NCBI GenBank assembly: GCA_029263415.1
Contig: JAJCXN010000046.1
Location: forward strand, 124,001 to 188,000
Reading direction: 5' to 3'
DNA from: Acidobacteriota bacterium
GTDB taxonomy: Bacteria > Acidobacteriota > Thermoanaerobaculia > Multivoradales > Multivoraceae
DNA length: 64,000 nt
Made by a program: the position numbers and the translations under genes. This document shows positions 1 through 64,000 of the stretch, in pieces. The notes below the pieces were generated by a model that saw only the letters and a list, made by a program, of their open reading frames with translations, was not told the origin of the DNA and made no database searches. The stretch's first letter is position 1; each line of letters starts with the position of its first letter.

Positions 1-287
1 GTTTGGCTCGTCGAGCGGTCTTAGGGCTCGCACGAACGGGGTCCTTCATTTCGAACGGCTCAGGCGATTTCGTCGTCGCGTTCTCAACAGCCTCTCGGGT
101 GTCTCACGCAAGCAAGACCACCGTGAACTCCGTGCCCGTCTTAGGCAACCACGCCATGAGTCCCTTGTTCTTGGCAGTCGTCGAGGCTACCGAGGAGGCC
201 GTACTCAACGCGCTCATCGCCGCAGAGACCATAAGCGGCGCTAGAGGATCCGTGGTGCACGCGTTGCCGCACGACGCCGTGCAGTAA
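1..287 (+). CDS. P1 family aminopeptidase (DmpA-like), C-terminal part
   Basis: Only the last 95 or so codons are inside the window; the frame is open to base 1, so the true start lies upstream. The visible protein has the end of the DmpA/P1 peptidase fold: LARTGSF, NGSGDFVVAFST, then NAMSPLF-type text (NHAMSPLFLAVVEATEEAVLNAL) and a closing HALPHD. P1 peptidases are self-cleaving N-terminal nucleophile enzymes that remove N-terminal residues, often D-amino acids or beta-peptides. The nucleophile lies in the part that is missing, so activity cannot be judged. It converges on the MFS gene with a 46-base gap. Family call is by motif recognition. Confidence 0.8.
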   Translation, partial: LARRAVLGLARTGSFISNGSGDFVVAFSTASRVSHASKTTVNSVPVLGNHAMSPLFLAVVEATEEAVLNALIAAETISGARGSVVHALPHDAVQ

Positions 288-333
288 CGCGCGGGCCTCG
301 AGCCGCCAAAACGCCCTCCCTCGGCATTCCCCC

Positions 334-1581
334 TTAAGCCAAGTGGCGCTGAGGTGCACGAATGGTGAGCGCGATCACCGCACCCGCCACACTTACCGCT
401 GCCACGGCGAGGAAGGCCAGCGTGTAGCTGCCGCGTGTGTCAAACCACCAACCGACCAATGCAGGCACGGATGAAGTGAACAGCGCTCCCACCATGAAAC
501 GAATGCCCGTGGTGGTGGCAAAGGCCTGGCGACCAAAGAACAGGGCGAAGGTCGCGGCCTGAGTGATGTAGGCCATGCCAAAGCCAAGGCCGACAAAGAT
601 GACGGCCACGTATGCCTGAGTGGAGGTGGAGGCATAGGTGAAGAGCGCAAGGCCCAGACCTTCAAGCAGGAGCGCGAGTCCGAGCAGCCGCGGCGGAGAG
701 ATGAAGTCGCCCAATGCGCCACTGAGTCGACCCAACGTGCTCACCAGCGCCATCGATCCCAGGATCGCGGCGATGACTTCGACCTCGAGACCGGTGTCCT
801 GCAGGTGCAACCGGCTGTGGTTGTTCAGCACGTACCACGGCACTGCGTAACCCAAACCACAGATCAGCATCAGAAGAAACTGCGGCGTTCGGATCGCCTC
901 TCGGGCGGTCCAAAGATCAACATCTTTCGCTTGTCCCTTTGGCCTCGACGACTCGATCTCTGCTTGATCCTTAGCTCCGTCCGGCAACTGCCCCACCGAC
1001 TCTGGCGCGTCGCGAATGACGGCGTAGGCCACCATACCCAAGACCACACACAACACAGCCACCACCACCCAACCTATGCGCCACGTGGCGTTCACTACCA
1101 GCCACGCGTTCAGTCGATAGATCAGTGGCGCCATGACCCCACCGGCGGTCAACAGTCCAGCCAACACTCGAGCGCGGTATTTGACAAACCAGGTTGAGGC
1201 TAGCGTCTGCGTCGGCAAGACGACGGCGAACGAATTCACCATCATCGCGAACACGCCATAGACCAACACTAGCGACCACAATCCTTGGGCTTGGCTGGTC
1301 AGGTAGTAACCGATCGCGCTCGCTAAGTATCCGGCGGTCATGGTTCGTCTGGCACCGAATCGCGTCAACGCCACGCCGACCAGCGGCGAAGCGAGTCCGC
1401 CAGCTAACAGGCCAACACCAAACGCCAACCCGCCTTGAGCGCGAGAGAGACCCAACTCTTCGAGCATTTCGGGTAGCAAGAAGCCCCAGGTGTAGAACGG
1501 CATCACCCCGAGGCCATACAAGAGCCACGCCACAGCTGACATCGGCCAGCCGTAGAAAATTCGTCGCTCGCTCAAAGGCAC
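334..1581 (-). CDS. MFS transporter (monocarboxylate/oxalate-type)
   Basis: A 415-residue inner-membrane carrier of the major facilitator superfamily with about twelve hydrophobic segments. The N-terminus RRIFYGWPMSAVAWLLYGLG and the loop LTRFGARRTMTAGYL (the MFS motif A position between helices 2 and 3) resemble the OFA/monocarboxylate porter group, so an organic acid is the likeliest substrate, but that is inference. The frame is open for 108 codons further upstream, but that stretch is Arg/Cys rich and unlike MFS. The GTG at 1581 has a good ribosome site (AAAGGAC, about 4 bases away) and gives normal family length. It is divergent from the acyl-CoA dehydrogenase gene. Confidence 0.85.
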   Translation of the reverse strand: MPLSERRIFYGWPMSAVAWLLYGLGVMPFYTWGFLLPEMLEELGLSRAQGGLAFGVGLLAGGLASPLVGVALTRFGARRTMTAGYLASAIGYYLTSQAQGLWSLVLVYGVFAMMVNSFAVVLPTQTLASTWFVKYRARVLAGLLTAGGVMAPLIYRLNAWLVVNATWRIGWVVVAVLCVVLGMVAYAVIRDAPESVGQLPDGAKDQAEIESSRPKGQAKDVDLWTAREAIRTPQFLLMLICGLGYAVPWYVLNNHSRLHLQDTGLEVEVIAAILGSMALVSTLGRLSGALGDFISPPRLLGLALLLEGLGLALFTYASTSTQAYVAVIFVGLGFGMAYITQAATFALFFGRQAFATTTGIRFMVGALFTSSVPALVGWWFDTRGSYTLAFLAVAAVSVAGAVIALTIRAPQRHLA

Positions 1582-2051
1582 CGTCCTTTCGTTCTTCGGT
1601 TGGATCGCGTTCTTGCTCGCCGTTCCGGATAGCTCTTTCACGAAGGGTTCAACTCGATACCGAAAGCTGTGAGTTCTTCGGCAACAAGGTATCAATAGAC
1701 GGCAGGATCCTCTAGCCGCATCCAGCCACATCGAGTTTCCAACACGAAGGGTCCGAACAGGACGATACCCGCGCGACCATCGGGTGGTCACCCAGAACCG
1801 CCTCCTGGCATTGAGGAACGTGGCTCGATCTGGAACTCGCAAAGAACACCCACAGTCCACCTTCCGACCGGGCAAGATCACAAACGCGTACAGTTGCAGG
1901 GGCACTCGGTTCGGGGCTTAGCGGCAGCCTTCGAGGCCCTTCACTTGGCTGACTGAACTCACGACCCTGCTAACCTGCGCCTCTCGAAAGAACAGCTACA
2001 CAGGGCTTCGCCTATGAAGGCCCACTCGCGCACCGACCCAGGAGACCAAAG
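1582..2051. other. 470-base divergent intergenic region
   Basis: This gap separates the MFS start (minus strand) from the acyl-CoA dehydrogenase start (plus strand), so it should hold both promoters. I see no RNA gene and no convincing pair of -35/-10 boxes. An AGGAG ribosome site lies at about 2039-2043 for the downstream gene. The open minus-strand frame through the left two thirds does not look like protein. Confidence 0.5.
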
Positions 2052-3356
2052 ATGCCGAACCAACAGTCAGACACAGATGTCACCGGCTTCAACCCGGAAC
2101 TGTTCAACCTCGCCATGTCGGAGGAGGCAAAACCTCTCCTGATCAAAGTTAAGAAGTTCATCGCCGATCACGTCGAGCCGATCAGCGCGAAGTTCTTCGA
2201 ACTCGGAGCTGATCGAGAGGATCGCTGGAGCTACACCCCTGAACAGATCCAACTCTTGGACAGCGCAAAGAGCAAGGCGAAGAAGCTCGGGTTGTGGAAT
2301 TTCTTCTTGCCCGACGCAGAAACCGGCGAAGGCCTCAAGAACCTCGACTACGCTTACATCGCCGCTGAGCTTGGTAAGACTCCCCTCGCCTCCGAGTGCC
2401 TCAACTGCTCAGCACCCGACACCGGCAACATGGAAGTGCTCGAGCGCGTCGGCACCCCGGAGCAGAAAGAGAAGTGGCTCAAACCTCTCCTCAACGGCGA
2501 GATCCGCTCCTGCTTTGGCATGACCGAACCTCACCTCGCCTCGTCCGATGCTAAGAACATCGGCACGCAAGCAGTCCTAGACGGCAACGAATGGGTGATC
2601 AACGGCGAGAAGTACTACATCTCAGGGGCCGGTGACCCGCGCTGCAAGATCATGATCTGCATGGTGAAGACCAATCCTGACGGCCCGTCCCATCGGCAGC
2701 AGTCGCAGATCCTGGTGCCCATGGACGCACCCGGTCTCGAGATCCTGGGCCCCATGCACGTGTTCGGCAAAGACGACGCACCTCACGGTCACATGCACCT
2801 TCGATTCGTGAACTGCCGCGTTCCCAAGGAGAACATTCTTCTTGGCGAAGGCCGCGGCTTTGAGATTTCCCAGGTCCGTCTCGGACCTGGCCGTATTCAC
2901 CACTGCATGCGCTCGATCGGGCAAGCCGAAAAGGCACTCGATCTGATGATCAAGCGCGGCATGGAGCGCGTTGCGTTTGGCAAGCCAATCATCAAGCTAG
3001 GTAAGAACATCGAAGTCATCTCACGCGCCCGCATCGACATCGACGCTATGCGCTTGATGGTGCTTCAAGCTGCCAAAGCGATGGACGTCTTAGGCAACCA
3101 AGAGGCTCGCATCTACGTGCACGCGGTCAAAGCACTGGTACCTGAGAAGGTCTGCTTGATCATCGATCAAGCGATCCAAATGTTCGGCGCCACCGGCGTT
3201 TCGCAATGGACTCCGCTCGCCGACATGTACACCTCGCAGCGAACCCTACGCCTCGCAGACGGTCCCGACGAAGTGCATCACATGGTGGTTGGCCGCGCCC
3301 AAGTGCGCAAGTACCACGAGGGCGAAGAGAACATCGTTCAGATACAGCGCGGCTAG
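2052..3356 (+). CDS. acyl-CoA dehydrogenase, ACAD10/11-like
   Basis: A 434-residue flavoprotein that would oxidise an acyl-CoA to the enoyl-CoA, passing electrons to ETF. The FAD/substrate region CFGMTEPHLASSDAKNI is at about residues 156-172, and the C-terminal helical domain has GPGRIHHCMR and MFGATGVSQWTPLADMY. Where medium-chain enzymes have the catalytic Glu in a YEGT motif, this protein has ADGPDEVH (about 402-409), so an Asp falls at the aligned position. ADGPDEVH is typical of the ACAD10/11 branch. The start has an AGGAG site 8 bases upstream. Its best partner in the window is the MFE-2-like dehydrogenase at 7.4 kb. Confidence 0.92.
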   Translation: MPNQQSDTDVTGFNPELFNLAMSEEAKPLLIKVKKFIADHVEPISAKFFELGADREDRWSYTPEQIQLLDSAKSKAKKLGLWNFFLPDAETGEGLKNLDYAYIAAELGKTPLASECLNCSAPDTGNMEVLERVGTPEQKEKWLKPLLNGEIRSCFGMTEPHLASSDAKNIGTQAVLDGNEWVINGEKYYISGAGDPRCKIMICMVKTNPDGPSHRQQSQILVPMDAPGLEILGPMHVFGKDDAPHGHMHLRFVNCRVPKENILLGEGRGFEISQVRLGPGRIHHCMRSIGQAEKALDLMIKRGMERVAFGKPIIKLGKNIEVISRARIDIDAMRLMVLQAAKAMDVLGNQEARIYVHAVKALVPEKVCLIIDQAIQMFGATGVSQWTPLADMYTSQRTLRLADGPDEVHHMVVGRAQVRKYHEGEENIVQIQRG

Positions 3357-3393
3357 CAGCCTATTGAAAAGCTCGCGCGGCGCCGCAGGCCTC

Positions 3394-5865
3394 CTAGTCT
3401 CCGCGCAGAGCAGTGAGCGGGTCCACTGATGTTGCTCGCCGCGCCGCAAACAGCGTTGCGAGCAACACCGTGATCATCAACAGCAAAGAGACTCCAATGA
3501 AGGTGGCTGAGTCTGTGGCTGAGACGCCATAGACCAGTTGCTCGAGCACTCGGGTCGCTGCGAATGCGCCGCCCACGCCCACGGCAACACCAACAGCGGC
3601 CAGTAGTAGACCCTGCTTGAGCACCAAGGCACGGACTTGACCGAGTTGGGCCCCTAGGGCAATCCGCACTCCAAACTCCTGAGTCCGCTGCGAGATGATG
3701 TAGCTCAGCGTGGCGTAAACACCAATCACACCCAGCAGCAACGCTACGCTCGAGGCGATTGCGAGCATCACCAGTGCAAACGACGTCCGTGCGAAAGAAG
3801 CTTCATAGACCTCTTCCATGGTGCGTCCTCCGATCACCGGGATATCGGGATGCAGCGAAGCCACAATCCGCTCCGCTGGCCGCAACACACTCATCGGATC
3901 CATGCCCTCCTCAACCCGAACCACATAGTCGAGTCCGCGATACACAAACAGAGGATCCCCCCAAAGATCGGGATTGGTCGACGGGAAGTAGACCGCCTTG
4001 GCTGGCTCTTCTTCGATCCCGTCGTCGTAGACATTACTCGCGACCCCAACGATCTCCCACCAAGCTTCCGATTCTGGATCGTCCTTGACCCGCCGGCCGA
4101 GAGCATCGTCCGCGCTCGACCAATACTCGAGTGCGAGGTTCTCGGTGATCACCACTACCTGGCGGCCTTGCTCCAGATCGTCCCATTCGATCGGCCTACC
4201 CGCGATCATCGGACGCCTTAGGGTCTCAAAGAAATCTCCGGTAACGAACTTCCATCGCCTGATCGGCGGCAACTGGCCGTCAGGTGGTTGGTGGTGTTCC
4301 ACCCAAAGTCCGTCGCTTGAGCCTTCTCCTGAAAGCGGCAAATTGGATGCGCCTGCCACCGATGTGACCCCAGGTAATCGAGCTAGCTCTTTGGCCAAGC
4401 GCTCTTCAAACTGAGACGCCTCGATCGCGTCGGGAATGAGTGAACGCGGCACGTTGACCCCGAAGGTGAGCACCTGATCGGCATCTGAGAATCCTGGGTC
4501 AACCTCAAACAGCTTCACGGATGTTCGGATCATTAGGCCCGAGCCAATCAACAGCACCAAAGCCAAGCCGATCTGAGCGACCACCAAACCGTGTCGCAAA
4601 AGATGGGCCTGCCGACCAACAGTCGCGGAACGGCCGCCTTCCTTGAGGTCGCCCATGAGCTTGGTCGCACGCAGACGCAGCGCAGGAAAGGTTCCGAACA
4701 GCACGCCAGCGACCAACGACAGGACCAATGCGAAGAGCAAGACCGGCACGTTAATCCCGATCTCATGAAGCCGCGGTAGCGAGCTTGGTGCCAAGGAGTG
4801 AAGCACCCGGAGTGCGCCTGCCGCGAATGCAAGACCAAGGCCTCCCCCAAGGGCACTCAACAGCAGACTCTCAGTGAGAAACTGCTTGTAGATATCCAGC
4901 CGGGAGGCTCCGATCGCGGTCCGAAGGGCAACCTCTCGACTTCTACCGTCAGCCCGGACTAAAAACAGGTTGGCGACATTGGCAAATGCAACCAATAGCA
5001 GTACACCAACGGTGCCAATGAGGACCCACAGCACACTGCGCACGTTGCCCACCACATCTTCGATCAGCGGCCGAGCGAAAGTGCTGAAGCCAGCCTCTTG
5101 CATCATCGATAAGGACAGTCCCCGAGTGAACTCTTCGGTCGAGGGCTCGATGAGCAGCGATAGCTCGGGCCCCACCGAGTCAACCGAGGCACCGTCTGAT
5201 AACCGGGCGATGCTGCGGTAGTTGAACTGTCCCATCGAGGTGTTGGCTCGATCAAACCCTTGTGGAAGGAACAGATCGGCCCGCTGATCGAGCACCCTGA
5301 AGCGAGGCGGCGTGACGCCCAGGATTTCTCGTGGCACACCCGACACCGTGAGCGTTTGGCCCACCGCCTCCTGCGCCCCGCCGAACTGCGTCACCGCCGT
5401 ATGGTAAGACAGAACCGCCGTAGGAGCAGCGCCTGCTTCATCGTCCTCCTGATTGAACCAACGCCCAGCAACAACCTTCACTCCGAGCAGCGCAAGCAGT
5501 TCATGAGTGGTTCTGATGGCGTCGATTTCTTCGGGCGTAGCTCGGCCGGTTAACGAAACGCTCGTTGAATCGTACAAGGCCAGGCTGTCAATGCTCTTTG
5601 CCTGATCGCGAAAGGTGAAGTAGAGCGCCGCCGATTGGGTGATCTCGGGGAAGCCGAGGCCCGGCGCTGCATTCCAGATGCCCACTAACCGCTCCGGTTG
5701 TTGATACGGCAGCGGCTTGAACAACACGTTGTAGGCGACACTGAAGATTGCGATGTTGGCGCCGACTCCGAGAGCCAGGGTGAGAACCGCAGTTGCAGTG
5801 AAACTCGGAGCTCGAAGCAGGCGTGACAGGGAGCGTGCCAGAGGAGCTGTTTGGAGCATCGACAT
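3394..5865 (-). CDS. ABC transporter permease, ADOP (duplicated MacB/FtsX) family
   Basis: An 823-residue membrane protein with two MacB-periplasmic plus FtsX permease units in tandem. It starts with [30 protein letters not shown], the signature of ADOP permeases. The first FtsX helices lie at about 265-400 ([28 protein letters not shown]); a second periplasmic domain follows, and the second FtsX block closes the protein ([24 protein letters not shown]). Such proteins are numerous in Acidobacteriota and are thought to export peptides or drugs. There is no ATPase gene beside it (orphan) and no PadR regulator, which often accompanies the family. ATG at 5865 has GAGG 6 bases upstream; ATG at 5859 is possible. 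Confidence 0.9.
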
Positions 5866-6055
5866 AGAGAGCCTCTGGGTTGAGGGTGGGGCAACCTCCG
5901 CGCGGCGGCGGCCGAACTACAAAGAATGACGCTCACCGAGGCAGAAGGTTTCTCCCGTTTGACTGAATGCCGAGGAGGCCTCAGATGACCGAAGCCGCTA
6001 TGCTCTAGCCTTCCCTCACCTACAGCTCTGTTGACCAACTCCAGATTCGGCCCCA

Positions 6056-7414
6056 ATGATGACTTGGTTGCCCCTCCTTGTGCAGACCGTTACCGCGGCT
6101 CTGCTGATCGTGCTCACAACCTATGTGTGCCTACGCCGGCCACCGAGTTTGATGTGGCCCGACCTGTTGATTTTGCAGCTCTTGGAGCTTTGTTTTGTTG
6201 TCGGTGATGCCCTCACCTTCCATGCCACCGGCATGGTTCAGCTAGAAATCGGTCTTGGCTTCTTGTATCTGGGCGCGATTAGCGGACCTGCTTGGCTGTT
6301 CAGAGTCAGCACGGCCATGTTGCTTCTGCGCGAGCCTCGACTTGAATGGCCACGCACTGCGCGCAAGGTGGCGGCGGTCTGGGCTTGCGGTGCAAGCGCG
6401 ATTGCACTCACCAACCCGCTGCACCACGCCTTCTTGATTCCAGTGCTCGATGGTCGCAACCACTATCAACCTCTCTGGTGGTTCATCTCGCTCGGTGGGT
6501 GGGCTCTAATGGCGGGTTCTGGTGTGGTCTTCGGCCACCGGCTCTGGCTCACGCTTAAGAATCAAGTCCACGACGCGGCCATGGGTAACTCTCGCGAGGC
6601 GATCAACGCTGGGCTGCTGCTGGTCGCGAGCCTGCTACCGGTGGTCGGCAACGCCGCTTGGGTCGCGATTCCCAGTCTGACTTTCGACCCGTCCGCGAGC
6701 GGGCTCGCGCTCTCAGCCCTGCTCGTCACCTGGGGTGTGTACCAAACACGCATCTTCGAGATCTTGCCCGTCAGCTTCAAAGCAGTCCTAGACCACGACC
6801 CCGACGCCATCATGATCTACAGCGCCAACCACCGCATCGGTTACGCCAACCCTGCTGCAGCCATCCTGTTGGCGGAGGCGACCTCGATCGCGGACCCGAC
6901 GGGGCTCTCGATCGACGAGGTGTTCGACCAACTGTTCGACCGAACCAGCGGAGTTCAGCCGCTGCCAAGCGACGACCTCAGTCGAGAGGCGGGCCCTGCA
7001 GCGTTCACTGCCCGAGACCGGTTCCAACGCAAACTCCGCCTCAGTTCCTTCTCTTTGAACACCGCTCGTGGGCGCCCGGTGAGCGCAATCCGGATGCGGG
7101 ACATCACCCTGGACGAGGCCCGTAAGCGCAACCGCGCGACCGCCATGAACCGTCTCGAACAGGACTTGCATCGGCTCGTTCAGCCCGCAATTCAGTCGTC
7201 AGATCGCGCACTGGTTCTGCTGGGCCCCGCTACCAGCAGAGACCGTCGTCTCAAAGAGCAGGTGCGCACCGTGCGCAGCACTCTCGGCCAACTCCAAGGC
7301 GGCATCCGTGCAGCACTAGAACTCCATCTACGCGGCAAGAGCAGCGCCACACTCCTTCAACAAGAGCAGAGCAGCAGCAGCGGAACCGTAGTGCCTCCTG
7401 AAATCCGACGCTAG
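6056..7414 (+). CDS. 7TM receptor-PAS protein lacking a histidine kinase domain
   Basis: A 452-residue protein. About seven hydrophobic helices fill residues 1-225 and contain LTNPLHHAF, typical of the N-terminal 7TM sensor region of some histidine kinases. A PAS-like domain follows (VLDHDPDAIMIYSANHRIGYANPAA, about 242-270) and runs to the MRDIT strand near 347. The last ~100 residues (EARKRNRATAMNRLEQDLHRLVQPAI and on) are helical with an HRL motif where a dimerisation helix would be, but no N, G1 or G2 ATP-binding boxes. It is therefore a sensor with an unknown output, or a degenerate kinase. It stands alone, convergent with the SDR gene 25 bases away. Either of two adjacent ATGs could be the start. 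Confidence 0.72.
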   Translation: MMTWLPLLVQTVTAALLIVLTTYVCLRRPPSLMWPDLLILQLLELCFVVGDALTFHATGMVQLEIGLGFLYLGAISGPAWLFRVSTAMLLLREPRLEWPRTARKVAAVWACGASAIALTNPLHHAFLIPVLDGRNHYQPLWWFISLGGWALMAGSGVVFGHRLWLTLKNQVHDAAMGNSREAINAGLLLVASLLPVVGNAAWVAIPSLTFDPSASGLALSALLVTWGVYQTRIFEILPVSFKAVLDHDPDAIMIYSANHRIGYANPAAAILLAEATSIADPTGLSIDEVFDQLFDRTSGVQPLPSDDLSREAGPAAFTARDRFQRKLRLSSFSLNTARGRPVSAIRMRDITLDEARKRNRATAMNRLEQDLHRLVQPAIQSSDRALVLLGPATSRDRRLKEQVRTVRSTLGQLQGGIRAALELHLRGKSSATLLQQEQSSSSGTVVPPEIRR

Positions 7415-7439
7415 TCGCAACCTCTATGGCTCGAGCGAC

Positions 7440-8285
7440 CTACCAGTCGACGATCCGTTGAATCACAGCCTCGATCTCTTCAACCTCCCAAGGCTGGTTT
7501 GAACGCCGCTTGGTGGTGCCATGGCTGGTCATCATCTTATAGATCATCAAGTGGTTGGCGTCGGCGCCGAAGGTCTGACCGGTAATCCGAGCACCCTTGT
7601 CTGACGCTAAGAACGCCACGATCGGAGCGATGTACTCAGGCCCATAGTTCTCGACGCCCTGCACACCAGGAAGATCTTCTGTCATACGCGTAAGAGCTGC
7701 TGGGGCGATTGCATTGACTGTGATCTGGTGCTTCGAGAACTCCCACGCTGCAATACGAGTCAAGGCATGGATGCCCATTTTGGCCGCACCGTAGTTGGCC
7801 TGTCCGAAATTGCCGAGCAGGCCGGAACTCGAAGAGGTGTTGATGATCCTGCCACCGCCCGCCTGCGCCACCATTTGACGGGCAGCAGCCTGCAAGCAGA
7901 AGAAGGTGCCATGCAGGTGAACCTCGATCACACTAAACCATTCCTCAGGCGTGGTCTTGAGAATCGTTCGATCACGCAGGATGCCTGCATTGTTGACCAA
8001 CACATCAATCCGACCGAAGGCATCCACTGCGGAGGAAACGATGTTCGTCGCCGCTTCGACGCTTCCCACCGCGTCCTTACTCGCTACTGCCTCTCCTCCA
8101 GCCGCAGTGATCTCTTCAACAACCTGATCAGCCGCGTCGCCCGATCCGGAGCCATCTCGAGATCCACCCGGATCGTTGACAACGACCTTGGCTCCAAGCT
8201 TGGAGAACAACAGAGCATGTTCTCGACCGATGCCGTTGCCCGCACCCGTGATGACCGCGACCTTGTCCTTCAATACAGACATCAT
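7440..8285 (-). CDS. short-chain dehydrogenase, MFE-2-like (3R)-hydroxyacyl-CoA dehydrogenase family
   Basis: A 281-residue Rossmann-fold oxidoreductase. The nucleotide loop TGAGNGIG is at 13-20, NNAG at 98-101, catalytic Ser near 151-154, and Tyr165/Lys169 in NYGAAK. The texts VVVNDPGGSRDGSGSG, LVNNAGILRDRT and GNFGQANYGAAKMGI match the dehydrogenase part of peroxisomal multifunctional enzyme type 2, which oxidises (3R)-hydroxyacyl-CoA. A role in beta-oxidation is inferred. I chose ATG 8285 because GGAAGGAAC lies just upstream; the longer frame adds 18 residues of no family character. It is the last of three co-directional genes with the symporter and a small membrane protein. Confidence 0.87.
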   Translation of the reverse strand: MMSVLKDKVAVITGAGNGIGREHALLFSKLGAKVVVNDPGGSRDGSGSGDAADQVVEEITAAGGEAVASKDAVGSVEAATNIVSSAVDAFGRIDVLVNNAGILRDRTILKTTPEEWFSVIEVHLHGTFFCLQAAARQMVAQAGGGRIINTSSSSGLLGNFGQANYGAAKMGIHALTRIAAWEFSKHQITVNAIAPAALTRMTEDLPGVQGVENYGPEYIAPIVAFLASDKGARITGQTFGADANHLMIYKMMTSHGTTKRRSNQPWEVEEIEAVIQRIVDW

Positions 8286-8362
8286 TTCGTTCCTTCCAAA
8301 AGCAAATGGAGCGGCACAAAGCGCCACTGGGACGAGCACTGCGGGACTTCTTCAGCAGGCCC

Positions 8363-9838
8363 TCAAAGATCCATGACCCGCTCGATGTCCGCATCAATCG
8401 GCTGGGGCTTCATCGCCAATGACAAGCCAAAGAAGAGCGTCAGCGAAACCAGAAGTGATAGCGCGCCGACGTCAATACCAAAAGGCACCGAGGCGCCGGT
8501 CACCTTGACCCCGAAGTTGATCAACAAAGACGACACGATCGCGACATTGGCGGCCGTCGCGTTGGCACGCTTCCAATTAAACCCGATCGCGACCGTGGGT
8601 ACCAACGCGGCGGCGAACGTACCCCATCCGAACGCGCCAAGCAGAGCCACAAATTCTTCGCCTGAATAAAGAGCAAAGAGCGAAGCAACGACGGCGATCA
8701 CGACCGTACCGATGCGAGCCCAGAAGAGTTCGTTGTTCAGCGAACGTCCACGAAAGGCAGTCGGAATGTCATGGACTACAGCTGCCGCCCCGATGTTCAA
8801 AAATCCATCAGCAGTGCTCATGATCGCAGCGAACAACCCAGCAAACACTATGCCCGCGAGGAGCGGGTGCGCATAACCTTGAAGAAACGCCGAGGCCGCG
8901 TCATCCGATCGGGCAAGCTCTGGATGGCTGCCTTGCAGGACCACAGCGCGCATAGCGAGACCGATCGAAATCCACAACATGGCCGACACCGCGTAGCCCA
9001 AGACCGACACCGGCAGGATGAACTTTGCGTCGGACACCTTCTTGTTCATCATCATCTTGGTGATGATGTGCGGCTGTCCGGCCAGCCCTAGGCCAAAGAC
9101 AAAGAACCAAGACAGCGCAGTGAAGATGCCGGCGGTACCCCAAGGACCGATCGACTCGGGATCATCCTGCACCAGGATCTCGGTCATCCCTCCGAAGCCA
9201 CCCTTGATCGCTGAGATCGCAGCAATCAAAACCAACACGGCCGCGATCATCATCACGAATCCTTGGATCAGATCGGTATAGACCGAAGCGATGATGCCGC
9301 CCGTGACGCAGTAGAACACCAGCACAGCACACGAGATCGCCACGCACATCTCGAGACTGATGTTTCCGAATGTCGACGCCAGGATCCCCTGTAACACAGT
9401 GGCCATCGCACGAATCTGGGTCGCCAGGTAGCCCATCACGCCCAGCAGAATCGCAAGCGCAGTAAAGAACCGCGTGGATTCGCTCTTGTAGCGGGCGGCC
9501 ACTGCATCCGGCAATGAGATTGAGCCCCGCAGACCAGCGAACAAGCGCAGTCGCTTGGCCAAGAGGAAGAAGGCGAGTACGAAGCCAAGGCCCGCACACA
9601 CCACCATCCAAAGCGAACTTGCGCCCATCCGATATACCAGACCTGGACCGCCGACGAACCCAAACCCGGACAGCGTGCTCGAGAACACCGCCAGCCCAGT
9701 CACGAAAATGCCGAGATCGCGACCTGCCATAAAGAAGTCGTGTGCCGACTTGGTGCGTCGTAGCGCCCAAAGTCCCACCACGATGCAGACCACGAGATAA
9801 GCGAAAACGCACGCGAGAATGATGTGGTCGCGCGACAT
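8363..9838 (-). CDS. sodium:solute symporter (SSS family)
   Basis: A 491-residue inner-membrane carrier with about thirteen helices in the LeuT-like SSS fold. It has FFMAGRDLGIFVTGLAVFSSTLSGFGFVGGPGLVYRMG near the N-terminus, the YTDLIQGFVMM segment, AGQPHIITKMMM, and GLFAAIMSTADGFLNIGAAAVVHDI, where the ST of MSTAD corresponds to Na+ site residues of the family. Related members carry acetate, proline or other small acids; the actual substrate is unknown. Its ATG overlaps the stop of the upstream 185-residue membrane protein by one base (TAATG), implying translational coupling. Confidence 0.9.
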   Translation of the reverse strand: MSRDHIILACVFAYLVVCIVVGLWALRRTKSAHDFFMAGRDLGIFVTGLAVFSSTLSGFGFVGGPGLVYRMGASSLWMVVCAGLGFVLAFFLLAKRLRLFAGLRGSISLPDAVAARYKSESTRFFTALAILLGVMGYLATQIRAMATVLQGILASTFGNISLEMCVAISCAVLVFYCVTGGIIASVYTDLIQGFVMMIAAVLVLIAAISAIKGGFGGMTEILVQDDPESIGPWGTAGIFTALSWFFVFGLGLAGQPHIITKMMMNKKVSDAKFILPVSVLGYAVSAMLWISIGLAMRAVVLQGSHPELARSDDAASAFLQGYAHPLLAGIVFAGLFAAIMSTADGFLNIGAAAVVHDIPTAFRGRSLNNELFWARIGTVVIAVVASLFALYSGEEFVALLGAFGWGTFAAALVPTVAIGFNWKRANATAANVAIVSSLLINFGVKVTGASVPFGIDVGALSLLVSLTLFFGLSLAMKPQPIDADIERVMDL

Positions 9839-10395
9839 TAGCTACGACCTCCCTTCGCAGCAGCAGCGGCGCGTTCAGCATCCTTGGCCTTTTCTAAGAT
9901 GGCGAACTCAGCCTCATCAGCCGGACTCAGGATCCATTGCTCGAAGCGAAGAATGTAGAGCAGCACAAAAACCATAGGAAAGCCCCAAATGCCATACATC
10001 ATCCAAGCGGTGGGTTTGGGGAAAAACAACACCGAATCCTGGAGCGGGTCCACCATGAAACTGCTATATGAAAGGACCAGCGCAAGAAAGATCAACTCAA
10101 GCACGCCGCCGCAAATCCAGACCGTACGGCGTGCAGCGATCGGGCCACTCTTGCCCCCGCGCGCAAGAGACACGTCGATCAGGGCAATGAAGAAGGCGAT
10201 GACCAAAGCGCCGAAGGACCATGCCACCCAGAGCACCTCACTGTGTCGAGCAGCGGGATCGCCTCCTTGTTGCATGGTCGCAAAGTCGGGATGCGCAAGG
10301 CCCCGCTGGCTCGGTACTTCATCGAGAGTCGCGACGAACAACACAACTCCACACATCAGGATGAGCAATGCAAACAGAAGCTGGTAGCTCCGCAT
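9838..10395 (-). CDS. small four-helix membrane protein coupled to the symporter
   Basis: A 185-residue protein with predicted membrane spans at about 5-22, 56-76, 91-110 and 128-150 and a charged, Ala-rich C-terminal tail (KDAERAAAAAKGG). I do not recognise a named family. The gene is immediately upstream of the SSS symporter and overlaps it by one base, so a small accessory subunit is a reasonable guess, as some SSS carriers have small membrane partners; those are usually shorter than this. The start ATG has AAAGGA 7-8 bases upstream. It is divergent from the SprT-like gene with only 69 bases between starts. Confidence 0.75.
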   Translation of the reverse strand: MRSYQLLFALLILMCGVVLFVATLDEVPSQRGLAHPDFATMQQGGDPAARHSEVLWVAWSFGALVIAFFIALIDVSLARGGKSGPIAARRTVWICGGVLELIFLALVLSYSSFMVDPLQDSVLFFPKPTAWMMYGIWGFPMVFVLLYILRFEQWILSPADEAEFAILEKAKDAERAAAAAKGGRS

Positions 10396-10464
10396 CTATC
10401 AGTCCTTTCGAACAACTTAGGGGATCTGGCTGACGGTTTGAGGGCTGAGCGCTGAATCGTTCCA

Positions 10465-11373
10465 GTGACGGACCTGCGCGTCAAGCTGTTTCCCTCATCT
10501 TCAAAGCAACCACCGCGCTCGATAAGCTTCGCTCACCAGATGCTTAGCCAACAGCTCCCACTCCCGCTCGAAGCCCCGGAACAGGACCAGCACCACGCGT
10601 CCATCAGCGACGCGGATCGCGAACTTCAGTTCAAGCTGCTGCTCGCGGAGCTGTCGCAGGGACGAATCGTCGATATCCAGTTGACCAACAACCGCTCGAC
10701 CATTCTCAGCGCACGGCCGGTCAAAGACAAACAGCTCTCAAAACTGCCAGGCCTACCAAGGCAGGTTCGAGTTCGGATCCACCGCTGTTTCTTAGAAGCA
10801 AGCGACGACGTCCTGCACGCCGCCGCGGAATTTGCAAGCAAGCGCCTGACCAAGATCAAACGCCGCGAGGCGCTCGACGCCCTGCGCAACCATTTTGATC
10901 AACATGCACCTTCAAGCGAAGAGGCGCCAATACGACCGACCAGGTTGCACGGCCCCAAGGGCGCACATCACGACCTCGAGCCTTTGTTCGAGCGCCTCAA
11001 CCACGACTACTTCGACTCGTCCTTGAGTCTGACGGTGAGCTGGGGAGCACCGCCAAGGCGAAGGCGGCGAAGGCGACGCACTATCTTGCTCGGCTCATTC
11101 CACGATGAGTCGCAAACCATCCGCATTCACCCGGTGCTCGATCATCGCGAGGTACCGAGTTACGTGGTTGAGTCGGTGCTACACCACGAGATGGTGCACG
11201 CAGTAGTGCCAGCCGAGCGCCACGCCAATAGCACTCGACGACGCATCCACACTGCCGAGTTCCGGCGGCTGGAGCGAGAGTTCGAACAGCTCGAGCAAGC
11301 CGAAACTTGGCTGCAACGCCACCTGTTCAAGCGAATGGGTAGGCTTGAGCGTGAGCAAGAACGCCAGCGCTGA
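10465..11373 (+). CDS. SprT-like zinc metalloprotein
   Basis: A 302-residue protein whose C-terminal half is a SprT-like domain: the HExxH zinc site is HEMVH at 241-245 with a candidate third ligand in RIHTAEF (His near 262). Just before it is ILLGSFHDESQTIRIHPVLDHREVPSYVVESVLHHE, the usual SprT strand-helix arrangement. Eukaryotic SPRTN cuts DNA-protein crosslinks; bacterial members are poorly known. The N-terminal 150 residues (LLLAELSQGRIVDIQLTNNRSTILSARPV, then LPRQVRVRIHRCFLEAS) form a separate unit. An Arg run at about 198-205 could bind nucleic acid. The GTG start is uncertain; ATG at 10540 is an alternative. Confidence 0.82.
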   Translation: MTDLRVKLFPSSSKQPPRSISFAHQMLSQQLPLPLEAPEQDQHHASISDADRELQFKLLLAELSQGRIVDIQLTNNRSTILSARPVKDKQLSKLPGLPRQVRVRIHRCFLEASDDVLHAAAEFASKRLTKIKRREALDALRNHFDQHAPSSEEAPIRPTRLHGPKGAHHDLEPLFERLNHDYFDSSLSLTVSWGAPPRRRRRRRRTILLGSFHDESQTIRIHPVLDHREVPSYVVESVLHHEMVHAVVPAERHANSTRRRIHTAEFRRLEREFEQLEQAETWLQRHLFKRMGRLEREQERQR

Positions 11374-11426
11374 GCCACAGCGCCGGTGTTCTTCTCTAGG
11401 CTCTCATAAGCCTCTGCTCTTTGAGC

Positions 11427-11480
11427 TGAGACGCCCTAGTGGGCCGAGACAGCCTAGTGCGCTGAGACGCCTAGCTGGCT
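11427..11480. repeat. three tandem copies of an 18-bp repeat between sprT-like gene and infC
   Basis: Units at 11427-11444, 11445-11462 and 11463-11480 read TGAGACGCCCTAGTGGGC, CGAGACAGCCTAGTGCGC and TGAGACGCCTAGCTGGCT. The last unit runs into the infC stop codon. The region lies between two convergent genes. On the minus strand the unit reads roughly CACTAGGGCGTCTCAG, which resembles the repeat upstream of relA. Confidence 0.7.
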
Positions 11481-12117
11481 ACGCTTGGCCAGCATCGTTG
11501 GCTGTGTCTTCGGCAGCACTTTCGCCGGCTTCTATTGCCTTCAACTTCGCTTCGTATTCGGCAGCCTTTTGCGGGTTTGGCGCAACGATCATCGTCATTT
11601 GCCGACCCTCGAGACCAGAGCGGGATTCGATGTCCGCCATCGGGTCGAGCGCCTTGGTGACATTGTCCAGGATCTGCACACCTAGCTCTGGGCGGCGGAG
11701 CTGACGGTAGCGAAAGAAGATCGTGACCTTAACCTTCTTGCCTTCCTTCAAAAAACGCTCAGCTCGCTTCGTCTTGATGCCGAAGTCATGCGGATCGATC
11801 GTTGGACGGTACTTGACCTCCTTGATCTCGATCGTGGTGGACTTCTTCTTCGATTCTTTCGCCTTCTTGTCGCGCTCGAACTTGGCTTTTCCCCAATCGA
11901 GAATCTTGACGACAGGCGGATCGGCGGTCGGGCCCACTTCGACAAGGTCGAGGCTGATGGCCTGCGCGCGTTCGCGCGCTTCTTCGATCGGTACGACGCC
12001 GATCTGTTCTCCATCCGCGCCGATAAGGCGGACAGGACTCTTCCTAATTCTGTGGTTGATACGGGGTTCGCTGTCATCCCTTTGCGGGATGAACCGTCCA
12101 CCTCTTGGCCTACGAAT
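11479..12117 (-). CDS. infC: translation initiation factor IF-3, AUU start
   Basis: IF-3 binds the 30S subunit, checks the start codon and blocks premature 50S joining. The frame encodes 212 residues: an N-domain (EPRINHRIRKSPVRLIGADG through LDLVEVGPTADPPVVKI) and a C-domain (KVKVTIFFRYRQLRRPELG), with an acidic tail ending NDAGQA. No ATG, GTG or TTG occurs between the in-frame stop at 12132-12130 and residue 61, but ATT at 12117 follows AAGGAG by 7 bases, exactly the AUU start known for infC. In E. coli that codon lets IF-3 repress its own synthesis. Unusually, rpmI and rplT do not follow; the next gene is convergent. Confidence 0.95.
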   Translation of the reverse strand: MRRPRGGRFIPQRDDSEPRINHRIRKSPVRLIGADGEQIGVVPIEEARERAQAISLDLVEVGPTADPPVVKILDWGKAKFERDKKAKESKKKSTTIEIKEVKYRPTIDPHDFGIKTKRAERFLKEGKKVKVTIFFRYRQLRRPELGVQILDNVTKALDPMADIESRSGLEGRQMTMIVAPNPQKAAEYEAKLKAIEAGESAAEDTANDAGQA

Positions 12118-12351
12118 TCCAGTTCTCCTTCAACTAGTTATCTCCTAAATGGGAAACTGTATTTGTGGCCGCGTCCTACACGGAGCGCGGGCCCTCTCCT
12201 ACCATTGCTAAAGCAGAAGAGCAGGAGCCTTCCAGATGCACTGGGCTTTTGCAAGGAGCGTAACGGTCGAATGCACTCTCGCGGCTCGCGAGAAGGCGGG
12301 CGGCACCCGGGTCGGTCTGGCCGCTAGCTGCGCTTCAGCGTGGCTCCACCG
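12118..12351 (-). promoter_or_regulatory. 234-base infC leader with hairpins
   Basis: The gap between the MerR-TPR stop and the infC AUU holds AAGGAG at 12129-12124 or thereabouts, just before the start. Farther up is a perfect hairpin with arms TCTCGCG and CGCGAGA around a 3-base loop (12277-12293). A second, imperfect GC stem lies between about 12166 and 12192 (GGCC.CGCG against CGCGGCC). No T-run follows either, so they are more likely leader structures than terminators. No promoter boxes are convincing. Confidence 0.45.
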
Positions 12352-13458
12352 CTAATCTCGAGTCACCCGTCGATAGCTCTGCAAGCAGCGCAGCGCGGCA
12401 GCCCGTTCCCCACGAATCTCGTAAAGACGCGCTAGGTTGTAGTAAGCGTCTGAGTACATTGGATCTGTGAGCAGCGTCTGGGTGTACCTTTGAACTGCCC
12501 GCTCGTGCTGGCCGAGGTCCTCGAGTACTACCGCTAGATTGAAGTGCGCCGTAGCACTCGTTGCGTCCGTCTCGAGAGCAAGTGCGTAGTGCACTCGTGC
12601 CTGGTGTAGGTCACCGCGCTCGTGCAGCAGCCGACCAAGATCGATCTGCGCGTCCACCAACTCTGGGTCTAGTCGAAGAGCATCGTTGTACGCCGCGACT
12701 GCTCCAGACTCGCCGGCAAGCTCAAGCTCACGTGCCTTCTGGTACCACTCGCGCGCGCCGAAATCGCGACTTCTTCGATCTTCGAAGGCGAGCACATTGA
12801 GAGGCACCGGCCCGGGGTCAGCAGGGTGCGAGTAATCGAGTTCACCCGAAGCACTGCTCTCGGGGATCGCCACGTCGAGAGGCCACAACGAGTGCGTCGA
12901 GGCGAAATCAAACATTTGCTGCCCGCTCTCAGCGTCCCAAGTGCCGTCGTCGTCGCGAATGATCACCTTCTTGCCGTGTCCAATCAGGCGCAGCGCAAGG
13001 GGCGAATTGCCCGGCGGCAAGCGGCGCTTAAGGGAAGCAAACGCGGCTCGGATCCTACGGTCAGGCACCTCATTGCGGCGCAGCTCCTGCGCTGAACGCA
13101 GTAGTTGAACGTCGTTGTAGCTGTAGCGGGCCGCGGTGTGCGCACGCTGCCGATCAACCGGTGGTGCCTCAACAGCGGCTTCAGGCTGAATCGCATTCAC
13201 CTGCGCGTGGTGCGTTGCAACAGGAGTCGACTCGACACTCCGGCTTGCAGCCGGAATGGGCGCCAGCAGCGGCTCACCCAGCCACTGCCTGACCTCTCGT
13301 TGCTTGACCCCGAGCATGCTGAGCACTTCGCGGGACGTATAGCGGGGCCAGGTGTGATCTCCGCTTGAACCCAGCCTAAGGATCGATGGGTCCTCTTCAG
13401 CCAGTCCTTCTGTCGGCCCGGGCCGAGACGGGCCGCCGCGAGAGCCGAAGCGCGACAC
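12352..13458 (-). CDS. MerR-like HTH protein with C-terminal TPR repeats
   Basis: A 368-residue soluble protein. Residues ~40-60 (YTSREVLSMLGVKQREVRQWL) look like the first half of a MerR winged helix, and ~109-148 (ARYSYNDVQLLRSAQELRRNEVPDRRIRAAFASLKRRLP) like its second half, separated by a Pro/Ala-rich linker. Residues ~235-365 hold about four TPR units (DAQIDLGRLLHERGDLHQARVHY; ATAHFNLAVVLEDLGQHERAV; SDAYYNLARLYEIRGERAAAL). Probably a DNA-binding regulator with a protein-interaction arm; target unknown. It lies between infC and ku, 23 bases downstream of the ku stop, so it could be co-transcribed with ku. Confidence 0.75.
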   Translation of the reverse strand: MSRFGSRGGPSRPGPTEGLAEEDPSILRLGSSGDHTWPRYTSREVLSMLGVKQREVRQWLGEPLLAPIPAASRSVESTPVATHHAQVNAIQPEAAVEAPPVDRQRAHTAARYSYNDVQLLRSAQELRRNEVPDRRIRAAFASLKRRLPPGNSPLALRLIGHGKKVIIRDDDGTWDAESGQQMFDFASTHSLWPLDVAIPESSASGELDYSHPADPGPVPLNVLAFEDRRSRDFGAREWYQKARELELAGESGAVAAYNDALRLDPELVDAQIDLGRLLHERGDLHQARVHYALALETDATSATAHFNLAVVLEDLGQHERAVQRYTQTLLTDPMYSDAYYNLARLYEIRGERAAALRCLQSYRRVTRD

Positions 13459-13481
13459 GTTAGTCCCGCCAACCGATCGAA

Positions 13482-14369
13482 TCAGCCACTCGCCGCCTTC
13501 TTTCTCGTCGCGGTCTTCTTGGCTTTCGTTTTGGTCTTGCGCGCTGCCTTCTTCGCTGGCTTGCGACCATCCTTCTTCGACCCTGCCGACTTGATTGAGT
13601 CGGCCCCGAGAGAAGCCTTGAGCGCCTCCATCAGATCGATGATCTCAGCCTTGGGTGCGTCGTCGATCGCCGCCACCACTTCGGCGCCATCGATCTTCTG
13701 TTGGATGGCGTCGAGCAACCGCGCTCTCACCTCGTCTTCGTACTTCTCGGGTTGAAACTCGTCGTTGGCGATCTGCTCAATCAACTGAATCGCCAACTCA
13801 AGCTCGCCTGGCTGCACTTCACCCTGTTCCTCGATCGGCACTTCTGAGAAGGAACGGATCTCGTCGTGGTAATGCATCTGCTGCATCAGCAGGCCTTCTT
13901 CGAACGGTCTGATCATCACCAGGTACTGCTTGCCGCGCGCCGCGTACCTCGCCAACGCGCAACGGCCGGTGTGCAGCATGGCTTCACCCAGCAGGTGATA
14001 CGCCCGCTCTCCGCCAGTCTCAGGCCCCAAGAAGTACGTGCTAGTGAAATGGATCGGGTCGACCTCAACCAACGGGACGAACTCCGTGATGGCGATCGCC
14101 GGAGCGGTCCGCTCCATCATCGCTTTGATCTCTTCGTTGGTAAAGGTGACGTATTGACCCTTGGCGAATTCATAGCCTTTGACCATGGACTTGCGCTCAA
14201 CCACCTCACCGGAATTGGTGTTGATGTACTGCTGCTTGACCCGCGTGCTATCGGAAGAGTCGAGCATATTGAAGCGCACGGACTTCGAGTGGTCGGTGGT
14301 CGCGTAGAGCTTCACCGGAATCGAAACCAGTCCGAACGAGATGTTTCCTGTGCCGATTGGACGAGCCAT
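13482..14369 (-). CDS. ku: non-homologous end-joining protein Ku
   Basis: A 295-residue Ku core: MARPIGTGNISFGLVSIPVKLY at the start, then the beta-barrel and bridge region (YLGPETGGERAYHLLGEAMLHTGR, RGKQYLVMIRPFEEGLLMQQMHY) and EYE-type helix EPEKYEDEVRARLL. Bacterial Ku forms a homodimeric ring around broken DNA ends and recruits LigD. The last ~35 residues are a Lys/Arg-rich tail (KKDGRKPAKKAARKTKTKAK), as in Ku proteins that bind DNA through an extended C-terminus. It is divergent from ligD with 196 bases between starts, so the two may share control. Confidence 0.96.
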   Translation of the reverse strand: MARPIGTGNISFGLVSIPVKLYATTDHSKSVRFNMLDSSDSTRVKQQYINTNSGEVVERKSMVKGYEFAKGQYVTFTNEEIKAMMERTAPAIAITEFVPLVEVDPIHFTSTYFLGPETGGERAYHLLGEAMLHTGRCALARYAARGKQYLVMIRPFEEGLLMQQMHYHDEIRSFSEVPIEEQGEVQPGELELAIQLIEQIANDEFQPEKYEDEVRARLLDAIQQKIDGAEVVAAIDDAPKAEIIDLMEALKASLGADSIKSAGSKKDGRKPAKKAARKTKTKAKKTATRKKAASG

Positions 14370-14565
14370 AAGCTCAATCTTACCATGGAGTTACGGCGAA
14401 CTCCTGACGACAGAAAGTGCGCCTCACCCAACTGCACTGCGATCCTGCAACAGCATCCCAGGAAGCTGTTCTCAAAAGTGGAGCCCCCCACTCCAACTCG
14501 CTCGGACGGCGACCAAGCATCCGACCGCAAGCGCTGGCTGTTCGACGGTTAGGCTATGGGCGACC

Positions 14566-17226
14566 ATGCCTATTGACCGCCTTATCGAATACCGCCGCAA
14601 ACGCACCGACGGCACGATCGAGCCCTTTGGTGACGAACGACCGACGGCGCCCTCCAACGACAAGCACCACCACGGTTTGTTTGTCGTCCAACTGCATCAT
14701 GCCCGTCGCACTCACTACGATCTGCGCTTGGAGCTGGACGGCGTACTGGTCTCTTGGGCCGTGCCCAAGGGGTTCTGTTTGGATCCGGAGGAGAAACGAT
14801 TCGCCGTGCAGACCGAGGATCATCCACTCGAATACGGCGACTTCGAAGGAGTTATCCCAGAAGGCAACTACGGCGCAGGCGCGATGATCGTCTGGGACCG
14901 CGGCGTGTGGATCTCAATCACCGACCCCTGGGAGGGGTTTAGGTCCGGCAAACTGCTGTTTGAACTGCGCGGCTTCAAGTTGCGGGGCGTCTGGACCATG
15001 TTTCGCATCAAGCCGCCCGCCATTCATCGGGGCAAGCAAAAAGATGACGGCAAGAACTGGCTGATGATGAAGAAGCCTGATGGCTTCTCCCGGCTGCCCG
15101 GCGATGCCGGATTCGTGTTCGACGAAACCTCGGTTTTGTCCGGTCTCTCAGGACCCGAACTCGGCGAGGGCTCCAAGCGCCTCGAAGCGGTTCATCGGTC
15201 GATCAAGAAGAGCAAGGCCTCGAAGCCGGGAACCCCGGTGGATCCTCGCACGCTGGATCTACAACTTGCCCAGAACGGCGACCAGCCATCCGACCGCAGG
15301 GGCTGGCTGTTCGAGATCAAGTACGACGGCTACCGGCTGGTGGCGGCAAAGTCGGGTGCTGACCCTTACCTGCGCTATCGCAACGGTCACGACGCGACCC
15401 ACCTATTTCCTGAGATCGCTCGCACGTTGCGCAACCTACCGGTTGACCGCGTCGTGATCGACGGCGAGGTGATTGTGCCCGGCCTGGACGGCAAGCCAAG
15501 TTTCAACGGCCTCCAGCAACGGGCATTGCTCTCGCGATCGACCGACATCGAGCGTGCATCGATCCAATCGCCAGCTTCGTTGTTCGCCTTCGATCTTCTC
15601 GAAGTCGATGGCACAGACCTGCGCGCGCTACCATTGATTGAACGCAAGGCTTTGCTGCAACAGCTGTTGCCCACTGCGGGGCCGGTCCGCTACTGCGAGC
15701 ACATCGAGACCATCGGCAAGGCGTTCTACGCTCAAGTCGAGCAAATGGGCCTCGAGGGCATGATGGGCAAGCGCGCCTCCTCGCGCTACCTGGGCGGCCG
15801 TTCTGAGAGTTGGCTGCGCTACCGAGTCGAGCACACCGGCGACTTCGTGATCGTTGGCTACAGCCTGCCCAAGGCCAGTCGCAAAGGCTTCGGCGCACTC
15901 CACCTCGGGCTCTACGGCGACGGCGACGGCGACGGCGACGTGGAAACGCTGCACTACCTCGGTCGGGTGGGTACCGGCTTCTCCAATCAACTGCTCGACG
16001 AGTTGGGTGGGGTCCTGGAATCGATCCACGACGACGCCGTGCTCGACCAACTGGACTGCGACCTACCCTCGGGCGATCGGCACCGGTGGGTCTCACCGCG
16101 TGTGGTGTGTGAGATTCGATTCAAAGAGCGCACCAAAGCGGGCATGTTGCGCCACCCGGTGTTCTTGAGTTTGCGCACCGACAAAGAACCACGGCATTGC
16201 ACCTTAACCAGCGCTCTACCAGGCGCCCCCGCGCCACCAGACAGCGGCAAGGCCGCATTCAACTCGCCGGGGGTGCAGAGCACAACAGGCCCAGACGGGC
16301 CCGGTGAACGGTCCGCTCCGATCCCGGCACCTGCCCCGGTCCCTGAGAAAGTCACGTTCAGCAACCGCGACAAGATTTTCTGGCCCGAAGACCACTACAC
16401 AAAAGGCGACCTGATCGACTACTACCGCGCAATCGCACCTTGGATTCTGCCGTACCTGAAGGATCGTCCCGTGGTACTGACGCGCTATCCAGATGGAATC
16501 CACGGCAAGTCTTTCTTCCAAAAGAACGCACCTGACTTTGCGCCGGAGTGGATCCAGACCGTCACCATTCATAGTGAAGGAAGTCAACGCGACATCGACT
16601 ACTTTGTATGCAACGACGAAGACACTCTGCTGTACCTGGCCAATCTCGGCACCATTCCACTGCATGTTTGGTCCAGCCGGGTCGAGACCATCGACCGACC
16701 TGACTGGAGCGTGATCGACCTCGACCCGAAGGATGCACCGTTCGCACACGTCATTCGTCTCGCTCGCGAGATCAAGAAACTGTGCGACGAACTCGGCCTG
16801 CCGACCTACGTCAAGACCTCTGGATCCACCGGTCTCCACGTGCTGGTGCCCCTAGGGCAGCAACTCGACTTTCGCGGATCTCGCACCCTGGCGGAGCTAA
16901 TCGCCCGTCTAGTGGTGGAACGCAACGCCGAGATCGCAACCGTAGCCAGGGCGCTGAGTGATCGAGAGGGCAAGGTCTACATCGACTATGGGCAAAACGG
17001 CTGGGGCAAGTTGATCGTGGCACCGTTTTGCCTCAGGCCGAACATCGCAGCTCCGGTTTCCGCCACGCTCAAGTGGACCGAAGTACGCAAGGGACTCACC
17101 ATTCAGAAACACAACCTCAAGACCGTGCCCAAGCGAATGAAGAAACTCAAGGCCGACCCCTTCCTCGACGTGCTCGAAGGAGATGTTCCAAATCTCACCA
17201 AGCTCATGGCGGGTAGCCAGACCTAG
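14566..17226 (+). CDS. ligD: multifunctional DNA ligase D (phosphoesterase-ligase-polymerase)
   Basis: An 886-residue end-joining enzyme with the domain order phosphoesterase, ligase, polymerase, as in Pseudomonas. The 3'-phosphoesterase (about 30-175) has HHARRTHYDLRLE and EGVIPEGNYGAG. The ATP-dependent ligase (about 228-540) has FEIKYDGYR, with Lys252 the adenylated residue, then DGEVIVP and GMMGKRASSRY. The primase/polymerase (about 595-880) has WPEDHYTKGDLIDYY and VIDLDPKD with metal-binding Asps. I chose ATG 14566 by homology of MPIDRLIEYRRKR; the open frame upstream to 14341 overlaps ku and is not LigD-like. A GDGDGDGD stretch near residue 450 comes from a hexamer repeat. Confidence 0.95.
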   Translation: MPIDRLIEYRRKRTDGTIEPFGDERPTAPSNDKHHHGLFVVQLHHARRTHYDLRLELDGVLVSWAVPKGFCLDPEEKRFAVQTEDHPLEYGDFEGVIPEGNYGAGAMIVWDRGVWISITDPWEGFRSGKLLFELRGFKLRGVWTMFRIKPPAIHRGKQKDDGKNWLMMKKPDGFSRLPGDAGFVFDETSVLSGLSGPELGEGSKRLEAVHRSIKKSKASKPGTPVDPRTLDLQLAQNGDQPSDRRGWLFEIKYDGYRLVAAKSGADPYLRYRNGHDATHLFPEIARTLRNLPVDRVVIDGEVIVPGLDGKPSFNGLQQRALLSRSTDIERASIQSPASLFAFDLLEVDGTDLRALPLIERKALLQQLLPTAGPVRYCEHIETIGKAFYAQVEQMGLEGMMGKRASSRYLGGRSESWLRYRVEHTGDFVIVGYSLPKASRKGFGALHLGLYGDGDGDGDVETLHYLGRVGTGFSNQLLDELGGVLESIHDDAVLDQLDCDLPSGDRHRWVSPRVVCEIRFKERTKAGMLRHPVFLSLRTDKEPRHCTLTSALPGAPAPPDSGKAAFNSPGVQSTTGPDGPGERSAPIPAPAPVPEKVTFSNRDKIFWPEDHYTKGDLIDYYRAIAPWILPYLKDRPVVLTRYPDGIHGKSFFQKNAPDFAPEWIQTVTIHSEGSQRDIDYFVCNDEDTLLYLANLGTIPLHVWSSRVETIDRPDWSVIDLDPKDAPFAHVIRLAREIKKLCDELGLPTYVKTSGSTGLHVLVPLGQQLDFRGSRTLAELIARLVVERNAEIATVARALSDREGKVYIDYGQNGWGKLIVAPFCLRPNIAAPVSATLKWTEVRKGLTIQKHNLKTVPKRMKKLKADPFLDVLEGDVPNLTKLMAGSQT
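15915..15941 (+). repeat. GGCGAC hexamer microsatellite inside ligD
   Basis: Four consecutive GGCGAC copies encode Gly-Asp repeats in a surface loop of the ligase OB domain. Because the unit is six bases, changes in copy number would keep the frame. Confidence 0.7.
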
Positions 17227-17490
17227 CCACCGTGCGTGCTACAGTTCACACAGAAGGCCAGTGCACGACCCTCCTCAACCCTACTATCGCCCTCGGGCGC
17301 TTGCGACGGCAATGCCTGCGTCGCCAGCCTCTTGCTGCACACGGTCCGTGCGCAAGATGCCACCCGACTCGCGATCCGCACCGGTGATACCGGCCAATCG
17401 ATGCAGTGCACGTGCGCACGATGCCTCCCACGCACTCCGTCGATGCGACGCTAGCGCGCACCTCCAGATCAACTTCCGAGGCCCCCTGTT

Positions 17491-18858
17491 TTGATAGCTG
17501 CGCTTCTCGTGGATCCCGCCCTCCCTGCACAACTGCTGGCGCGCGCCGGCGCACCCCCCTTCTCGCTTGAGATGAGCGGCCCGGCAGGCATTTCACTTGC
17601 GCTGCTCTTGGTGCTCATCAACGGTTTCTTCGTGGCCGCTGAGTTCGCTCTGGTCAAGGTGCGACCGACACAGGTCGATGCACACCTTGGGACCCGGAGC
17701 GGCCGTACCGCGCGGCACATGATCGACAACCTCGACGCGTATCTCTCTGCAACCCAACTCGGCATCACCCTAGCGAGCTTAGGACTGGGTTGGATCGGCG
17801 AACCGGCAGTGTCGAGCCTGCTCGAACGGCTATTCCATTTCTTCCCCGATCTCTCACCGACTCTGCAGCACACTCTCAGCTTCTCGATCGCGTTCAGCTT
17901 GATCAGTATCGCGCACATTGTGCTGGGCGAGCTGACGCCCAAGTCGATCGCGATCCGGAGACCCGAGGCCACTAGCCTGTGGGTCTCTGTGCCGCTGTTT
18001 GTTTTCTACAAGATCAGTTTTCCGGCAATATGGCTGCTCAACTCGATGGCCAACTCAGTATTGCGTTTGATCGGAATCCGGCCCGTCACTGAGGATTCCT
18101 TTGCGCTCGAAAAAGAGGAGATCCGCAGACTACTGGCTTCAGGCAACGACAGCCGACTCTCGGATCACAAGCGTGAACTCTTGGACAACATCTTCGAACT
18201 CTCTGAGCGGGTGGCTCGGCAGATCATGGTGCCGCGACCCGAAGTCGTCTTTATGGACTTGCAGCTCTCGATCGAAGAGAACCTGGTGGCCGCCAGGGAG
18301 TCGGGTCACACACGATTTCCGCTGTGCGATGGTGACTTGGATCACACTCTCGGCATCATCCACATCAAGGACCTTTTCCACGCGGAGAAGCAGCCCGAAT
18401 CCTTAGATGAGATCCGTCGCGAAACCTTCTTTGTACCGGAAACCCTGTCGCTTGAGCGCCTGCTCAAGAGGATGCTGTCCTCTCACCTTCACATGGCTGC
18501 GATCCTTGATGAGTACGGCAGCACCAGCGGCATCGTCACCCTCGAGAACGTGATGGAAGAGATCGTGGGCGAGATCCAAGACGAGTTCGACGCCGAGCGT
18601 CCAGAGATGACTCAGATCTCAGATAACGTCTGGCAAGTCTTGGGATCCACTCTGCTTGCAGACCTAGAGAACGAACTCAGCATCGAAGTCGATGAGCGGG
18701 ACGAGGACACCATCGCTGGCATTGCTTTTTCTGAGCTCGGCCGCAGGGCAACCGTGGGCGACCAGGTCGAAGTCGGGCCGCTGGCCATCGAAGTCTTGGA
18801 GGTCGACGTCAACCGGATCTTGGCGCTCAAGGTCACGGTGAGCGACGAGCCGCTCTAG
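17491..18858 (+). CDS. CNNM/CorC-family membrane protein with CBS pair
   Basis: A 455-residue protein of the hemolysin C/CorC group. An N-terminal CNNM domain (about 30-215) has membrane helices, with GFFVAAEFALVKVRPTQ and IAHIVLGELTPKSIAIR typical of the family. Two CBS domains follow (about 230-350; MVPRPEVVFMD, ILDEYGSTSGIVTLENVMEEIVGEI) and then a CorC_HlyC domain (370-450). Relatives affect Mg2+ or Co2+ efflux. The TTG at 17491 gives a frame-consistent start; GTG at 17509 is as likely, and the usual ATG is absent until residue 28. The 264-base gap before it has no feature I recognise. Confidence 0.9.
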   Translation: MIAALLVDPALPAQLLARAGAPPFSLEMSGPAGISLALLLVLINGFFVAAEFALVKVRPTQVDAHLGTRSGRTARHMIDNLDAYLSATQLGITLASLGLGWIGEPAVSSLLERLFHFFPDLSPTLQHTLSFSIAFSLISIAHIVLGELTPKSIAIRRPEATSLWVSVPLFVFYKISFPAIWLLNSMANSVLRLIGIRPVTEDSFALEKEEIRRLLASGNDSRLSDHKRELLDNIFELSERVARQIMVPRPEVVFMDLQLSIEENLVAARESGHTRFPLCDGDLDHTLGIIHIKDLFHAEKQPESLDEIRRETFFVPETLSLERLLKRMLSSHLHMAAILDEYGSTSGIVTLENVMEEIVGEIQDEFDAERPEMTQISDNVWQVLGSTLLADLENELSIEVDERDEDTIAGIAFSELGRRATVGDQVEVGPLAIEVLEVDVNRILALKVTVSDEPL

Positions 18859-19023
18859 GACCTTGCAAAATGCGTCCCCGCGGAGTTGGTTTCGTCGCAG
18901 CCTTGATATCGGGCACGCACGCAAGCTTGAGTCACAGGAACCTGAGCGGCCTCGAGCACAGGCACCCATGCAAGGCTCCCAGGGCCCCAGTACGCCCCAG
19001 CGCGAAGCACACCAGTTCACGCC

Positions 19024-20736
19024 CTAAGACAGCTCCTCTAGCGCTCGGCCGAGGCGCTCAATGATATCGCCGACCGCTACGATCTCGCGCTCTTGCGGCG
19101 CGCGGCGCAGCGAGAACTCGACACCGCCGTTGGACAACGACCGTGAGCCAACCACCACGCGAAGGGGCAAGCCGATCAAGTCAGCATCCTTGAACTTGGC
19201 GCCAGGGCTCATCTCTCGGTCGTCGTAGAGCACTTCGTATCCAGCTGTCTCAAGATCCCCATAGAGACGCTCGGCTACCTCACGGACGGCATCGTCTGCC
19301 GCCGGGTTGAGCGCACTCAAGAGCACTTGGAAGGGTGCCAACGGCAACGGCCAGATAATTCCGTCTTTGTCGTGATTCTGCTCAATAGCAGCAGCCACCG
19401 TGCGACCGATACCAAGCCCGTAGCAGCCCATGATCATGGGCTTGTCGGGGCCTTCCTCTGCCGCGAAGTTGCAATTCATCGCTTCTGAATAGCTCGTGCC
19501 GAGCTTGAAGATGTGGCCCACTTCAATGCCGCGGAAGGTCTCCAGCGGCTCGCCGCTTTCAACGTCAGCATCGCCTTCGACCACCATCAGCACATCTGCG
19601 AACTCGGTGACCTCGGCGTCACGACCCCAATTGACACCAGTCAGATGGGCATCGACCTTGTTGGCACCACAGGCAAAGTTCTTAAGCTCTTGGGTGGTAG
19701 TGTCAGCGATCAGCCGATCGACACTGAGACCCACCGGCCCTGCAAAGCCAACCGGAGCATTGGTCGCTCGACTCACCTTCTCAGCATCGGCCAACCGCAG
19801 CCATTCAGCGTCCAGCACATTCTTGAGCTTGACCTCGTTGACCTCGCGATCGCCGCGGATTGCCACCGCTACGATGCCGCCGTCGTGCTCGTAGATCAAG
19901 GTCTTGACCATTTGGCTTGGATCGACACCTAGGTGCTTGGCAACCTGCTCAACGGTTGTGAGCCCGGGAGTTGCCACCTCCTCCAGGACGTCTGAGGCCG
20001 GCGCCTCTGGGGTCTCGAGCTTGGTCACCGCCTTCTCGACATTTGCAGCGTAGCCTGATGCCTTACACCTGATCACGGCGCTCTCACCGGTGTCTGCGAG
20101 CACCATGAACTCGTGTGAGGAGGATCCACCAATCGTGCCCGAGTCAGCGTCGACCACGATGTAGTCAAGACCGCACGCCTCGACGATGCGCGAGTAGGCG
20201 CCATGCATCGCCTGGTACACGTCGTCCATACAGGTGTCATCAGCATGGAAGGAGTAAGCGTCTTTCATCATGAACTCGCGCCCGCGCATCAGGCCGAACC
20301 GCGGCCGGATCTCGTCACGGAACTTGGTTTGGATCTGGTAGAGGTTGAGGGGCAGTTGGCGGTAGCTCTTAACGTTGCGCCTGACCAAGTCTGTGACCAC
20401 CTCTTCGTGGGTTGGTCCGAGACAGAAGTCACGCCCATGGCGATCCTTCACACGGAGCAGCTCCTTGCCGTACTTGCGCCAGCGTTTCGACTCCTGCCAC
20501 AGCTCCGCCGGCTGGACTACAGGCATCTCCAGTTCTTGACAACCCACCGCATCGAGTTCGCGACGGACGATACCCATCATCTTCGACATGCTGCGCAGAC
20601 CAAACGGTAAGAAACTGTAAATACCCGCGGCATGCTTGCGCAGCATTCCCGCCCGCGACATCAACTGGTGACTGATGACCTCGGCGTCCGCGGGGACCTC
20701 GCGCGAGGTATAGAGGAAATACTGGCTCCAACGCAT
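19024..20736 (-). CDS. proS: prolyl-tRNA synthetase
   Basis: A 570-residue class II synthetase of the bacterial type, charging tRNA-Pro. Motif 1 text RAGMLRKHAAGIYSFLPFGLR and motif 2 RDEIRPRFGLMRGREFMMKDAYSFH are clear; the YbaK-like editing insertion spans about 230-385 (VAKHLGVDPSQMVKTLIYEHDG), and motif 3 is in MGCYGLGIGRTVAA. Start ATG 20736 gives MRWSQYFLYTSREVPADAEV, which matches the family, with AAAGG about 10 bases upstream; the frame is open further up through a repeat but that part is not ProS. It follows the zinc-ribbon TPR gene on the same strand. Confidence 0.97.
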   Translation of the reverse strand: MRWSQYFLYTSREVPADAEVISHQLMSRAGMLRKHAAGIYSFLPFGLRSMSKMMGIVRRELDAVGCQELEMPVVQPAELWQESKRWRKYGKELLRVKDRHGRDFCLGPTHEEVVTDLVRRNVKSYRQLPLNLYQIQTKFRDEIRPRFGLMRGREFMMKDAYSFHADDTCMDDVYQAMHGAYSRIVEACGLDYIVVDADSGTIGGSSSHEFMVLADTGESAVIRCKASGYAANVEKAVTKLETPEAPASDVLEEVATPGLTTVEQVAKHLGVDPSQMVKTLIYEHDGGIVAVAIRGDREVNEVKLKNVLDAEWLRLADAEKVSRATNAPVGFAGPVGLSVDRLIADTTTQELKNFACGANKVDAHLTGVNWGRDAEVTEFADVLMVVEGDADVESGEPLETFRGIEVGHIFKLGTSYSEAMNCNFAAEEGPDKPMIMGCYGLGIGRTVAAAIEQNHDKDGIIWPLPLAPFQVLLSALNPAADDAVREVAERLYGDLETAGYEVLYDDREMSPGAKFKDADLIGLPLRVVVGSRSLSNGGVEFSLRRAPQEREIVAVGDIIERLGRALEELS

Positions 20737-20777
20737 GATTAAAGCGCCTTTAGGAAATGACTGGTTGGGGGCTTTGG

Positions 20778-20813
20778 CCTTGGGACCACCTATGACCTTG
20801 GGATCACCTATGA
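20778..20813. repeat. two tandem copies of an 18-bp repeat in the proS leader
   Basis: CCTTGGGACCACCTATGA at 20778-20795 is followed at once by CCTTGGGATCACCTATGA at 20796-20813, with one mismatch. The pair sits about 40-75 bases upstream of the proS start, inside the leader between the TPR gene and proS. Confidence 0.75.
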
Positions 20814-20918
20814 AGGGTAGCGATCTCAAGAGCAGCCGGCTGATCGTGGCAAGAAACGGAAGTGTTGCGAGCGAAGGCATCAAGCCTGAAGGCTCACACT
20901 ACGCAGCGAGCGGCGATG

Positions 20919-22751
20919 CTACTTCCTGCGGACTCCACGAACAATGCGCGCTGAATCGCGCATGAAGTCCATCATCTTCTCAGATAGGGCATGTTGCCCT
21001 GAACTGCGCGTGAGATCACGAGCGCCATCCAGAACGCGCTTGGCTTCTGCGTCTTCTCCGGAAGCGAGCAAAGCCATGCCTAGGTGAGTCAGCGTAGTGG
21101 AGTCTTTGCCTAACTCGGTCGATTGGCTCAGGCAATCGATGGCTTCGATGAACTCTTGGCGCTTGTAGTGAACCCATCCTAAAGCGGCCAGCGAAAACTG
21201 CTTAAGTTCGTCGGGCGAACAGTCGAGTGAGCGACGAGCGAGATCCAGGGCTTCGTCGAGGTTCTCGTCCATCTCAGCGAGGTTGTACGCCATCTCGTAG
21301 TACGCGATTGCTCTCGAAAAATCAGAGGCTCCTTCGTCCAGAAGCTGCTGACCCATACGGTTGCCCTCGCGGTAGCGCCCTTCGCTGCGCAATGCAGCAA
21401 TCAAGGTCGCATACGCGGTTGCGCGCATCATTTCGCTGGGCTCGAGCTGCAGCACCTTGGCGGTCGCACTGCGGGTCTCCTTCATCCGATCGAGCTGCAA
21501 GCACGCCAGTGCGTAGGTCATGAGCAACGTCGGGTTCTCTGGCTCGGCGCGCAAGGCGCTCCTGAGGCCAGTGAGTGCTTTCGAGGCGTCGCCTGCGCGC
21601 AGGTGACTTTCGGCCGCAGTCAGGCCTCGTTGAGCAGCTGCCGACACCTCGGGTAGCGCGCCGCCGCCGCCTGATAGATACGCGACTAAGTCTTCGTACC
21701 GAAGCTTGCGGGGATTGAGCCTTTGAGCGCGCCTGAATGCGTCGAGCGCCTTACGGTTCCAGTGCCGCTCGACGTAGCAAAGTCCGAGCACGTGGTAGCA
21801 CTCTTCGAAAGCCGGGTCCAAGCGTGAGGCTTCGGTTAAAACCTCGATCGCCGGCTGAATGCTGCCCATCTCGTAGTAGCAATTGCCCAACAGATAGAGC
21901 GCATGTGGCACCGCATCCAATTCGCGGGCGCGTTCCAAGTAGGTCGCCGCGCGGCGCAGATCGCCCCGGGCTGCCATGGTTGCGCCCAGTGAGAAGTGCG
22001 GAAGAAACGCATCAGGGAAGAGTTCCACCGCACGTTTGAGATGCACCTCGGCTTGGTCGTTGTCGCCGAGCTGGTGACGGATAACTCCACTATAGACGAG
22101 GCCTTCGTAGTGGTCGGGCTTGGCACGCAGTACTCGATCAAAGTAGCGCAGTGCGTCTTTGATCAAGCCTTCGTGAAAGTGGCATTCACCCAAGAACTCA
22201 GCCAACACATAGTTGGCCTTGTCCAATCGGAACGCCTTCTCCAGGGCTTTTAGCGCGGGGCCCACCTCCAACGCAAAGAACGAATACTCCCCCTCGGCCA
22301 TGTGGCGATCAAACACTTCGCGCTTGTCGCCGGCAAACAGCGACGACATTCGACCCTTGACTTCGGTGAACCGGTCCCGGCGCTCAAGCGCCATTAGCTG
22401 GCCGTCTAAGCGGGCTGACCACAGGTCGTTCCACTCCTCAGACGACACCAGGTTGTGGCGTTCCAACAACTCACGCATGGTCACCAAGCCGGAGTGGTTG
22501 ATGACGATGTTCTCTTCCTGCTTGTGCATTGCAGAAAGCACGCTCTTAACCGTCTCGCCGGTCCGTCGCAAGACCTCTTCTAGGATCGACAGACGCTCTA
22601 GAACGTGCTCGTCAAAGGAGAAGCTCTCGTCCTCATTTTCCAGCATTTCGCCGTCCCCGCGGGGACCAGACACGACCATGAGTCGGTTCTGGCACCGCCG
22701 GCAGAACTCCGCGTCGTCATGATTGAGGACGCTACAGGCCTGGCACAACAT
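20919..22751 (-). CDS. zinc-ribbon TPR protein
   Basis: A 610-residue soluble protein. The N-terminus holds a zinc ribbon with Cys3, Cys6, Cys17 and Cys20 (CQAC...CRRC). After a helical linker come many tetratricopeptide repeats from about 165 to 600, for example VLAEFLGECHFHEGLIKDALRYFDRVLRAKPD and GLVYSGVIRHQLGDNDQAEVHLKRAVELFPD. No enzyme domain is visible, so a scaffold role is likely. It is upstream of proS with a 182-base gap and may be in the same transcript. I do not recognise a named family. Confidence 0.78.
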   Translation of the reverse strand: MLCQACSVLNHDDAEFCRRCQNRLMVVSGPRGDGEMLENEDESFSFDEHVLERLSILEEVLRRTGETVKSVLSAMHKQEENIVINHSGLVTMRELLERHNLVSSEEWNDLWSARLDGQLMALERRDRFTEVKGRMSSLFAGDKREVFDRHMAEGEYSFFALEVGPALKALEKAFRLDKANYVLAEFLGECHFHEGLIKDALRYFDRVLRAKPDHYEGLVYSGVIRHQLGDNDQAEVHLKRAVELFPDAFLPHFSLGATMAARGDLRRAATYLERARELDAVPHALYLLGNCYYEMGSIQPAIEVLTEASRLDPAFEECYHVLGLCYVERHWNRKALDAFRRAQRLNPRKLRYEDLVAYLSGGGGALPEVSAAAQRGLTAAESHLRAGDASKALTGLRSALRAEPENPTLLMTYALACLQLDRMKETRSATAKVLQLEPSEMMRATAYATLIAALRSEGRYREGNRMGQQLLDEGASDFSRAIAYYEMAYNLAEMDENLDEALDLARRSLDCSPDELKQFSLAALGWVHYKRQEFIEAIDCLSQSTELGKDSTTLTHLGMALLASGEDAEAKRVLDGARDLTRSSGQHALSEKMMDFMRDSARIVRGVRRK

Positions 22752-23079
22752 GGGGAACGGTCTCTAACAAAGGCTTCCTGTTCGAGCGGCGGAGTGATCG
22801 CGATAATCCGGTTGGCTGGGCTGAGACTCACCGAGGACGGACTGTAGGCCGGCACCAGTGCCCAAGAAGGCCCGAAACCTCTGACGGGGCCCAGGCTGTT
22901 TAGGCGTGAAAACACGCGCACCTAAAGGCTACGTGAGGCGCTGCAAGGGGTCAAGAAAGCGCGAATCAGCGCCCGGCCGGGCTTAAGTTGTGAGGACACA
23001 GCCATTTGGCTTCGAAGCGATTGGGTGTACCGACAGCTCAGCACCATCTTTCTTTGCTCAAAGAGTCGCAAAGCACCAG
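22752..23079. other. 328-base intergenic region with inverted repeats
   Basis: Between the bactofilin-like gene end and the zinc-ribbon TPR start (both minus strand). It contains a bulged hairpin at 22899-22926 (TTTAGGCGTG, AAAA loop, CACG, 4-base bulge, CCTAAA) and the palindrome GCCCGGCCGGGC at 22971-22982. On the minus strand the latter is followed by GCGCTGATTCGCGC and TTTCTT, a possible weak terminator for the sigma operon. No gene is supported here. Confidence 0.4.
22899..22926. other. bulged inverted repeat
   Basis: Arms TTTAGG/CCTAAA outside and CGTG/CACG inside, with an AAAA loop and a CGCA bulge on one side. It sits about 150 bases upstream of the zinc-ribbon TPR gene. It lacks a T-run on either strand, so a structured RNA or protein-binding site is as likely as a terminator. 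Confidence 0.4.
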
Positions 23080-24033
23080 CTAATCGGCTTTCTGGCCGCT
23101 CATCTGAACACCGGCCTTAAGCGCCGCCCCCATCCCTACCAGTGTGATCATCGACCAGATGGTGGCGCCCAACCACGGCACCAACTTGAGCGCGCCAATC
23201 ACGCACAGCCCCACCAGAAACTGACCTAAGAGATCGCGCGGTAGCTTGGACCACCGACCTGCGAGCCAACGGCCCAAAGCGAGCACTACCGCAACTGAAC
23301 CCCAAAGCTTCAAAACAAACGCAAGCACCACGGCCAAAACCACCAACGGCAACGAGATTAGCGCTGGGGAAAACGAAGACAGGATGATGAAACCAAGGGC
23401 GACGGTTAGCACGAATGTCACGCCCAAGACAAAGCTGCCCATTGGCTGCTCTGCGACCAAGGCACCGGTTCGAAGCATCGGACCAGAGAAGCACGAGACT
23501 AGTAGCGTCCCAGCCAGCCACCAAGCCAGCAGCAAACCGAGCTTCGCTGAAAGCAGGACCGGCCGTCCACCCAGCGACGGCACTTCGATCAGTGCCAACA
23601 AGGCCCTCGACGCGTGCGGATACGCCAGGATCCTTCCATCCACCGTCACGTTGCTTGCACTGCTCACGGCACCGCCGAGGACCACCACATCGCCCCCGAT
23701 GCGCGCACCGTCTTCAAGCTGCACCGAGCCTTCGAGCACCACCAGGTCGCCACCAATCGAGCCTGAGACGGTGGCGTTTCCGCGCAGCACGGAAGCGTTG
23801 GTGTGCACGGTACCGCGCACCACCAGATCACGACCCAACGCCACCACTTGACTGCGAGCGAAGCTGTCCGCTCCAATCACGATCGCGCTCTCAGAATTGG
23901 CCGCTTGGTCGCTGGCCGCAAAAGCTGCCAACGAGACCGACAGCGTCGCCACCAGTGCAGTCGTCAACAGCACTGCCGTGCGCCATTGGCACCACTGATT
24001 CGAGCCAGCACGTTTTGAGAATCGGTTTGCCAT
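23080..24033 (-). CDS. bactofilin-like polymer-forming protein with membrane domain
   Basis: A 317-residue protein. A signal/anchor helix (about 18-40, RTAVLLTTALVATLSVSLAAFAA) precedes a short right-handed beta repeat (about 48-130) of the polymer-forming cytoskeletal kind: IGADSFARSQVVALGRDLVVRGTV, GNATVSGSIGGDLVVLEGSVQLEDGARIGGDVVVLGGAV. The C-terminal half has about four membrane helices (160-310). Known bactofilins are cytosolic; here the repeat is likely outside the inner membrane, as in other envelope relatives. It is the third gene after an ECF sigma factor and an anti-sigma-like protein, so it is probably part of that regulon. Exact role unknown. Confidence 0.75.
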   Translation of the reverse strand: MANRFSKRAGSNQWCQWRTAVLLTTALVATLSVSLAAFAASDQAANSESAIVIGADSFARSQVVALGRDLVVRGTVHTNASVLRGNATVSGSIGGDLVVLEGSVQLEDGARIGGDVVVLGGAVSSASNVTVDGRILAYPHASRALLALIEVPSLGGRPVLLSAKLGLLLAWWLAGTLLVSCFSGPMLRTGALVAEQPMGSFVLGVTFVLTVALGFIILSSFSPALISLPLVVLAVVLAFVLKLWGSVAVVLALGRWLAGRWSKLPRDLLGQFLVGLCVIGALKLVPWLGATIWSMITLVGMGAALKAGVQMSGQKAD

Positions 24034-24115
24034 CGGTCGTTCTAGCCTACGTGAGCAAACGCAGCAACGGCCGACAAGCGCCGGCCGTTCTCATCAAAGC
24101 AATTGTCGAGGACGA

Positions 24116-24673
24116 CTACCGATTGCGTTGAGACGCACGCCGCGTACGGCGCAAGCCACCAGCAAGTCCCGTCGCCGCACCGACGAAAGCCAGCGCGAGG
24201 AAAGCGCCTACCGTCGGCGAGGTGCCGATCCAACTACCAACTGTCGTACCGACCCCGGTCCAGGTCGCTGCGAGCAAACCGGCTCCTGCGAGTGCGACCG
24301 AAGACGCCGCGCTAGCGATTGTGGCCAACACCGACTCCCCTGAAACCGCAGTACTGCCAAGCGCGACCACTAGAGCGAGCCCAGCAGCGCCTGCAAGAGC
24401 AAACATCCAGCTACGGCTCGAGGAACGTGTTTCACCAACTGCATCAGTCTTCACCAGCGCCATCACCTGATCCGAGAATTCTTCAGGAACCCGGACTGAT
24501 GGAAAACGCAGCAACTCATGAAGTCGCACCAGGCTGGGATTCGCCTCTGATCGCGCCAGCCCTGAATCCGCTAGCCCTGATCCCGCACTTAGAGCGCGGC
24601 CGGAGTCCAACGCAGCATCCAACGCCTCAAGGGAGTGCGCCGCCGCAGAATGAGATTGTGTAACTTCGTCCAT
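24116..24673 (-). CDS. anti-sigma-factor-like membrane protein
   Basis: A 185-residue protein directly downstream of an ECF sigma gene. Residues ~45-80 (SLVRLHELLRFPSVRVPEEFSDQVMALVK) resemble the region of anti-sigma factors that follows the zinc-binding part, but no His/Cys zinc motif is present. Three hydrophobic segments follow (about 90-110, 120-145, 152-172) with an Arg-rich end (RRTRRASQRNR). ATG 24673 gives MDEVTQSHS; the longer frame adds 34 residues and is less plausible. A membrane-bound partner of the sigma factor is inferred from position and this motif. Confidence 0.62.
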   Translation of the reverse strand: MDEVTQSHSAAAHSLEALDAALDSGRALSAGSGLADSGLARSEANPSLVRLHELLRFPSVRVPEEFSDQVMALVKTDAVGETRSSSRSWMFALAGAAGLALVVALGSTAVSGESVLATIASAASSVALAGAGLLAATWTGVGTTVGSWIGTSPTVGAFLALAFVGAATGLAGGLRRTRRASQRNR

Positions 24674-24832
24674 GAGAAAGAATCCGCCAAGTGAGGTTCG
24701 CCACAACCCAATCCGGGATAATGACCGGTAGCCGTTCGGTTGCGCTACCAGCACGAGTACGCAGAGTTGAGACAAAAGGTTTTGCCGCTGCCGGTCGCGA
24801 TGGATCAGGGACTAGGGATTGTTGCAGAGGTC

Positions 24833-25408
24833 CTAGTCCCTCAAGAACTCCTCCAGTTCGTCCTTGAGCATCTGCCGGCCCCGAAAGAGCTTGTTCTTGA
24901 CGGTGCCGAGCGGCATTTCTTTGATCTCGGCGATGTCGTCGTAAGACAGCTCAGCGAAGTGGCGCAGCTCGATCAACTCGCGATACTCGCCCTTAAGACG
25001 CGACACGGCCATGAGGATCGCACCGCCCCGCTCACGATTCCTCAGTTCACCATAAGGACCCTGCTCATCGCTGGCGAACTCCCATTCGCCCCCGTCCGAG
25101 TCGCCCGTTTCTGGACGGGTCAACGAGACCAGCTTGAGGCGTCTCTTGCGCATCAAATCGATCGCGGCATTTTGAGCTACGCGAAACAACCACGTCGAGA
25201 ACCGATAGCTGGAGTCGAACCGGTCCAGCGCCCGATAGACCCTCAAGAAAACGTCTTGAGAAAGTTCGAGCGCTTCGTCCTGGTTGCGCAGAATGCGCGT
25301 CAGGTAGTTCGCTAGACGCTGCTGGTAGCGCAACACGAGCACGCGAAAGTCATCCTCTGCTCCTGCAAGGATCGACTCCACCAACTCTTCATCTGTTCTC
25401 TCAGGCAT
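24833..25408 (-). CDS. ECF-type RNA polymerase sigma factor
   Basis: A sigma-70 family regulator of about 191 residues. Region 2 is clear: DFRVLVLRYQQRLANYLTRILRNQDEALELSQDVFLRVYRALDRFDSSYRFSTWLFRVAQNAAIDLMRKRR. Region 4 follows: LKGEYRELIELRHFAELSYDDIAEIKEMPLGTVKNKLFRGRQMLKDEL, ending the protein. It would direct RNA polymerase to envelope or stress genes. The start may be ATG 25408 (MPERTDEEL) or GTG 25426. It is followed by an anti-sigma-like gene and a bactofilin-like gene, and is divergent from ccmA with fewer than 75 bases between starts. Confidence 0.93.
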   Translation of the reverse strand: MPERTDEELVESILAGAEDDFRVLVLRYQQRLANYLTRILRNQDEALELSQDVFLRVYRALDRFDSSYRFSTWLFRVAQNAAIDLMRKRRLKLVSLTRPETGDSDGGEWEFASDEQGPYGELRNRERGGAILMAVSRLKGEYRELIELRHFAELSYDDIAEIKEMPLGTVKNKLFRGRQMLKDELEEFLRD

Positions 25409-25444
25409 ATTTTCGTCCGCGACCACGAGGTGAGTCCGCTAGCT

Positions 25445-26257
25445 ATGGCATCCTACGACCAACGGCACGGCTCCTGCGAAATGCACTCTACTGATTCCAT
25501 CACCGCGAGCGGCGAACCCGCCTGCACCCAACCCGCAAACGCAGTCACAGCTCGTGGCGTTGGGCGGCGATTTGGGCGAACCTGGGCACTCGCGCACATT
25601 GATATCGAAATCAAACAAGGAGAATCGGTACTTCTCGTCGGCCACAACGGATCCGGCAAGACAACGCTGTTGCGACTCCTCTGCGGTCTCCTACGACCCA
25701 GTACCGGCGATCTGCGCTTGTTCGGGTCCGCACCGCAGCAGCAGCCGTTCGAGGTACGGCCCCGGCTGACCTTGGTTTCGCACCGAACCTATCTATATGA
25801 GCAATTGACCGCGCTGGAACACGTGCGTTTGTGGATGGGGCTCGCAATGGACAGCACCTACCACTCCACCCCAGCGGAGGCCCAGGAGCGACGTGCCAAG
25901 GAGCTGTTGGAGACAGTGGGCCTCGAACAACGTGCCGCAGACCCTGCCGTTCAGTTCTCTGCGGGCATGAGAAAACGATTGTCTCTGCTACGTACTCAGA
26001 TCGAGGATCCCGATCTGATCCTGCTCGACGAACCCTTCAGCGCCCTCGACCCAGCCGGCCAAGACATGGTGACCGACTGGCTGGCGCAGCTGCGGGCTCG
26101 CGGCAAGACGTTGATCGTGGCTTCCCACGCGCTCGAGCAAGCAAGCAAGCTCTGCGCGAAGGCGATCGTGCTGCACACCGGTCAGATCGTCTGGCGGGGT
26201 GCCGCCGCGGACGTCACAGCAGGCCTACTCACCCACGCCACTAAGAGCAACTCATGA
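25445..26257 (+). CDS. ccmA: cytochrome c maturation ABC transporter ATP-binding protein CcmA
   Basis: The ATPase of the CcmAB complex, which powers release of haem-loaded CcmE for cytochrome c assembly. Walker A is GHNGSGKT, the ABC signature region is FSAGMRKRLSLLR, and Walker B LILLDEPFSALD is followed by the switch His in VASHALEQ. About 270 residues, slightly longer than usual at the N-terminus. The start is uncertain: ATG 25445 is used here, with GTG 25430 and ATG 25481 possible, none with a good ribosome site. It is first of nine ccm genes and overlaps ccmB by 4 bases. Confidence 0.93.
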   Translation: MASYDQRHGSCEMHSTDSITASGEPACTQPANAVTARGVGRRFGRTWALAHIDIEIKQGESVLLVGHNGSGKTTLLRLLCGLLRPSTGDLRLFGSAPQQQPFEVRPRLTLVSHRTYLYEQLTALEHVRLWMGLAMDSTYHSTPAEAQERRAKELLETVGLEQRAADPAVQFSAGMRKRLSLLRTQIEDPDLILLDEPFSALDPAGQDMVTDWLAQLRARGKTLIVASHALEQASKLCAKAIVLHTGQIVWRGAAADVTAGLLTHATKSNS

Positions 26258-26952
26258 ACATTGTCCGGCGGGTCGCAGCGACGGCGATCCTGATCGCGCA
26301 AAAGGACCTGCGCCTCGAATGGCGCAACCGAGCACGGTTGTTCAGCGTGGCTCTCTTCGGGTTGGTCGTGCTTCTGCTCTTGTCGCTAGCGTTCGGACCG
26401 AATAGCGACGACCTGCAACGAGCAGCACCCGGCTCCTTGGTAGTGGCGCTGCTGTTCTCCTCAATCCTCTCCTTGTCGGAGAGCTTTCGGCTGGAACGAG
26501 AGGACTCTGCATTGGAGGGCCTCGCGCTGGTCCCGATCGAGCCCATGGGCCTTTTTTACGGCAAGTTTTTAGCCAACACTCTCTTTCTGTTGCTGCTCGC
26601 CGGAATCCTCATCCCGGTGACAGTCGTACTGTTCGTTGTTGAAGCCGACGCTCGCGTCTTGCTGCAACTCACCGGCTTTTGGGCACTCGCCGCAGTCGGT
26701 CTGGCAGCACCAGGCACTCTGTATGCCGCCATGACCTCACGTCTGCGCAGCCAAGATGTCCTGCTACCGCTTCTGCTCTTCCCTCTTGAGGTGCCGGCAC
26801 TGATCGCCTTGGTGAAATCGTTTGGTTTCATTCTGACCGGAGACCCAATGGAGCAGCTCGTTTCCTGGACCAAGCTGCTGATAGCGTTTGACTTGATCTA
26901 TGTCGCCTTGTGCGGCGTGCTCTTCCCGTTCATTCTCGACGAAGGCTCATGA
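26254..26952 (+). CDS. ccmB: cytochrome c maturation membrane protein CcmB
   Basis: A 232-residue integral membrane protein with six predicted helices, the permease partner of CcmA. The text LIAQKDLRLEWRNRARLFSVALFGLVVLLL at the start, EDSALEGLALVPIEPMGLFYGKFLAN in the middle and LLPLLLFPLEVPALIALVK near the end match the family. Its ATG overlaps the ccmA stop (ATGA-type) and its own stop overlaps the ccmC start in ATGA at 26949-26952, so the three are translationally coupled. Confidence 0.93.
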   Translation: MNIVRRVAATAILIAQKDLRLEWRNRARLFSVALFGLVVLLLLSLAFGPNSDDLQRAAPGSLVVALLFSSILSLSESFRLEREDSALEGLALVPIEPMGLFYGKFLANTLFLLLLAGILIPVTVVLFVVEADARVLLQLTGFWALAAVGLAAPGTLYAAMTSRLRSQDVLLPLLLFPLEVPALIALVKSFGFILTGDPMEQLVSWTKLLIAFDLIYVALCGVLFPFILDEGS

Positions 26953-27653
26953 ACAACTCGATTTCCGGTCCTTCAAAGTTCACCCACGGTCTGGGCGTCT
27001 TGGGCCTACTTCTCCTTTTGACCGGATCTGTGATGGGGCTCACCTGGGCCCCCCCCGAACAGCACATGGGCGAGGTCTCCCGCATTGTGTTCGTGCACGT
27101 TCCCTCCGCTTGGAACTGCCTGCTGATCTTCACCTTCGCTTGCGGATTCGCGGTCTGGTCGTTGTGGAGCGGCAGCCGCAAGGCGGATAGCTACATGGTC
27201 GCTTCAATCGAAGTCGGCATCGTGCTCAATGGCCTGCTGCTGGTGACCGGCATGCTGTTCGCGAGACCCACCTGGGGGATTTGGTGGGACTGGGATGTGC
27301 GCATGACCACATCGCTGATTTCGCTGATCTTCTTCGGCGGAGTGCTCGCCATGCGCGCCTTGATTGACGATCCCAAGCAACGCGCCACCTGGTCTGCAGT
27401 AGCAGCCGTGATCGGCTACGTGGACGTACCCCTGATCTACTTTTGTGTCCGCTGGTGGCGATCCTTGCACCAGGTGCAATCGACCCCCGACACCATGTCG
27501 CCCGGCATCGTCTTGCCGATGCGAATCAACGCCTTTGCCATTCTCTTCCTAGCAATCTGGTTCTTGAGCATGCGCGCCTCCATCGAGCGCAACCGGCTTG
27601 CAGCCCAAGATGTTGATCAGCCGGACCGTCTACTTGAAGGAGGAACACTGTGA
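26949..27653 (+). CDS. ccmC: haem exporter protein CcmC
   Basis: A 234-residue membrane protein that handles haem and passes it to CcmE. The Trp-rich periplasmic motif is WGIWWDWDVRMTTSL, and HMGEVSRIVFVHVPSAWN carries the expected haem-coordinating His residues. Six helices are predicted. The frame is open upstream, but ATG 26949 within ATGA of the ccmB stop fits family length and coupling. The protein ends just before the strong ribosome site of ccmD. Confidence 0.95.
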   Translation: MNNSISGPSKFTHGLGVLGLLLLLTGSVMGLTWAPPEQHMGEVSRIVFVHVPSAWNCLLIFTFACGFAVWSLWSGSRKADSYMVASIEVGIVLNGLLLVTGMLFARPTWGIWWDWDVRMTTSLISLIFFGGVLAMRALIDDPKQRATWSAVAAVIGYVDVPLIYFCVRWWRSLHQVQSTPDTMSPGIVLPMRINAFAILFLAIWFLSMRASIERNRLAAQDVDQPDRLLEGGTL

Positions 27654-27787
27654 GACCCACGGGCGTTATAGTCGGCGGTTGGGAGTACATCATTGCGGCG
27701 TACATCATCACCTCTGTGGTGCTGATCGGCTATGCCACGAGCTTGATCCTGCGTTGGCGCTCCTCGCGAGGTAATCCACCTCGCTAA
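27650..27787 (+). CDS. ccmD: haem exporter small protein CcmD
   Basis: A 45-residue protein. The text GGWEYIIAAYIITSVVLIGY is the CcmD signature, a single membrane helix preceded by a conserved Trp and AY, with an Arg-rich cytosolic end (LRWRSSR). CcmD helps release holo-CcmE from CcmABC. The GTG start has AAGGAGG 7 bases upstream and overlaps the last bases of ccmC. Gene finders with a length cut-off easily miss it. Confidence 0.93.
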   Translation: MRPTGVIVGGWEYIIAAYIITSVVLIGYATSLILRWRSSRGNPPR

Positions 27788-27855
27788 GCTGCACCAAGGC
27801 ACGCCACCAAAACAGCTAATCGCTGCGACAGGCAACGACCGACTGAGGTTTCCGG

Positions 27856-28377
27856 ATGAGTGATCCAACGACAGTTCCTACTAGCTCACACCGCTCGCGC
27901 AAAGCGTTGGCCGTCGTTGCGCTGCTCATCGCTGGAGGCGCCTTCGGCTTCTTGGCCCTGGGCGACATCGGCGAGAACCTGGTCTACTACTACAGCCCGT
28001 CTGAGCTGATGGAAAAGCGTGAACAAGCGCAGGGGGCTTCCGTTCGCCTCGGCGGTTTGGTCGCCACCTCGAGTGTCGAACAACAGAACTCTGCGGCCAC
28101 CGACGGCCAGGCGAGCCAAGGTGATCAACTGTTCCTACGTTTCGCTGTGACCGATGGCACCACCACAGTACCGGTGGAGGCCCGCGCCGTACCGCCAGCA
28201 ATGTTCCGTGAGGGCATTGGTGTCGTGGTCGAGGGCGAATTGCGAGCGGACGGCGTCTTCGAAACCAGCCGACTGATGGTCAAGCATGACAACGAGTACC
28301 GAGCGCCCGATGAAGGCGAAGAGAAGAGCATGCAACGACTGCTCGAAACCATGCAGTTCAACACCAGCGACACATAG
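27856..28377 (+). CDS. ccmE: periplasmic haem chaperone CcmE
   Basis: A 173-residue membrane-anchored haem chaperone. One N-terminal helix (about 17-35) is followed by a beta-barrel (VRLGGLV, LRFAVTDGTTTVPVEARAVPPAMFREGIGVVVEGEL). The haem-binding motif HxxxY is His144-Tyr148 in VKHDNEY, the common His type. A 15-residue insertion rich in Gln, Ser and Ala sits at about 75-92. It lies 68 bases after ccmD. Confidence 0.94.
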   Translation: MSDPTTVPTSSHRSRKALAVVALLIAGGAFGFLALGDIGENLVYYYSPSELMEKREQAQGASVRLGGLVATSSVEQQNSAATDGQASQGDQLFLRFAVTDGTTTVPVEARAVPPAMFREGIGVVVEGELRADGVFETSRLMVKHDNEYRAPDEGEEKSMQRLLETMQFNTSDT

Positions 28378-28483
28378 TCTTCTTCCGCTCGCACGACCGC
28401 AGTCTCCTGCTCCAGCCATCCACCTCCGCCACCAACTCGCCTAACCTCTAGCGCGCAGTCCTACTGCGCCAGGCCATACGCTC

Positions 28484-30478
28484 ATGTACTCAACGCTCGG
28501 ACAAGCCTTCGTGCTCATCGCTCTGACCTGCTGCGCCATCGGGGCGCCGGTCGGCTTCGCTGCGGGTGCGACGCGCTCTGAGGCGGGCGGGAAGTGGGTC
28601 ATGCGACTAGCATTCGGCTTTGCGGCCAGCATGCTGGCCGCAAACTTGGTGATGGTCGCGGCACTCCTCGCTCACGACTTTTCGGTGGCGTATGTCGCCC
28701 AAGTTGGTTCAACCGCGACTCCGACCATCATCACCGTCGTCTCGCTATGGTCGGCGTTGGAGGGATCGATCCTCCTCTGGGGACTGATCCTGGGCGGCTA
28801 TATCGTGGCTTTCGCGGTCCTCCAACGCCGCGGTCATCGCGACTACATGGCCTACGCGTTGGCCACCGCACTGTTGATCGGCGCTTTCTTCACATTCCTC
28901 ATCGCGGGCGCGGCAAACCCGTTCCGCGCCGTGCCCGGACCATTGTTGACCGAGGGTCCCGGGCCGAACCCACTGCTGCAGAATCATCTACTGATGATCA
29001 TTCATCCGCCCATGCTCTACCTCGGCTACGTCGGCATGACCATCCCGTTCGCCATGAGCGTAGCCGCGTTGCTGCGAGGCCAACTGGGTCCCACCTGGCT
29101 CCTCCCCTTGCGCAACTGGCTGTTGGTCGCCCTGGGATTCCTTTCGGCCGGCATCATGCTTGGAGGCTGGTGGGCTTACGAGGTGCTGGGTTGGGGCGGC
29201 TACTGGGCGTGGGACCCGGTCGAGAACGCGTCGTTCCTGCCTTGGCTCACAGGTATTGCAGCACTGCATTCAGCGATTGTTCAACAACGACGCGGATCGC
29301 TCAAGGCTTGGACCGTGGTGCTGGTCTTGATCTCATTCTTGCTCACCATCCTCGGTACCTTCTTGACCCGCTCGGGCGTGGTCAACTCGGTCCACTCGTT
29401 CACGCAAACGCCGATCGGTCCGATGTTCCTCGGCTTCTTGGCCGTGCTCTCGATCGGCGTCGTGGTGTTGCTCGCGCTCCGCATCGACACGCTCGCCACA
29501 GAAGGCAGAGCAAGCGGTATGGCGTCGCGAGAGACCGCGTTTTTGTTGAACAACCTGGCGCTTGTCTCGATCATGTTCACCGTATTGGTGGGTACGCTGT
29601 ATCCAATCGCGGCAGAATACCTGCGCGACGTCAAGGTCAGCGTTGGGGAACCCTTCTTCAATCGCTTCTCGGTGCCGCTATTCTTGGTGCTGATCTTGCT
29701 GATGGGCGTCGGCCCTGCCCTGCCTTGGGGCGCGAGCGATTGGCGCACCACACGCCGCGTCTTGGTCCGTCCGTTGCCTGGTGCTCTGGTCGGCCTAGGA
29801 ATCGTTTTCGCGATTGGAGCGCGAAGCGTTCCCGCGCTGATCGCTGGGGCTCTGTTCGGTTACGCGCTGGTGGTCACGACCGATCAAGCGTTGAGACCAA
29901 CCCGACTCCGCCTCAAGAAGGGCGAAGGCCTCCCGACTGCATTCGTTGAATCGACTAAGCGCATCCCGAGACGGCTCGGCGGCTACATCGTGCACCTTGG
30001 TGTGCTCGTCACCTTCTTGGCGGTCACCATTTCCTCGAGCCTGCAAACCTCGAGCGAAGCAGCCCTCAATCCTGGTGACGAGGCGACCGTCGGCAGCTAC
30101 ACCTTGCGCTACCTCAAGGGCGAGACGCGTGAAGCGTCGCACGTCACCAAGCAAGCTGCGGTGCTCGAGATCACCAAGAACGGCCGGGTCGTTCGCAACC
30201 TCGAGCCGACGCTCAATTTCTATCCGGGTCGCCGAGAACCGTTGAGTACGCCTGCTGTCCGCACCACGGTAACCCATGATCTCTACGTAACCCTAATGAA
30301 CACCAGCCGTGACGGTTCGATCGGCATCAGAGCCATCATCACGCCGGCCGTGGTGTGGGTCTGGATCGGCGTATTCATGATGGTCATCGGCACCGTGATC
30401 TGCTTGATTCCAGGAAGCACTCGGAAAGGCGGTTCGAGCTCAGCCGAAGCGACAGAACTAAGCGCGGCTGAGGCCTAG
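28484..30478 (+). CDS. ccmF: cytochrome c haem lyase subunit CcmF
   Basis: A 664-residue membrane protein with about 15 helices, the core of the haem lyase that joins haem to apocytochrome c. The Trp-rich WWD-type motif is WGGYWAWDPVENASFLPWL, with HSAIVQQRRG after it and conserved His-containing text NHLLMIIHPPMLYLGYVG earlier. The C-terminal periplasmic domain (about 515-620) and last helix are present, so the protein is full length. A 106-base gap separates it from ccmE; ccmG follows after 3 bases. Confidence 0.96.
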   Translation: MYSTLGQAFVLIALTCCAIGAPVGFAAGATRSEAGGKWVMRLAFGFAASMLAANLVMVAALLAHDFSVAYVAQVGSTATPTIITVVSLWSALEGSILLWGLILGGYIVAFAVLQRRGHRDYMAYALATALLIGAFFTFLIAGAANPFRAVPGPLLTEGPGPNPLLQNHLLMIIHPPMLYLGYVGMTIPFAMSVAALLRGQLGPTWLLPLRNWLLVALGFLSAGIMLGGWWAYEVLGWGGYWAWDPVENASFLPWLTGIAALHSAIVQQRRGSLKAWTVVLVLISFLLTILGTFLTRSGVVNSVHSFTQTPIGPMFLGFLAVLSIGVVVLLALRIDTLATEGRASGMASRETAFLLNNLALVSIMFTVLVGTLYPIAAEYLRDVKVSVGEPFFNRFSVPLFLVLILLMGVGPALPWGASDWRTTRRVLVRPLPGALVGLGIVFAIGARSVPALIAGALFGYALVVTTDQALRPTRLRLKKGEGLPTAFVESTKRIPRRLGGYIVHLGVLVTFLAVTISSSLQTSSEAALNPGDEATVGSYTLRYLKGETREASHVTKQAAVLEITKNGRVVRNLEPTLNFYPGRREPLSTPAVRTTVTHDLYVTLMNTSRDGSIGIRAIITPAVVWVWIGVFMMVIGTVICLIPGSTRKGGSSSAEATELSAAEA

Positions 30479-30481
30479 ACG

Positions 30482-31039
30482 TTGAGCAAACCGAGCAAGA
30501 AAACAGTCGGTTCCAGCAAGCGCCGCCTCAACCGTTGGGTGCTGGCAATCGGGTTCATCGTGATCGTACCAACGGTATTTCTGTTCGCCAAATCGTTCTC
30601 GTTCGACAAGGAGTTCATCGAGTCTCCGCTGCTGGGCAAACCGGCGCCCGACTTCACGCTGACCGACCTTGATGGCAACGCGATATCGCTCTCGTCGTTG
30701 CGAGGCAAACCGGTGGTACTCAACTTCTGGGCTTCCTATTGCGCTCCGTGCGTCACCGAGCACCCGACCTTCACCGCCGCAGCCGAGTTCTACCAGGATC
30801 AGGTGCAGTTTCTTGGCGTGATCTATCAAGACACCGAGCCCCGCATCGAGGCGTTCAATCAGCAGTTCGGAGCATGGGGCCCAACCCTGATCGATCCGGG
30901 CGGCAAAGCCGCGATCGCCTACGGTATCTACGGGCCACCGGAGACGTTTTTCATCGACCGCGAGGGTGTCATTCGCTTGAAAGTGATCAGTGCCGTGCAC
31001 CCCCGACTCATGAAAGAGACCTTGGATGCTCTGCTCTAG
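30482..31039 (+). CDS. ccmG: thiol-disulfide protein CcmG/DsbE
   Basis: A 185-residue periplasmic thioredoxin anchored by one helix (about 20-36). The redox motif is Cys87-Cys90 in FWASYCAPCVTEHP, with GKPAPDFTLTDLDG before it and the cis-Pro region YGIYGPPETFFID later. It keeps apocytochrome CxxCH sites or CcmH reduced before haem joining. The TTG start is 3 bases after the ccmF stop. The stop overlaps the ccmH start by 14 bases. Confidence 0.94.
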   Translation: MSKPSKKTVGSSKRRLNRWVLAIGFIVIVPTVFLFAKSFSFDKEFIESPLLGKPAPDFTLTDLDGNAISLSSLRGKPVVLNFWASYCAPCVTEHPTFTAAAEFYQDQVQFLGVIYQDTEPRIEAFNQQFGAWGPTLIDPGGKAAIAYGIYGPPETFFIDREGVIRLKVISAVHPRLMKETLDALL

Positions 31040-31577
31040 GCACCTAAGACAGTCCGCCACCTGGACATGGCTATTGGTCATCGGCGCCACATTCCTACCT
31101 GGGGCGTTGGTGGCTCAAGATGCCGCGCCAGGAGGCTTGGGCGTAGTCCGCCAGATTGGCAAGCCAGAAAGCCCGACCCGATCAGGCGAGCAACTCGAAC
31201 AAATCACGGAGGAGGTCAGCGCCAAGCTGCGTTGTCCAGTGTGTCAGGGGATGTCAGTCGCAGATTCACCCTCAGCCTCTGCGCGAGCCATGAAAGACGA
31301 GATTGAGGAGTTGCTCGCACAGGGCTACTCGCCCGCTCAAGTGAATCAGTACTTCGAGAGTACCTACGGTGAGTTCGTCTTGCTCGATCCCAAACGCCAG
31401 GGTCTCAATTGGTTGATCTGGCTAGCGCCGGGCGTGATCTTCTTCGGAGGACTAGCAGGCGTAATCGTAGTCATGAGAAGCCGTGCGCAGGACCCTCCAG
31501 TCGATGAAGATGGTGACCTCGATGCTTACCTTGACCGCGTGCGAGCGCGAGTCGGCACTCATTCCACTCGAGAGTAG
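31026..31577 (+). CDS. ccmH: cytochrome c maturation protein CcmH
   Basis: A 183-residue periplasmic protein with an N-terminal signal/anchor (about 12-30), the redox pair Cys70-Cys73 in KLRCPVCQGMSVADS, the helical bundle text MKDEIEELLAQGYSPAQVNQYFESTYGEFVLL, and a C-terminal membrane helix (about 131-152). It presents reduced apocytochrome c to CcmF. Overlaps ccmG by 14 bases and precedes ccmI by 15. Confidence 0.95.
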   Translation: MLCSRHLRQSATWTWLLVIGATFLPGALVAQDAAPGGLGVVRQIGKPESPTRSGEQLEQITEEVSAKLRCPVCQGMSVADSPSASARAMKDEIEELLAQGYSPAQVNQYFESTYGEFVLLDPKRQGLNWLIWLAPGVIFFGGLAGVIVVMRSRAQDPPVDEDGDLDAYLDRVRARVGTHSTRE

Positions 31578-31592
31578 AAGGCAAGGAAACGA

Positions 31593-32588
31593 ATGCAAAC
31601 TGTCGACTACAGCATCGGCGTGCTGCCCTGGGTGTTCCTGGCCGCGGGGCTGCTGATCGGTCTGCTCGCCGTCTGGCGCTTGCGAGGCCAACCACAAGCT
31701 TCAGCTGACCTAGAACTCAAACGCGCCGATCTCGCCGCGGAGCGAGACGAGCTCTTCGCACAACTGGAAGGCGATACCGTCGAGGAACTCTCCCCTGACG
31801 ATCGACGCCGCTTGGAACTCCTAGCCGCGTCGACACTCAAACAACTCGATTCAATCGGCGGAGAGGCCGCCGAAGGTACGGCTGCTCTCTCCTCAACCAA
31901 GACCAGAACCTCAAGCAAGCAAGCGTCGCGACCAAGTGGATTCTGGGCGCGCCACCCAGCCCTCGCGGGCGCACTCCTCGGCGGCGGTATCGTCGCCTTG
32001 GTCGGCGTACTGATCGCCCTCGCCATGGAAGACGCTGCACCAAGAGAAGAGCAGGCCAGCGCCATGCAAGCAGCGCCGGCAAACGGTGGTGCTGCCCCGG
32101 TTGGCGCTGCACCAGCCAGCGCTTCGCAGCCGCCTCTGCCACCATTCGTCCAACAGCAGGTTGATGGGCTACGCGCCACCATCGAAACCGAGCCCAACAA
32201 TCTCGCCGCCCGCCGTGAGCTGGCCTTGACCCTGCTCTCAGCAGACCACCCGTTCGATGCCTTCGCGGAAGCGAACCTGATCTTGAGTCAAGCGCCTGAG
32301 GATCCCGAGGCGCTCTACATCACCGGGTTCGTGCGCTACTTGATGGGACAACCGGCTGAGGCCATCGCACAGTTTGATCGAGCGATCGCAAGCTCACCGG
32401 ATTACTCGCAAGCATGGCTGGTGAAGGGCCTCATTCAACTTCAGGTCGGAGAACGATCGCAGGCGATCGAAACTTGGGAGGCGGGTCTGAGCGCGGCCGG
32501 AGGCAACGAGTCGCGACTCAGCCATCTCATCGCCGAAGCCAGGACCGACAAGACCGTCGAAGAGATCCTCGCCAACCCGCCGCGCTAG
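31593..32588 (+). CDS. ccmI: cytochrome c maturation TPR protein CcmI
   Basis: A 331-residue membrane protein. One helix at the start (about 10-28), a cytosolic helical part with a coiled-coil look (ELKRADLAAERDELFAQLEG), a second membrane helix (about 126-147), then a Pro/Ala-rich linker and TPR units (about 195-310) ending the protein. This is the layout of CcmI, which holds the C-terminus of apocytochrome c. It closes the ccm operon; a metallophosphoesterase gene on the other strand ends 26 bases away. Confidence 0.85.
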   Translation: MQTVDYSIGVLPWVFLAAGLLIGLLAVWRLRGQPQASADLELKRADLAAERDELFAQLEGDTVEELSPDDRRRLELLAASTLKQLDSIGGEAAEGTAALSSTKTRTSSKQASRPSGFWARHPALAGALLGGGIVALVGVLIALAMEDAAPREEQASAMQAAPANGGAAPVGAAPASASQPPLPPFVQQQVDGLRATIETEPNNLAARRELALTLLSADHPFDAFAEANLILSQAPEDPEALYITGFVRYLMGQPAEAIAQFDRAIASSPDYSQAWLVKGLIQLQVGERSQAIETWEAGLSAAGGNESRLSHLIAEARTDKTVEEILANPPR

Positions 32589-32614
32589 GAGCGATTCCCT
32601 AGAGTTGGGTGTTG

Positions 32615-33376
32615 CTAGATGCCTTCGGCCAGCCGATTGGCTAAGGACTCGGGCAACCTCGCGGCACGAATTCTGCTTTGCGCCTGATCGATCGCGTAGG
32701 GCACCCGATACCAGCGCACCACACGTGTCTTCGAGTCATAGAGAATGTAAGCTGCGGCTGGGTTCCGGTCTCGCGGCTGACCGATGGAGCCTGGGTTGAC
32801 CAGATACCGCATCCGCGGATGCAGCTTGAGCTCGCCATCTCCTCGCAGCAAGACCCCTCGCACTCCTCCTCGATGCAGGATGAAGAGGGACGGAACATGG
32901 GTGTGTCCGAAAAAGGTGACGTGAGCCCGCGGCTCTGCCTGGAAGGCGCCCCAAGCGTCTTGTTCGGAGAACAAGTAGATATCTTCATCCATCGGGGAGC
33001 CATGACAGATCGCCACTCTCGGCGCGTCCTCCGCATCGCGTTCGACCACCAATGGGCCGATGGGCAGGCTCTTCATGTATGTCAGGTTGCGACGCGTCAG
33101 TTTTTCGGTGGTCCAGCGCGCGGCAACGAGCGCCGCTTCGTTGAAACTCTGGCCGTTGTCGAGATCGGCCGCCACCTTGTCGTGATTGCCTCTAACGATC
33201 GCAAGCTTGCCGGGCAGGGTACGCATGCTGTCAACAATCTGATTGGGTGAGGCGCCGTAGCCCACCAAATCGCCCAGAACGAGAGTGGAGTCGAAGCGTT
33301 TGCGCCTGACCTTGCGTAGGACCGTTCGCATCGCCTCCCAATTGCCGTGCATGTCGGAGAGGATCAGGTAACGCAA
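32615..33376 (-). CDS. calcineurin-like metallophosphoesterase
   Basis: A 253-residue phosphoesterase of the YfcE/MJ0936 type. Metal motifs occur in order: SDMHGNW (7-13), GDLVGYG, RGNHD, CHGSP and GHTH. Related enzymes hydrolyse phosphodiesters or phosphoproteins; the substrate is not predictable here. Its start overlaps the 3' end of aroK by 13 bases, so the two are co-translated. It converges on ccmI. Confidence 0.9.
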   Translation of the reverse strand: MRYLILSDMHGNWEAMRTVLRKVRRKRFDSTLVLGDLVGYGASPNQIVDSMRTLPGKLAIVRGNHDKVAADLDNGQSFNEAALVAARWTTEKLTRRNLTYMKSLPIGPLVVERDAEDAPRVAICHGSPMDEDIYLFSEQDAWGAFQAEPRAHVTFFGHTHVPSLFILHRGGVRGVLLRGDGELKLHPRMRYLVNPGSIGQPRDRNPAAAYILYDSKTRVVRWYRVPYAIDQAQSRIRAARLPESLANRLAEGI

Positions 33377-33876
33377 GGATTCTCCATCAGAGCCTCAACG
33401 ATCAAATCAGCCACCGCTGCAGGCTCGCCCTCGCCCGAGACAGCGATCACCAAGTCCGCCTCCAGATAGCTCCCACGCCGCGCCGTCCAGAGGGCGCGGG
33501 TCTCGTGCTCGCCCTTCAGCAACGGGCGTTCGGTGGGCGAGTTCATAAGGCGATTCCAAAGTACATCAAACGGGGGATCGAGGAACACGCTGGTTCCGTA
33601 TTTCTTGATCAAGTCACGGTTCTCGGGTCGAGCAAAGGCTCCCCCACCTGTGGCAACCACGAGTCGCGGCGCAGCGCACGCTTCTCGCAGCGCCAGTGTT
33701 TCTCGCCGTCTGAAGCCCTCTTCGCCGTAGCGCTCGAAGACCTCAGGCAGCCTGCCGCCTGCCATCCGCTCGACTCGACGATCCAAATCAACGAAGTCCC
33801 ATTGCAGTCGTCTAGCCAAATGGCGGCTAACCGTGCTTTTGCCGGCTGCCATAAAACCGACGACGAATACTCGCAC
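33364..33876 (-). CDS. aroK: shikimate kinase
   Basis: A 170-residue P-loop kinase that phosphorylates shikimate in aromatic amino acid synthesis. The P-loop is GFMAAGKST at 7-15, the shikimate-binding Asp is in DFVDLDRRVE, ATGGGAF follows, and the lid region is TERPLLKG. GTG 33876 is chosen because GGGAGA lies 8 bases upstream; the open frame continues 40 codons further without family character. Coupled to the metallophosphoesterase by a 13-base overlap. Confidence 0.93.
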   Translation of the reverse strand: MRVFVVGFMAAGKSTVSRHLARRLQWDFVDLDRRVERMAGGRLPEVFERYGEEGFRRRETLALREACAAPRLVVATGGGAFARPENRDLIKKYGTSVFLDPPFDVLWNRLMNSPTERPLLKGEHETRALWTARRGSYLEADLVIAVSGEGEPAAVADLIVEALMENPCVT

Positions 33877-34045
33877 GCTGAATGTCTCCCCCGCCGACCT
33901 CAAATCTAGTTGCGGTGCGCCTTCATCCTGAACTTCACAGCGAAGCGCGCCGTGCGGATGACGCTCGAATCCATCCAAAACTATGGCGCCGATCAAAGTG
34001 AGTGCCTATTGTCTCTCAATCAGCGGCAGAAATCGAGGATCAAGA

Positions 34046-34068
34046 GGAGCTGGAGAAACGCCAGCTCC
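34046..34068 (-). terminator. hairpin downstream of thiE
   Basis: A perfect 8-base stem (GGAGCTGG / CCAGCTCC) around a 7-base loop, 45 bases after the thiE stop. On the minus strand it is followed by TCTTGATCC, only weakly U-rich, so it may be a terminator or an RNA-stabilising hairpin between thiE and aroK. Confidence 0.5.
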
Positions 34069-34112
34069 AACCTTTCGGTCCTTGGCCTAAAGTTGGAAGG
34101 ACTGAGGAGGAT

Positions 34113-34826
34113 TCAGGCCAACAACCGCAGCAGGACCTCAAGCCGGTCGACGGCTCCCGCGCGAGCCCCCTCTGCGGTCGGACGAATGGACTCTTTCAGC
34201 GCGCCAATCACCGCCACCGATGCCGCGCCTGCGCTGATCACCAACGGACAATTCTTGGGACTGATGCCGCCTATGGCAATCACCGGCTTCGTCAAACGCC
34301 GGCAGATTGACCGCAACTCTTGCAATCCCACCTCCGGATCCGGTCTTCGCTTGGATATGGTCTTAAAGATCGGACCAACCGCGACCACATCCACGTCGAC
34401 ATCGCGATCGGCGTCCAGTGCTTGTGCCATTCCGTGAGTTGAGCGACCGATCAACTGGTCATCGGCCAGGCTAAGACGCGCAACACTCGGAGGCTCGTCG
34501 TCCTGCCCCAGATGAACACCGGTTGCTTCGAGATCGCGCGCTACTCGAATCGAGTCGTTGACCCAGAAGGCAACCGATCGGCCCTCGAGACGTTCCAGGC
34601 ACTGCCGACCGACGTCGAGCATCCGCCGTTCGGTCGCACCCTTCATGCGTAGCTGAATGCACTCAAGACCCCGATCAGCCCATGTCGCTACCACGGTGGG
34701 GAGTTGGTCTTCGCCGAAGGTGTCCGCGTCGGCAATCGCATAGAGCCGCGCGATGCCATCAACGCGCCCGCAAGGAGCTTGCTGAGAAAGACCGGTGGTG
34801 CTCGTCTCGTCGTCCATAGGAGCCAT
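34113..34826 (-). CDS. thiE: thiamine phosphate synthase
   Basis: A 237-residue TIM-barrel enzyme that joins the pyrimidine and thiazole moieties into thiamine phosphate. Family text: LYAIADAD, ECIQLRMKGA, VNDSIRVARDLEATGVHLGQDD, IGRSTHG, VDVVAVGPIFKTISK and KPVIAIGGISPKN. IGGI and the GP(I/V)F(xT) phosphate-binding segment are intact. No TPP riboswitch is recognisable upstream. It follows accC after 155 bases on the same strand; it lacks other thi genes nearby. ATG 34817 is an alternative start. Confidence 0.92.
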   Translation of the reverse strand: MAPMDDETSTTGLSQQAPCGRVDGIARLYAIADADTFGEDQLPTVVATWADRGLECIQLRMKGATERRMLDVGRQCLERLEGRSVAFWVNDSIRVARDLEATGVHLGQDDEPPSVARLSLADDQLIGRSTHGMAQALDADRDVDVDVVAVGPIFKTISKRRPDPEVGLQELRSICRRLTKPVIAIGGISPKNCPLVISAGAASVAVIGALKESIRPTAEGARAGAVDRLEVLLRLLA

Positions 34827-34981
34827 TCGCGTGGGCTATTCCGAGGAAGGCGATGTACCCGAGCAGTCTCGATTACTGCCACCAGCGCAGGCTCGGGCAT
34901 AGGCACCGCCCTCGACGATGCCTTGCCTGAAGCCGCAGGTTCCCGTGCGAGCACACCAGGGCGTTCTCAACAAGTTCCCGG

Positions 34982-36349
34982 TCACCGTAGAAGCCGCTCT
35001 AAAAACCCAGTATCCACCACGCCCTCGGCGAAGCGCTCATCCCGCAAGATGGTGCGGTGTAACGCAGCCGTGGTCGCGATCCCCTCTAGCTCAAATTCTT
35101 CAAGGGCACGCGACATGCGTGCGATCGCCTCAGGCCGATCGCGTCCCCAGACAATGATCTTGCCCAACAAAGAGTCGTAGAAAGGGGGAAAGTCGTAGCC
35201 CTGGTAGACGTGGGAGTCGACGCGAACACCGGGCCCAGTCGGCCAACGCAGGCGCTCAATTCGACCGGGACTCGGTACAAACGAAGCCGGATCCTCAGCA
35301 TTGAGCCGACACTCGATCGAGTGGCCGCGGATCTCGACTCGAGCCGGAAGATCAGATCGACGACCCTGCGCACAACGCAACTGCGCGACGACCAGGTCAG
35401 TGGAGGTGACCAACTCGGTCACCGGGTGCTCTACTTGGATCCGGGTGTTCATCTCCATGAAGAAGAAGTCGTCTCGCTCGTCGACTAGAAACTCAACGGT
35501 GCCAGCGCCACGATAGCCAACCGAGGTGGCGAGGCGCACTGCCGCCGCCCCGATCTCGTCTAGCCGAGCCTGGTCAATCCCGGTTGGCGGCGCTTCCTCG
35601 AGCAATTTCTGATGTCGGCGCTGAATGGAGCACTCCCGAGTGCCGAGTTCGAGCACTACGGCGGCGGTCGACTTGGTCGCGACTTCTCCAAACACCTGGA
35701 CCTCGATATGTCGAGGCTTTGCCAAGAAACGCTCGACGTAGACTCGAGGGTCGCCAAACGCGACCGCTGCTTCGCGCGAGGCGAGGTCGAACAGTCGCTC
35801 AAGATCGCGGGCACGTTCGACGACCCGCATGCCCTTGCCACCACCACCCGACACAGCCTTGAGCAAGACCGGGAATCCGATCTCTTGCGCGCTGGCTAGT
35901 GCCTGGGCCGAGGTTGCAGGAGGTTCAATGGTTCCTGGCAAGACCGGGACCCCAGCCATATGCGCGGCCTTTCGCGCTTGAGCTTTGTCTCCGAGCAGCC
36001 GAATCGTCTCTGGCTCCGGACCGATCCAAACCAGGCCTGCTTCCGCAACCCGCTCAGCGAAATTCGCGTTCTCCGCTAAGAAACCGTACCCCGGATGAAG
36101 CGCGGTCGCGCCAGTAATCTCTGCTGCGGTGAGCACCGCTTCCTGGTTCAGGTAGCTCTTGGTCGCGCTTGCGGGACCGATACATACCGACTCGTCGGCC
36201 AAACCCACATGGCGAGCGCTGCGATCTGCGTCGCTGTAGATCGCAACCGATCTGACTCCGATGTCACGGCAGGCCTGGATGACTCTAACGGCGATCTCAC
36301 CCCGATTGGCAACGAGGACCTTGCGTAGCGACGGTGCCGTCGCTTCCAT
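34982..36349 (-). CDS. accC: acetyl-CoA carboxylase, biotin carboxylase subunit
   Basis: A 455-residue ATP-grasp enzyme that carboxylates the biotin of AccB, first step of fatty acid synthesis. KVLVANRGEIAVRVIQACRD opens the protein; the Gly-rich ATP loop is KAVSGGGGKGMRVV; catalytic text VLELGTRECSIQRRHQKLLEEAP, FMEMNTRIQVEHPVTE and FVPSPGRI are present. ATG 36349 has AGGA close upstream; the longer frame overlaps accB. Follows accB by 40 bases. Confidence 0.95.
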   Translation of the reverse strand: MEATAPSLRKVLVANRGEIAVRVIQACRDIGVRSVAIYSDADRSARHVGLADESVCIGPASATKSYLNQEAVLTAAEITGATALHPGYGFLAENANFAERVAEAGLVWIGPEPETIRLLGDKAQARKAAHMAGVPVLPGTIEPPATSAQALASAQEIGFPVLLKAVSGGGGKGMRVVERARDLERLFDLASREAAVAFGDPRVYVERFLAKPRHIEVQVFGEVATKSTAAVVLELGTRECSIQRRHQKLLEEAPPTGIDQARLDEIGAAAVRLATSVGYRGAGTVEFLVDERDDFFFMEMNTRIQVEHPVTELVTSTDLVVAQLRCAQGRRSDLPARVEIRGHSIECRLNAEDPASFVPSPGRIERLRWPTGPGVRVDSHVYQGYDFPPFYDSLLGKIIVWGRDRPEAIARMSRALEEFELEGIATTAALHRTILRDERFAEGVVDTGFLERLLR

Positions 36350-36389
36350 CGTTCCTGTAGTCGTCACAGGCCGCACTGGCACATGAGCC

Positions 36390-36869
36390 TCAGTCGGCCG
36401 AAGGGGGCGTTCTGACCCCGAACAAAGGGGCGCCGAACTCAACCGGCTCGCCGTTGCGAGCATAGACCTCAACCACCTCGCCCGCGACGTCGGCCTCGAT
36501 CTCGTTCATCAGCTTCATGGCCTCGACGATGCAAATGATCTGGCCAACTGCCATCTGTGCGCCAACGGAAGCGAACGGCTCCGCCTCTGGCGAGGGCGCT
36601 TCATAGAAGGTACCTACGATGGGGGAGGTGATCACATGGATGTCGGCGGCGGAACTAAGGGTGGCGGTCTCACCAGCCGTCGCGGCAGCAGCGATGGCCT
36701 GCGCGGGCGCCGCGGAGGGCGAGGCGAGCGGCTCCGCGCCTCCATAGACCATCGGTGCCGGGGCTCCATCGATACGGAGTCTGAACCCAGCACGCTCGAT
36801 TTCGAGGCGTCCCAGGCCCTTCTGGGCAACCTCATCCATCAGTTGCACAATCTGGTCGGTGGTCAACAC
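36390..36869 (-). CDS. accB: acetyl-CoA carboxylase biotin carboxyl carrier protein
   Basis: A 159-residue carrier. An N-terminal helical part (TTDQIVQLMDEVAQKGLGRLEIERAGFRLRI) leads through an Ala/Pro-rich linker to the biotinyl domain (about 80-155) with the biotinylation motif EAMKLMNE (Lys is the attachment site) and ITSPIVGTFYEAPSPEAEPF. The GTG start has AAAGGA about 10 bases upstream. It stands between the Roadblock gene and accC in a single co-directional run. Confidence 0.96.
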   Translation of the reverse strand: MLTTDQIVQLMDEVAQKGLGRLEIERAGFRLRIDGAPAPMVYGGAEPLASPSAAPAQAIAAAATAGETATLSSAADIHVITSPIVGTFYEAPSPEAEPFASVGAQMAVGQIICIVEAMKLMNEIEADVAGEVVEVYARNGEPVEFGAPLFGVRTPPSAD

Positions 36870-36891
36870 TACGGGCTTCCTTTCAGCGAAA

Positions 36892-37377
36892 CTACGGGCG
36901 AACGGTAGCCGGCAGCGACCTGCCGAACCCGAGAGTATCCCCAGCTTCTCGCGAGCCTACAGCCGACAGGCCCCCGGTCTCGAGTTCCACTGGGCTGTCA
37001 TCGAGATCTTCTCCAAACAGCGCCGGCACCAAAGTCAACGGAGCGCGGCGCAGTTCAAAACGGGCGCGGGCAATGTCGGCACCGGAAGCGGAGCGACGCA
37101 AAAACAGCAGCAAGTAGACCTCCTCAGCGGCCTCGCCTAACAGAAGCACGTGATCTTCCGTCTCGACCAGCACGGAACGCAAGGGTCCTCCGCCGAACTC
37201 GCTATGGTTCTCTCTAGCCGCCTGAGCAAGTGCCACCAGCTCTGCTGAGAGCATCTCCATGTCGTGATTCTGCTCAACCAAAAACGAGTCAATTGGCAGT
37301 CCATCGCGACCGACCAAGGATGCGCCCAACAAACCCGGGCAACGACTACCGATCTGCTTCAAACACTCACGAAACAC
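36892..37377 (-). CDS. Roadblock/LC7 domain protein
   Basis: A 161-residue small protein: MFRECLKQIGSRCPGLLGASLVGRDGLPIDSF and the following SAELVALAQAAREN, then RSVLVETEDHVLLLGEAAEEVYLLLFL match the alpha/beta Roadblock/LC7 fold (about 1-105). A 50-residue tail follows. Bacterial Roadblock proteins usually bind small GTPases such as MglA. No GTPase is in the window. Its start overlaps the TPR gene by 11 bases, so the two are likely partners. Confidence 0.75.
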   Translation of the reverse strand: MFRECLKQIGSRCPGLLGASLVGRDGLPIDSFLVEQNHDMEMLSAELVALAQAARENHSEFGGGPLRSVLVETEDHVLLLGEAAEEVYLLLFLRRSASGADIARARFELRRAPLTLVPALFGEDLDDSPVELETGGLSAVGSREAGDTLGFGRSLPATVRP

Positions 37378-38728
37378 GCCGCTTCGCCTCCTTCAGCTTG
37401 TTCAGGTAGGCGCCCACCACCATCAGGCGGCGGTCTTCGAAAGAAGCACTTGATCGGACCTGATTGAGCGGAACGAGCTCAGCTAGATCGAGTGGAGTAA
37501 CCGGCCTCTCCTGCTGGGCCGGAAGTACATCAGAGCGCATCGCCACGGTTTCTGGTTGTCCAGCCACCTCAGAGGAGCCGCGAGCAGCGTCCTCCTGCTC
37601 AAGGTAGGACTGACCGAGCGTTGCAGTTGGGCCAGTGGAATCTGCCTCGGCAACCGGCGCAGGTAGGTCAAGGCTCGGCTCGCGATCGACCGGTGCACTG
37701 CCAAGATCAGCCACCTCACGGTCCGCCGAGACGTGAGTCCCCTTGCGAAACTCAGGCGGGCTCTCCAGCGGCTCAAGGGATGCCGGCTTGGCAGGCGATC
37801 CACCGGTGGGTGGCAATGCGGGCACTCGCGGAAAGCGTAACGCGCGCAATGGCAGTGCGCCGAGATCAAAGTTCTTGGCGGGCGCGGAGGGAAGTTCGAA
37901 GAGGTAACCGCCTGCCTGCAACGGATCGCTAGCCAGCTCGGGCAGCGAATCGAGCGAAAGCGACGGCGTTGGAACTCGTACCGGAGGATCGGGCGGCGTC
38001 GGGCCGACCGGAGGATTCGGCTTCTTGACGATCTCGATTACCACACCTGCAGGCGCGGATTCGTCACTCAACCCGGGTTGGCGACGCGGTTCGCTCGCCG
38101 GTTCAGTGACTTCGCTTTGCCAAAGACCGGAGAAGCTGCCGGTGGCTGGGCTCGGCTTAGAGACCTTGGCGAGGTCATTTGCAGGCTCCTCTGCCAGAGG
38201 GGCAGGAGGAGTCGTTGACCAAGGGCGCTCCTCCAGTTCTTGTTCCCCAGCCTCTGGAGCCGGGCTCGCAAGCTCGACCACAGCCTCAGGCAGAGGCTCT
38301 TGAACCTCCGGAGTGAGAAGGGTCTCAACCCGCTCGGAAAGCACCAACAAATCGACATCGCGCGCATTCAGTTGGCGATAGATCTCAAGGCAGCGGGAGG
38401 CCTCTTCGCCATTGCCCAGTTGCAAGTTTGCCTCGATCAAATGACGATACGCGACCATCTGCGTCGGGTCGCGCTTGACGACGTTCTCTAGGTGGGTCGC
38501 TGCGGAAGCGGGATCCTTCGCGTCCAACAAGCAGCGCCCAAGCGCTACCTCAGCCGCGATTGACGGACGCTCCTCAATGCCTTGACGCAGGACCGTCAAA
38601 GCCTGTGCAGTATCGCCCCGGCGTCGGTACTCTTCAGCGAGCTGCAAGAAGAGATGTGACTTCGGAGACTGCTCCCAGCGCCGCCGTAGTTCGGCTAGCC
38701 GAATCTCTGATGAATTCCACGCCGCCAT
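37367..38728 (-). CDS. TPR protein preceding the Roadblock gene
   Basis: A 453-residue protein. TPR units fill about 1-165 (AELRRRWEQSPKSHLFLQLAEEYRRRGDTAQALTVLRQGIEERP; VALGRCLLDAKDPASAATHLENVVKRDPTQ; AYRHLIEANLQLGNGEEASRCLEIYRQL). The rest is a low-complexity Pro/Glu/Ser-rich region with several short conserved-looking blocks such as NFDLGALPLRALRFPRVPALPP. No enzyme domain is seen. ATG 38728 fits; the longer frame is Arg-rich and unlikely. It heads a run with Roadblock, accB, accC and thiE. Confidence 0.72.
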   Translation of the reverse strand: MAAWNSSEIRLAELRRRWEQSPKSHLFLQLAEEYRRRGDTAQALTVLRQGIEERPSIAAEVALGRCLLDAKDPASAATHLENVVKRDPTQMVAYRHLIEANLQLGNGEEASRCLEIYRQLNARDVDLLVLSERVETLLTPEVQEPLPEAVVELASPAPEAGEQELEERPWSTTPPAPLAEEPANDLAKVSKPSPATGSFSGLWQSEVTEPASEPRRQPGLSDESAPAGVVIEIVKKPNPPVGPTPPDPPVRVPTPSLSLDSLPELASDPLQAGGYLFELPSAPAKNFDLGALPLRALRFPRVPALPPTGGSPAKPASLEPLESPPEFRKGTHVSADREVADLGSAPVDREPSLDLPAPVAEADSTGPTATLGQSYLEQEDAARGSSEVAGQPETVAMRSDVLPAQQERPVTPLDLAELVPLNQVRSSASFEDRRLMVVGAYLNKLKEAKRRVS

Positions 38729-38900
38729 TCTGTGCCTTAGCTTCGCTTCTCGTCTCAGGGGCCCCCGGCTCTTGCCTCGTTCAGACAACCCAAAGTTGTC
38801 GAGACCGGCAACAGACGCGGAAGGCGAGTCAGGCCACGCAAGACCCACGGCCAGATGCCGGAGCCTAGGTCGTCAACCTCTTGTTCCAAACCAGCTTGCG

Positions 38901-38906
38901 AGTATA
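38901..38906 (-). promoter_or_regulatory. possible -10 box for the TPR-accBC run
   Basis: The minus strand has TATACT at 38906-38901, about 170 bases before the TPR start, in the 247-base gap after the PKD lipoprotein gene. No good -35 box stands 16-18 bases upstream, so this is a weak call. The same hexamer occurs at the candidate relA promoter. Confidence 0.25.
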
Positions 38907-38975
38907 CCGACACTGAGACAAATCGGCCGACTTCGCAGAAGCCAACGCCGGAGTGAGCCCCGAGGCCGTCTCAGA

Positions 38976-39977
38976 CTATTGGCCGGAGACCGAGACGAAC
39001 TGGCTGATGGTGTCCGCGCCTTGGCTGTTCGTCGCGGTCAGAGTCACCACAAAAGTGCCAGCCGACGAAAAGGTGTGCGTGGGATTCTGCAAGGTGCTGA
39101 GATTGCCGTCACCGAAGTCCCAGGTCCACCGTGTCGGGTTGCCCTGCGTAGTGTCAGTGAACACCACGGTGAGATTGTTGATGCCGAAGCTGAACTCAGC
39201 GGAAGGCAATCGGCGGATGGTAATGGTCTCGCTGGTGGTGAGGAGCGAACCGCTTCCGCTGCCGGTCTCTGCCTGGACTTGGAAGGTGTCGCCTTGGATC
39301 AAGTCGACATCTCCCCCGGTGACGCTGAGTTCGTCAGTCGCTGCACCGTCGCTGTCAGTCAGCAAGAGCGAGCCTCCCGACGCCAACGATCCAATCTCAC
39401 TACGGAAGTTGACCTGTGCATCCTTGAGCGGCTGCCCCTGATCGTCGCGGACTAGGGCCAGGAGCTCAACACTGCCACCCAGTTCGGCGACGCTCGACGG
39501 TGTGGCCTGCAAAGAGATCGAGCCTGCTGGCAGCCCTATCTGAACGTCAATGGTCACCGACTCGGAGTTGCCTGCCATGGCAGTCACCGTTGCGATTCCA
39601 AATTGGCCGTCGCCGGTCAACAAGGTGATGACCTCACCGTTCCCGTCGATACCCACATTCGGAGCGATCGAGCCAATCGTGGAGTTGAAAAGGATGGCGG
39701 TTCCTGGGTTGAGCGGCGTGCCGTTCGGCTTACGAGCAACAACTCGAATCTGAGAGGAACCGGTGAGCGGAATCCGATTCGGTGAGGCGCTAATGGTCAG
39801 GATTGTGCCCTCGGGTGCGATCGGCGATCCGGAATCACAGGCTACGGTCGACAGAGCAAACGCCGCCATCAGTAACCAAGTCAGGACACCCGCGGGCGTA
39901 CTGAGACCAACTGCGACAGATTGGAGTGGGCGTGTTCTGGATAGCGACATAGCAGGACCCGGGGAAGTTTCGTTCAT
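38976..39977 (-). CDS. lipoprotein with Ig-like and PKD domains
   Basis: A 333-residue secreted protein. A hydrophobic signal (LTWLLMAAFALSTVAC) ends at a probable lipid-modified Cys. Two Ig-like (Big-type) repeats follow (ISASPNRIPLTGSSQIRVVARKPNGTPL and LQATPSSVAELGGSVELLALVRDDQGQPL). The C-terminal ~75 residues form a PKD domain with WDFGDGNLSTLQNPTHTF. Probably surface adhesion or pilus-related; function unknown. ATG 39950 is an alternative start. It is the last of three lipoproteins after pilQ. Confidence 0.75.
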   Translation of the reverse strand: MNETSPGPAMSLSRTRPLQSVAVGLSTPAGVLTWLLMAAFALSTVACDSGSPIAPEGTILTISASPNRIPLTGSSQIRVVARKPNGTPLNPGTAILFNSTIGSIAPNVGIDGNGEVITLLTGDGQFGIATVTAMAGNSESVTIDVQIGLPAGSISLQATPSSVAELGGSVELLALVRDDQGQPLKDAQVNFRSEIGSLASGGSLLLTDSDGAATDELSVTGGDVDLIQGDTFQVQAETGSGSGSLLTTSETITIRRLPSAEFSFGINNLTVVFTDTTQGNPTRWTWDFGDGNLSTLQNPTHTFSSAGTFVVTLTATNSQGADTISQFVSVSGQ

Positions 39978-40270
39978 GATGAGATGTCTACGGAAGCGGC
40001 AAACAATGCGTTTAGCTTGCAGCCCACGAAGTCCGCCCTCTCAACAGTAGAAGGAGCAGCAGCTCGGCCCACTAAAGAGGGGCAAGGTAGAAGCGGTCCA
40101 CCGTGGCGTCACTGATGCCCCTGGTGACGTATCGGTGCCGGCCAAGGTTATCCCACTCGGTCGAGGTGCGAGGTCAGGAGCTCCAGCAGCTTCTCGCGAA
40201 CGAAGAGACGCTCGCCAGGAAGGGAGGTGAGGCCCTCCTGGCAGCAGCGAACTCTCGGTTGAGCCCCAAA

Positions 40271-42493
40271 CTACGGGATATCAACTAGGCGCGTGACCGA
40301 GGTAGATCCATTCCCATTGGTCGCCGTCAGGCGCACCGTGTACATGCCCGGGACGCCATACGCGAACGAAGGGTTCTGCGCGTTGCTGGTGCTGTCTCCA
40401 ACGTCACCGAACTCCCACAGCCACTGCGTTGGACCACCCAACGATTGATCGGTGAAGGCGACAGTGGTGCCGTTGATGGTGAAGTCAAAAGCGGCCGATG
40501 GAGGAGCAGCAGGAACGATTTCAACCAACCTCGTGGCCGAGCTAGATCCCGTGTCGTTGGTCACCGTCAAGCGCACCGTGTACATGCCGGGGGCGCCGTA
40601 GGCAAACGAAGGGTTCTGCAAGGTACTGGTGTTGTCGCCAGGGTCACCGAACTCCCACAACCACTGCGTCGGAGCACCCAAGGATTGATCGTTGAAGGCG
40701 ACCGTGGTGCCGTTGACGGTGAAGTCAAATCCGGCTGTTGGAGCAGTACCGGGAACGATGTCTGCAACATCGTTCTGGCAGGTGGTGTCCGCCGGATTCA
40801 CCGTAAAAGCGACTGCGACGTCTTCCGTCGTACAGCCGGTCTCGACGTTGCGTAGGCTGAATGACAGGTTGTTGGAGGTTGCAACATTGCGAGTCCCAAC
40901 CTCGCCATCGCCGTTGTCGTCGCAACCGACCGTGTTGAAGGTCGCACCGGCGATGGTCGGCGTGTTCAGCACGACTTCGCTGTCAGAGACCGAAGACACG
41001 TTAGATAGCGCACCATTGATGGTGACCTGAACCGGATCCATGAAGTTGCCACCGGTAAGAGTGACCGCCGTGCCTCCAGCCTCGGCAATGGTGTTCGGAT
41101 TGACGGCCGTAATGAATGGTGGCGGCGGGCCGACGTAGCCGAAGTCGGGGCCAACAGCACCGTCTCCGGTCTCGATATTCGTGACTCCTACCGGACCACT
41201 TGCTTCGCTTCCATCAGCAGTAACTGGCTGACAGTCAACGACCCGAACGGCGGACGCTCTGAAAATGATCTCCGTCCCAGTGACCGAAATCGGCGACTGG
41301 CCAACCCCGCCCGCTGAGACTGCAACGGGTTCGTCAAACCCTTGGCCCGAAACGGTGACCAAGGTGCCACCGACATAGCTCACTGCGGTCGGTCCGAGTG
41401 ACGTGATGATCACGTTGGTGCCGTATGAAAATGCATTGCCCAAGAGAGTGGCGTCGCCGCTGTTGGTGTTACGCACCAACACCGCGACGTTGGCGTTCTG
41501 GTTGTCCTGTCCGAATCCGGTGGCGGACGGCGACGTAACCATGATCTGAGTCGAACTGACCGATAGGACCGTTGCCTCTATGCCGTTGAATGCGGCTGCG
41601 GAGCCTGAGCCAAACAGCACTTGGATCGGGGAGGAGAAACCCTCGCCGCGGATTGTGATGGTGGTGCCACCCTCATTGGGACCCGAGGACGGCGTCAGCG
41701 AGAAGATTTGCGGTTGCACTCCGCCACCATCGCGACGGTAGGTGAAGGCTCCCGGTAGGACATCCGTAGCCGACTCGGCGGTGTTGAGACCGACGGTCAC
41801 GGAAACGTCCGCGGACCGGGTCTCGCCGACCGGCAACGAGATCTGTGGCGTCCGCGCAACGATCAGGTCCGGCGCTACGCTTTCAACAACCGCGACTTGA
41901 CCCCCAATGAAGACGCGCACGGGCTCGAAGAAACCGCCGCCGTTGATGCGCATTCGAGAGCCACCATCTGGGCTACCGGTGAGGGGGGTGATCGAACCGA
42001 TAAAGAACGTGTCCGGTTCTATAGGTGCGGTGAAGGCCACGTTGGTCGTACCGATACTACTCTGGAGCTGGGCACGCACCTGTGCGGTTAACTCGACTGC
42101 CCCGGCGAAGAGGCTAACCTGTGCGCCGCCGTTGATCAGTGCCACCGCGCCGGTCTGTGGACCAGTACCGGCAGTGGTGAAGTTGCCGGCCGAGGTACTC
42201 AATTGCAGGGTCGTGTTGTTGGCAGGCGCAGCACCGTTGTCCGCGCGCCGCACCGTGATGTTAAGAGCCACCGGGGTGAGGCTTCCGGCAGGGACCGACG
42301 CAGGATTGGCGGTGATAGTGATGGTGAACGCTGTCGTCCCACCGCCGCCCGGCGGGGGCGCAGGGTTCGCCGTTGGTTCCGTGGGGGAGTCACTCGAGCA
42401 ACCCAGGGCCAACAGCGGGAGCGCAATGGCGCACAGCAGCAGGCTTCTGGACCGCTTTCCGGTCACCTTCGATGTTGTATTGAATAACCGCAT
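40271..42493 (-). CDS. lipoprotein with four IPT/TIG and two PKD domains
   Basis: A 740-residue surface lipoprotein. The signal LLLCAIALPLLALGC ends in a lipobox Cys, followed by a Pro/Gly linker and an Ig-like unit. Four IPT/TIG repeats (about 170-600) each have the GG(T/S)xxxxxGxxF pattern, such as TPSSGPNEGGTTITIRGEGF. Two near-identical PKD domains end the protein (WLWEFGDPGDNTSTLQNPSF and WLWEFGDVGDSTSNAQNPSF), with no membrane anchor after them. AGGAG lies 9 bases before ATG 42493. The next gene upstream ends 12 bases away. Confidence 0.82.
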   Translation of the reverse strand: MRLFNTTSKVTGKRSRSLLLCAIALPLLALGCSSDSPTEPTANPAPPPGGGGTTAFTITITANPASVPAGSLTPVALNITVRRADNGAAPANNTTLQLSTSAGNFTTAGTGPQTGAVALINGGAQVSLFAGAVELTAQVRAQLQSSIGTTNVAFTAPIEPDTFFIGSITPLTGSPDGGSRMRINGGGFFEPVRVFIGGQVAVVESVAPDLIVARTPQISLPVGETRSADVSVTVGLNTAESATDVLPGAFTYRRDGGGVQPQIFSLTPSSGPNEGGTTITIRGEGFSSPIQVLFGSGSAAAFNGIEATVLSVSSTQIMVTSPSATGFGQDNQNANVAVLVRNTNSGDATLLGNAFSYGTNVIITSLGPTAVSYVGGTLVTVSGQGFDEPVAVSAGGVGQSPISVTGTEIIFRASAVRVVDCQPVTADGSEASGPVGVTNIETGDGAVGPDFGYVGPPPPFITAVNPNTIAEAGGTAVTLTGGNFMDPVQVTINGALSNVSSVSDSEVVLNTPTIAGATFNTVGCDDNGDGEVGTRNVATSNNLSFSLRNVETGCTTEDVAVAFTVNPADTTCQNDVADIVPGTAPTAGFDFTVNGTTVAFNDQSLGAPTQWLWEFGDPGDNTSTLQNPSFAYGAPGMYTVRLTVTNDTGSSSATRLVEIVPAAPPSAAFDFTINGTTVAFTDQSLGGPTQWLWEFGDVGDSTSNAQNPSFAYGVPGMYTVRLTATNGNGSTSVTRLVDIP
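40274..40741 (-). repeat. tandem duplication of a PKD-coding unit (about 240 bp)
   Basis: The unit at 40502-40741 (80 codons) and that at 40274-40501 (76 codons) encode almost the same PKD domain; long stretches such as GTTVAF.DQSLG.PTQWLWEFGD and PGMYTVRLT are shared. The DNA is also highly similar, so the duplication looks recent. Confidence 0.8.
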
Positions 42494-42505
42494 GGCCGAC
42501 GTCTC

Positions 42506-43078
42506 CTAAGGCGTGAACTCGATGGTGAAACCGGCGGTCTGAGTATCCACTGCGTCGCCAGACAGGGTTCTGCCGAAGAACCTCAGCCGCAAATTGAGCA
42601 GGATTGTCGCACCGCCGGTTTCAGTGTCGAAGCCTCCGTTGATGAACTGCAAATCGGAAAGTGGAACCGTGGTGAGCTGCTCTAGGGACATCACTGGCAG
42701 ATTCTCCAAGGTGACTGACCCGTTGACTGGGATCGACGAAAAGATCTGTCGCACGAAAACTGGCGGCAGCCGAGTTCCGGTATCTGCCCGCTGGTAGGTC
42801 ACCTCATACGAGGAGATCTCCACGTTCTGCAAAGAGGACGTGGGCTGGCCTGGGGCTTTGGGAATGTTGTCGATAACGATCTCTCCAACCTGCACCAATC
42901 CGCCGCCGACGGCCCCATTGACCGATATCTGCACAGGCAAGCCGTCGAAGTCGCTGATCGACAGGAGTACGCCGCCACCGTCAACCTTGTCGGTGCGCGA
43001 CTCGCAGGCTCCGAGAGCCAGCATGAGAGCGACTAGGCCCAGGAGAAAGGACTTCGTCAGCTTTGTCTGTTTGGTCAT
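42506..43078 (-). CDS. small lipoprotein downstream of pilQ
   Basis: A 190-residue protein. The signal KSFLLGLVALMLALGAC ends in a lipobox Cys (LGAC). The mature part is beta-rich with no domain I recognise: VLLSISDFDGLPVQISVNG, ISSYEVTYQRADTGTRLPPVFVRQI, and LLNLRLRFFGRTLSGDAV. It starts 20 bases after the pilQ stop and precedes the IPT/PKD lipoprotein by 12, so it is part of the pilus operon by position. The pattern of a short beta-rich protein before a repeat lipoprotein suggests a common assembly. Confidence 0.68.
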   Translation of the reverse strand: MTKQTKLTKSFLLGLVALMLALGACESRTDKVDGGGVLLSISDFDGLPVQISVNGAVGGGLVQVGEIVIDNIPKAPGQPTSSLQNVEISSYEVTYQRADTGTRLPPVFVRQIFSSIPVNGSVTLENLPVMSLEQLTTVPLSDLQFINGGFDTETGGATILLNLRLRFFGRTLSGDAVDTQTAGFTIEFTP

Positions 43079-43098
43079 GAGGGTAAGACTCCGTGAAC

Positions 43099-46000
43099 CT
43101 ACTGTTGGATCACCCTAGGGGTGATGAAAATGAGAAGCTCTTGATTCTGGTTGGTCCGGTTGCGGTTCTTGAAGAGCTGGCCGAGTACTGGAATCCGAGC
43201 GAGCCCAGGCACCCGCGATTCGCTCTCATTGGCCGAGACTTGGTAGATACCGCCGATCACCGCCGTACCACCGTCGGCGACCCTCACGCGCGTTGAAGCA
43301 CGGCGGGTTGCGATCGGTGCTGTTGGAGCACCTTGAACCTGCAAGGCGAACTGCGGTTCGTCCTTCTCGATATTGACTGTCATCAGGATCGTGCCTTCAA
43401 AGGTGACTTGAGGCGTGACCTCGAGTCTCAAAGACGCCCTGATGAAGCTGACCGAGACGGTACCGAACGGGTTTGCGACGCCACCGCCAGTGGTGCCGCC
43501 ACCCCCGAGAACCGTTTGCACAGGCAATTGGAGTCCGGTCTCGATCTCTGCGCGGTTGTTGTTGAGCGTGGCGATCTTTGGTGAGGAAATGACGTTGATC
43601 AAACCCTCGTTTTCAGCGGCTTGCAGCGCCAAATCGATCTGCAGAGTGTTCAACACATTGCCCAGCGAAAGGTTGAAGAAGCCGTTGTCGCCGCCCGTGA
43701 GCAGTTGGACCCCACCGCCCGCTTCGACCCGATTAGGGAACTGGAGGCCAGTCGTATTGCCGCTGGCGGCATTAGCGGCGCCGCCAAAGCTCCAGTCGAT
43801 CCCCAACGTTCTTGAAAAGTTGCGCGTGGTCTCGACGATCCGTGCCTCGATCATCACCTGCTTCTCAGGGATATCGAGGTTCTCGATGACCTGAATGACG
43901 GTGTCAAGGTAACTCGGTAGTTCCTTGATGATGAGGGTATTGGTCCGTTGATCAACGTTGACAGAGCCCCGGCGGGACAAGATGCCGGTTTCTTGAGAGC
44001 TTTGCGAACCCCCACCAGCATTGCTTCCTCCTGAGCGCTGCCCCCGCGTGAGAATTTGGGAAACCTGGTTGGCCTGGGCATAGCTAAGACGCTTGATCAC
44101 GGTGGACAACGGCACCGAGAGCGCTCGGGCCTGCGCCAGCTCCTGATCCTCAATTGCCTCTTGACGAAACAGATCTTTCTGCGCAACCCGGAGAATGTTT
44201 CCTTCGAGCTGCTTGTCGAGACGGTTGATCTTTAAGATGGAGTCGAGAGCCTGATCCCAGGGTACCGCAATGAACTCGACCGTCACCGGCGCACTGATCC
44301 CGGGCTGAACCACAAGGTTGAGCTCCGCGTAGCGAGCAATCGTTCTCAAGACCTCGCTTAAGTCAGCATCTTTGACGGTCAACGTGATCGGCTCGCCGAC
44401 CCAGCGGGTGGCTGTGTCCAAGCGCTGGACTGCAAAGCCCTGCGGTGCCTCGTTGCGCCGGACATCCGGCGGCGTGATCTCCACCTGCTGTGCCTCGAAC
44501 AACGACACATCGGTCATTGGAGCGGCAGGCGCTTCGCGACGAGTCTCATCAGCGATCTCGAGCGGATCATCGGCAAATGGATCATCCGCAAAAGGATCTT
44601 CTTCCACTGCCGGTTCACCAAGGGCCGCAAGCTCGGTCGAAGCGGGCTCCTCAAAGGATTCGACCTCAGCCGGATCATCTTCAAAGGGATCCTCTTGCAC
44701 GGCCGGTTCATCAATGGCTGCAACCTCGGCCGGGGCGGGCTCCTCAAAGGTTTCGACATCGGCGGCCGGGTCATCGGCGAACGGGTCTTCAGCGAAGACG
44801 GGCTCGCTGAGAACATTCTCAGCTGGCTGCGCGAACTCAGGTTCTGTAACGCTAGCTGTCTCCAATTCAACGGCCGCATCGCGTTCAACGGCCGCATCGC
44901 GCGCTTCGACGAGCTCACTGAGTGCAGGAACGGTCTGCGGTTCGGCGCGCGCCACTCCGGCGGCTGGTTCCGCTTCAAGGGTTTCGAGCGGTGCAGGACC
45001 TGCCTCCTCGGTCTCGACTTCGGCGGTCTCGACTTCGGCGGGCCCGACTTCGGCGATCTCGGTTGTCTCTGCCCCTGGGGCATCGACCGGCTCGGTTGGG
45101 GTCTCGGTCTCGGTCAACATCGGTTCGGACTCACCGAAGCGAACCCAGAGGCCGTCGCTGGTGGCGTCCAAAGTCGGAACAGCATCGTCTGTCAGATCAA
45201 GAACCACGCGAGAGACCGGCGTGGGATAGGGGCGGAACTGCGCCAGCCGCACCTGGTCAATCGGGTCGCGACCCACCGTCACCCTACTCTCGGGAGCCGA
45301 ATTGACCACACCTTCGAGATCGATCACAAACCTTGAGGGGTTCTCCAACCGGAACGTGCTGTAGAGGAACTCGCCGTCGCCCTCGATACGCAGCGCCACC
45401 TTGCCGTCGAAGTCGACAACCTCAATGCCAAGCAATCGTGTGGCGCGAACGCCCTGGGGCACCGGGCCCGCGATCGGCTCTTCTGGAGTGCCATTCGCCC
45501 CCATCGGCCTGCCATAGGTGGCGACCACAGGCGCCGCTCTAGTCGCGACTGCACCGGCAACGGTTGCCGGGGTCGAGGCCACCGCGACCTGTGGCGCCGA
45601 AACCCGTGGCGCGGTCGTCGCCCGAACGGGCTCGTAGGCAGCAGCGGCGGTTGAACCGCTGCCGGAACTTAAACTGTTGGTGGCCATCGCCGCGCCAAAC
45701 GTGAGAGTGAGCAAACCGTCGTTGACGAACAGAGTGTGATCAGCCTCAGAGTTGGTACTAACCACCATGCGTGTCATGGGTCGCGCACCATTGGACTCCG
45801 GCTCCAGAACGACCGAGGAAACCAGGCCTCTTGGTGCTGGCGGAATCACCTCGCCAGCGAGCACCGTATTGGGCAGCTCGACCACCAGATCGCCTAGGTC
45901 ATTGCGGTACTGGGTCCAGACCAGAGGCCCGTTTCCGAGGACTGTCAGCTCGACGCCGCCGTCCGTTTCGCGCAGATCAACCGTCTGGATCTCGATCGTG

Positions 46001-46110
46001 GCCAGCGCATTGCTGGCTGCAGCAGACGCCACTGCCACCAACGAGACGGCCAGAGCGACCGCGCACAGCAGCCACAGGTTCGCGGTGGATCGTATATTCA
46101 CTTTGGTCAT
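43099..46110 (-). CDS. pilQ: type IV pilus secretin PilQ
   Basis: A 1003-residue outer-membrane secretin, the pore for the pilus. A signal peptide (about 12-35) precedes two AMIN domains (about 40-140 and 215-330, the latter with GIEVVDFDGKVALRIEGDGEFLYS) that bind peptidoglycan. An acidic, repeat-rich linker of about 230 residues follows (EDPFADDPAADVETFEEP and kin). Then come the secretin N domains (ITLTVKDADLSEVLRTIARYAELNLVVQPGI) and the secretin core (QVMIEARIVETTRNFSRTLGIDW; GLINVISSPKIATLNNNRAEIETG; VPGLARIPVLGQLFKNR). ATG 46110 has GAGG 6 bases upstream. Longer than usual because of the linker. Confidence 0.95.
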   Translation of the reverse strand: MTKVNIRSTANLWLLCAVALAVSLVAVASAAASNALATIEIQTVDLRETDGGVELTVLGNGPLVWTQYRNDLGDLVVELPNTVLAGEVIPPAPRGLVSSVVLEPESNGARPMTRMVVSTNSEADHTLFVNDGLLTLTFGAAMATNSLSSGSGSTAAAAYEPVRATTAPRVSAPQVAVASTPATVAGAVATRAAPVVATYGRPMGANGTPEEPIAGPVPQGVRATRLLGIEVVDFDGKVALRIEGDGEFLYSTFRLENPSRFVIDLEGVVNSAPESRVTVGRDPIDQVRLAQFRPYPTPVSRVVLDLTDDAVPTLDATSDGLWVRFGESEPMLTETETPTEPVDAPGAETTEIAEVGPAEVETAEVETEEAGPAPLETLEAEPAAGVARAEPQTVPALSELVEARDAAVERDAAVELETASVTEPEFAQPAENVLSEPVFAEDPFADDPAADVETFEEPAPAEVAAIDEPAVQEDPFEDDPAEVESFEEPASTELAALGEPAVEEDPFADDPFADDPLEIADETRREAPAAPMTDVSLFEAQQVEITPPDVRRNEAPQGFAVQRLDTATRWVGEPITLTVKDADLSEVLRTIARYAELNLVVQPGISAPVTVEFIAVPWDQALDSILKINRLDKQLEGNILRVAQKDLFRQEAIEDQELAQARALSVPLSTVIKRLSYAQANQVSQILTRGQRSGGSNAGGGSQSSQETGILSRRGSVNVDQRTNTLIIKELPSYLDTVIQVIENLDIPEKQVMIEARIVETTRNFSRTLGIDWSFGGAANAASGNTTGLQFPNRVEAGGGVQLLTGGDNGFFNLSLGNVLNTLQIDLALQAAENEGLINVISSPKIATLNNNRAEIETGLQLPVQTVLGGGGTTGGGVANPFGTVSVSFIRASLRLEVTPQVTFEGTILMTVNIEKDEPQFALQVQGAPTAPIATRRASTRVRVADGGTAVIGGIYQVSANESESRVPGLARIPVLGQLFKNRNRTNQNQELLIFITPRVIQQ
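44500..45120 (-). repeat. acidic repeat-coding segment of pilQ
   Basis: Tandem, imperfect units encode EDPF(A/E)DDP..E(S/T)FEEPA..E(L/V)AA..EPAV blocks and, further upstream, 15-base units giving AEVET and 18-base units giving AAVERD. All lie between the AMIN and secretin parts. The repeats are Glu/Asp/Pro/Ala rich. Confidence 0.75.
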
Positions 46111-46232
46111 AGAACCCTCGACATGGGAGGTACTCAGCGCAGACGGATTGGGAGAGGTCGCGAACGAACAGGTCAACGCCTGACCCCAGCCACGGAAGAG
46201 ACTCGAATGGGTAGATCCTTCTTGGACGTTTC

Positions 46233-46859
46233 TCACAGGTTGAGCCTCATGACGACTTCTTTGAACGGTTTGGGCGAAGTGGGATCGCGAACTACCTGCC
46301 GGAACACCACTTTGCCGCCTTCTTCCCTATCCCAAGTGACACTCGTCACCTCGCCGTCAAAGATGCGGGTGCCCGGACGCAGCAAGAAACTGATCGGATC
46401 TTCGGCCGACTGAACTTGGGCGACAGGACCGTCAGGCCACATCCAAACCCCGGTCACCGTCAAGTTGTCGACCAGCAATCCAGGGACCCCTTCGGGTCGC
46501 GGTCCGAGACGGCGTTCGACGGTATCTGGCACACGCAGCAAGGTGCGAAACGGGTCGCGCCGGCCACCCGGGTCATACACAAAGCCAGTATCGACACTGT
46601 CTTCACTCTCTTCGAGAAGCCCTTCAATGAGATCAAGATCCTCACGATTGGTTCCGCGAAACTCGCTGTTCTGAGTGTCGTCGAGGGCGGGTTCTGAGTC
46701 CGGAGAGTCTTCGAGTAGGGCATCGATCTGGGTCGACCGCGCATCGTCACTTTCGCGATCTGCCTGTTCTTGCGACCAAACCGGCGCACTTGAAAGACCA
46801 ACCAGCAGGAACACCACACCGAGTGCTCCCAATCCGGAGATGCAGGGAGAACGCATCAT
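46233..46859 (-). CDS. pilP: type IV pilus lipoprotein-like PilP
   Basis: A 208-residue periplasmic protein. The signal (about 8-29, LGALGVVFLLVGLSSAPVWS) has no lipobox Cys, unlike classical PilP. An acidic linker leads to the beta domain (about 92-208): FVYDPGGRRDPFRTLLR and GLLVDNLTVTGVWMWPDG PVAQVQ-type text, the usual PilP motif GRRDPF. It links PilNO to PilQ. Its ATG overlaps the pilO stop (ATGA), and pilQ starts 123 bases on. Confidence 0.9.
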   Translation of the reverse strand: MMRSPCISGLGALGVVFLLVGLSSAPVWSQEQADRESDDARSTQIDALLEDSPDSEPALDDTQNSEFRGTNREDLDLIEGLLEESEDSVDTGFVYDPGGRRDPFRTLLRVPDTVERRLGPRPEGVPGLLVDNLTVTGVWMWPDGPVAQVQSAEDPISFLLRPGTRIFDGEVTSVTWDREEGGKVVFRQVVRDPTSPKPFKEVVMRLNL

Positions 46860-47446
46860 TGGCTCGCTCCCGCCGGAATTGCTTCCTCAGTTTCGTTATA
46901 GATGAATGTCTTGCCGACGAAGTTGGCACGGATGCTGCGCGTGGGCGACGGACTGTTAATTGCATCAATGCGCAAAGTATCGATATTGAATATGCGCTCG
47001 TAGCGGCTCAGACGATCAAAGAAACGGGCCAGGTTGTGGTACGTACCCTCAAGGTTGATCGCGATCGGCCACTCGTTGAAGTACTCCTTCTCCACTTCCG
47101 CGCGCGGTTGGAAACGCACTATGGTGAAGTCCTCCTGTTGGGCAAGTCGGCGGACCTGGTCCATGATCTCGTGCACGTTGCGCCGCTCGGGCAGAATGTC
47201 GAGCAGTTTGTCGAGCTCGCCGGTGAGCCGTTCAACGCGAGCTTGGAACTGTTCTTCTTGCGCCTCGGCCGCTTCGCCTTGACGAATTTGGCTATCTAAT
47301 TCGGTAATGCGATTGTTTTGGTTGCTGATTTGACGCTCAAGCGGCGTGAACCAGAACCGGTTGGCGACGTAGTACCCAAGCGCGATGAGCACAAGCGCGA
47401 CCACGACACCGTGCCACCAGGGTTTTCCTTCTAGTCCTGTTTCCAT
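46856..47446 (-). CDS. pilO: type IV pilus assembly protein PilO
   Basis: A 196-residue inner-membrane protein. One helix (about 11-32), a coiled-coil (about 33-70: ERQISNQNNRITELDSQIRQGEAAEAQEEQFQARVERL), then a ferredoxin-like periplasmic domain (LPERRNVHEIMDQVRRLAQQEDF, WPIAINLEGTYHNLARFFDRLSRYERIFNI). It pairs with PilN in the alignment complex. Its stop overlaps the pilP start by 4 bases; pilN ends 40 bases upstream. Confidence 0.93.
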   Translation of the reverse strand: METGLEGKPWWHGVVVALVLIALGYYVANRFWFTPLERQISNQNNRITELDSQIRQGEAAEAQEEQFQARVERLTGELDKLLDILPERRNVHEIMDQVRRLAQQEDFTIVRFQPRAEVEKEYFNEWPIAINLEGTYHNLARFFDRLSRYERIFNIDTLRIDAINSPSPTRSIRANFVGKTFIYNETEEAIPAGASQ

Positions 47447-47486
47447 AACCTTAGATTTCCGAGATTCTCTCTTAGCGCCGATGGCG

Positions 47487-48089
47487 CTAAGGAGCCTCAG
47501 CCTCCTCTGGTTGGGCGGTCCGCTCGCGCGCCAGCGTCAGCCGATAGGTGTACACATCGCCACGCTGGTTGGTGTCGCGCAACTCAGGCTCCGCAAAGAA
47601 GGATGAATCGTCTAGAGCACGCACAAAGGTTGAGACTGCACCCATGTTGAACGAGCGACCGTCGATCTGAATGCGTTCGCCACTTTGATCAAGCCGGTCG
47701 ACCCACAGCAGCTCGGGCAGGGCACGAGAGACCACATCCATCATCTCGACCGGACCGCTCTGATTGTCCTTGAGCTGAGTGATGACTGCGATTTTGCGCT
47801 CAAGCTCTTCTTCTTGCCGTGTGTACGCTTCGACCCGCGCGATGATCTCGGCTAGCTCGTCTACCCGCCGTTGCTTCTCCGCGATGATGCCTCGATTGGT
47901 CTGCACAAGACCATTCTGCCGCCACCAAAAAGCACCGCCAAGGATCAACGCCACCACTGCCGGCGCCAACAGCCAGTAGAGGGCCGCGTTCTCACCGGCG
48001 AACAACTCTTCCAGAAACGGGCCGCGCGCCCGCGTTGGCTTTGCGACAATCGGTTTTCGCGCTTCACCGACTAGATTGATCTTGATCAT
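47487..48089 (-). CDS. pilN: type IV pilus assembly protein PilN
   Basis: A 200-residue bitopic protein. The cytosolic start MIKINLVGEARKP is the conserved PilN segment (INLL type) that binds PilM. One helix (about 39-60), a coiled coil (IIAEKQRRVDELAEIIARVEAYTRQEEELERKIAVI) and a ferredoxin-like domain follow, ending Glu/Ala rich. ATG 48089 puts MIKINL at the start with GGAG 9 bases upstream; a start at 48104 would overlap pilM by 11 bases. Confidence 0.92.
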   Translation of the reverse strand: MIKINLVGEARKPIVAKPTRARGPFLEELFAGENAALYWLLAPAVVALILGGAFWWRQNGLVQTNRGIIAEKQRRVDELAEIIARVEAYTRQEEELERKIAVITQLKDNQSGPVEMMDVVSRALPELLWVDRLDQSGERIQIDGRSFNMGAVSTFVRALDDSSFFAEPELRDTNQRGDVYTYRLTLARERTAQPEEAEAP

Positions 48090-48093
48090 CGGA

Positions 48094-49149
48094 TCAGTCT
48101 CCAACCCTGCGAATCGCGAGACCGACTGAGACCGCCATCATTGGCGCCACAGAACGGATCCAATCGCTATTGAAGTCATTGTCTCGATACGACACGCGCC
48201 GGAACGGGTTCATCAGCTCGGCTGGCACCGAGAAACGATCAAGCAGAATCTCGAGAAGGTTTGACGTTAGCGAGCAACCGCCAGACAACACCAGCTCGCT
48301 AACCGCGCCTTCTGAGGACGTCGCTCCGAAGAAGTCGAATGTCTTTTGAACTTCAGCGGCCATCTCACCACTGACCGCCTCCAACACTGCGCGCGCGTCG
48401 TTAGGCGAGTAGCGATCAACCGTCTCGCCTCGCTTGAGCGCTTCCGCTTGCTCGAAAGAGAGATTGAATTCGCGCTGCAAGGCCTCGCTGAACTGGTTGC
48501 CACCAAAGGAGATGTCACGCCAGAACACGCTGGTGCCGCGCGCCAAAATGTTGATGTTGGTAACACTCGAACCCATGTTGACGAGAGCGACCACCTTCAT
48601 CGGATCAACGTCGTAGTTGAGTTCGTATGCGTTCTGTACTGCAAACGCATCGACATCGACCAGGGCCGGAACCCGACCTGCTTGGCTGATCACAGAGACG
48701 TAGTCATTGACCTTGTCGCGCTTGACTGCAACCAGAAGCACTTCCATCTGATCGGAGGCTTCCGGATCAGAAAGCAAGACGTAGTCTAAGCGGACATCAT
48801 TGATGTCGAACGGGATGTACTGCTCTGCTTCCCATTGAATCGACTCAGCCAATTCGTCTGCCGCCATCGCCGCGAGCTCGATCTTCTTAATGATCACGGA
48901 ATGGCCCGACAGCGAGGTTGCGAAGTTGCTGTTCTTTACCGAAGTCTCATCGCACAGCTTCTGGATCGCATCGACGACAAGCGAGGAGTCCATGATCGAG
49001 CCGTCGACGATCGCTTCCGGCGACAGCGGCTCGATGCCCATCCGCTGCAGCTGGAACTCACCCTTGCGCTCGGTGAGCTCTACGAGCTTGACTGCGAAGC
49101 TCCCGATGTCGAGACCGACGACACCTTTTGATCGAGCGAAAAGACCCAC
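48094..49149 (-). CDS. pilM: type IV pilus assembly ATPase-fold protein PilM
   Basis: A 351-residue cytosolic actin/FtsA-like protein that anchors PilN. The sequence begins GLFARSKGVVGLDIGSFAVKLVEL, with the phosphate-1 loop GLDIGSFAVK, then ELAESIQWEAEQYIPFDINDVRLDY, phosphate-2 text VALVNMGSSVTNINIL and the adenosine motif LVLSGGCSLTSNLLEIL. First gene of the pilMNOPQ operon. A candidate promoter and a palindrome lie upstream. Confidence 0.95.
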   Translation of the reverse strand: MGLFARSKGVVGLDIGSFAVKLVELTERKGEFQLQRMGIEPLSPEAIVDGSIMDSSLVVDAIQKLCDETSVKNSNFATSLSGHSVIIKKIELAAMAADELAESIQWEAEQYIPFDINDVRLDYVLLSDPEASDQMEVLLVAVKRDKVNDYVSVISQAGRVPALVDVDAFAVQNAYELNYDVDPMKVVALVNMGSSVTNINILARGTSVFWRDISFGGNQFSEALQREFNLSFEQAEALKRGETVDRYSPNDARAVLEAVSGEMAAEVQKTFDFFGATSSEGAVSELVLSGGCSLTSNLLEILLDRFSVPAELMNPFRRVSYRDNDFNSDWIRSVAPMMAVSVGLAIRRVGD

Positions 49150-49190
49150 TGTGCCCTCTCTGACTGAAGAATCAATCTTTTGCGAGTGGC

Positions 49191-49207
49191 GAAAGAATCG
49201 TTCTTTC
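49191..49207. promoter_or_regulatory. perfect palindrome upstream of pilM
   Basis: GAAAGAATCGTTCTTTC has 7-base arms around a 3-base centre, 42 bases before the pilM start and downstream of the candidate promoter. It could be an operator, or a hairpin in the leader RNA. No matching site was noticed elsewhere in the window. Confidence 0.4.
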
Positions 49208-49324
49208 TACCTTCAGTTCTAACTACGGCCCCTGCCGCGGCACGGAGCGCGCAACCAGCGACCTCCTAGCACCACCAGAAACCACGCACACGCATGACTT
49301 CCACTTGGACTGTGAAACTAGTGC

Positions 49325-49354
49325 AGGCTAGCAACGCCCAGAAGCTTATGTCAA
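49325..49354 (-). promoter_or_regulatory. candidate promoter of pilMNOPQ
   Basis: On the minus strand, TTGACA at 49354-49349 is a perfect -35 box, and TAGCCT at 49330-49325 stands 18 bases away as a weak -10 box. Transcription would start about 160 bases before pilM. Confidence 0.4.
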
Positions 49355-49616
49355 GAGAGTAATGACTCCGTAATGACTGAATCCAAAGGGGTTACGACGG
49401 CTTCCAAGTAGAGGACCCCGCCATCCGCGTGTCTGTCTACACGGTCGGACCCGTGCTCTGCACACCCCTAAAAGGCCGCCTCAGCCCAACAGGTCCGCGG
49501 TTTCTTGCACCGACCGCAGGTTCCAGAACAGCTCGGCCAGCGGCGACCAAAAGCCCTGCTCGTCAACCGACCGCGCCAAACCTCCCAGCTGGTGGGACTT
49601 AACCCATTTCGGTGCC

Positions 49617-51866
49617 CTAGTCAGCGTCAGCGGCAGCCACACCTTCGCCAGCCATCGCTCGGCGCACAGCAACGATGCCGTCGACTGCGTCGAGGCCCTT
49701 GCGGAGCCGCTCGAGGTGTTTAAGGTTGCGCACTTGGACCACCACAGTGATGCGCGCTTGGCTAGTGCCCTTCTCTCCGGCGTCGGCCTGGATCAGACGG
49801 ATATTGGTTTCTTGTCGTGCAATCACCTCGGTGACTTTGGCCAGCACTCCAGGAGAGTCGTCGGCCTCGATAGCCAACACAATTTCATAAGAACCTTCGT
49901 CGCGCTTGGCCCACTCCACATCAATCTCACGCTCCGGGTGGTAGAGCAAGTTGCGCACGTTCGGGCACTTTTGCGCATGCACCGAGACTCCGCGACCACG
50001 AGTGATGTACCCGACAATCTCGTCGCCCGGTAGGGGCTTACAGCACTTGGCGAGAAGTACACCCATGTCGCCGTGTCCTCGAACCAGGACCGGCGAGTCG
50101 CCCGAGGGCAAGATCTTCTTGACTACCTTGCTGAGTCTGCTCAGCGGCTGACTGGCCCGCTCGCGTTGCTGGTCGCTGAGCAGCCGGTCGGCTAGTCCCT
50201 TGGCTTGTGACTTGCCAAATCCGACCCGACTGTAGAGGTCTTCAATGCTGCCCAGTCCCTCATCACGGAGCACCTTAGCCAGCTGCTCGCTACCAACCAC
50301 CCGTCGCAGCGACGAGCGAAATTTCCGCAGCTCACGTTCGAGCAGGTTCTTACCAATCTCAACGGCCCGTTTTCGCTGCTGGTTGTTCAACCAGTTGCGG
50401 ATCTTGCTGCGAGCCCGAGGCGTAGTAACTAGCTTGAGCCAGTCGCGACTCGGCTCCCGATTCGGATTGGTCAGAATCTCGACAATGTCGCCATTGTGAA
50501 GCGAGGTCCGCAGCGGAACCAATCGACCACTCACGCGCGCGCCAGAGCAATGGTGGCCGAGATCAGTGTGCACACGATAGGCAAAGTCCAGCGGTGTCGC
50601 TCCACGCGGGAATGACATCACCTCGCCTTTGGGCGAAAAGACGTAGACCTCATCTGGGTAAAGATCGATCTTGAGCGTGTGCAAGAAAGTGCGCGGATCC
50701 AAGATCTCCTTTTGCCACTCGAGTAGATGACGCAGCCAAACGATGCCTTGATCTGCCTCACCGGGCTCCAGACGACCTTGCTTGTAGCGCCAGTGCGCTG
50801 CGATACCTTCTTCGGCTACGCGATCCATCTCGGCGGTTCTTATCTGGACCTCAAAGGGCTCCCCACCTTCACCAACCACCGTCGTGTGCAACGACTGGTA
50901 GAGGTTGGGCTTGGGGACCGCAATGTAGTCCTTGAAACGCCCGGGGATTGGACGCCAGCTCTGGTGCACGACGCCCAGCGCAGCATAGGTGTCTTTGAGC
51001 TCGGGCGTGACCACTCGAAACGCGAGGTAGTCATAGAGTTCCGAGATGTCGATCCCTTGCCGCTTCAACTTGCGGTAGATCGAGTAGAAGCTCTTGGTCC
51101 GAAAGCTGATCTCACCGTCGATGCCCGCTCTCTCTAGAGTCTCACGCAGCTCACCGCGGATCTTCTCGGTAGCTCGCTCACCGAGCTTCACCTTCTCCTT
51201 GAGCTTCTGGTGGAGTTCGGCAAACTGCAGCGGATAGAGGTGAAAGAAGGCGAGGTCTTCAAGGTTGTTCTTGATACGCGACATGCCCAATCGATGTGCG
51301 ATCGGCGAATAGATCTCAAGCGTCTCTCTGGAGATTCGCCGGCGCTTCTCAGTGCTCATGTGAGTGAGCGTCTGCATGTTGTGCAGCCGATCGACCAACT
51401 TGACCACAATCACGCGAATGTCGCGAGCTGAAGCCAGCACCAGCTTACGAAAGGTCTCCGCTTGAGCGTCGTCTCGACGCACGTATGCATGACGACCGAT
51501 CTTGGACACGCCGTCGACCAGGTCGGCGATCTCCTCGCCAAAGCTCTCTCGCAGATCGTCCTTGGAAACGCCGGTATCTTCTAAGACGTCGTGCAGCAGA
51601 CCTACGGCGACACAGGTCTGGTCGAACTTCATCTCCGCCAGGAGATAAGCAACGGACAAGGGATGGATGATGTACGGCTCCCCCGACTTGCGCTTCTGAT
51701 CACCGTGGTGATCGCGCGCGTAGTTGTAGGCCCTACGGAGGTGATCGCCATCAGGGGATCGCCCGTGCTCCTCCAAAAGCCGGATCACGTCCTCGATGGC
51801 GACGCCTCCAACAGCGGGGACCGGCTGCGGGATCGTCTCGACGGCTGATGAGGATTTGGTGGACAC
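49617..51866 (-). CDS. bifunctional (p)ppGpp synthetase/hydrolase, RelA/SpoT family
   Basis: A 749-residue stringent-response enzyme. The HD hydrolase domain is intact (IIHPLSVAYLLAEMKF, LLHDVLEDTG with the HD and ED residues), followed by the synthetase domain (SFRTKSFYSIYRKLKRQGIDISELYDYLAFRV, LYQSLHTTVVG), the TGS domain (EVYVFSPKGEVMSFPRGATPLDFAYRVHTDLG), a helical part, a zinc-finger-like CKPLPGDEIVGYITRGRGVSVHAQKC, and a C-terminal ACT domain. Both activities are expected. GTG 51866 has GGAG 7 bases upstream. It is the only RelA/SpoT gene here. Confidence 0.95.
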   Translation of the reverse strand: MSTKSSSAVETIPQPVPAVGGVAIEDVIRLLEEHGRSPDGDHLRRAYNYARDHHGDQKRKSGEPYIIHPLSVAYLLAEMKFDQTCVAVGLLHDVLEDTGVSKDDLRESFGEEIADLVDGVSKIGRHAYVRRDDAQAETFRKLVLASARDIRVIVVKLVDRLHNMQTLTHMSTEKRRRISRETLEIYSPIAHRLGMSRIKNNLEDLAFFHLYPLQFAELHQKLKEKVKLGERATEKIRGELRETLERAGIDGEISFRTKSFYSIYRKLKRQGIDISELYDYLAFRVVTPELKDTYAALGVVHQSWRPIPGRFKDYIAVPKPNLYQSLHTTVVGEGGEPFEVQIRTAEMDRVAEEGIAAHWRYKQGRLEPGEADQGIVWLRHLLEWQKEILDPRTFLHTLKIDLYPDEVYVFSPKGEVMSFPRGATPLDFAYRVHTDLGHHCSGARVSGRLVPLRTSLHNGDIVEILTNPNREPSRDWLKLVTTPRARSKIRNWLNNQQRKRAVEIGKNLLERELRKFRSSLRRVVGSEQLAKVLRDEGLGSIEDLYSRVGFGKSQAKGLADRLLSDQQRERASQPLSRLSKVVKKILPSGDSPVLVRGHGDMGVLLAKCCKPLPGDEIVGYITRGRGVSVHAQKCPNVRNLLYHPEREIDVEWAKRDEGSYEIVLAIEADDSPGVLAKVTEVIARQETNIRLIQADAGEKGTSQARITVVVQVRNLKHLERLRKGLDAVDGIVAVRRAMAGEGVAAADAD

Positions 51867-51920
51867 AGTGAACTCCGGCGTTACTCAGCCCTCCGATCCT
51901 TGGATCAAAGAGGCTCAGCC

Positions 51921-51949
51921 AGTATACGGACTAAGGCCCGGGATCTTGA
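51921..51949 (-). promoter_or_regulatory. candidate relA/spoT promoter
   Basis: Minus-strand TATACT at 51926-51921 is a good -10 box; a weak -35, TCAAGA, is at 51949-51944, 17 bases away. Transcription would begin about 50 bases before the GTG. The -35 falls inside the first unit of the 17-bp tandem repeat. Confidence 0.4.
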
Positions 51950-52043
51950 TGCCCGAGGGGCCTTGGTGCCCGAGGAACCTGAGTGTCCGAGCGGCCTGAG
52001 TGCCCGAGGGGTCTGAGTGCCCGAGACCCTAGTGCCCGAAAGC
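51945..52043. repeat. array of about six 17-bp tandem repeats between secF and relA/spoT
   Basis: Full units start at 51945, 51962, 51979, 51996 and 52013, each 17 bases, followed by a partial copy to about 52043. The consensus is CTGAGTGCCCGAGGGGC; the CTxxGTxxCCGAG core is kept while the last four bases vary. The unit length is not a multiple of three, so the array is not coding. Confidence 0.85.
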
Positions 52044-52103
52044 TTGTGCAGAGTCCCTTGCTGAAGGTCTCTCTGCCCACGACCATCGCCAACCGGAGGC
52101 GAG

Positions 52104-53270
52104 CTACTGCCGAGCGGCCCGCGCATCGCGGCCGAAGTACTTCTCCCATAAGAGCACAAACGGGCTCGCCACGAAGATCGAGGAGTAGGTGCCGACGACC
52201 ACGCCCATCATCAACACAAAAGCCAAGCCGCGGATGACATCTCCGCCCAGGATGAACAGCGAAACAACCACCAGCAATGTCGTACCCGAGGTGAGTACGG
52301 TGCGAGACAGCGTTTGGTTGAGACTCTCGTTGAGCACCTCTGCAAGCGGACGGCGACGTTGGCGGCGAAGGTTCTCGCGTACCCGATCGAACACAACCAC
52401 GGTGTCGTTCACCGAGTAACCAACAACCGTTAGAAACGCCGCGATGGTGGTCAGGTTGAACTCGTAACCAAGGAAGACATAGAGGCCCAAGCAGATGGTC
52501 ACGTCGTGCAGGATGGCTGCGACCGCGCCGATGCCAAAGCGCAGCTCAAAGCGGAACCATATGTAGGCCAGCATGCCGATCATGGAGAACACAACAGCAA
52601 GAATGCCCTTGCGGCGCAGTTCGGCACCGATTTGTGGGCCGACGTTGCCACCTCCTGATACCGCGTAGCCGCCGATTGCTGCATTCTGCTCAAGATGCGA
52701 AACCACGGCGTCGCTAACTCCCTCAAGCTCGCGTAGCTGGTCCCAAGAAGCAAGGATCCCGTTGGCGCGGCGCACAGTCATGATGGAGTCGGCGGTGGCG
52801 GTGTAGTGCGCAGCCAGAGCCTCAGTGTCGGCCCCAATACCGTCCGGATCGGCGGCGCTCAAAGAACTGCCCAACGCCGCTACACCCTGTCGATTGAGAT
52901 CGAAACGGCCAGCGCTGTCTGGATTGAACTGCTGGTCCAAGGCAGCCGCGATGCGCAATGCGGAACCTTCGTCTTCGCCTTCAACCAGTGCGGTCTTGAC
53001 CATAACCTGGTTATCACCAGGTTCACCGAACGCTTGAATGCCCGCGCCTTCAAGTCCGCCGGCCTCCAAGACCTCGCGGATTCGATCGACATCCGGCTCG
53101 TCTTGGAAGCGGATGATCTGCTGTGTGCCACCCGCAAAGTCGATGCCCAGGTTCATCTGGCGTAAACCAAACAGAACCGCCAAAGACGCCACTACGGCGA
53201 TCGTTGAAACCACCAGGAAGAAGAAACGCTTCCCCATGAAGTCAAAGTTGCTGTTACGGAAGAATTCCAT
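52104..53270 (-). CDS. secF: protein translocase subunit SecF
   Basis: A 388-residue inner-membrane protein that with SecD uses the proton motive force to help preproteins across. Six helices are expected; MNLGIDFAGGTQQIIRF, LRRKGILAVVFSMIGMLAYIWFRFELRFGIGAVAAILHDV and VGYSVNDTVVVFDRVREN match the family. At 388 residues it is longer than usual (about 300-320). The extra length is a periplasmic insertion of about 80 residues (about 125-200), including GILASWDQLRELEGVSDAVVSHLEQN, which looks like a helix-hairpin-helix. Lies 115 bases downstream of secD. Confidence 0.93.
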   Translation of the reverse strand: MEFFRNSNFDFMGKRFFFLVVSTIAVVASLAVLFGLRQMNLGIDFAGGTQQIIRFQDEPDVDRIREVLEAGGLEGAGIQAFGEPGDNQVMVKTALVEGEDEGSALRIAAALDQQFNPDSAGRFDLNRQGVAALGSSLSAADPDGIGADTEALAAHYTATADSIMTVRRANGILASWDQLRELEGVSDAVVSHLEQNAAIGGYAVSGGGNVGPQIGAELRRKGILAVVFSMIGMLAYIWFRFELRFGIGAVAAILHDVTICLGLYVFLGYEFNLTTIAAFLTVVGYSVNDTVVVFDRVRENLRRQRRRPLAEVLNESLNQTLSRTVLTSGTTLLVVVSLFILGGDVIRGLAFVLMMGVVVGTYSSIFVASPFVLLWEKYFGRDARAARQ

Positions 53271-53385
53271 TGGTTGCTACCCCAGAAGATGGACGCCGAC
53301 GACGGCGGCTGAGCCACGGTTGTGGATCAGGTGAAGAATCTATTGCTGTTCGAAGTTGCGAGCCACAGTTGAGCGTTGGCCGGAT

Positions 53386-54969
53386 TCAGATCGAGAGCTT
53401 CTCGATCCGACCGCGACGCGACAGCAACGTGTCGAACATGAAACGACTAATGATGATGGCGGTGAAGACCGAAGCGAGAATGCCAACAGACAACGTCACG
53501 GCGAAACCTCTAACCGGTCCCGTACCGAAGTTGAACAGAAACATCGCAGCGATAAGCGTGGTGATGTTCGCGTCCAAGACAGACGACAGGGCCTTTGCAA
53601 AGCCCGAGTTCACCGCTGCCTTGACCGTGCGACCGTTACGCAATTCCTCGCGGATGCGCTCGAACACCAACACGTTGGCGTCAACCGCCATGCCGATGAT
53701 CAAGACGATGCCAGCCAGACCAGGCAGCGTCAGCGCTGCGCCAAAGTAGGCCAGTGCGCCGAACACCAACACGAAGTTGAGTGACAACGCCACGATGGCA
53801 TTGAAACCCGTGCCCTTGTAGACAAAGAACATGGCCAGCACCACGAAACCGGCGCCAATCATGCCGGCGCGGAAGCCTTGGTCGATTGACGCTTGACCCA
53901 GGGTTGGGCCCACCGACGTTTGCGACAAGACCTTCATCCTGGCAGGCAACGCGCCTGAGCGCAGCGTCAAGGAGAGGTCTTCCACCTCTACCTGGGTGAA
54001 ACCACCCTGGATGATGCCCGAGTCGGTAATGCGGGAGTTGATATTCGGTGCCGACCGCACTTCACCATCCAACACAATGGCCAACCGACGATTGATGCTC
54101 GAACCAGTTACGTCGCCGAAGCGCCGCGCGCCATCGGGGGTCAGATTGAACTGAACGACCGCATCATTGAACTCGCCAATGCTGGGCCTCGCATCCTTGA
54201 GATCTCTGCCGGTGATGACCTGGCGCTTTTCGAGTCCGTAGAACTGCTCACCAACAGCTTCGCCGAATGAGTCACGCAAGGTTTGCGAGAACAGCTCGAC
54301 ATCGTCCGGCAGCGTGCCACCGTAGAGCGAAAGCAGTTGTGCCGCCGTCGGGGCGACCGCAGGCTGGCTGGTGCCGCCGGCAAGATCATGCACCAGTCGG
54401 AACTCGAGAAATGCGGTGCTCTTGAGAAGCTCAATCACGCGCTGTGGGTCGTCAACGCCGGGCAGCTGAACGACGATACGATTGCTGCCCAGTCGGCGCT
54501 GGATGATCGGCTCAGCAACGCCGAACGCGTCAATTCGCGTGCGGACCGTCTGCAGCGCTTGTCGGACGGCCTTCTCGCGAATGTCATCTATCGCCTCGTT
54601 CTTGCGCTGAAAACTCAGGTCGCGGTCGGCCTGGCGAAAGTTCCACGAGGGCAAGAATTCTTCGACCGCGGTATCGACCACTTCCTGCTTGTCCTGCGGC
54701 ACACCGCGCACCACAAACGAATTGGTCTCCTCGTCGGCAGCCGCTGCGGTTGTCACGCCAGCGTCCCTGAGTTCCTCAAGCACCCGCTCGATGTCCTTCT
54801 GGGTCTCGGCTCCCAAAGCATCGTCGGTCTGAACTTCGAGTTCGAGGTGAACACCACCACGCAGATCAAGACCGAGATTGATCTTGTCTTTGAGAGGAAA
54901 AGCGGAAAAGGCAAACGCAGCGATGATCGCCAGGATCACCAGGCCTCGCCATAAGAGACTCTTGTCCAT
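53386..54969 (-). CDS. secD: protein translocase subunit SecD
   Basis: A 527-residue partner of SecF. The N-terminal helix and LGLDLRGGVHLELEV, then the periplasmic P1 domain (VRTRIDAFGVAEPIIQRRLGSNRIVVQLPGV), GRRLAIVLDGEVRSAPNI-type text, and six helices at the end (LNFVLVFGALAYFGAALTLPGLAGIVLIIGMAVDANVLVFERIREELRNGRTVKAAV) are all present. The order yajC, secD, secF is the usual one. It starts 97 bases after yajC. Confidence 0.96.
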   Translation of the reverse strand: MDKSLLWRGLVILAIIAAFAFSAFPLKDKINLGLDLRGGVHLELEVQTDDALGAETQKDIERVLEELRDAGVTTAAAADEETNSFVVRGVPQDKQEVVDTAVEEFLPSWNFRQADRDLSFQRKNEAIDDIREKAVRQALQTVRTRIDAFGVAEPIIQRRLGSNRIVVQLPGVDDPQRVIELLKSTAFLEFRLVHDLAGGTSQPAVAPTAAQLLSLYGGTLPDDVELFSQTLRDSFGEAVGEQFYGLEKRQVITGRDLKDARPSIGEFNDAVVQFNLTPDGARRFGDVTGSSINRRLAIVLDGEVRSAPNINSRITDSGIIQGGFTQVEVEDLSLTLRSGALPARMKVLSQTSVGPTLGQASIDQGFRAGMIGAGFVVLAMFFVYKGTGFNAIVALSLNFVLVFGALAYFGAALTLPGLAGIVLIIGMAVDANVLVFERIREELRNGRTVKAAVNSGFAKALSSVLDANITTLIAAMFLFNFGTGPVRGFAVTLSVGILASVFTAIIISRFMFDTLLSRRGRIEKLSI

Positions 54970-55066
54970 TAGTTCGTGCGCTCCATTGCTTCCACTTCCT
55001 TGGTTTCGTTTCTAGCGTCGTTTGAGAAGACTGTTGAGAGACCGGCGCGATCTGCGCCAAAGGCCC

Positions 55067-55396
55067 TCAGGCCTGATCACTGCCATCGAGCCCGGCAACG
55101 CCGGACTTCAGAATGCGAATCTTGGTGTCGTCAGCGATCTTGAGGATCAACGTATCGCCATCAACACCAGCGACCTCGCCGTAGATTCCACCAGTAGTGA
55201 TCACTTTGTCGCCCTTCTTGAGCTCATTGATCTGGTTGGCCAACTCTTGTTGCTTGAGCCGTGCAGGCCTGATCGCAATGACGTAGAAGATGCCGAAGAT
55301 CAGCACCCAAGGAATGAACAGCTTCCACAGCGACATCGGCTGTTGCTGCAGCAGTGCAAGGGTGAGCGTCGGATTCAGAAGATCTACGGTGTTCAT
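55067..55396 (-). CDS. yajC: preprotein translocase accessory protein YajC
   Basis: A 109-residue membrane protein with one helix (about 25-42) followed by the conserved RPARLKQQELANQINELKKGDKVITTGGIYGEVAGVDGDTLILKIADDTKIRILKSGV. It associates with SecDF. The N-terminal 23 residues, before the helix, are longer than in E. coli YajC. It is separated from tgt by 313 bases, which is larger than usual for this cluster. Confidence 0.94.
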   Translation of the reverse strand: MNTVDLLNPTLTLALLQQQPMSLWKLFIPWVLIFGIFYVIAIRPARLKQQELANQINELKKGDKVITTGGIYGEVAGVDGDTLILKIADDTKIRILKSGVAGLDGSDQA

Positions 55397-55709
55397 GAGA
55401 TTGGCTTATGGGTCCAAAAAGTTCTGAAGGTTAAGACTGTGAGGTGTCTGGCGAGCCGTGCTGAACTTGGTTGGTCCCGATCGCTTGGGCGGTGTGGCTT
55501 CAGCCAACCGTCACTGTTGCGGCGCAACCAATACCCCGGAAGGCCTCGCGGGCTACTGAGCCCAAACAGCTTCCGAGTCCTACCGCCGGCAGATAAAAGG
55601 TGCTGCAAACGGTGGCTGGCGAATAGGCCTCAGCTCTAGTTGCGTCACCAAACGTCTTCGCATGCAAAGCGACGCGTGAGCAGCGGCAGCACTGGTGCTA
55701 TACCGGAGG
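55397..55709. other. 313-base gap between tgt and yajC
   Basis: The flanking genes are on the minus strand and usually lie close together. I found no reading frame with coding character, no tRNA and no clear promoter boxes; the stretch should hold the yajC leader or promoter. Confidence 0.4.
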
Positions 55710-56846
55710 CTAATCTTTGCTGTCGGCAATCTGGTATCCAGAGGTCAGTTCCCGGGCCCGCTGACGCAGTCTGCCGGACGCGACAGCTTCTCGAAGTTGC
55801 TGCATAAAGTCAAGGTAATACGACACGTTGTGGACCGTCGCAAGCACTCGGGCGGTGATCTCCCCACAGCGAAAAAGGTGATGCAAGAAGGCCCGACTGG
55901 TGCGCCGACAGGTGGGGCAACTGCACGCAGGATCGACTGGGCCTGAATCGCGACCAAACCGAGAGTTCTTGATACGCAGAAGGCCTCCTGAGGTGAACAA
56001 GGTCCCATGACGGGCATTGCGCGCGGGCAAAACGCAGTCGAACAGATCGACCCCGCTCGCCACGGCGTGGGCGAGATCTCCCGGAGTACCCACACCCATC
56101 AAATAGCGCGGTGCCACCTCCGGCAAACCCGCAGCGACCTGTTCGACGATCGGCCGGCCCAAGGTCTTGTCCTCACCGACGCTGACGCCACCGATGGCAA
56201 AGCCGTCAAAGGGGAGCTCGCGCAGATGTTCAACCGCTGCCCCACGCAGATCCTCGTAGAAACTGCCCTGGACAATGCCGAAGACCGCGCCCGTCCACGA
56301 GGCAACGCCCGGAAGCGCAAGCTTCTGACGATGCTCAAGCGCTCGTTCGGCCCAGCGTTGGGTGCGCTCGAGCGCCTCCTTGGCAACCTCATGAGCAACC
56401 GGCCAGGGCGGACATTCGTCGAGCACCATGGCGATGTCGACGCCTAGCCGTGACTGCATCTCGATCACATTCTCTGGCGTGAACCGGCGCGGCGAACCGT
56501 CAACCACGCTCTTGAAACTGACGCCACCCTCGTCCACCTTGCGCAGTTCGGCCAACGAGAACACCTGGTAGCCGCCGCTGTCGGTCAAGATCGGGCCGGG
56601 CCAACCGTTGAACGCGTGAATGCCACCCAAGTCCTGAATAGCCGCGATCCCGGGGCGCAAGGACAGGTGGTAGAGATTCGCCAGCATGATCTCAGCGCCA
56701 GCTTGTTCTAAAGACTCCGGACCGATGCCCTTGAGCGCACCCAGGGTGCCTACCGGCATAAAGGCAGGTGTGTGGACCGCGCCATGGTCGGTTTGCAGCG
56801 TTCCGCAGCGAGCCAGGCCGTCCCTACTAGTGACTTCGAATTGCAC
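55710..56846 (-). CDS. tgt: queuine tRNA-ribosyltransferase
   Basis: A 378-residue TIM-barrel enzyme that exchanges guanine 34 of certain tRNAs for preQ1. The nucleobase motifs TDSGGYQVFSLAELRKVDEGGVSFKSVVDG and LGVDIAMVLDECPPWP carry the catalytic Asps. Zinc ligands are in CSCPTCRRTSRAFLHHLF plus the earlier Cys in LFDCVLPARNARHG. Complete length. It lies upstream of the sec genes in reading order reversed: tgt is the last of secD-secF-type cluster seen from yajC, and lolA is 94 bases further upstream. Confidence 0.96.
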   Translation of the reverse strand: MQFEVTSRDGLARCGTLQTDHGAVHTPAFMPVGTLGALKGIGPESLEQAGAEIMLANLYHLSLRPGIAAIQDLGGIHAFNGWPGPILTDSGGYQVFSLAELRKVDEGGVSFKSVVDGSPRRFTPENVIEMQSRLGVDIAMVLDECPPWPVAHEVAKEALERTQRWAERALEHRQKLALPGVASWTGAVFGIVQGSFYEDLRGAAVEHLRELPFDGFAIGGVSVGEDKTLGRPIVEQVAAGLPEVAPRYLMGVGTPGDLAHAVASGVDLFDCVLPARNARHGTLFTSGGLLRIKNSRFGRDSGPVDPACSCPTCRRTSRAFLHHLFRCGEITARVLATVHNVSYYLDFMQQLREAVASGRLRQRARELTSGYQIADSKD

Positions 56847-56940
56847 GATTTTCTACCGCGAAGGTCGATCTAGTCGTCGGCCACGGTTCATGCGGGCGGC
56901 ATTGGCCGCTCCGATGGAACCCGTCGCCAGCCGAACGTCC

Positions 56941-57717
56941 CTAGCTGCCTCGCTTTGCGAGATCGATGGTTTTCACCGACACATCGTCTGGGAGTACCAC
57001 TTCGAACAACGCGTCATCCAGCGTCTCGTTGATTACCAAATCGTCAAACCGATACAAGGTCTCGTCACCGCCCGGCTGTAGGTACTTGAACTGGGTCGGC
57101 TGATAGCTCTCGGGATCGATCCAGATTTCCATGCCTAACAGTCGCCGCTCGATTCTCGAGTAGCGAGGTTCCAAGACCAGGTGGTACGGATCGCCAGCGG
57201 CCTCTGGAAAGTACGCTGTGACTTCGAAGAATTCAGCTAGTTTGTCGAGCGAACCGCTAGCGCCCAGGTACTTGAAAACCTGTTCTGAGATGTCACCGAT
57301 CGAAGCACGCTCGGCCACGCCTTGCTCTTCGTAGAACGTCACCAACTCTTCGCCGTTGATCACCACCAACATCGACTCCGGCGACTCATACTCCCAGCGC
57401 ACCTGATCTGGAGCGCGGTAGTAGAACAATCCGAGGTCGGTCGCAGGTTCGAGCAACATCTCGCTGATCTTCTCTTGCCGGAAGCGGGCCGACATCGATG
57501 TCACGTGGTTCTGTTCGAGCTTGACCCGTTCCACCAGAACCCCCAACCGTTCGCGCACCGACAGGTCTTCGGCCGTTGGATCGAGCCTCTGACGCTGCTG
57601 ATCCAGGGTATCGTCCGCCGCCGCGGCGGGCGAAAGGGACAACCCTGCCAACAGCGAAAGAACCAGCATGCTGAGCAGCTGCCGAGAGCGCTGCCGAGTT
57701 GAAGAGAGTGAGGACAT
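56941..57717 (-). CDS. lolA: outer-membrane lipoprotein carrier LolA
   Basis: A 258-residue periplasmic chaperone that ferries lipoproteins to the outer membrane. A signal peptide (about 11-34, RQLLSMLVLSLLAGLSLSPAAAA) precedes SMSARFRQEKISEMLLEPATDLGLFYYRAPDQVRWEYESPESMLVVINGEELVTFYEEQG, the open beta-sheet, and LGMEIWIDPESYQPTQFKYLQPGG. It would serve the several lipoproteins in this window. Divergent from the zinc-ribbon gene at 57903. Confidence 0.9.
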   Translation of the reverse strand: MSSLSSTRQRSRQLLSMLVLSLLAGLSLSPAAAADDTLDQQRQRLDPTAEDLSVRERLGVLVERVKLEQNHVTSMSARFRQEKISEMLLEPATDLGLFYYRAPDQVRWEYESPESMLVVINGEELVTFYEEQGVAERASIGDISEQVFKYLGASGSLDKLAEFFEVTAYFPEAAGDPYHLVLEPRYSRIERRLLGMEIWIDPESYQPTQFKYLQPGGDETLYRFDDLVINETLDDALFEVVLPDDVSVKTIDLAKRGS

Positions 57718-57902
57718 GAGCGTTGGGGTTACCTTTTGAGGAGAAACCGAAGGCGCTGTGCACGCGGGGCCCGAAGCCCTACGCCAAACGACGATGCTAC
57801 CGAAAACCTGGCATCAGGGCGCATCTAGCAGCCTAGAATCGCTGTCCTCCTTGCACCTAGGACAACGCAATGCTAGCTTCTCGCATTCCTCGAGGAGACC
57901 CC

Positions 57903-58133
57903 GTGACGAATCTCGGTTCCAAGTTTCAGTGCAGTGAATGCGACACAAAGTACTACGACCTCGGTCGTGACAAAGCCCTCTGTCCCCAATGTGGGCATGA
58001 GATGAAGAAAGAAGACCCGCTCAAGGCCAAGACGGCGCGCAAGCGGCCGGCTCCCGAGCCTGCGAAAGCAGCAAAGCCCAAGGCGTCCGAAAAGGCGGCG
58101 TCTGAAAAAAAAGCATCGGCAGAAGAAGAGTAG
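57903..58133 (+). CDS. FYDLN-type zinc-ribbon protein
   Basis: A 76-residue protein: SKFQCSECDTKYYDLGRDKALCPQCG has two CxxC pairs and the YYDLG motif of the FYDLN_acid family (TIGR02300-like). The tail is Lys/Ala/Glu rich and low-complexity. Function unknown. GTG 57903 has GAGGAG about 6 bases upstream; ATG 57870 is in frame but less likely. The tail is alternately basic and acidic, unlike the fully acidic tail of other members. Confidence 0.82.
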   Translation: MTNLGSKFQCSECDTKYYDLGRDKALCPQCGHEMKKEDPLKAKTARKRPAPEPAKAAKPKASEKAASEKKASAEEE

Positions 58134-58172
58134 CTGCGGTGTTGCTCTGACTAGAGCCGCCCAAGATATCTG

Positions 58173-59360
58173 ATGCTCTCCGTTCGAGACCCGGTCCACG
58201 GCTTCATCCGGGCCACGGAGCTCGAGGCCGACATCTTGTCGAGCCGCCCGCTCCAAAGGCTGCGGTCGATCCGGCAGCTTGGCCTCACGCATCTCGTCTT
58301 TCCTGGCGCTGAGCACAGCCGCTTTGCGCACACGCTAGGTGCCATGCATCTTGCTGGCAGACTGTACGACGCACTAGCAGAGATCCCACTAAGCCCGCTC
58401 GACCGCGGCGTCAACTCGCTCATGCGCCAGCAAGTGCGCGTCGCGGCGCTGCTGCATGACTGCGGTCACGCACCATTCAGTCACTCGGCCGAAGCGCGCT
58501 TCGCGGGTTGCATCGACCATGAGGAGATGTCCCAACGGATCACTCTTTCGGACGAGCTGGCGCCGATCTTTGAGCGTCACGGATTGGACCCTAAACCGGT
58601 CGCCACCATCCTGGGCGGTAAAGGCAAAGGAGTAGCTCGGCTACTAGGCCAGATCATCTCCAGCGAGCTCGACGTCGACAAGATGGACTACCTACTGCGC
58701 GACAGCCTCTTTTGCGGCGTCGAGTACGGCCGCTTTGATCTTGACCGAATTCTCGACACGGTACAGCCAATCTTCGACCCCAACACCGAAGAATGGGGTA
58801 TCGGGATCGACCTCGGTGGCGTTCATGCCTTCGAGGCGCTGGTGCTGGCGCGCTACTACATGTTCACTCAGGTCTACTTCAACGTCACCGGTAAAGTCCT
58901 TGAGCTCCATCTCAACCAGTGGCTCAAGGAAGAGAAGGTGGTCTGGCCAAACGAGGTCGGCCCATTCCTAGAGCTCGACGACATTGTTATCCAACATCGG
59001 ATGCGTAGCTCAATGAGTCCGCACGCTCGAGCCGTGATCGAACGCAATCGTTATCGGCTTGTCCACGAGACCCGGGAGCAACTCGGTGATGAGGCTCGTG
59101 GCGACCATGAGATGCGCATCGCTGAACTCAAGACCGAGTTCGGTCAAGACCGACTGCTGGTGTCCAAGGCCTTCAAAGACCCGCACCACTTGGATCACAG
59201 CCGCCTGATGGTGCGCGGTAGCGATGGAGAGTTGCTGCGCATGGAAGACGCGAGCCAGTTCATTTCGCGCCTTCCTCGCATCGATCGCTACCGAATCTAC
59301 GCTCATCCGGAGCTGAGCTCCGGCGCCGCGAAGAAGCGGATCCAAGAAGCGCTGGCCTAG
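58173..59360 (+). CDS. HD domain phosphohydrolase (SAMHD1/dGTPase-like)
   Basis: A 395-residue metal-dependent hydrolase. IRDP-type start VRDPVHGFIRATELEADILSSRPLQRLRSIRQLGLTHLVFPGAEHSRFAHTLGAMHLA gives the first His; the HD pair is in AALLHDCGHAPFSH, with an Asp in SSELDVDKMDYLLRDSLFCGVEYG. Relatives remove triphosphate from dNTPs or bind nucleic acids. Its stop shares bases with the trmB stop (convergent, CTAG at 59357-59360). Confidence 0.9.
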   Translation: MLSVRDPVHGFIRATELEADILSSRPLQRLRSIRQLGLTHLVFPGAEHSRFAHTLGAMHLAGRLYDALAEIPLSPLDRGVNSLMRQQVRVAALLHDCGHAPFSHSAEARFAGCIDHEEMSQRITLSDELAPIFERHGLDPKPVATILGGKGKGVARLLGQIISSELDVDKMDYLLRDSLFCGVEYGRFDLDRILDTVQPIFDPNTEEWGIGIDLGGVHAFEALVLARYYMFTQVYFNVTGKVLELHLNQWLKEEKVVWPNEVGPFLELDDIVIQHRMRSSMSPHARAVIERNRYRLVHETREQLGDEARGDHEMRIAELKTEFGQDRLLVSKAFKDPHHLDHSRLMVRGSDGELLRMEDASQFISRLPRIDRYRIYAHPELSSGAAKKRIQEALA

Positions 59361-60169
59361 GAGCTGGGCTGTGATTCCCCGGTCTGTGATTCGCCGGTCT
59401 GTGATTCGCTCATCAGGGGGTCGCTACTTGCACTCCGCGTAGGAGAACCTGCGACCAGCAGGGTCTCGCGACCCAATGGGTGGAGCAGCTCTAGTGCAGC
59501 GTCTTGAGGATCGACCGCGCTGACCAAGCTCGGACGCGCGTTGAAGCGCAAGATCTTGCGCCCCTCGACGATGTACTTTTCTTCGTAGTTGGTGCGAGCA
59601 CCGTCCGGCCATACCGAATCGATCATCTCGAGTTCGACTCCGGGATGCCCTTGAAGTACCTCGAGCACCCGGGCGCCATACAGCTGATGGTCGGTGGCGA
59701 AAACGATCTTGCCATCGGGCGTTAGCGCACGCAGTAAGAGATCGACCGTCTCCTCGTCAAACAAGCGACGTCGATGATGCTTAGCCTTGGGCCACGGGTC
59801 TGGGAAGTAGATGTGAATCGTGTGAGCAAAACGCGCAGGCAACCAGGTCGCGAGTAAGAACAGGGCTTCTCCTTGCAACAGCACGAGTTGGTCGAGGCCC
59901 CGGCGGTGGGCACGTTCAGAAACCAGCCGAAAATACTGAGACACCAGTTCGATGCCCATCAACCGCTGTTGGGGATCCGTTGCCGCACGCTGCAAGAGAT
60001 ACCGACCCTTACCGAAACCGAGCTCGACCTCCCACTCTCCAATCGAAGACGAGACCTCTTGGAGGATGGTCTCGCCCAGCTGTTCGGTGAGCCAACCGTG
60101 CTCGCCGTCGCGCGCAATGCGAGCAGGTTGAAAGTGTGCGCGCACGCCACGCGACAGCTTGCCGGTCAC
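59357..60169 (-). CDS. trmB: tRNA (guanine-N7)-methyltransferase
   Basis: A 270-residue SAM-dependent enzyme that makes m7G46. WEVELGFGKGRYLLQRA is the SAM-binding motif I; the conserved block IHIYFPDPWPKAKHHRRRL follows, then LTPDGKIVFATD and the catalytic C-terminal TNYEEKYIVEGRKI. The last ~15 residues are a repeat tail (SESQTGESQTGESQPSS). GTG 60169 overlaps the manC stop (GTGA). It ends an overlapping four-gene run. Confidence 0.93.
   Translation of the reverse strand: MTGKLSRGVRAHFQPARIARDGEHGWLTEQLGETILQEVSSSIGEWEVELGFGKGRYLLQRAATDPQQRLMGIELVSQYFRLVSERAHRRGLDQLVLLQGEALFLLATWLPARFAHTIHIYFPDPWPKAKHHRRRLFDEETVDLLLRALTPDGKIVFATDHQLYGARVLEVLQGHPGVELEMIDSVWPDGARTNYEEKYIVEGRKILRFNARPSLVSAVDPQDAALELLHPLGRETLLVAGSPTRSASSDPLMSESQTGESQTGESQPSS
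59369..59413. repeat. three 15-bp tandem repeats in the trmB 3' end
   Basis: CTGTGATTCCCCGGT, CTGTGATTCGCCGGT and CTGTGATTCGCTCAT lie head to tail and encode the GESQT repeats of the TrmB tail. Confidence 0.8.
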
Positions 60170-61299
60170 AAGAGGTCCTCGCGCTGCGCATCGCGCAACG
60201 CAGCAATGACATCGCGCACGCTCTGCGCGTTACCGCGCTTGACCACCAAGACCGAGTCTTTGGTGCGCACGACTACGAGATCGTCGACCCCCACCACGGC
60301 GATGGTCCCTTCATCAGCGAACAACAAGTTGTTGCTCGCACTGACCGCCAAGGTGTCTCCCCGCGCGAAGTTGCCGGCCTCATCAGGCTCCAACACCGCA
60401 ACCAACGCGTCCCAAGACCCGAGATCGTTCCACCCGCACTCGAGTGGCACGGCGGCAATGTCGGTCAGGTGCTCCATCAAGCCGAAGTCGATCGAGACAT
60501 TCGGCATCTGCGCGTATATCTCACCTCGGCGCTCGGACGTTTCGCTCGACGCATCCTCAAGCACACTGCCCAGTTCCTCAACTAGATCCAGAATCTCTGG
60601 TTGAAACTCGCGCATACGCTCGACGAACACCGAAGCTCGGAAGACGAAGATGCCCGCGTTCCATAGATGCCGCCCACCGGCGACGAACGCAGTGGCATGT
60701 TCTTCGTCCGGTTTCTCGGTGAATCGCTCGACCGCGTAGACCCCAAGCTGGTCGACCTTGGTGGTGAGTTCCAAGTAGCCATATCCCGTTTCTGCCCAGC
60801 GGGGCGGAACACCCAAAGTAACGATCCTGGCGTTGGACTCGGCTTCCGCGATCGCGACGGCCAAGGCCTGCTTGAACGCCTCTGGTTCAGTCACGTAGTG
60901 GTCCGAGGGCAACACCACGATGACCGGATCCGCGCCGGCCTCGCTCTCACTCTGGATCGCGCGTGCGATCACGTCGACCGACCAAGCAATCGCGGGCAAC
61001 GTGTTGCGCCCCATCGGTTCCGCCAGAATGCGGCGCTTGAAGTCCTCGGCCGGTCCAATTTGAACCACGCTTAGGTCGGCTTCCACCAATTCACTGAGCG
61101 CAGTGGTGGTGGAGTAGAAGACCCGCTCTGACTGCACCAACGGCTCGAGTCGTTGCACGGTGCCTTGCAGCAAGCTCTCCTTTCCCATCAGTCCCAGCAG
61201 TTGCTTGGGGCGCTGCTGGCGACTGAGCGGCCAGAACCGAGTTCCGGATCCGCCCGCCAGAATCAAAGCACAGGCTGGGCTGGGTTGATCGACCGTCAT
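60166..61299 (-). CDS. manC: mannose-1-phosphate guanylyltransferase
   Basis: A 377-residue nucleotidyltransferase that makes GDP-mannose. The NTP-binding motif LILAGGSGTRFWPLSRQQRPKQLL is intact, with VLPSDHYV and FTEKPDE and VERFTEKP-type text further on; the C-terminal mannose-6-phosphate isomerase domain of bifunctional proteins is absent. Start ATG overlaps the nitroreductase stop (ATGA). GDP-mannose feeds envelope sugars. Not part of a visible polysaccharide cluster. Confidence 0.92.
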   Translation of the reverse strand: MTVDQPSPACALILAGGSGTRFWPLSRQQRPKQLLGLMGKESLLQGTVQRLEPLVQSERVFYSTTTALSELVEADLSVVQIGPAEDFKRRILAEPMGRNTLPAIAWSVDVIARAIQSESEAGADPVIVVLPSDHYVTEPEAFKQALAVAIAEAESNARIVTLGVPPRWAETGYGYLELTTKVDQLGVYAVERFTEKPDEEHATAFVAGGRHLWNAGIFVFRASVFVERMREFQPEILDLVEELGSVLEDASSETSERRGEIYAQMPNVSIDFGLMEHLTDIAAVPLECGWNDLGSWDALVAVLEPDEAGNFARGDTLAVSASNNLLFADEGTIAVVGVDDLVVVRTKDSVLVVKRGNAQSVRDVIAALRDAQREDLL

Positions 61300-62087
61300 C
61301 TTGGGATCTCATCGCTCGAAGCGCTAGAGGTTGTTTCTTTGAAGCCCACGTCTTGGGAATCAGCTGTTTGGGAGTCAGCTTGCCTGGCGTGAGCGCCGTC
61401 CTCCTCGGTGAACCAAAGGGCGACCTCATCGAGCGATTTGCGAGCGAGGTCCGGCACAGTGGCGTCATCGGCGGGATAGCCGACCGGAAAAACGATGAAA
61501 GGCTTCTCGTTCTTGGGGCGACCCAAGATCTCGCGCAAGAACTCCATCGGGCTTGGAGTGTGGGTCAAGGTGACCAATCCCATCTCCTCGAGGGCCGCAA
61601 TGAACAAACCGCAGGCGATACCAACGCTCTCTTTAACGTAGTAGTTCTTGCGTTTGCTGCCATCGTCTCGAACTCCAAAGAGCTCGGCGAAGACCACCAC
61701 AACCCACGGCGCATCTTCAAGGTGAGGTTTGCGCCAGTCCGTGCCGAGCGGAGCAAGAGCCTCGAGCCATTCGTCCGGCATGCGGCCACCGATATAGCTC
61801 TCCCGTTCCTCGACCTCGGCCGCTTCTCGAATCTTCGACTTAAGAGCGGAATCAGAAATCGCGACAAAGCGCCATGGCTGGCGGTGGGCCCCTGAAGGCG
61901 CGGTCGACCCAGCCTCAATGGCCAGTTCGATCAGTCTTTTCGGCACGGGTTCACTTGAAAAATCGCGCACGCTGCGGCGCGCTTCGAAGCGATCTCTTGC
62001 CTCGACACCGCGACGCAGCATCTCATCCGGTTCGAAACGCTCGCGCTGGAACGGAACTCGTGGATACTCGGTCACTGGATTGCTCAT
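61296..62087 (-). CDS. nitroreductase family protein
   Basis: A 263-residue FMN-type oxidoreductase: RRSVRDFSSEPVPKRLIELAIEAGSTAPSGAHRQPWRFVAI is the FMN-binding start, SVGIACGLFIAALEEMGLVTLTHTPSPM and KPFIVFPVGYPADDATVP the core. The last ~20 residues are a Ser/Gln/Asp-rich tail with ADSQTADSQD repeats. Similar to iodotyrosine dehalogenase-type nitroreductases; substrate unknown. Overlaps both neighbours. Confidence 0.88.
   Translation of the reverse strand: MSNPVTEYPRVPFQRERFEPDEMLRRGVEARDRFEARRSVRDFSSEPVPKRLIELAIEAGSTAPSGAHRQPWRFVAISDSALKSKIREAAEVEERESYIGGRMPDEWLEALAPLGTDWRKPHLEDAPWVVVVFAELFGVRDDGSKRKNYYVKESVGIACGLFIAALEEMGLVTLTHTPSPMEFLREILGRPKNEKPFIVFPVGYPADDATVPDLARKSLDEVALWFTEEDGAHARQADSQTADSQDVGFKETTSSASSDEIPR
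61347..61378. repeat. two 15-bp tandem repeats in the nitroreductase 3' end
   Basis: CTTGGGAATCAGCTG and TTTGGGAGTCAGCTT encode the two ADSQ-type units of the tail, close to the end of the gene. The unit length is the same as in the trmB tail, though the bases differ. Confidence 0.6.
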
Positions 62088-63523
62088 AGTTCTGCCCCAA
62101 TGCTGATCACCGTATTGATCAAAGCGTCGATGTGATGCGGCGTCGTACGCAGATTGCCGATGGCCACGCGCACCACGGTCTGACCGCCTAGTGAGGTGTG
62201 CGAGAGAAACGCCTTGCCGGTGGCGTTGACGCGCCGAATCAGTTCGACGTTAGCTGCGTCGCCACCCGTGTGTACAAAACAGACCGTCGACAGTGGAACG
62301 GGAGCCACGATCTCAAACTTGTCATGAGAATCAAGCCGCTCTGCTACCAACCTCGCATACGCGCAGTGGGCGCGAATGCGTCGCTTAAGACCATCCAAAC
62401 CGAACGCACGGATGACCATCCACAGCTTGAGCGCTCGAAATCGACGACCCAACTGCGGCCCAAGATCCATCGGGTTGACCACATCCTCATCGGTTTCGAG
62501 GTACTCCGCGACCAACGAGAACGCTTCGCGCAGGCCATCGTAGCCGCGGGTCAAGAGCACCGAGCAGTCGACCTGCACAAACAGCCACTTGTGCGGGTTC
62601 AGCACGATCGAATCTGCTCGTTCTAGACCACCCATCAGCTGCCGGATCTCAGGGCAGATCGCAGCCGAGCCAGCATACGCAGCATCGACGTGCAGCCAAA
62701 GCAACTCTCTCTCACAGATGTCCGCGACCGCATTGATCGGGTCGATGCTGGTGGTCGAGGTAGTACCCGCCGTCGCCACCACCGCAAAGGGATGGTTGCC
62801 GGCCGCACGATCCACTGCGATCGCCCGCGCCAGCGCGCCCGCATCCATCCGAAACTCCGCATCACACTCGATCTTGCGCACCTGTTCGGTGCCCAGACCG
62901 AGGGTCAGCGCCGACTTGTCAATCGAAGAGTGCACATGCTCGCTCGCATAGATCACCGGTAGGCCTTGAAGCTCGCGAGCCAAGCCGACCCAGCCCAGCT
63001 GTCTCACACCAGGGAAGGCGCGGTGCCTGGCGGCAGCCAGGGCCACCAGTGTCGAAGACGACGCGGTGTCGTTGATGTGGCCTACAAACTCTGACGGCAG
63101 GTCGATCATCTGCCTGAGCCAGTCGCAGACTCTCGCTTCGAGTTCGACCGCCGCGGGCGACGTGCGCCACAACATCGCATTGACGTTGGTCGAGGCGGCC
63201 AGGGTCTCGGCCACCAGCCCGGGACCTGATCCGGTGATCGCGAAGTACGAGAAGAAGCTCGGGTGGTTCCAGTGACTCAGATTCGGTTCGATGATGCGCT
63301 GATAGTCGTCAAGGATGATCTCCATCGACACTGGATACGCTGGGGGCGACACCCCCAGTTGACGACTCACGTCGCCCGGCTCAATCTGCGGCAACACATC
63401 GCGCTCGCCAACATCGCGCAGGTAGTCAGCCGCAATCGCGGTGGCACGGTCGAGTGCGCGCCGTAGCTCTTCATCGGCTAGATCGCCGGTGTCATCCGGC
63501 AAAGATGGATCTCGAGACGTCAT
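62084..63523 (-). CDS. PLP-dependent group II decarboxylase
   Basis: A 479-residue pyridoxal-phosphate enzyme of the aromatic-amino-acid decarboxylase type. HWNHPSFFSYFAITGSGPGLVAETLAASTNVNAMLWRTSPAAVELE is typical; the cofactor Asp is in HVDAAYAGSA, and the Schiff-base Lys is in SIVLNPHKWLFVQ. Likely substrates are Tyr, Trp, DOPA or related amino acids; it cannot be narrowed from the sequence. It leads an overlapping set with nitroreductase, manC and trmB. Confidence 0.9.
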   Translation of the reverse strand: MTSRDPSLPDDTGDLADEELRRALDRATAIAADYLRDVGERDVLPQIEPGDVSRQLGVSPPAYPVSMEIILDDYQRIIEPNLSHWNHPSFFSYFAITGSGPGLVAETLAASTNVNAMLWRTSPAAVELEARVCDWLRQMIDLPSEFVGHINDTASSSTLVALAAARHRAFPGVRQLGWVGLARELQGLPVIYASEHVHSSIDKSALTLGLGTEQVRKIECDAEFRMDAGALARAIAVDRAAGNHPFAVVATAGTTSTTSIDPINAVADICERELLWLHVDAAYAGSAAICPEIRQLMGGLERADSIVLNPHKWLFVQVDCSVLLTRGYDGLREAFSLVAEYLETDEDVVNPMDLGPQLGRRFRALKLWMVIRAFGLDGLKRRIRAHCAYARLVAERLDSHDKFEIVAPVPLSTVCFVHTGGDAANVELIRRVNATGKAFLSHTSLGGQTVVRVAIGNLRTTPHHIDALINTVISIGAEL

Positions 63524-63645
63524 ATGCAGTACCGACTTCGATCAGAAGGAGTGATCCCAAAATGACTGTGGCTCTGGCGGCCGCTAGACGTTCACCCGAA
63601 CGCAGCAACCACTCAGAGCACACTCTCAGAAGCGCTTAGGACCGC

Positions 63646-64000
63646 CTAGCGGTCGGTCAACTCCAGCTCTTCCTCAATGACTTCCGACATGCCTGCGACG
63701 GTTCGAGCACCGCTGTAGGGACGTCCATTGATGAACAAGGCCGGGGTACCAGTGACGCCGGCAAGTGCCCCTGCCTTGAGGTCTGCTTGGACCTGGGCAG
63801 CGTACTGTCCGCTATCGAGGCAGGCATTGAACTCGCCCGCGTCAAGGCCGAGTCGCTCCGCCTTCTCCTTGAGGTTGTCGAGAGCCAGTTGGCGTTGCTC
63901 TTCGAACATCAGGTCGTGCATCTCCCAGAACTTGCCCTGATCAGACGCACACAACGCAGCCTCTGATGCTTTGAAGGCTTCAGGGTGAATCGAGGTCAGC
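63646..64000 (-). CDS. DsbA-like thioredoxin-fold protein, C-terminal part
   Basis: The frame is open to the window edge; upstream of residue 1 of the visible part it reads LTSIHPEAFKASEAALCASDQGKFWEMHDLMFEEQ, the helical insertion of DsbA/thioredoxin_4 proteins. The cis-Pro region GVTGTPALFINGRPYSGA and a C-terminal helix follow. The CxxC active site would lie outside the window. Such proteins oxidise or isomerise disulfides in the periplasm. Confidence 0.88.
   Translation of the reverse strand, partial: LTSIHPEAFKASEAALCASDQGKFWEMHDLMFEEQRQLALDNLKEKAERLGLDAGEFNACLDSGQYAAQVQADLKAGALAGVTGTPALFINGRPYSGARTVAGMSEVIEEELELTDR

Follow-up and report, generated by a model that had tools for sequence, protein, structure and literature searches.

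How does an outer-membrane secretin reach its place, and what holds it there? To our knowledge, answers exist for only a small number of Proteobacteria and for Myxococcus. In Acidobacteriota, a phylum abundant in soil, type IV pili have received hardly any study; a keyword search of the literature found no published study of an acidobacterial pilus operon. The stretch of DNA analysed here, 64,000 nucleotides in length and referred to as the window, contains a pilus operon of this phylum in which three lipoprotein genes stand immediately behind the secretin gene pilQ. According to the initial annotation of this DNA, the three proteins suggest a pilus-associated layer, adhesive or secretin-assisting, that is not described for standard pilMNOPQ systems; a keyword search at title level found no published description of the proteins. 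It is therefore asked whether these lipoproteins are parts of the pilus machine, and what they could do at its pore.

The genes concerned are listed below in the order of transcription.

48094 to 49149, minus strand: presumed pilM, an open reading frame named by its position and by the character of its sequence; its homologues precede pilQ in relatives.
47487 to 48104, minus strand: pilN, an open reading frame named by position; the order is kept in relatives.
46856 to 47446, minus strand: pilO, an open reading frame named by position; the order is kept in relatives.
46233 to 46859, minus strand: pilP, an open reading frame named by position; the order is kept in relatives.
43099 to 46110, minus strand: pilQ, secretin of 1003 aa with 2 AMIN domains (TIGR02515; Pfam Secretin, AMIN and Secretin_N above cut-off).
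42506 to 43078, minus strand: lipo190, lipoprotein of 190 aa modelled as an Ig-like beta sandwich, putative lipobox Cys25 (conservation beside pilQ; AlphaFold).
40271 to 42493, minus strand: TIG/PKD lipoprotein of 740 aa, putative lipobox Cys32 (Pfam; tether statistics).
38976 to 39977, minus strand: Ig/PKD lipoprotein of 333 aa, putative lipobox Cys47 (Pfam; AlphaFold; VIA).
37367 to 38728, minus strand: TPR protein (Pfam TPR above cut-off).
36892 to 37377, minus strand: Roadblock/LC7 protein (PF03259, 36.9 bits, cut-off 23).
34982 to 36869, minus strand: open reading frames taken to be accB and accC from the character of their sequences, housekeeping genes at the end of the module; they have an equal place in many relatives.

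The secretin scores 367.1 bits against TIGR02515 (NCBIfam), for which the curated cut-off is 284.35, and it is preceded by pilM-N-O-P, assigned by position and not by profile, both in the window and in relatives. Such an arrangement is that of a type IVa pilus secretin operon. The three open reading frames directly after pilQ are real genes on the minus strand, as the initial annotation had stated. The gaps are 20 bp between pilQ and lipo190, 12 bp between lipo190 and the TIG gene, and 293 bp between the TIG and Ig genes; further on, the Roadblock gene overlaps the TPR gene by 11 bp. Promoter and terminator sites inside the operon are not in excess over shuffled sequence (1 and 10, where shuffling gives 2.4 on average and 10.9, respectively). 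The stretch between the TIG and Ig genes (39978 to 40270) has some resemblance to a broken transposase and might be a decayed mobile element, but it is present only once in the genome and is not common to the gaps of the two nearest relatives.

As seen from the genome comparison, lipo190 is present in 126 of 297 Acidobacteriota genomes and in 73 of the 98 genomes of a class-level sample. The most widely conserved member of the trio is this small protein and not the large lipoproteins. Where the places of both genes are listed (111 genomes), lipo190 lies directly downstream of pilQ in 110, the gene order also described for CpaD; the lone exception (G325) is split by contig ends. The profile matches of the two genes are 3 to 254 bp apart (median 29), and the recurrence of this order is far beyond chance. 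An Ig-type lipoprotein accompanies lipo190 in many cases in other Acidobacteriota families, and the order pilMNOPQ, lipo190, Ig lipoprotein, TPR, Roadblock and accBC is found in much of the class and partly in distant families. Many Acidobacteriota thus have the small lipoprotein and either one or two of the long ones behind pilQ. A scan of 84,980 species with two peptide patterns taken from an order-level alignment, complementing the broad lipo190 profile that was run within Acidobacteriota, found 46 relatives labelled Acidobacteria/Acidobacteriota, Thermoanaerobaculia or relatives, and Holophagae/Holophagales, with one 'Deltaproteobacteria' and one 'uncultured bacterium' as exceptions by label.

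The initial annotation proposed to look for the trio behind pilQ in other genomes, and held that relatives with pilMNOPQ and no trio, together with a trio found elsewhere, would speak against its reading. The outcome is mixed. Within the class-level sample of 98 genomes the expectation is borne out for lipo190, as no genome with a complete PilQ 3' end is without it. It fails elsewhere in the phylum. PilQ is above cut-off in 230 of the 297 genomes and lipo190 was found in 126, so that at least 104 PilQ-positive genomes are without detectable lipo190; among the 150 genomes with a listed PilQ place, 39 have no lipo190 match. Of 20 loci read from genomes with PilQ and no lipo190, 7 have the Roadblock gene as the next gene that can be recognised behind pilQ, and in 7 others no module gene was seen. 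At three PilQ-bearing loci without a profile match (L211, L213 and L216), a lipoprotein of 162 to 176 aa still stands behind pilQ; hhalign gives probabilities of 82%, 0.7% and 34%, respectively, against the lipo190 profile, and judging by this alignment only the protein of L211 is likely to be a distant member. Matches to lipo190 away from pilQ do exist, though they are few: of the 126 genomes, three have a second match, G082 at E 1.8e-4, G102 at E 3e-23 and G296, where it lies at the start of a contig, at E 5e-33. G102 and G296 are the clear cases.

Loss of module members was observed in a single genus, which belongs to the same family, is represented by 21 genomes and has no full PilQ. The best matches to the PilQ of the window range there from E 2e-16 to 4e-11, and the 13 genomes of this genus in the phylum sample match TIGR02515 at E 1e-24 to 2e-21. 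Neither lipo190, nor a TIG domain at E <= 1e-5, nor the TPR protein was found in the 21 genomes, and the TPR protein is present in 39 of 39 genomes outside this genus. The co-loss concerns a single genus and therefore possibly represents one deletion of a contiguous segment.

Could the lipoproteins be envelope proteins unrelated to pili, trapped in a housekeeping superoperon (relA-pilMNOPQ-...-accBC-thiE-aroK) and vertically inherited? Conservation of the neighbourhood extends to accB and accC, and in some loci also to thiE and aroK, none of which is a pilus gene, and the neighbourhood alone is therefore little proof; many PilQ-bearing families without the trio also agree with this explanation. 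However, the genus without full PilQ has neither lipo190 nor TIG domains nor the TPR protein, the TPR gene is retained in a genome (G043) where it lies on a different contig from pilQ, and it is pilQ itself that lipo190 follows, bar the one contig break. Passengers of this kind are accordingly regarded as very unlikely. Since the lipoproteins are encoded directly behind pilQ in the class, and lipo190 also in other families, and since they are absent from the related genus that lacks a full PilQ, they are probably unstudied parts of the pilus machine. Their functional connection with PilQ is supported by the genome comparison, and it is highly probable that they form a functional unit with the pilus, which agrees with the association first proposed. 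For the main reading, that in many Acidobacteriota the trio is an outer-membrane module specific to the lineage and dedicated to the type IVa pilus machine, a probability of about 0.5 is estimated.

All three proteins have a signal-like sequence that closes with a lipobox-like cysteine (C25, C32 and C47), which upholds the lipoprotein signals originally noticed, as far as these can be judged from sequence. All would be exported, receive a lipid anchor and be brought to the outer membrane. In the alignments the cysteine is kept in all 45 lipo190 sequences, a lipoprotein signal of the kind carried by T4aP pilotins, and in 35 of 35 TIG-type and 40 of 40 Ig-type sequences; the latter two sets were chosen from lists with a recognised lipobox in 50 of 51 and 50 of 55 proteins, respectively. 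Further residues of lipo190 that do not vary are R97, G101, D151, T154, G169, T171 and G174.

The small lipoprotein was correctly described as beta-rich: the AlphaFold model of lipo190 (pLDDT 90.9) is mainly a beta sandwich behind the signal helix. No Pfam or NCBIfam family matched the window protein, and no family matched more than one of 45 members (best E 0.018 in Pfam and 0.00091 in NCBIfam). No solved structure is related to it by sequence (best E 0.99). The best VIA rows are a TRAP translocon subunit (Z 9.1), ApaG (8.6) and a SpyCEP domain (8.4), with rmsd 3.0 to 3.6 over 107 to 116 aligned residues and Z only just over the tool's 'common' level. At E <= 0.001, Foldseek gave 3 potassium channels and nothing else, with TM of 0.29 to 0.30 of the query and rmsd >9. 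No secretin-associated lipoprotein is among the VIA and Foldseek matches listed, an absence that carries no weight. With mixed sandwiches as its best VIA rows, the fold was discarded as a functional clue; as modelled, it is a generic Ig-like sandwich that indicates no function.

In the proposed mechanism, lipo190 would bind PilQ and aid its insertion, multimerisation or anchoring in the outer membrane. This job is filled elsewhere by unrelated lipoproteins, namely Tgl/PilF/PilW in type IVa pili and CpaD in the Caulobacter Tad system. Direct action of lipo190 on PilQ is considered an even chance. Alternatively, lipo190 may not assist assembly but serve the finished PilQ as a plug or gate in the outer membrane or as its anchor to peptidoglycan, with the rods serving as a collar for the sliding pilus. 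The evidence from neighbourhood and co-loss fits this equally, sequence gives no distinction between such a role and assembly help, and a secretin can be anchored by a small outer-membrane lipoprotein at its side, as PMC13170226 proposes for CpaD. Nevertheless, lipo190 contains no peptidoglycan-binding Pfam domain, and this alternative is thought rather unlikely.

Among relatives, the length of the two large lipoproteins ranges from about 230 to 1,579 aa. In the 740-residue protein, the IPT/PKD composition first reported corresponds to 4 TIG and 2 PKD domains above the Pfam cut-offs, with an Ig-like region at the N-terminus. Its lipid-anchor cysteine opens the tether CSSDSPTEP, which is kept in TIG-type lipoproteins as C-S-x-D-S-P-T-x-P. 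A genome-wide count of the pattern in lipidation context gives 3 occurrences, of which the TIG gene alone is a long open reading frame with a signal sequence. TIG matches of this genome are confined to the 740-aa protein, and 34 of 35 aligned TIG-type members contain the domain. The 333-aa protein, named as an Ig/PKD lipoprotein from the beginning, has the tether CDSGSPIAPEG, two invasin-type Ig domains and one PKD domain; PKD is above cut-off and Big_1/Invasin_D3 below it. Among 40 aligned Ig-type members, Big_1 is found in 34 and Invasin_D3 in 29 at E <= 0.001, indicating tandem Ig domains, and PKD is found in 21. Its model (pLDDT 89.5) is mainly beta behind the signal helix and matches invasin 1cwv in VIA with Z 13.6, rmsd 8.3 and 253 aligned residues, followed by intimin D0-D1 (Z 13.3, rmsd 16.6), InvD (12.4, 10.9), InvE (12.1, 6.3) and FdeC (11.0, 11.0).

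Adhesins and stalks are built of such domains, and the spread in length is expected of surface proteins with varied partners. The lipoproteins, and the long rods in particular, may thus be surface adhesins expressed with the pilus, whose retraction would bring about adhesive contact, and lipo190 would then be their periplasmic or surface partner instead of a secretin factor. On the other hand, Ig, TIG and PKD domains are structural building blocks that numerous secreted enzymes and polymers contain too (the matches listed include collagenase, endoglucanase and receptor chains), multi-domain superpositions at rmsd >6 are weak, and the member that is most widely conserved and nearest to pilQ, lipo190, has a single domain. 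An adhesive layer is therefore held to be a minority possibility. In the module reading, the TIG/PKD and Ig/PKD proteins would be rods beside the pore, tethered by the conserved motif behind the cysteine. As they tolerate different numbers of Ig units, the rods would form a stalk, collar or adhesive fringe and not a catalytic part. That they stand outside the cell near the pore is rated just short of even.

The module is wider than the trio first noticed and also includes the TPR and Roadblock genes. The TPR protein was not taken as the missing pilotin because its sequence has no evident signal peptide or lipobox and its gene overlaps the Roadblock gene; on the same sequence features it is probably cytoplasmic. 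Both proteins may act in the cytoplasm on the place or timing of the machine, comparable to MglA/MglB and SgmX in Myxococcus.

A conserved, uncharacterised lipoprotein gene behind pilQ in many families provides a handle on whether Acidobacteriota build their pilus pore differently, and the module also raises the role of Ig-rod lipoproteins at such a pore. In the boldest form of the proposal, lipo190 would stand for a class of secretin partners not seen before, in which an outer-membrane lipoprotein of all-beta fold takes the place of the TPR pilotin in much of Acidobacteriota, and the tether-held Ig rods would form an extracellular collar around the emerging pilus; this full combination is unlikely.

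Compared to known systems, lipo190 resembles the T4aP pilotins Tgl/PilF/PilW (TIGR02521) as a small outer-membrane lipoprotein tied to PilQ, in its case by gene order and co-loss. The pilotins are six-TPR superhelices according to PMC10653833, whereas lipo190, encoded directly behind pilQ, is modelled as an all-beta Ig-like sandwich and has no TPR match in Pfam or NCBIfam. None of 41 genomes, including 20 from outside the PilQ-less genus, has a TIGR02521 match above cut-off. This is a weak control, because the 14 control genomes have none either and all 41 have TPR matches below cut-off. PMC13170226 describes CpaD of the Caulobacter Tad system as a 225-aa outer-membrane lipoprotein that is required for Tad biogenesis, has an OmpA-like fold able to bind peptidoglycan and has its gene directly behind the secretin gene cpaC. 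The lipoprotein gene right after the secretin gene is shared, but the pilus class is another and lipo190 has no OmpA match in Pfam; the VIA matches listed for its model, Ig-like and other sandwiches, carry no weight against an OmpA-like fold. Thermus PilW, a lineage-specific protein needed for PilQ assembly or stability and not termed a lipoprotein in the main text of PMC13039148, is also encoded beside pilQ. Its gene occupies the pilP place between pilO and pilQ, whereas in the window a gene at the pilP position is present and the new genes come after pilQ.

Invasin/intimin-type adhesins share tandem Ig-like domains (Big_1, Invasin_D3) with the 333-aa protein and its orthologues, which differ in being, by their sequences, lipid-anchored rods of 2 to 3 domains without a beta-barrel, encoded in a pilus operon. 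MglB is a Roadblock protein, and the polarity control of Myxococcus type IVa pili by MglA/MglB and SgmX thus also combines Roadblock and TPR proteins. SgmX has 14 TPRs according to PMC7668184, whereas Pfam confines the TPRs of the window protein to the first ~140 residues, and in the window the Roadblock and TPR proteins are encoded together in the pilus operon.

The trio of lipoproteins that the initial annotation proposed behind pilQ is real, and samples of 98 class-level and 297 phylum genomes show it to be broader than that annotation could know. On the minus strand of the window, the order is pilM-pilN-pilO-pilP-pilQ, lipo190 (a small lipoprotein), TIG/PKD lipoprotein, Ig/PKD lipoprotein, TPR, Roadblock, accB and accC. 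We take pilM to pilP, accB and accC to be these genes from their position and sequence character. The genome carrying the window is 6.9 Mb in size and 99% complete.

Genes behind pilQ in the window
42506-43078, minus strand: lipo190, 190-residue lipoprotein directly behind pilQ
40271-42493, minus strand: TIG/PKD lipoprotein, 740 residues
38976-39977, minus strand: Ig/PKD lipoprotein, 333 residues
37367-38728, minus strand: TPR protein
36892-37377, minus strand: Roadblock protein

The intergenic gaps measure 20 bp from pilQ to lipo190, 12 bp from lipo190 to the TIG gene, 293 bp from the TIG to the Ig gene and 247 bp from the Ig to the TPR gene, while TPR and Roadblock overlap (gap of -11 bp). 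Judging from these sizes, the lipo190 and TIG genes are tightly coupled to pilQ and the Ig gene less so. The unusually long TIG-Ig gap (39978-40270) contains a small hairpin and fragments that may resemble a broken transposase. The stretch is single copy, no second copy being found in the genome, and it is not common to the corresponding gaps of two same-family relatives.

Among the 98 genomes of the class-level sample (the window's own, and those of its family, order and class), lipo190 is present in 73. Twenty-one of the 25 misses belong to g2, a genus of the window's family without full PilQ. As for the other misses, the PilQ match breaks off near a contig start in G045 and extends to base 7505 of a 7507-base contig in G064, and no full PilQ was seen in G066 (86% complete) or G071 (69% complete). 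The 69 neighbourhoods read besides the window, each picked for holding a lipo190 match, display the recurrent order pilQ-lipo190-long lipoprotein-(second long lipoprotein)-TPR-Roadblock-accBC. ORF picking in these loci passes over certain genes, and many of the contigs are cut short. The stop-to-stop table labels a long lipoprotein of TIG or Ig type in 62/69 loci, TPR in 56/69 and Roadblock in 36/69. A long lipoprotein is visible in the first table for 5 of the 7 unlabelled loci (L093, L118, L126, L130, L132). At locus L106 (genome G049), the two long lipoprotein genes are separated by an ORF of roughly 1,330 residues. The record of L180, labelled Deltaproteobacteria, has a contig as long as that of G026, a genome of the window's order, and is probably a mislabelled acidobacterial genome.

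At the phylum level, the class profile of lipo190 matches in 110 of 297 genomes, and a wider profile including 19 distant members in 126. Twenty distant loci were read, drawn from the class-profile matches; lipo190 comes after pilQ in all 19 whose stretch includes pilQ (L148 begins inside the operon). The class profiles recognise a long lipoprotein in only 11 of the 20, although some of the rest carry lipoproteins of other make-up. When the 126 lipo190 genomes were set against 150 PilQ places among the matches listed, both were present in 111, and lipo190 lies directly downstream of pilQ on the same strand in 110 of these; the count leaves out 15 lipo190 genomes with a PilQ place beyond the matches listed. 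The two profile matches are 3-254 bp apart (median 29). In the sole exception, G325, the two matches are split between contigs: PilQ extends as far as base 4675 on one of 4692 bases, and lipo190 starts at base 178 of another. Double lipo190 matches occur in four genomes: the pair in G294 are neighbouring pieces, and the extra matches lie elsewhere in G082, G102 and G296, with E 1.8e-4, 3e-23 and 5e-33 respectively, that of G296 falling at the start of a contig.

PilQ itself exceeds the cut-off of its model TIGR02515 in 230/297 phylum genomes; set against 126 lipo190 genomes, at least 104 PilQ genomes are without a lipo190 match, as are 39 of the 150 PilQ genomes listed. Twenty such loci were read. 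The first recognisable gene behind pilQ is Roadblock in seven (L220-L226), and the first profile match is TPR in L211, L212 and L215. L213 and L216 show a small lipoprotein and then TPR, L217 stops at the contig end, and no module gene is visible in L208-L210 (family f37), L214, L218, L219 and L227. The 176-residue lipoprotein ahead of TPR in L211 is probably a distant lipo190, judging from an hhalign probability of 82%; the small lipoproteins of L213 and L216 (0.7% and 34%) are unconvincing as such. Given these loci, many but not all Acidobacteriota have the module, and PilQ is evidently able to do without it. The refuting test named in the initial annotation thus gives a mixed outcome: PilQ-bearing relatives without the trio occur in other parts of the phylum, and lipo190 matches away from pilQ are few.

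All 21 sampled g2 genomes (G001, G004-G023) lack full PilQ, the best match to the window's PilQ being E 2e-16 to 4e-11; in G001, G006, G008 and G012, for which places are listed, it starts only at residue ~836. In the 13 g2 genomes of the phylum sample, TIGR02515 matches only at E 1e-24 to 2e-21. Lipo190 was not found in any of the 21. TIG domains at E <= 1e-5 are likewise absent from them, versus presence in 69 of 77 other genomes, and the TPR protein is found in 0/21 versus 39/39 other genomes tested. This joint absence argues that lipoproteins, TPR protein and pilus are one functional unit, although g2 is a single genus and one deletion event may account for it. Genomes from the three other genera sampled in the family keep PilQ and the accessory module. 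The g2 pattern is one of type IV pili lost in one lineage. G043 retains the TPR gene on a different contig from pilQ, and the TIG/PKD gene is the only one of the window's genome in which TIG domains were detected.

Lipo190 is an unnamed protein family at the module core. Pfam and NCBIfam searches gave no match for the window's protein, and in neither database does any family match two or more of the 45 members. Across 43 class-level sequences, C25, R97, G101, D151, T154, G169, T171 and G174 are invariant. The model (45 sequences, pLDDT 90.9, pTM 0.77) predicts a beta sandwich after a flexible tether; an informative solved structural neighbour was not found.

The long lipoproteins were compared in a TIG-type set of 35 (the window's protein and 34 of 51 sequences) and an Ig-type set of 40 (the window's and 39 of 55). 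TIG occurs in 34/35 and PKD in 14/35 of the former; Big_1 in 34/40, Invasin_D3 in 29/40 and PKD in 21/40 of the latter. The 333-residue Ig/PKD model (pLDDT 89.5) resembles PKD domains over 80 aligned residues (Z 14.7, rmsd 1.4) and invasin over 253 (Z 13.6, rmsd 8.3). After the predicted lipidated cysteine, TIG-type members carry the tether C-S-x-D-S-P-T-x-P, with Pro +6 in 33/35, Pro +9 in 31/35 and Asp/Glu +4 in 29/35; in the Ig type, Pro +6 occurs in 27/40 and Pro +9 in 32/40. No comparable post-cysteine pattern was seen in lipo190. At the DNA level, codons resembling those of [AG]-C-x-x-[DE]-[ST]-P-x-x-P occur at 3 sites genome-wide (reversed control pattern, 0): two within ORFs of 30 and 36 residues, the third the TIG gene. 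The TIG tether is therefore not a general lipoprotein signal of the genome; it may serve for docking or sorting. TIG-type lengths range from 228 to 1,579 residues, one source list being itself selected by motif pattern. The range excludes L090, whose 159 residues include no recognised lipobox, and L191, whose 211 residues run up to the locus end. The 1,579-residue form occurs in one lineage (L116, 4907-9643; L196, 10673-15409), with other orthologues at about 230-270 residues. In this spread, Ig/TIG units are expanded and the lipid tether is constant.

Linkage, co-loss, lipoprotein-like N-termini and predicted folds are supported. The adhesive or secretin-assisting role proposed initially is plausible, the small lipoprotein being the strongest lead: lipo190 would serve PilQ at the outer membrane, and the long rods would probably stand near the pore as a stalk or fringe. 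Known T4aP (type IVa pilus) pilotins are lipoproteins with TPRs, for which transient binding to the unfolded PilQ beta-lip has been proposed (PMC10653833). The Tad pilus of Caulobacter depends on CpaD, a lipoprotein whose gene lies immediately downstream of the secretin gene and which is proposed as secretin anchor (PMC13170226). In Thermus, the assembly or stability of PilQ requires PilW, a lineage-specific protein encoded beside pilQ (PMC13039148). No T4aP pilotin family member was found above cut-off in 41 genomes, just 20 of them outside g2, and the controls likewise gave none. Among the entries listed by open-access literature searches on acidobacterial type IV pili, secretins and Ig-like domains, a scope with subscription papers mostly outside it, no description of the module appeared. 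The TPR-Roadblock pair recalls the MglA/MglB-SgmX control of Myxococcus pili (PMC7668184), a comparison that covers the TPR and Roadblock domains. The absence of TPR from PilQ-less g2, together with Roadblock standing first behind pilQ in 7 of 20 lipo190-less loci, suggests that the two proteins act in the cytoplasm to control type IV pili and are spread across the phylum. In E. coli K-12, taken as a control, aroK comes next after hofMNOPQ, and no gene is annotated between the two. The acidobacterial locus is a known kind of pilus machine, here with one unnamed protein family at the centre.
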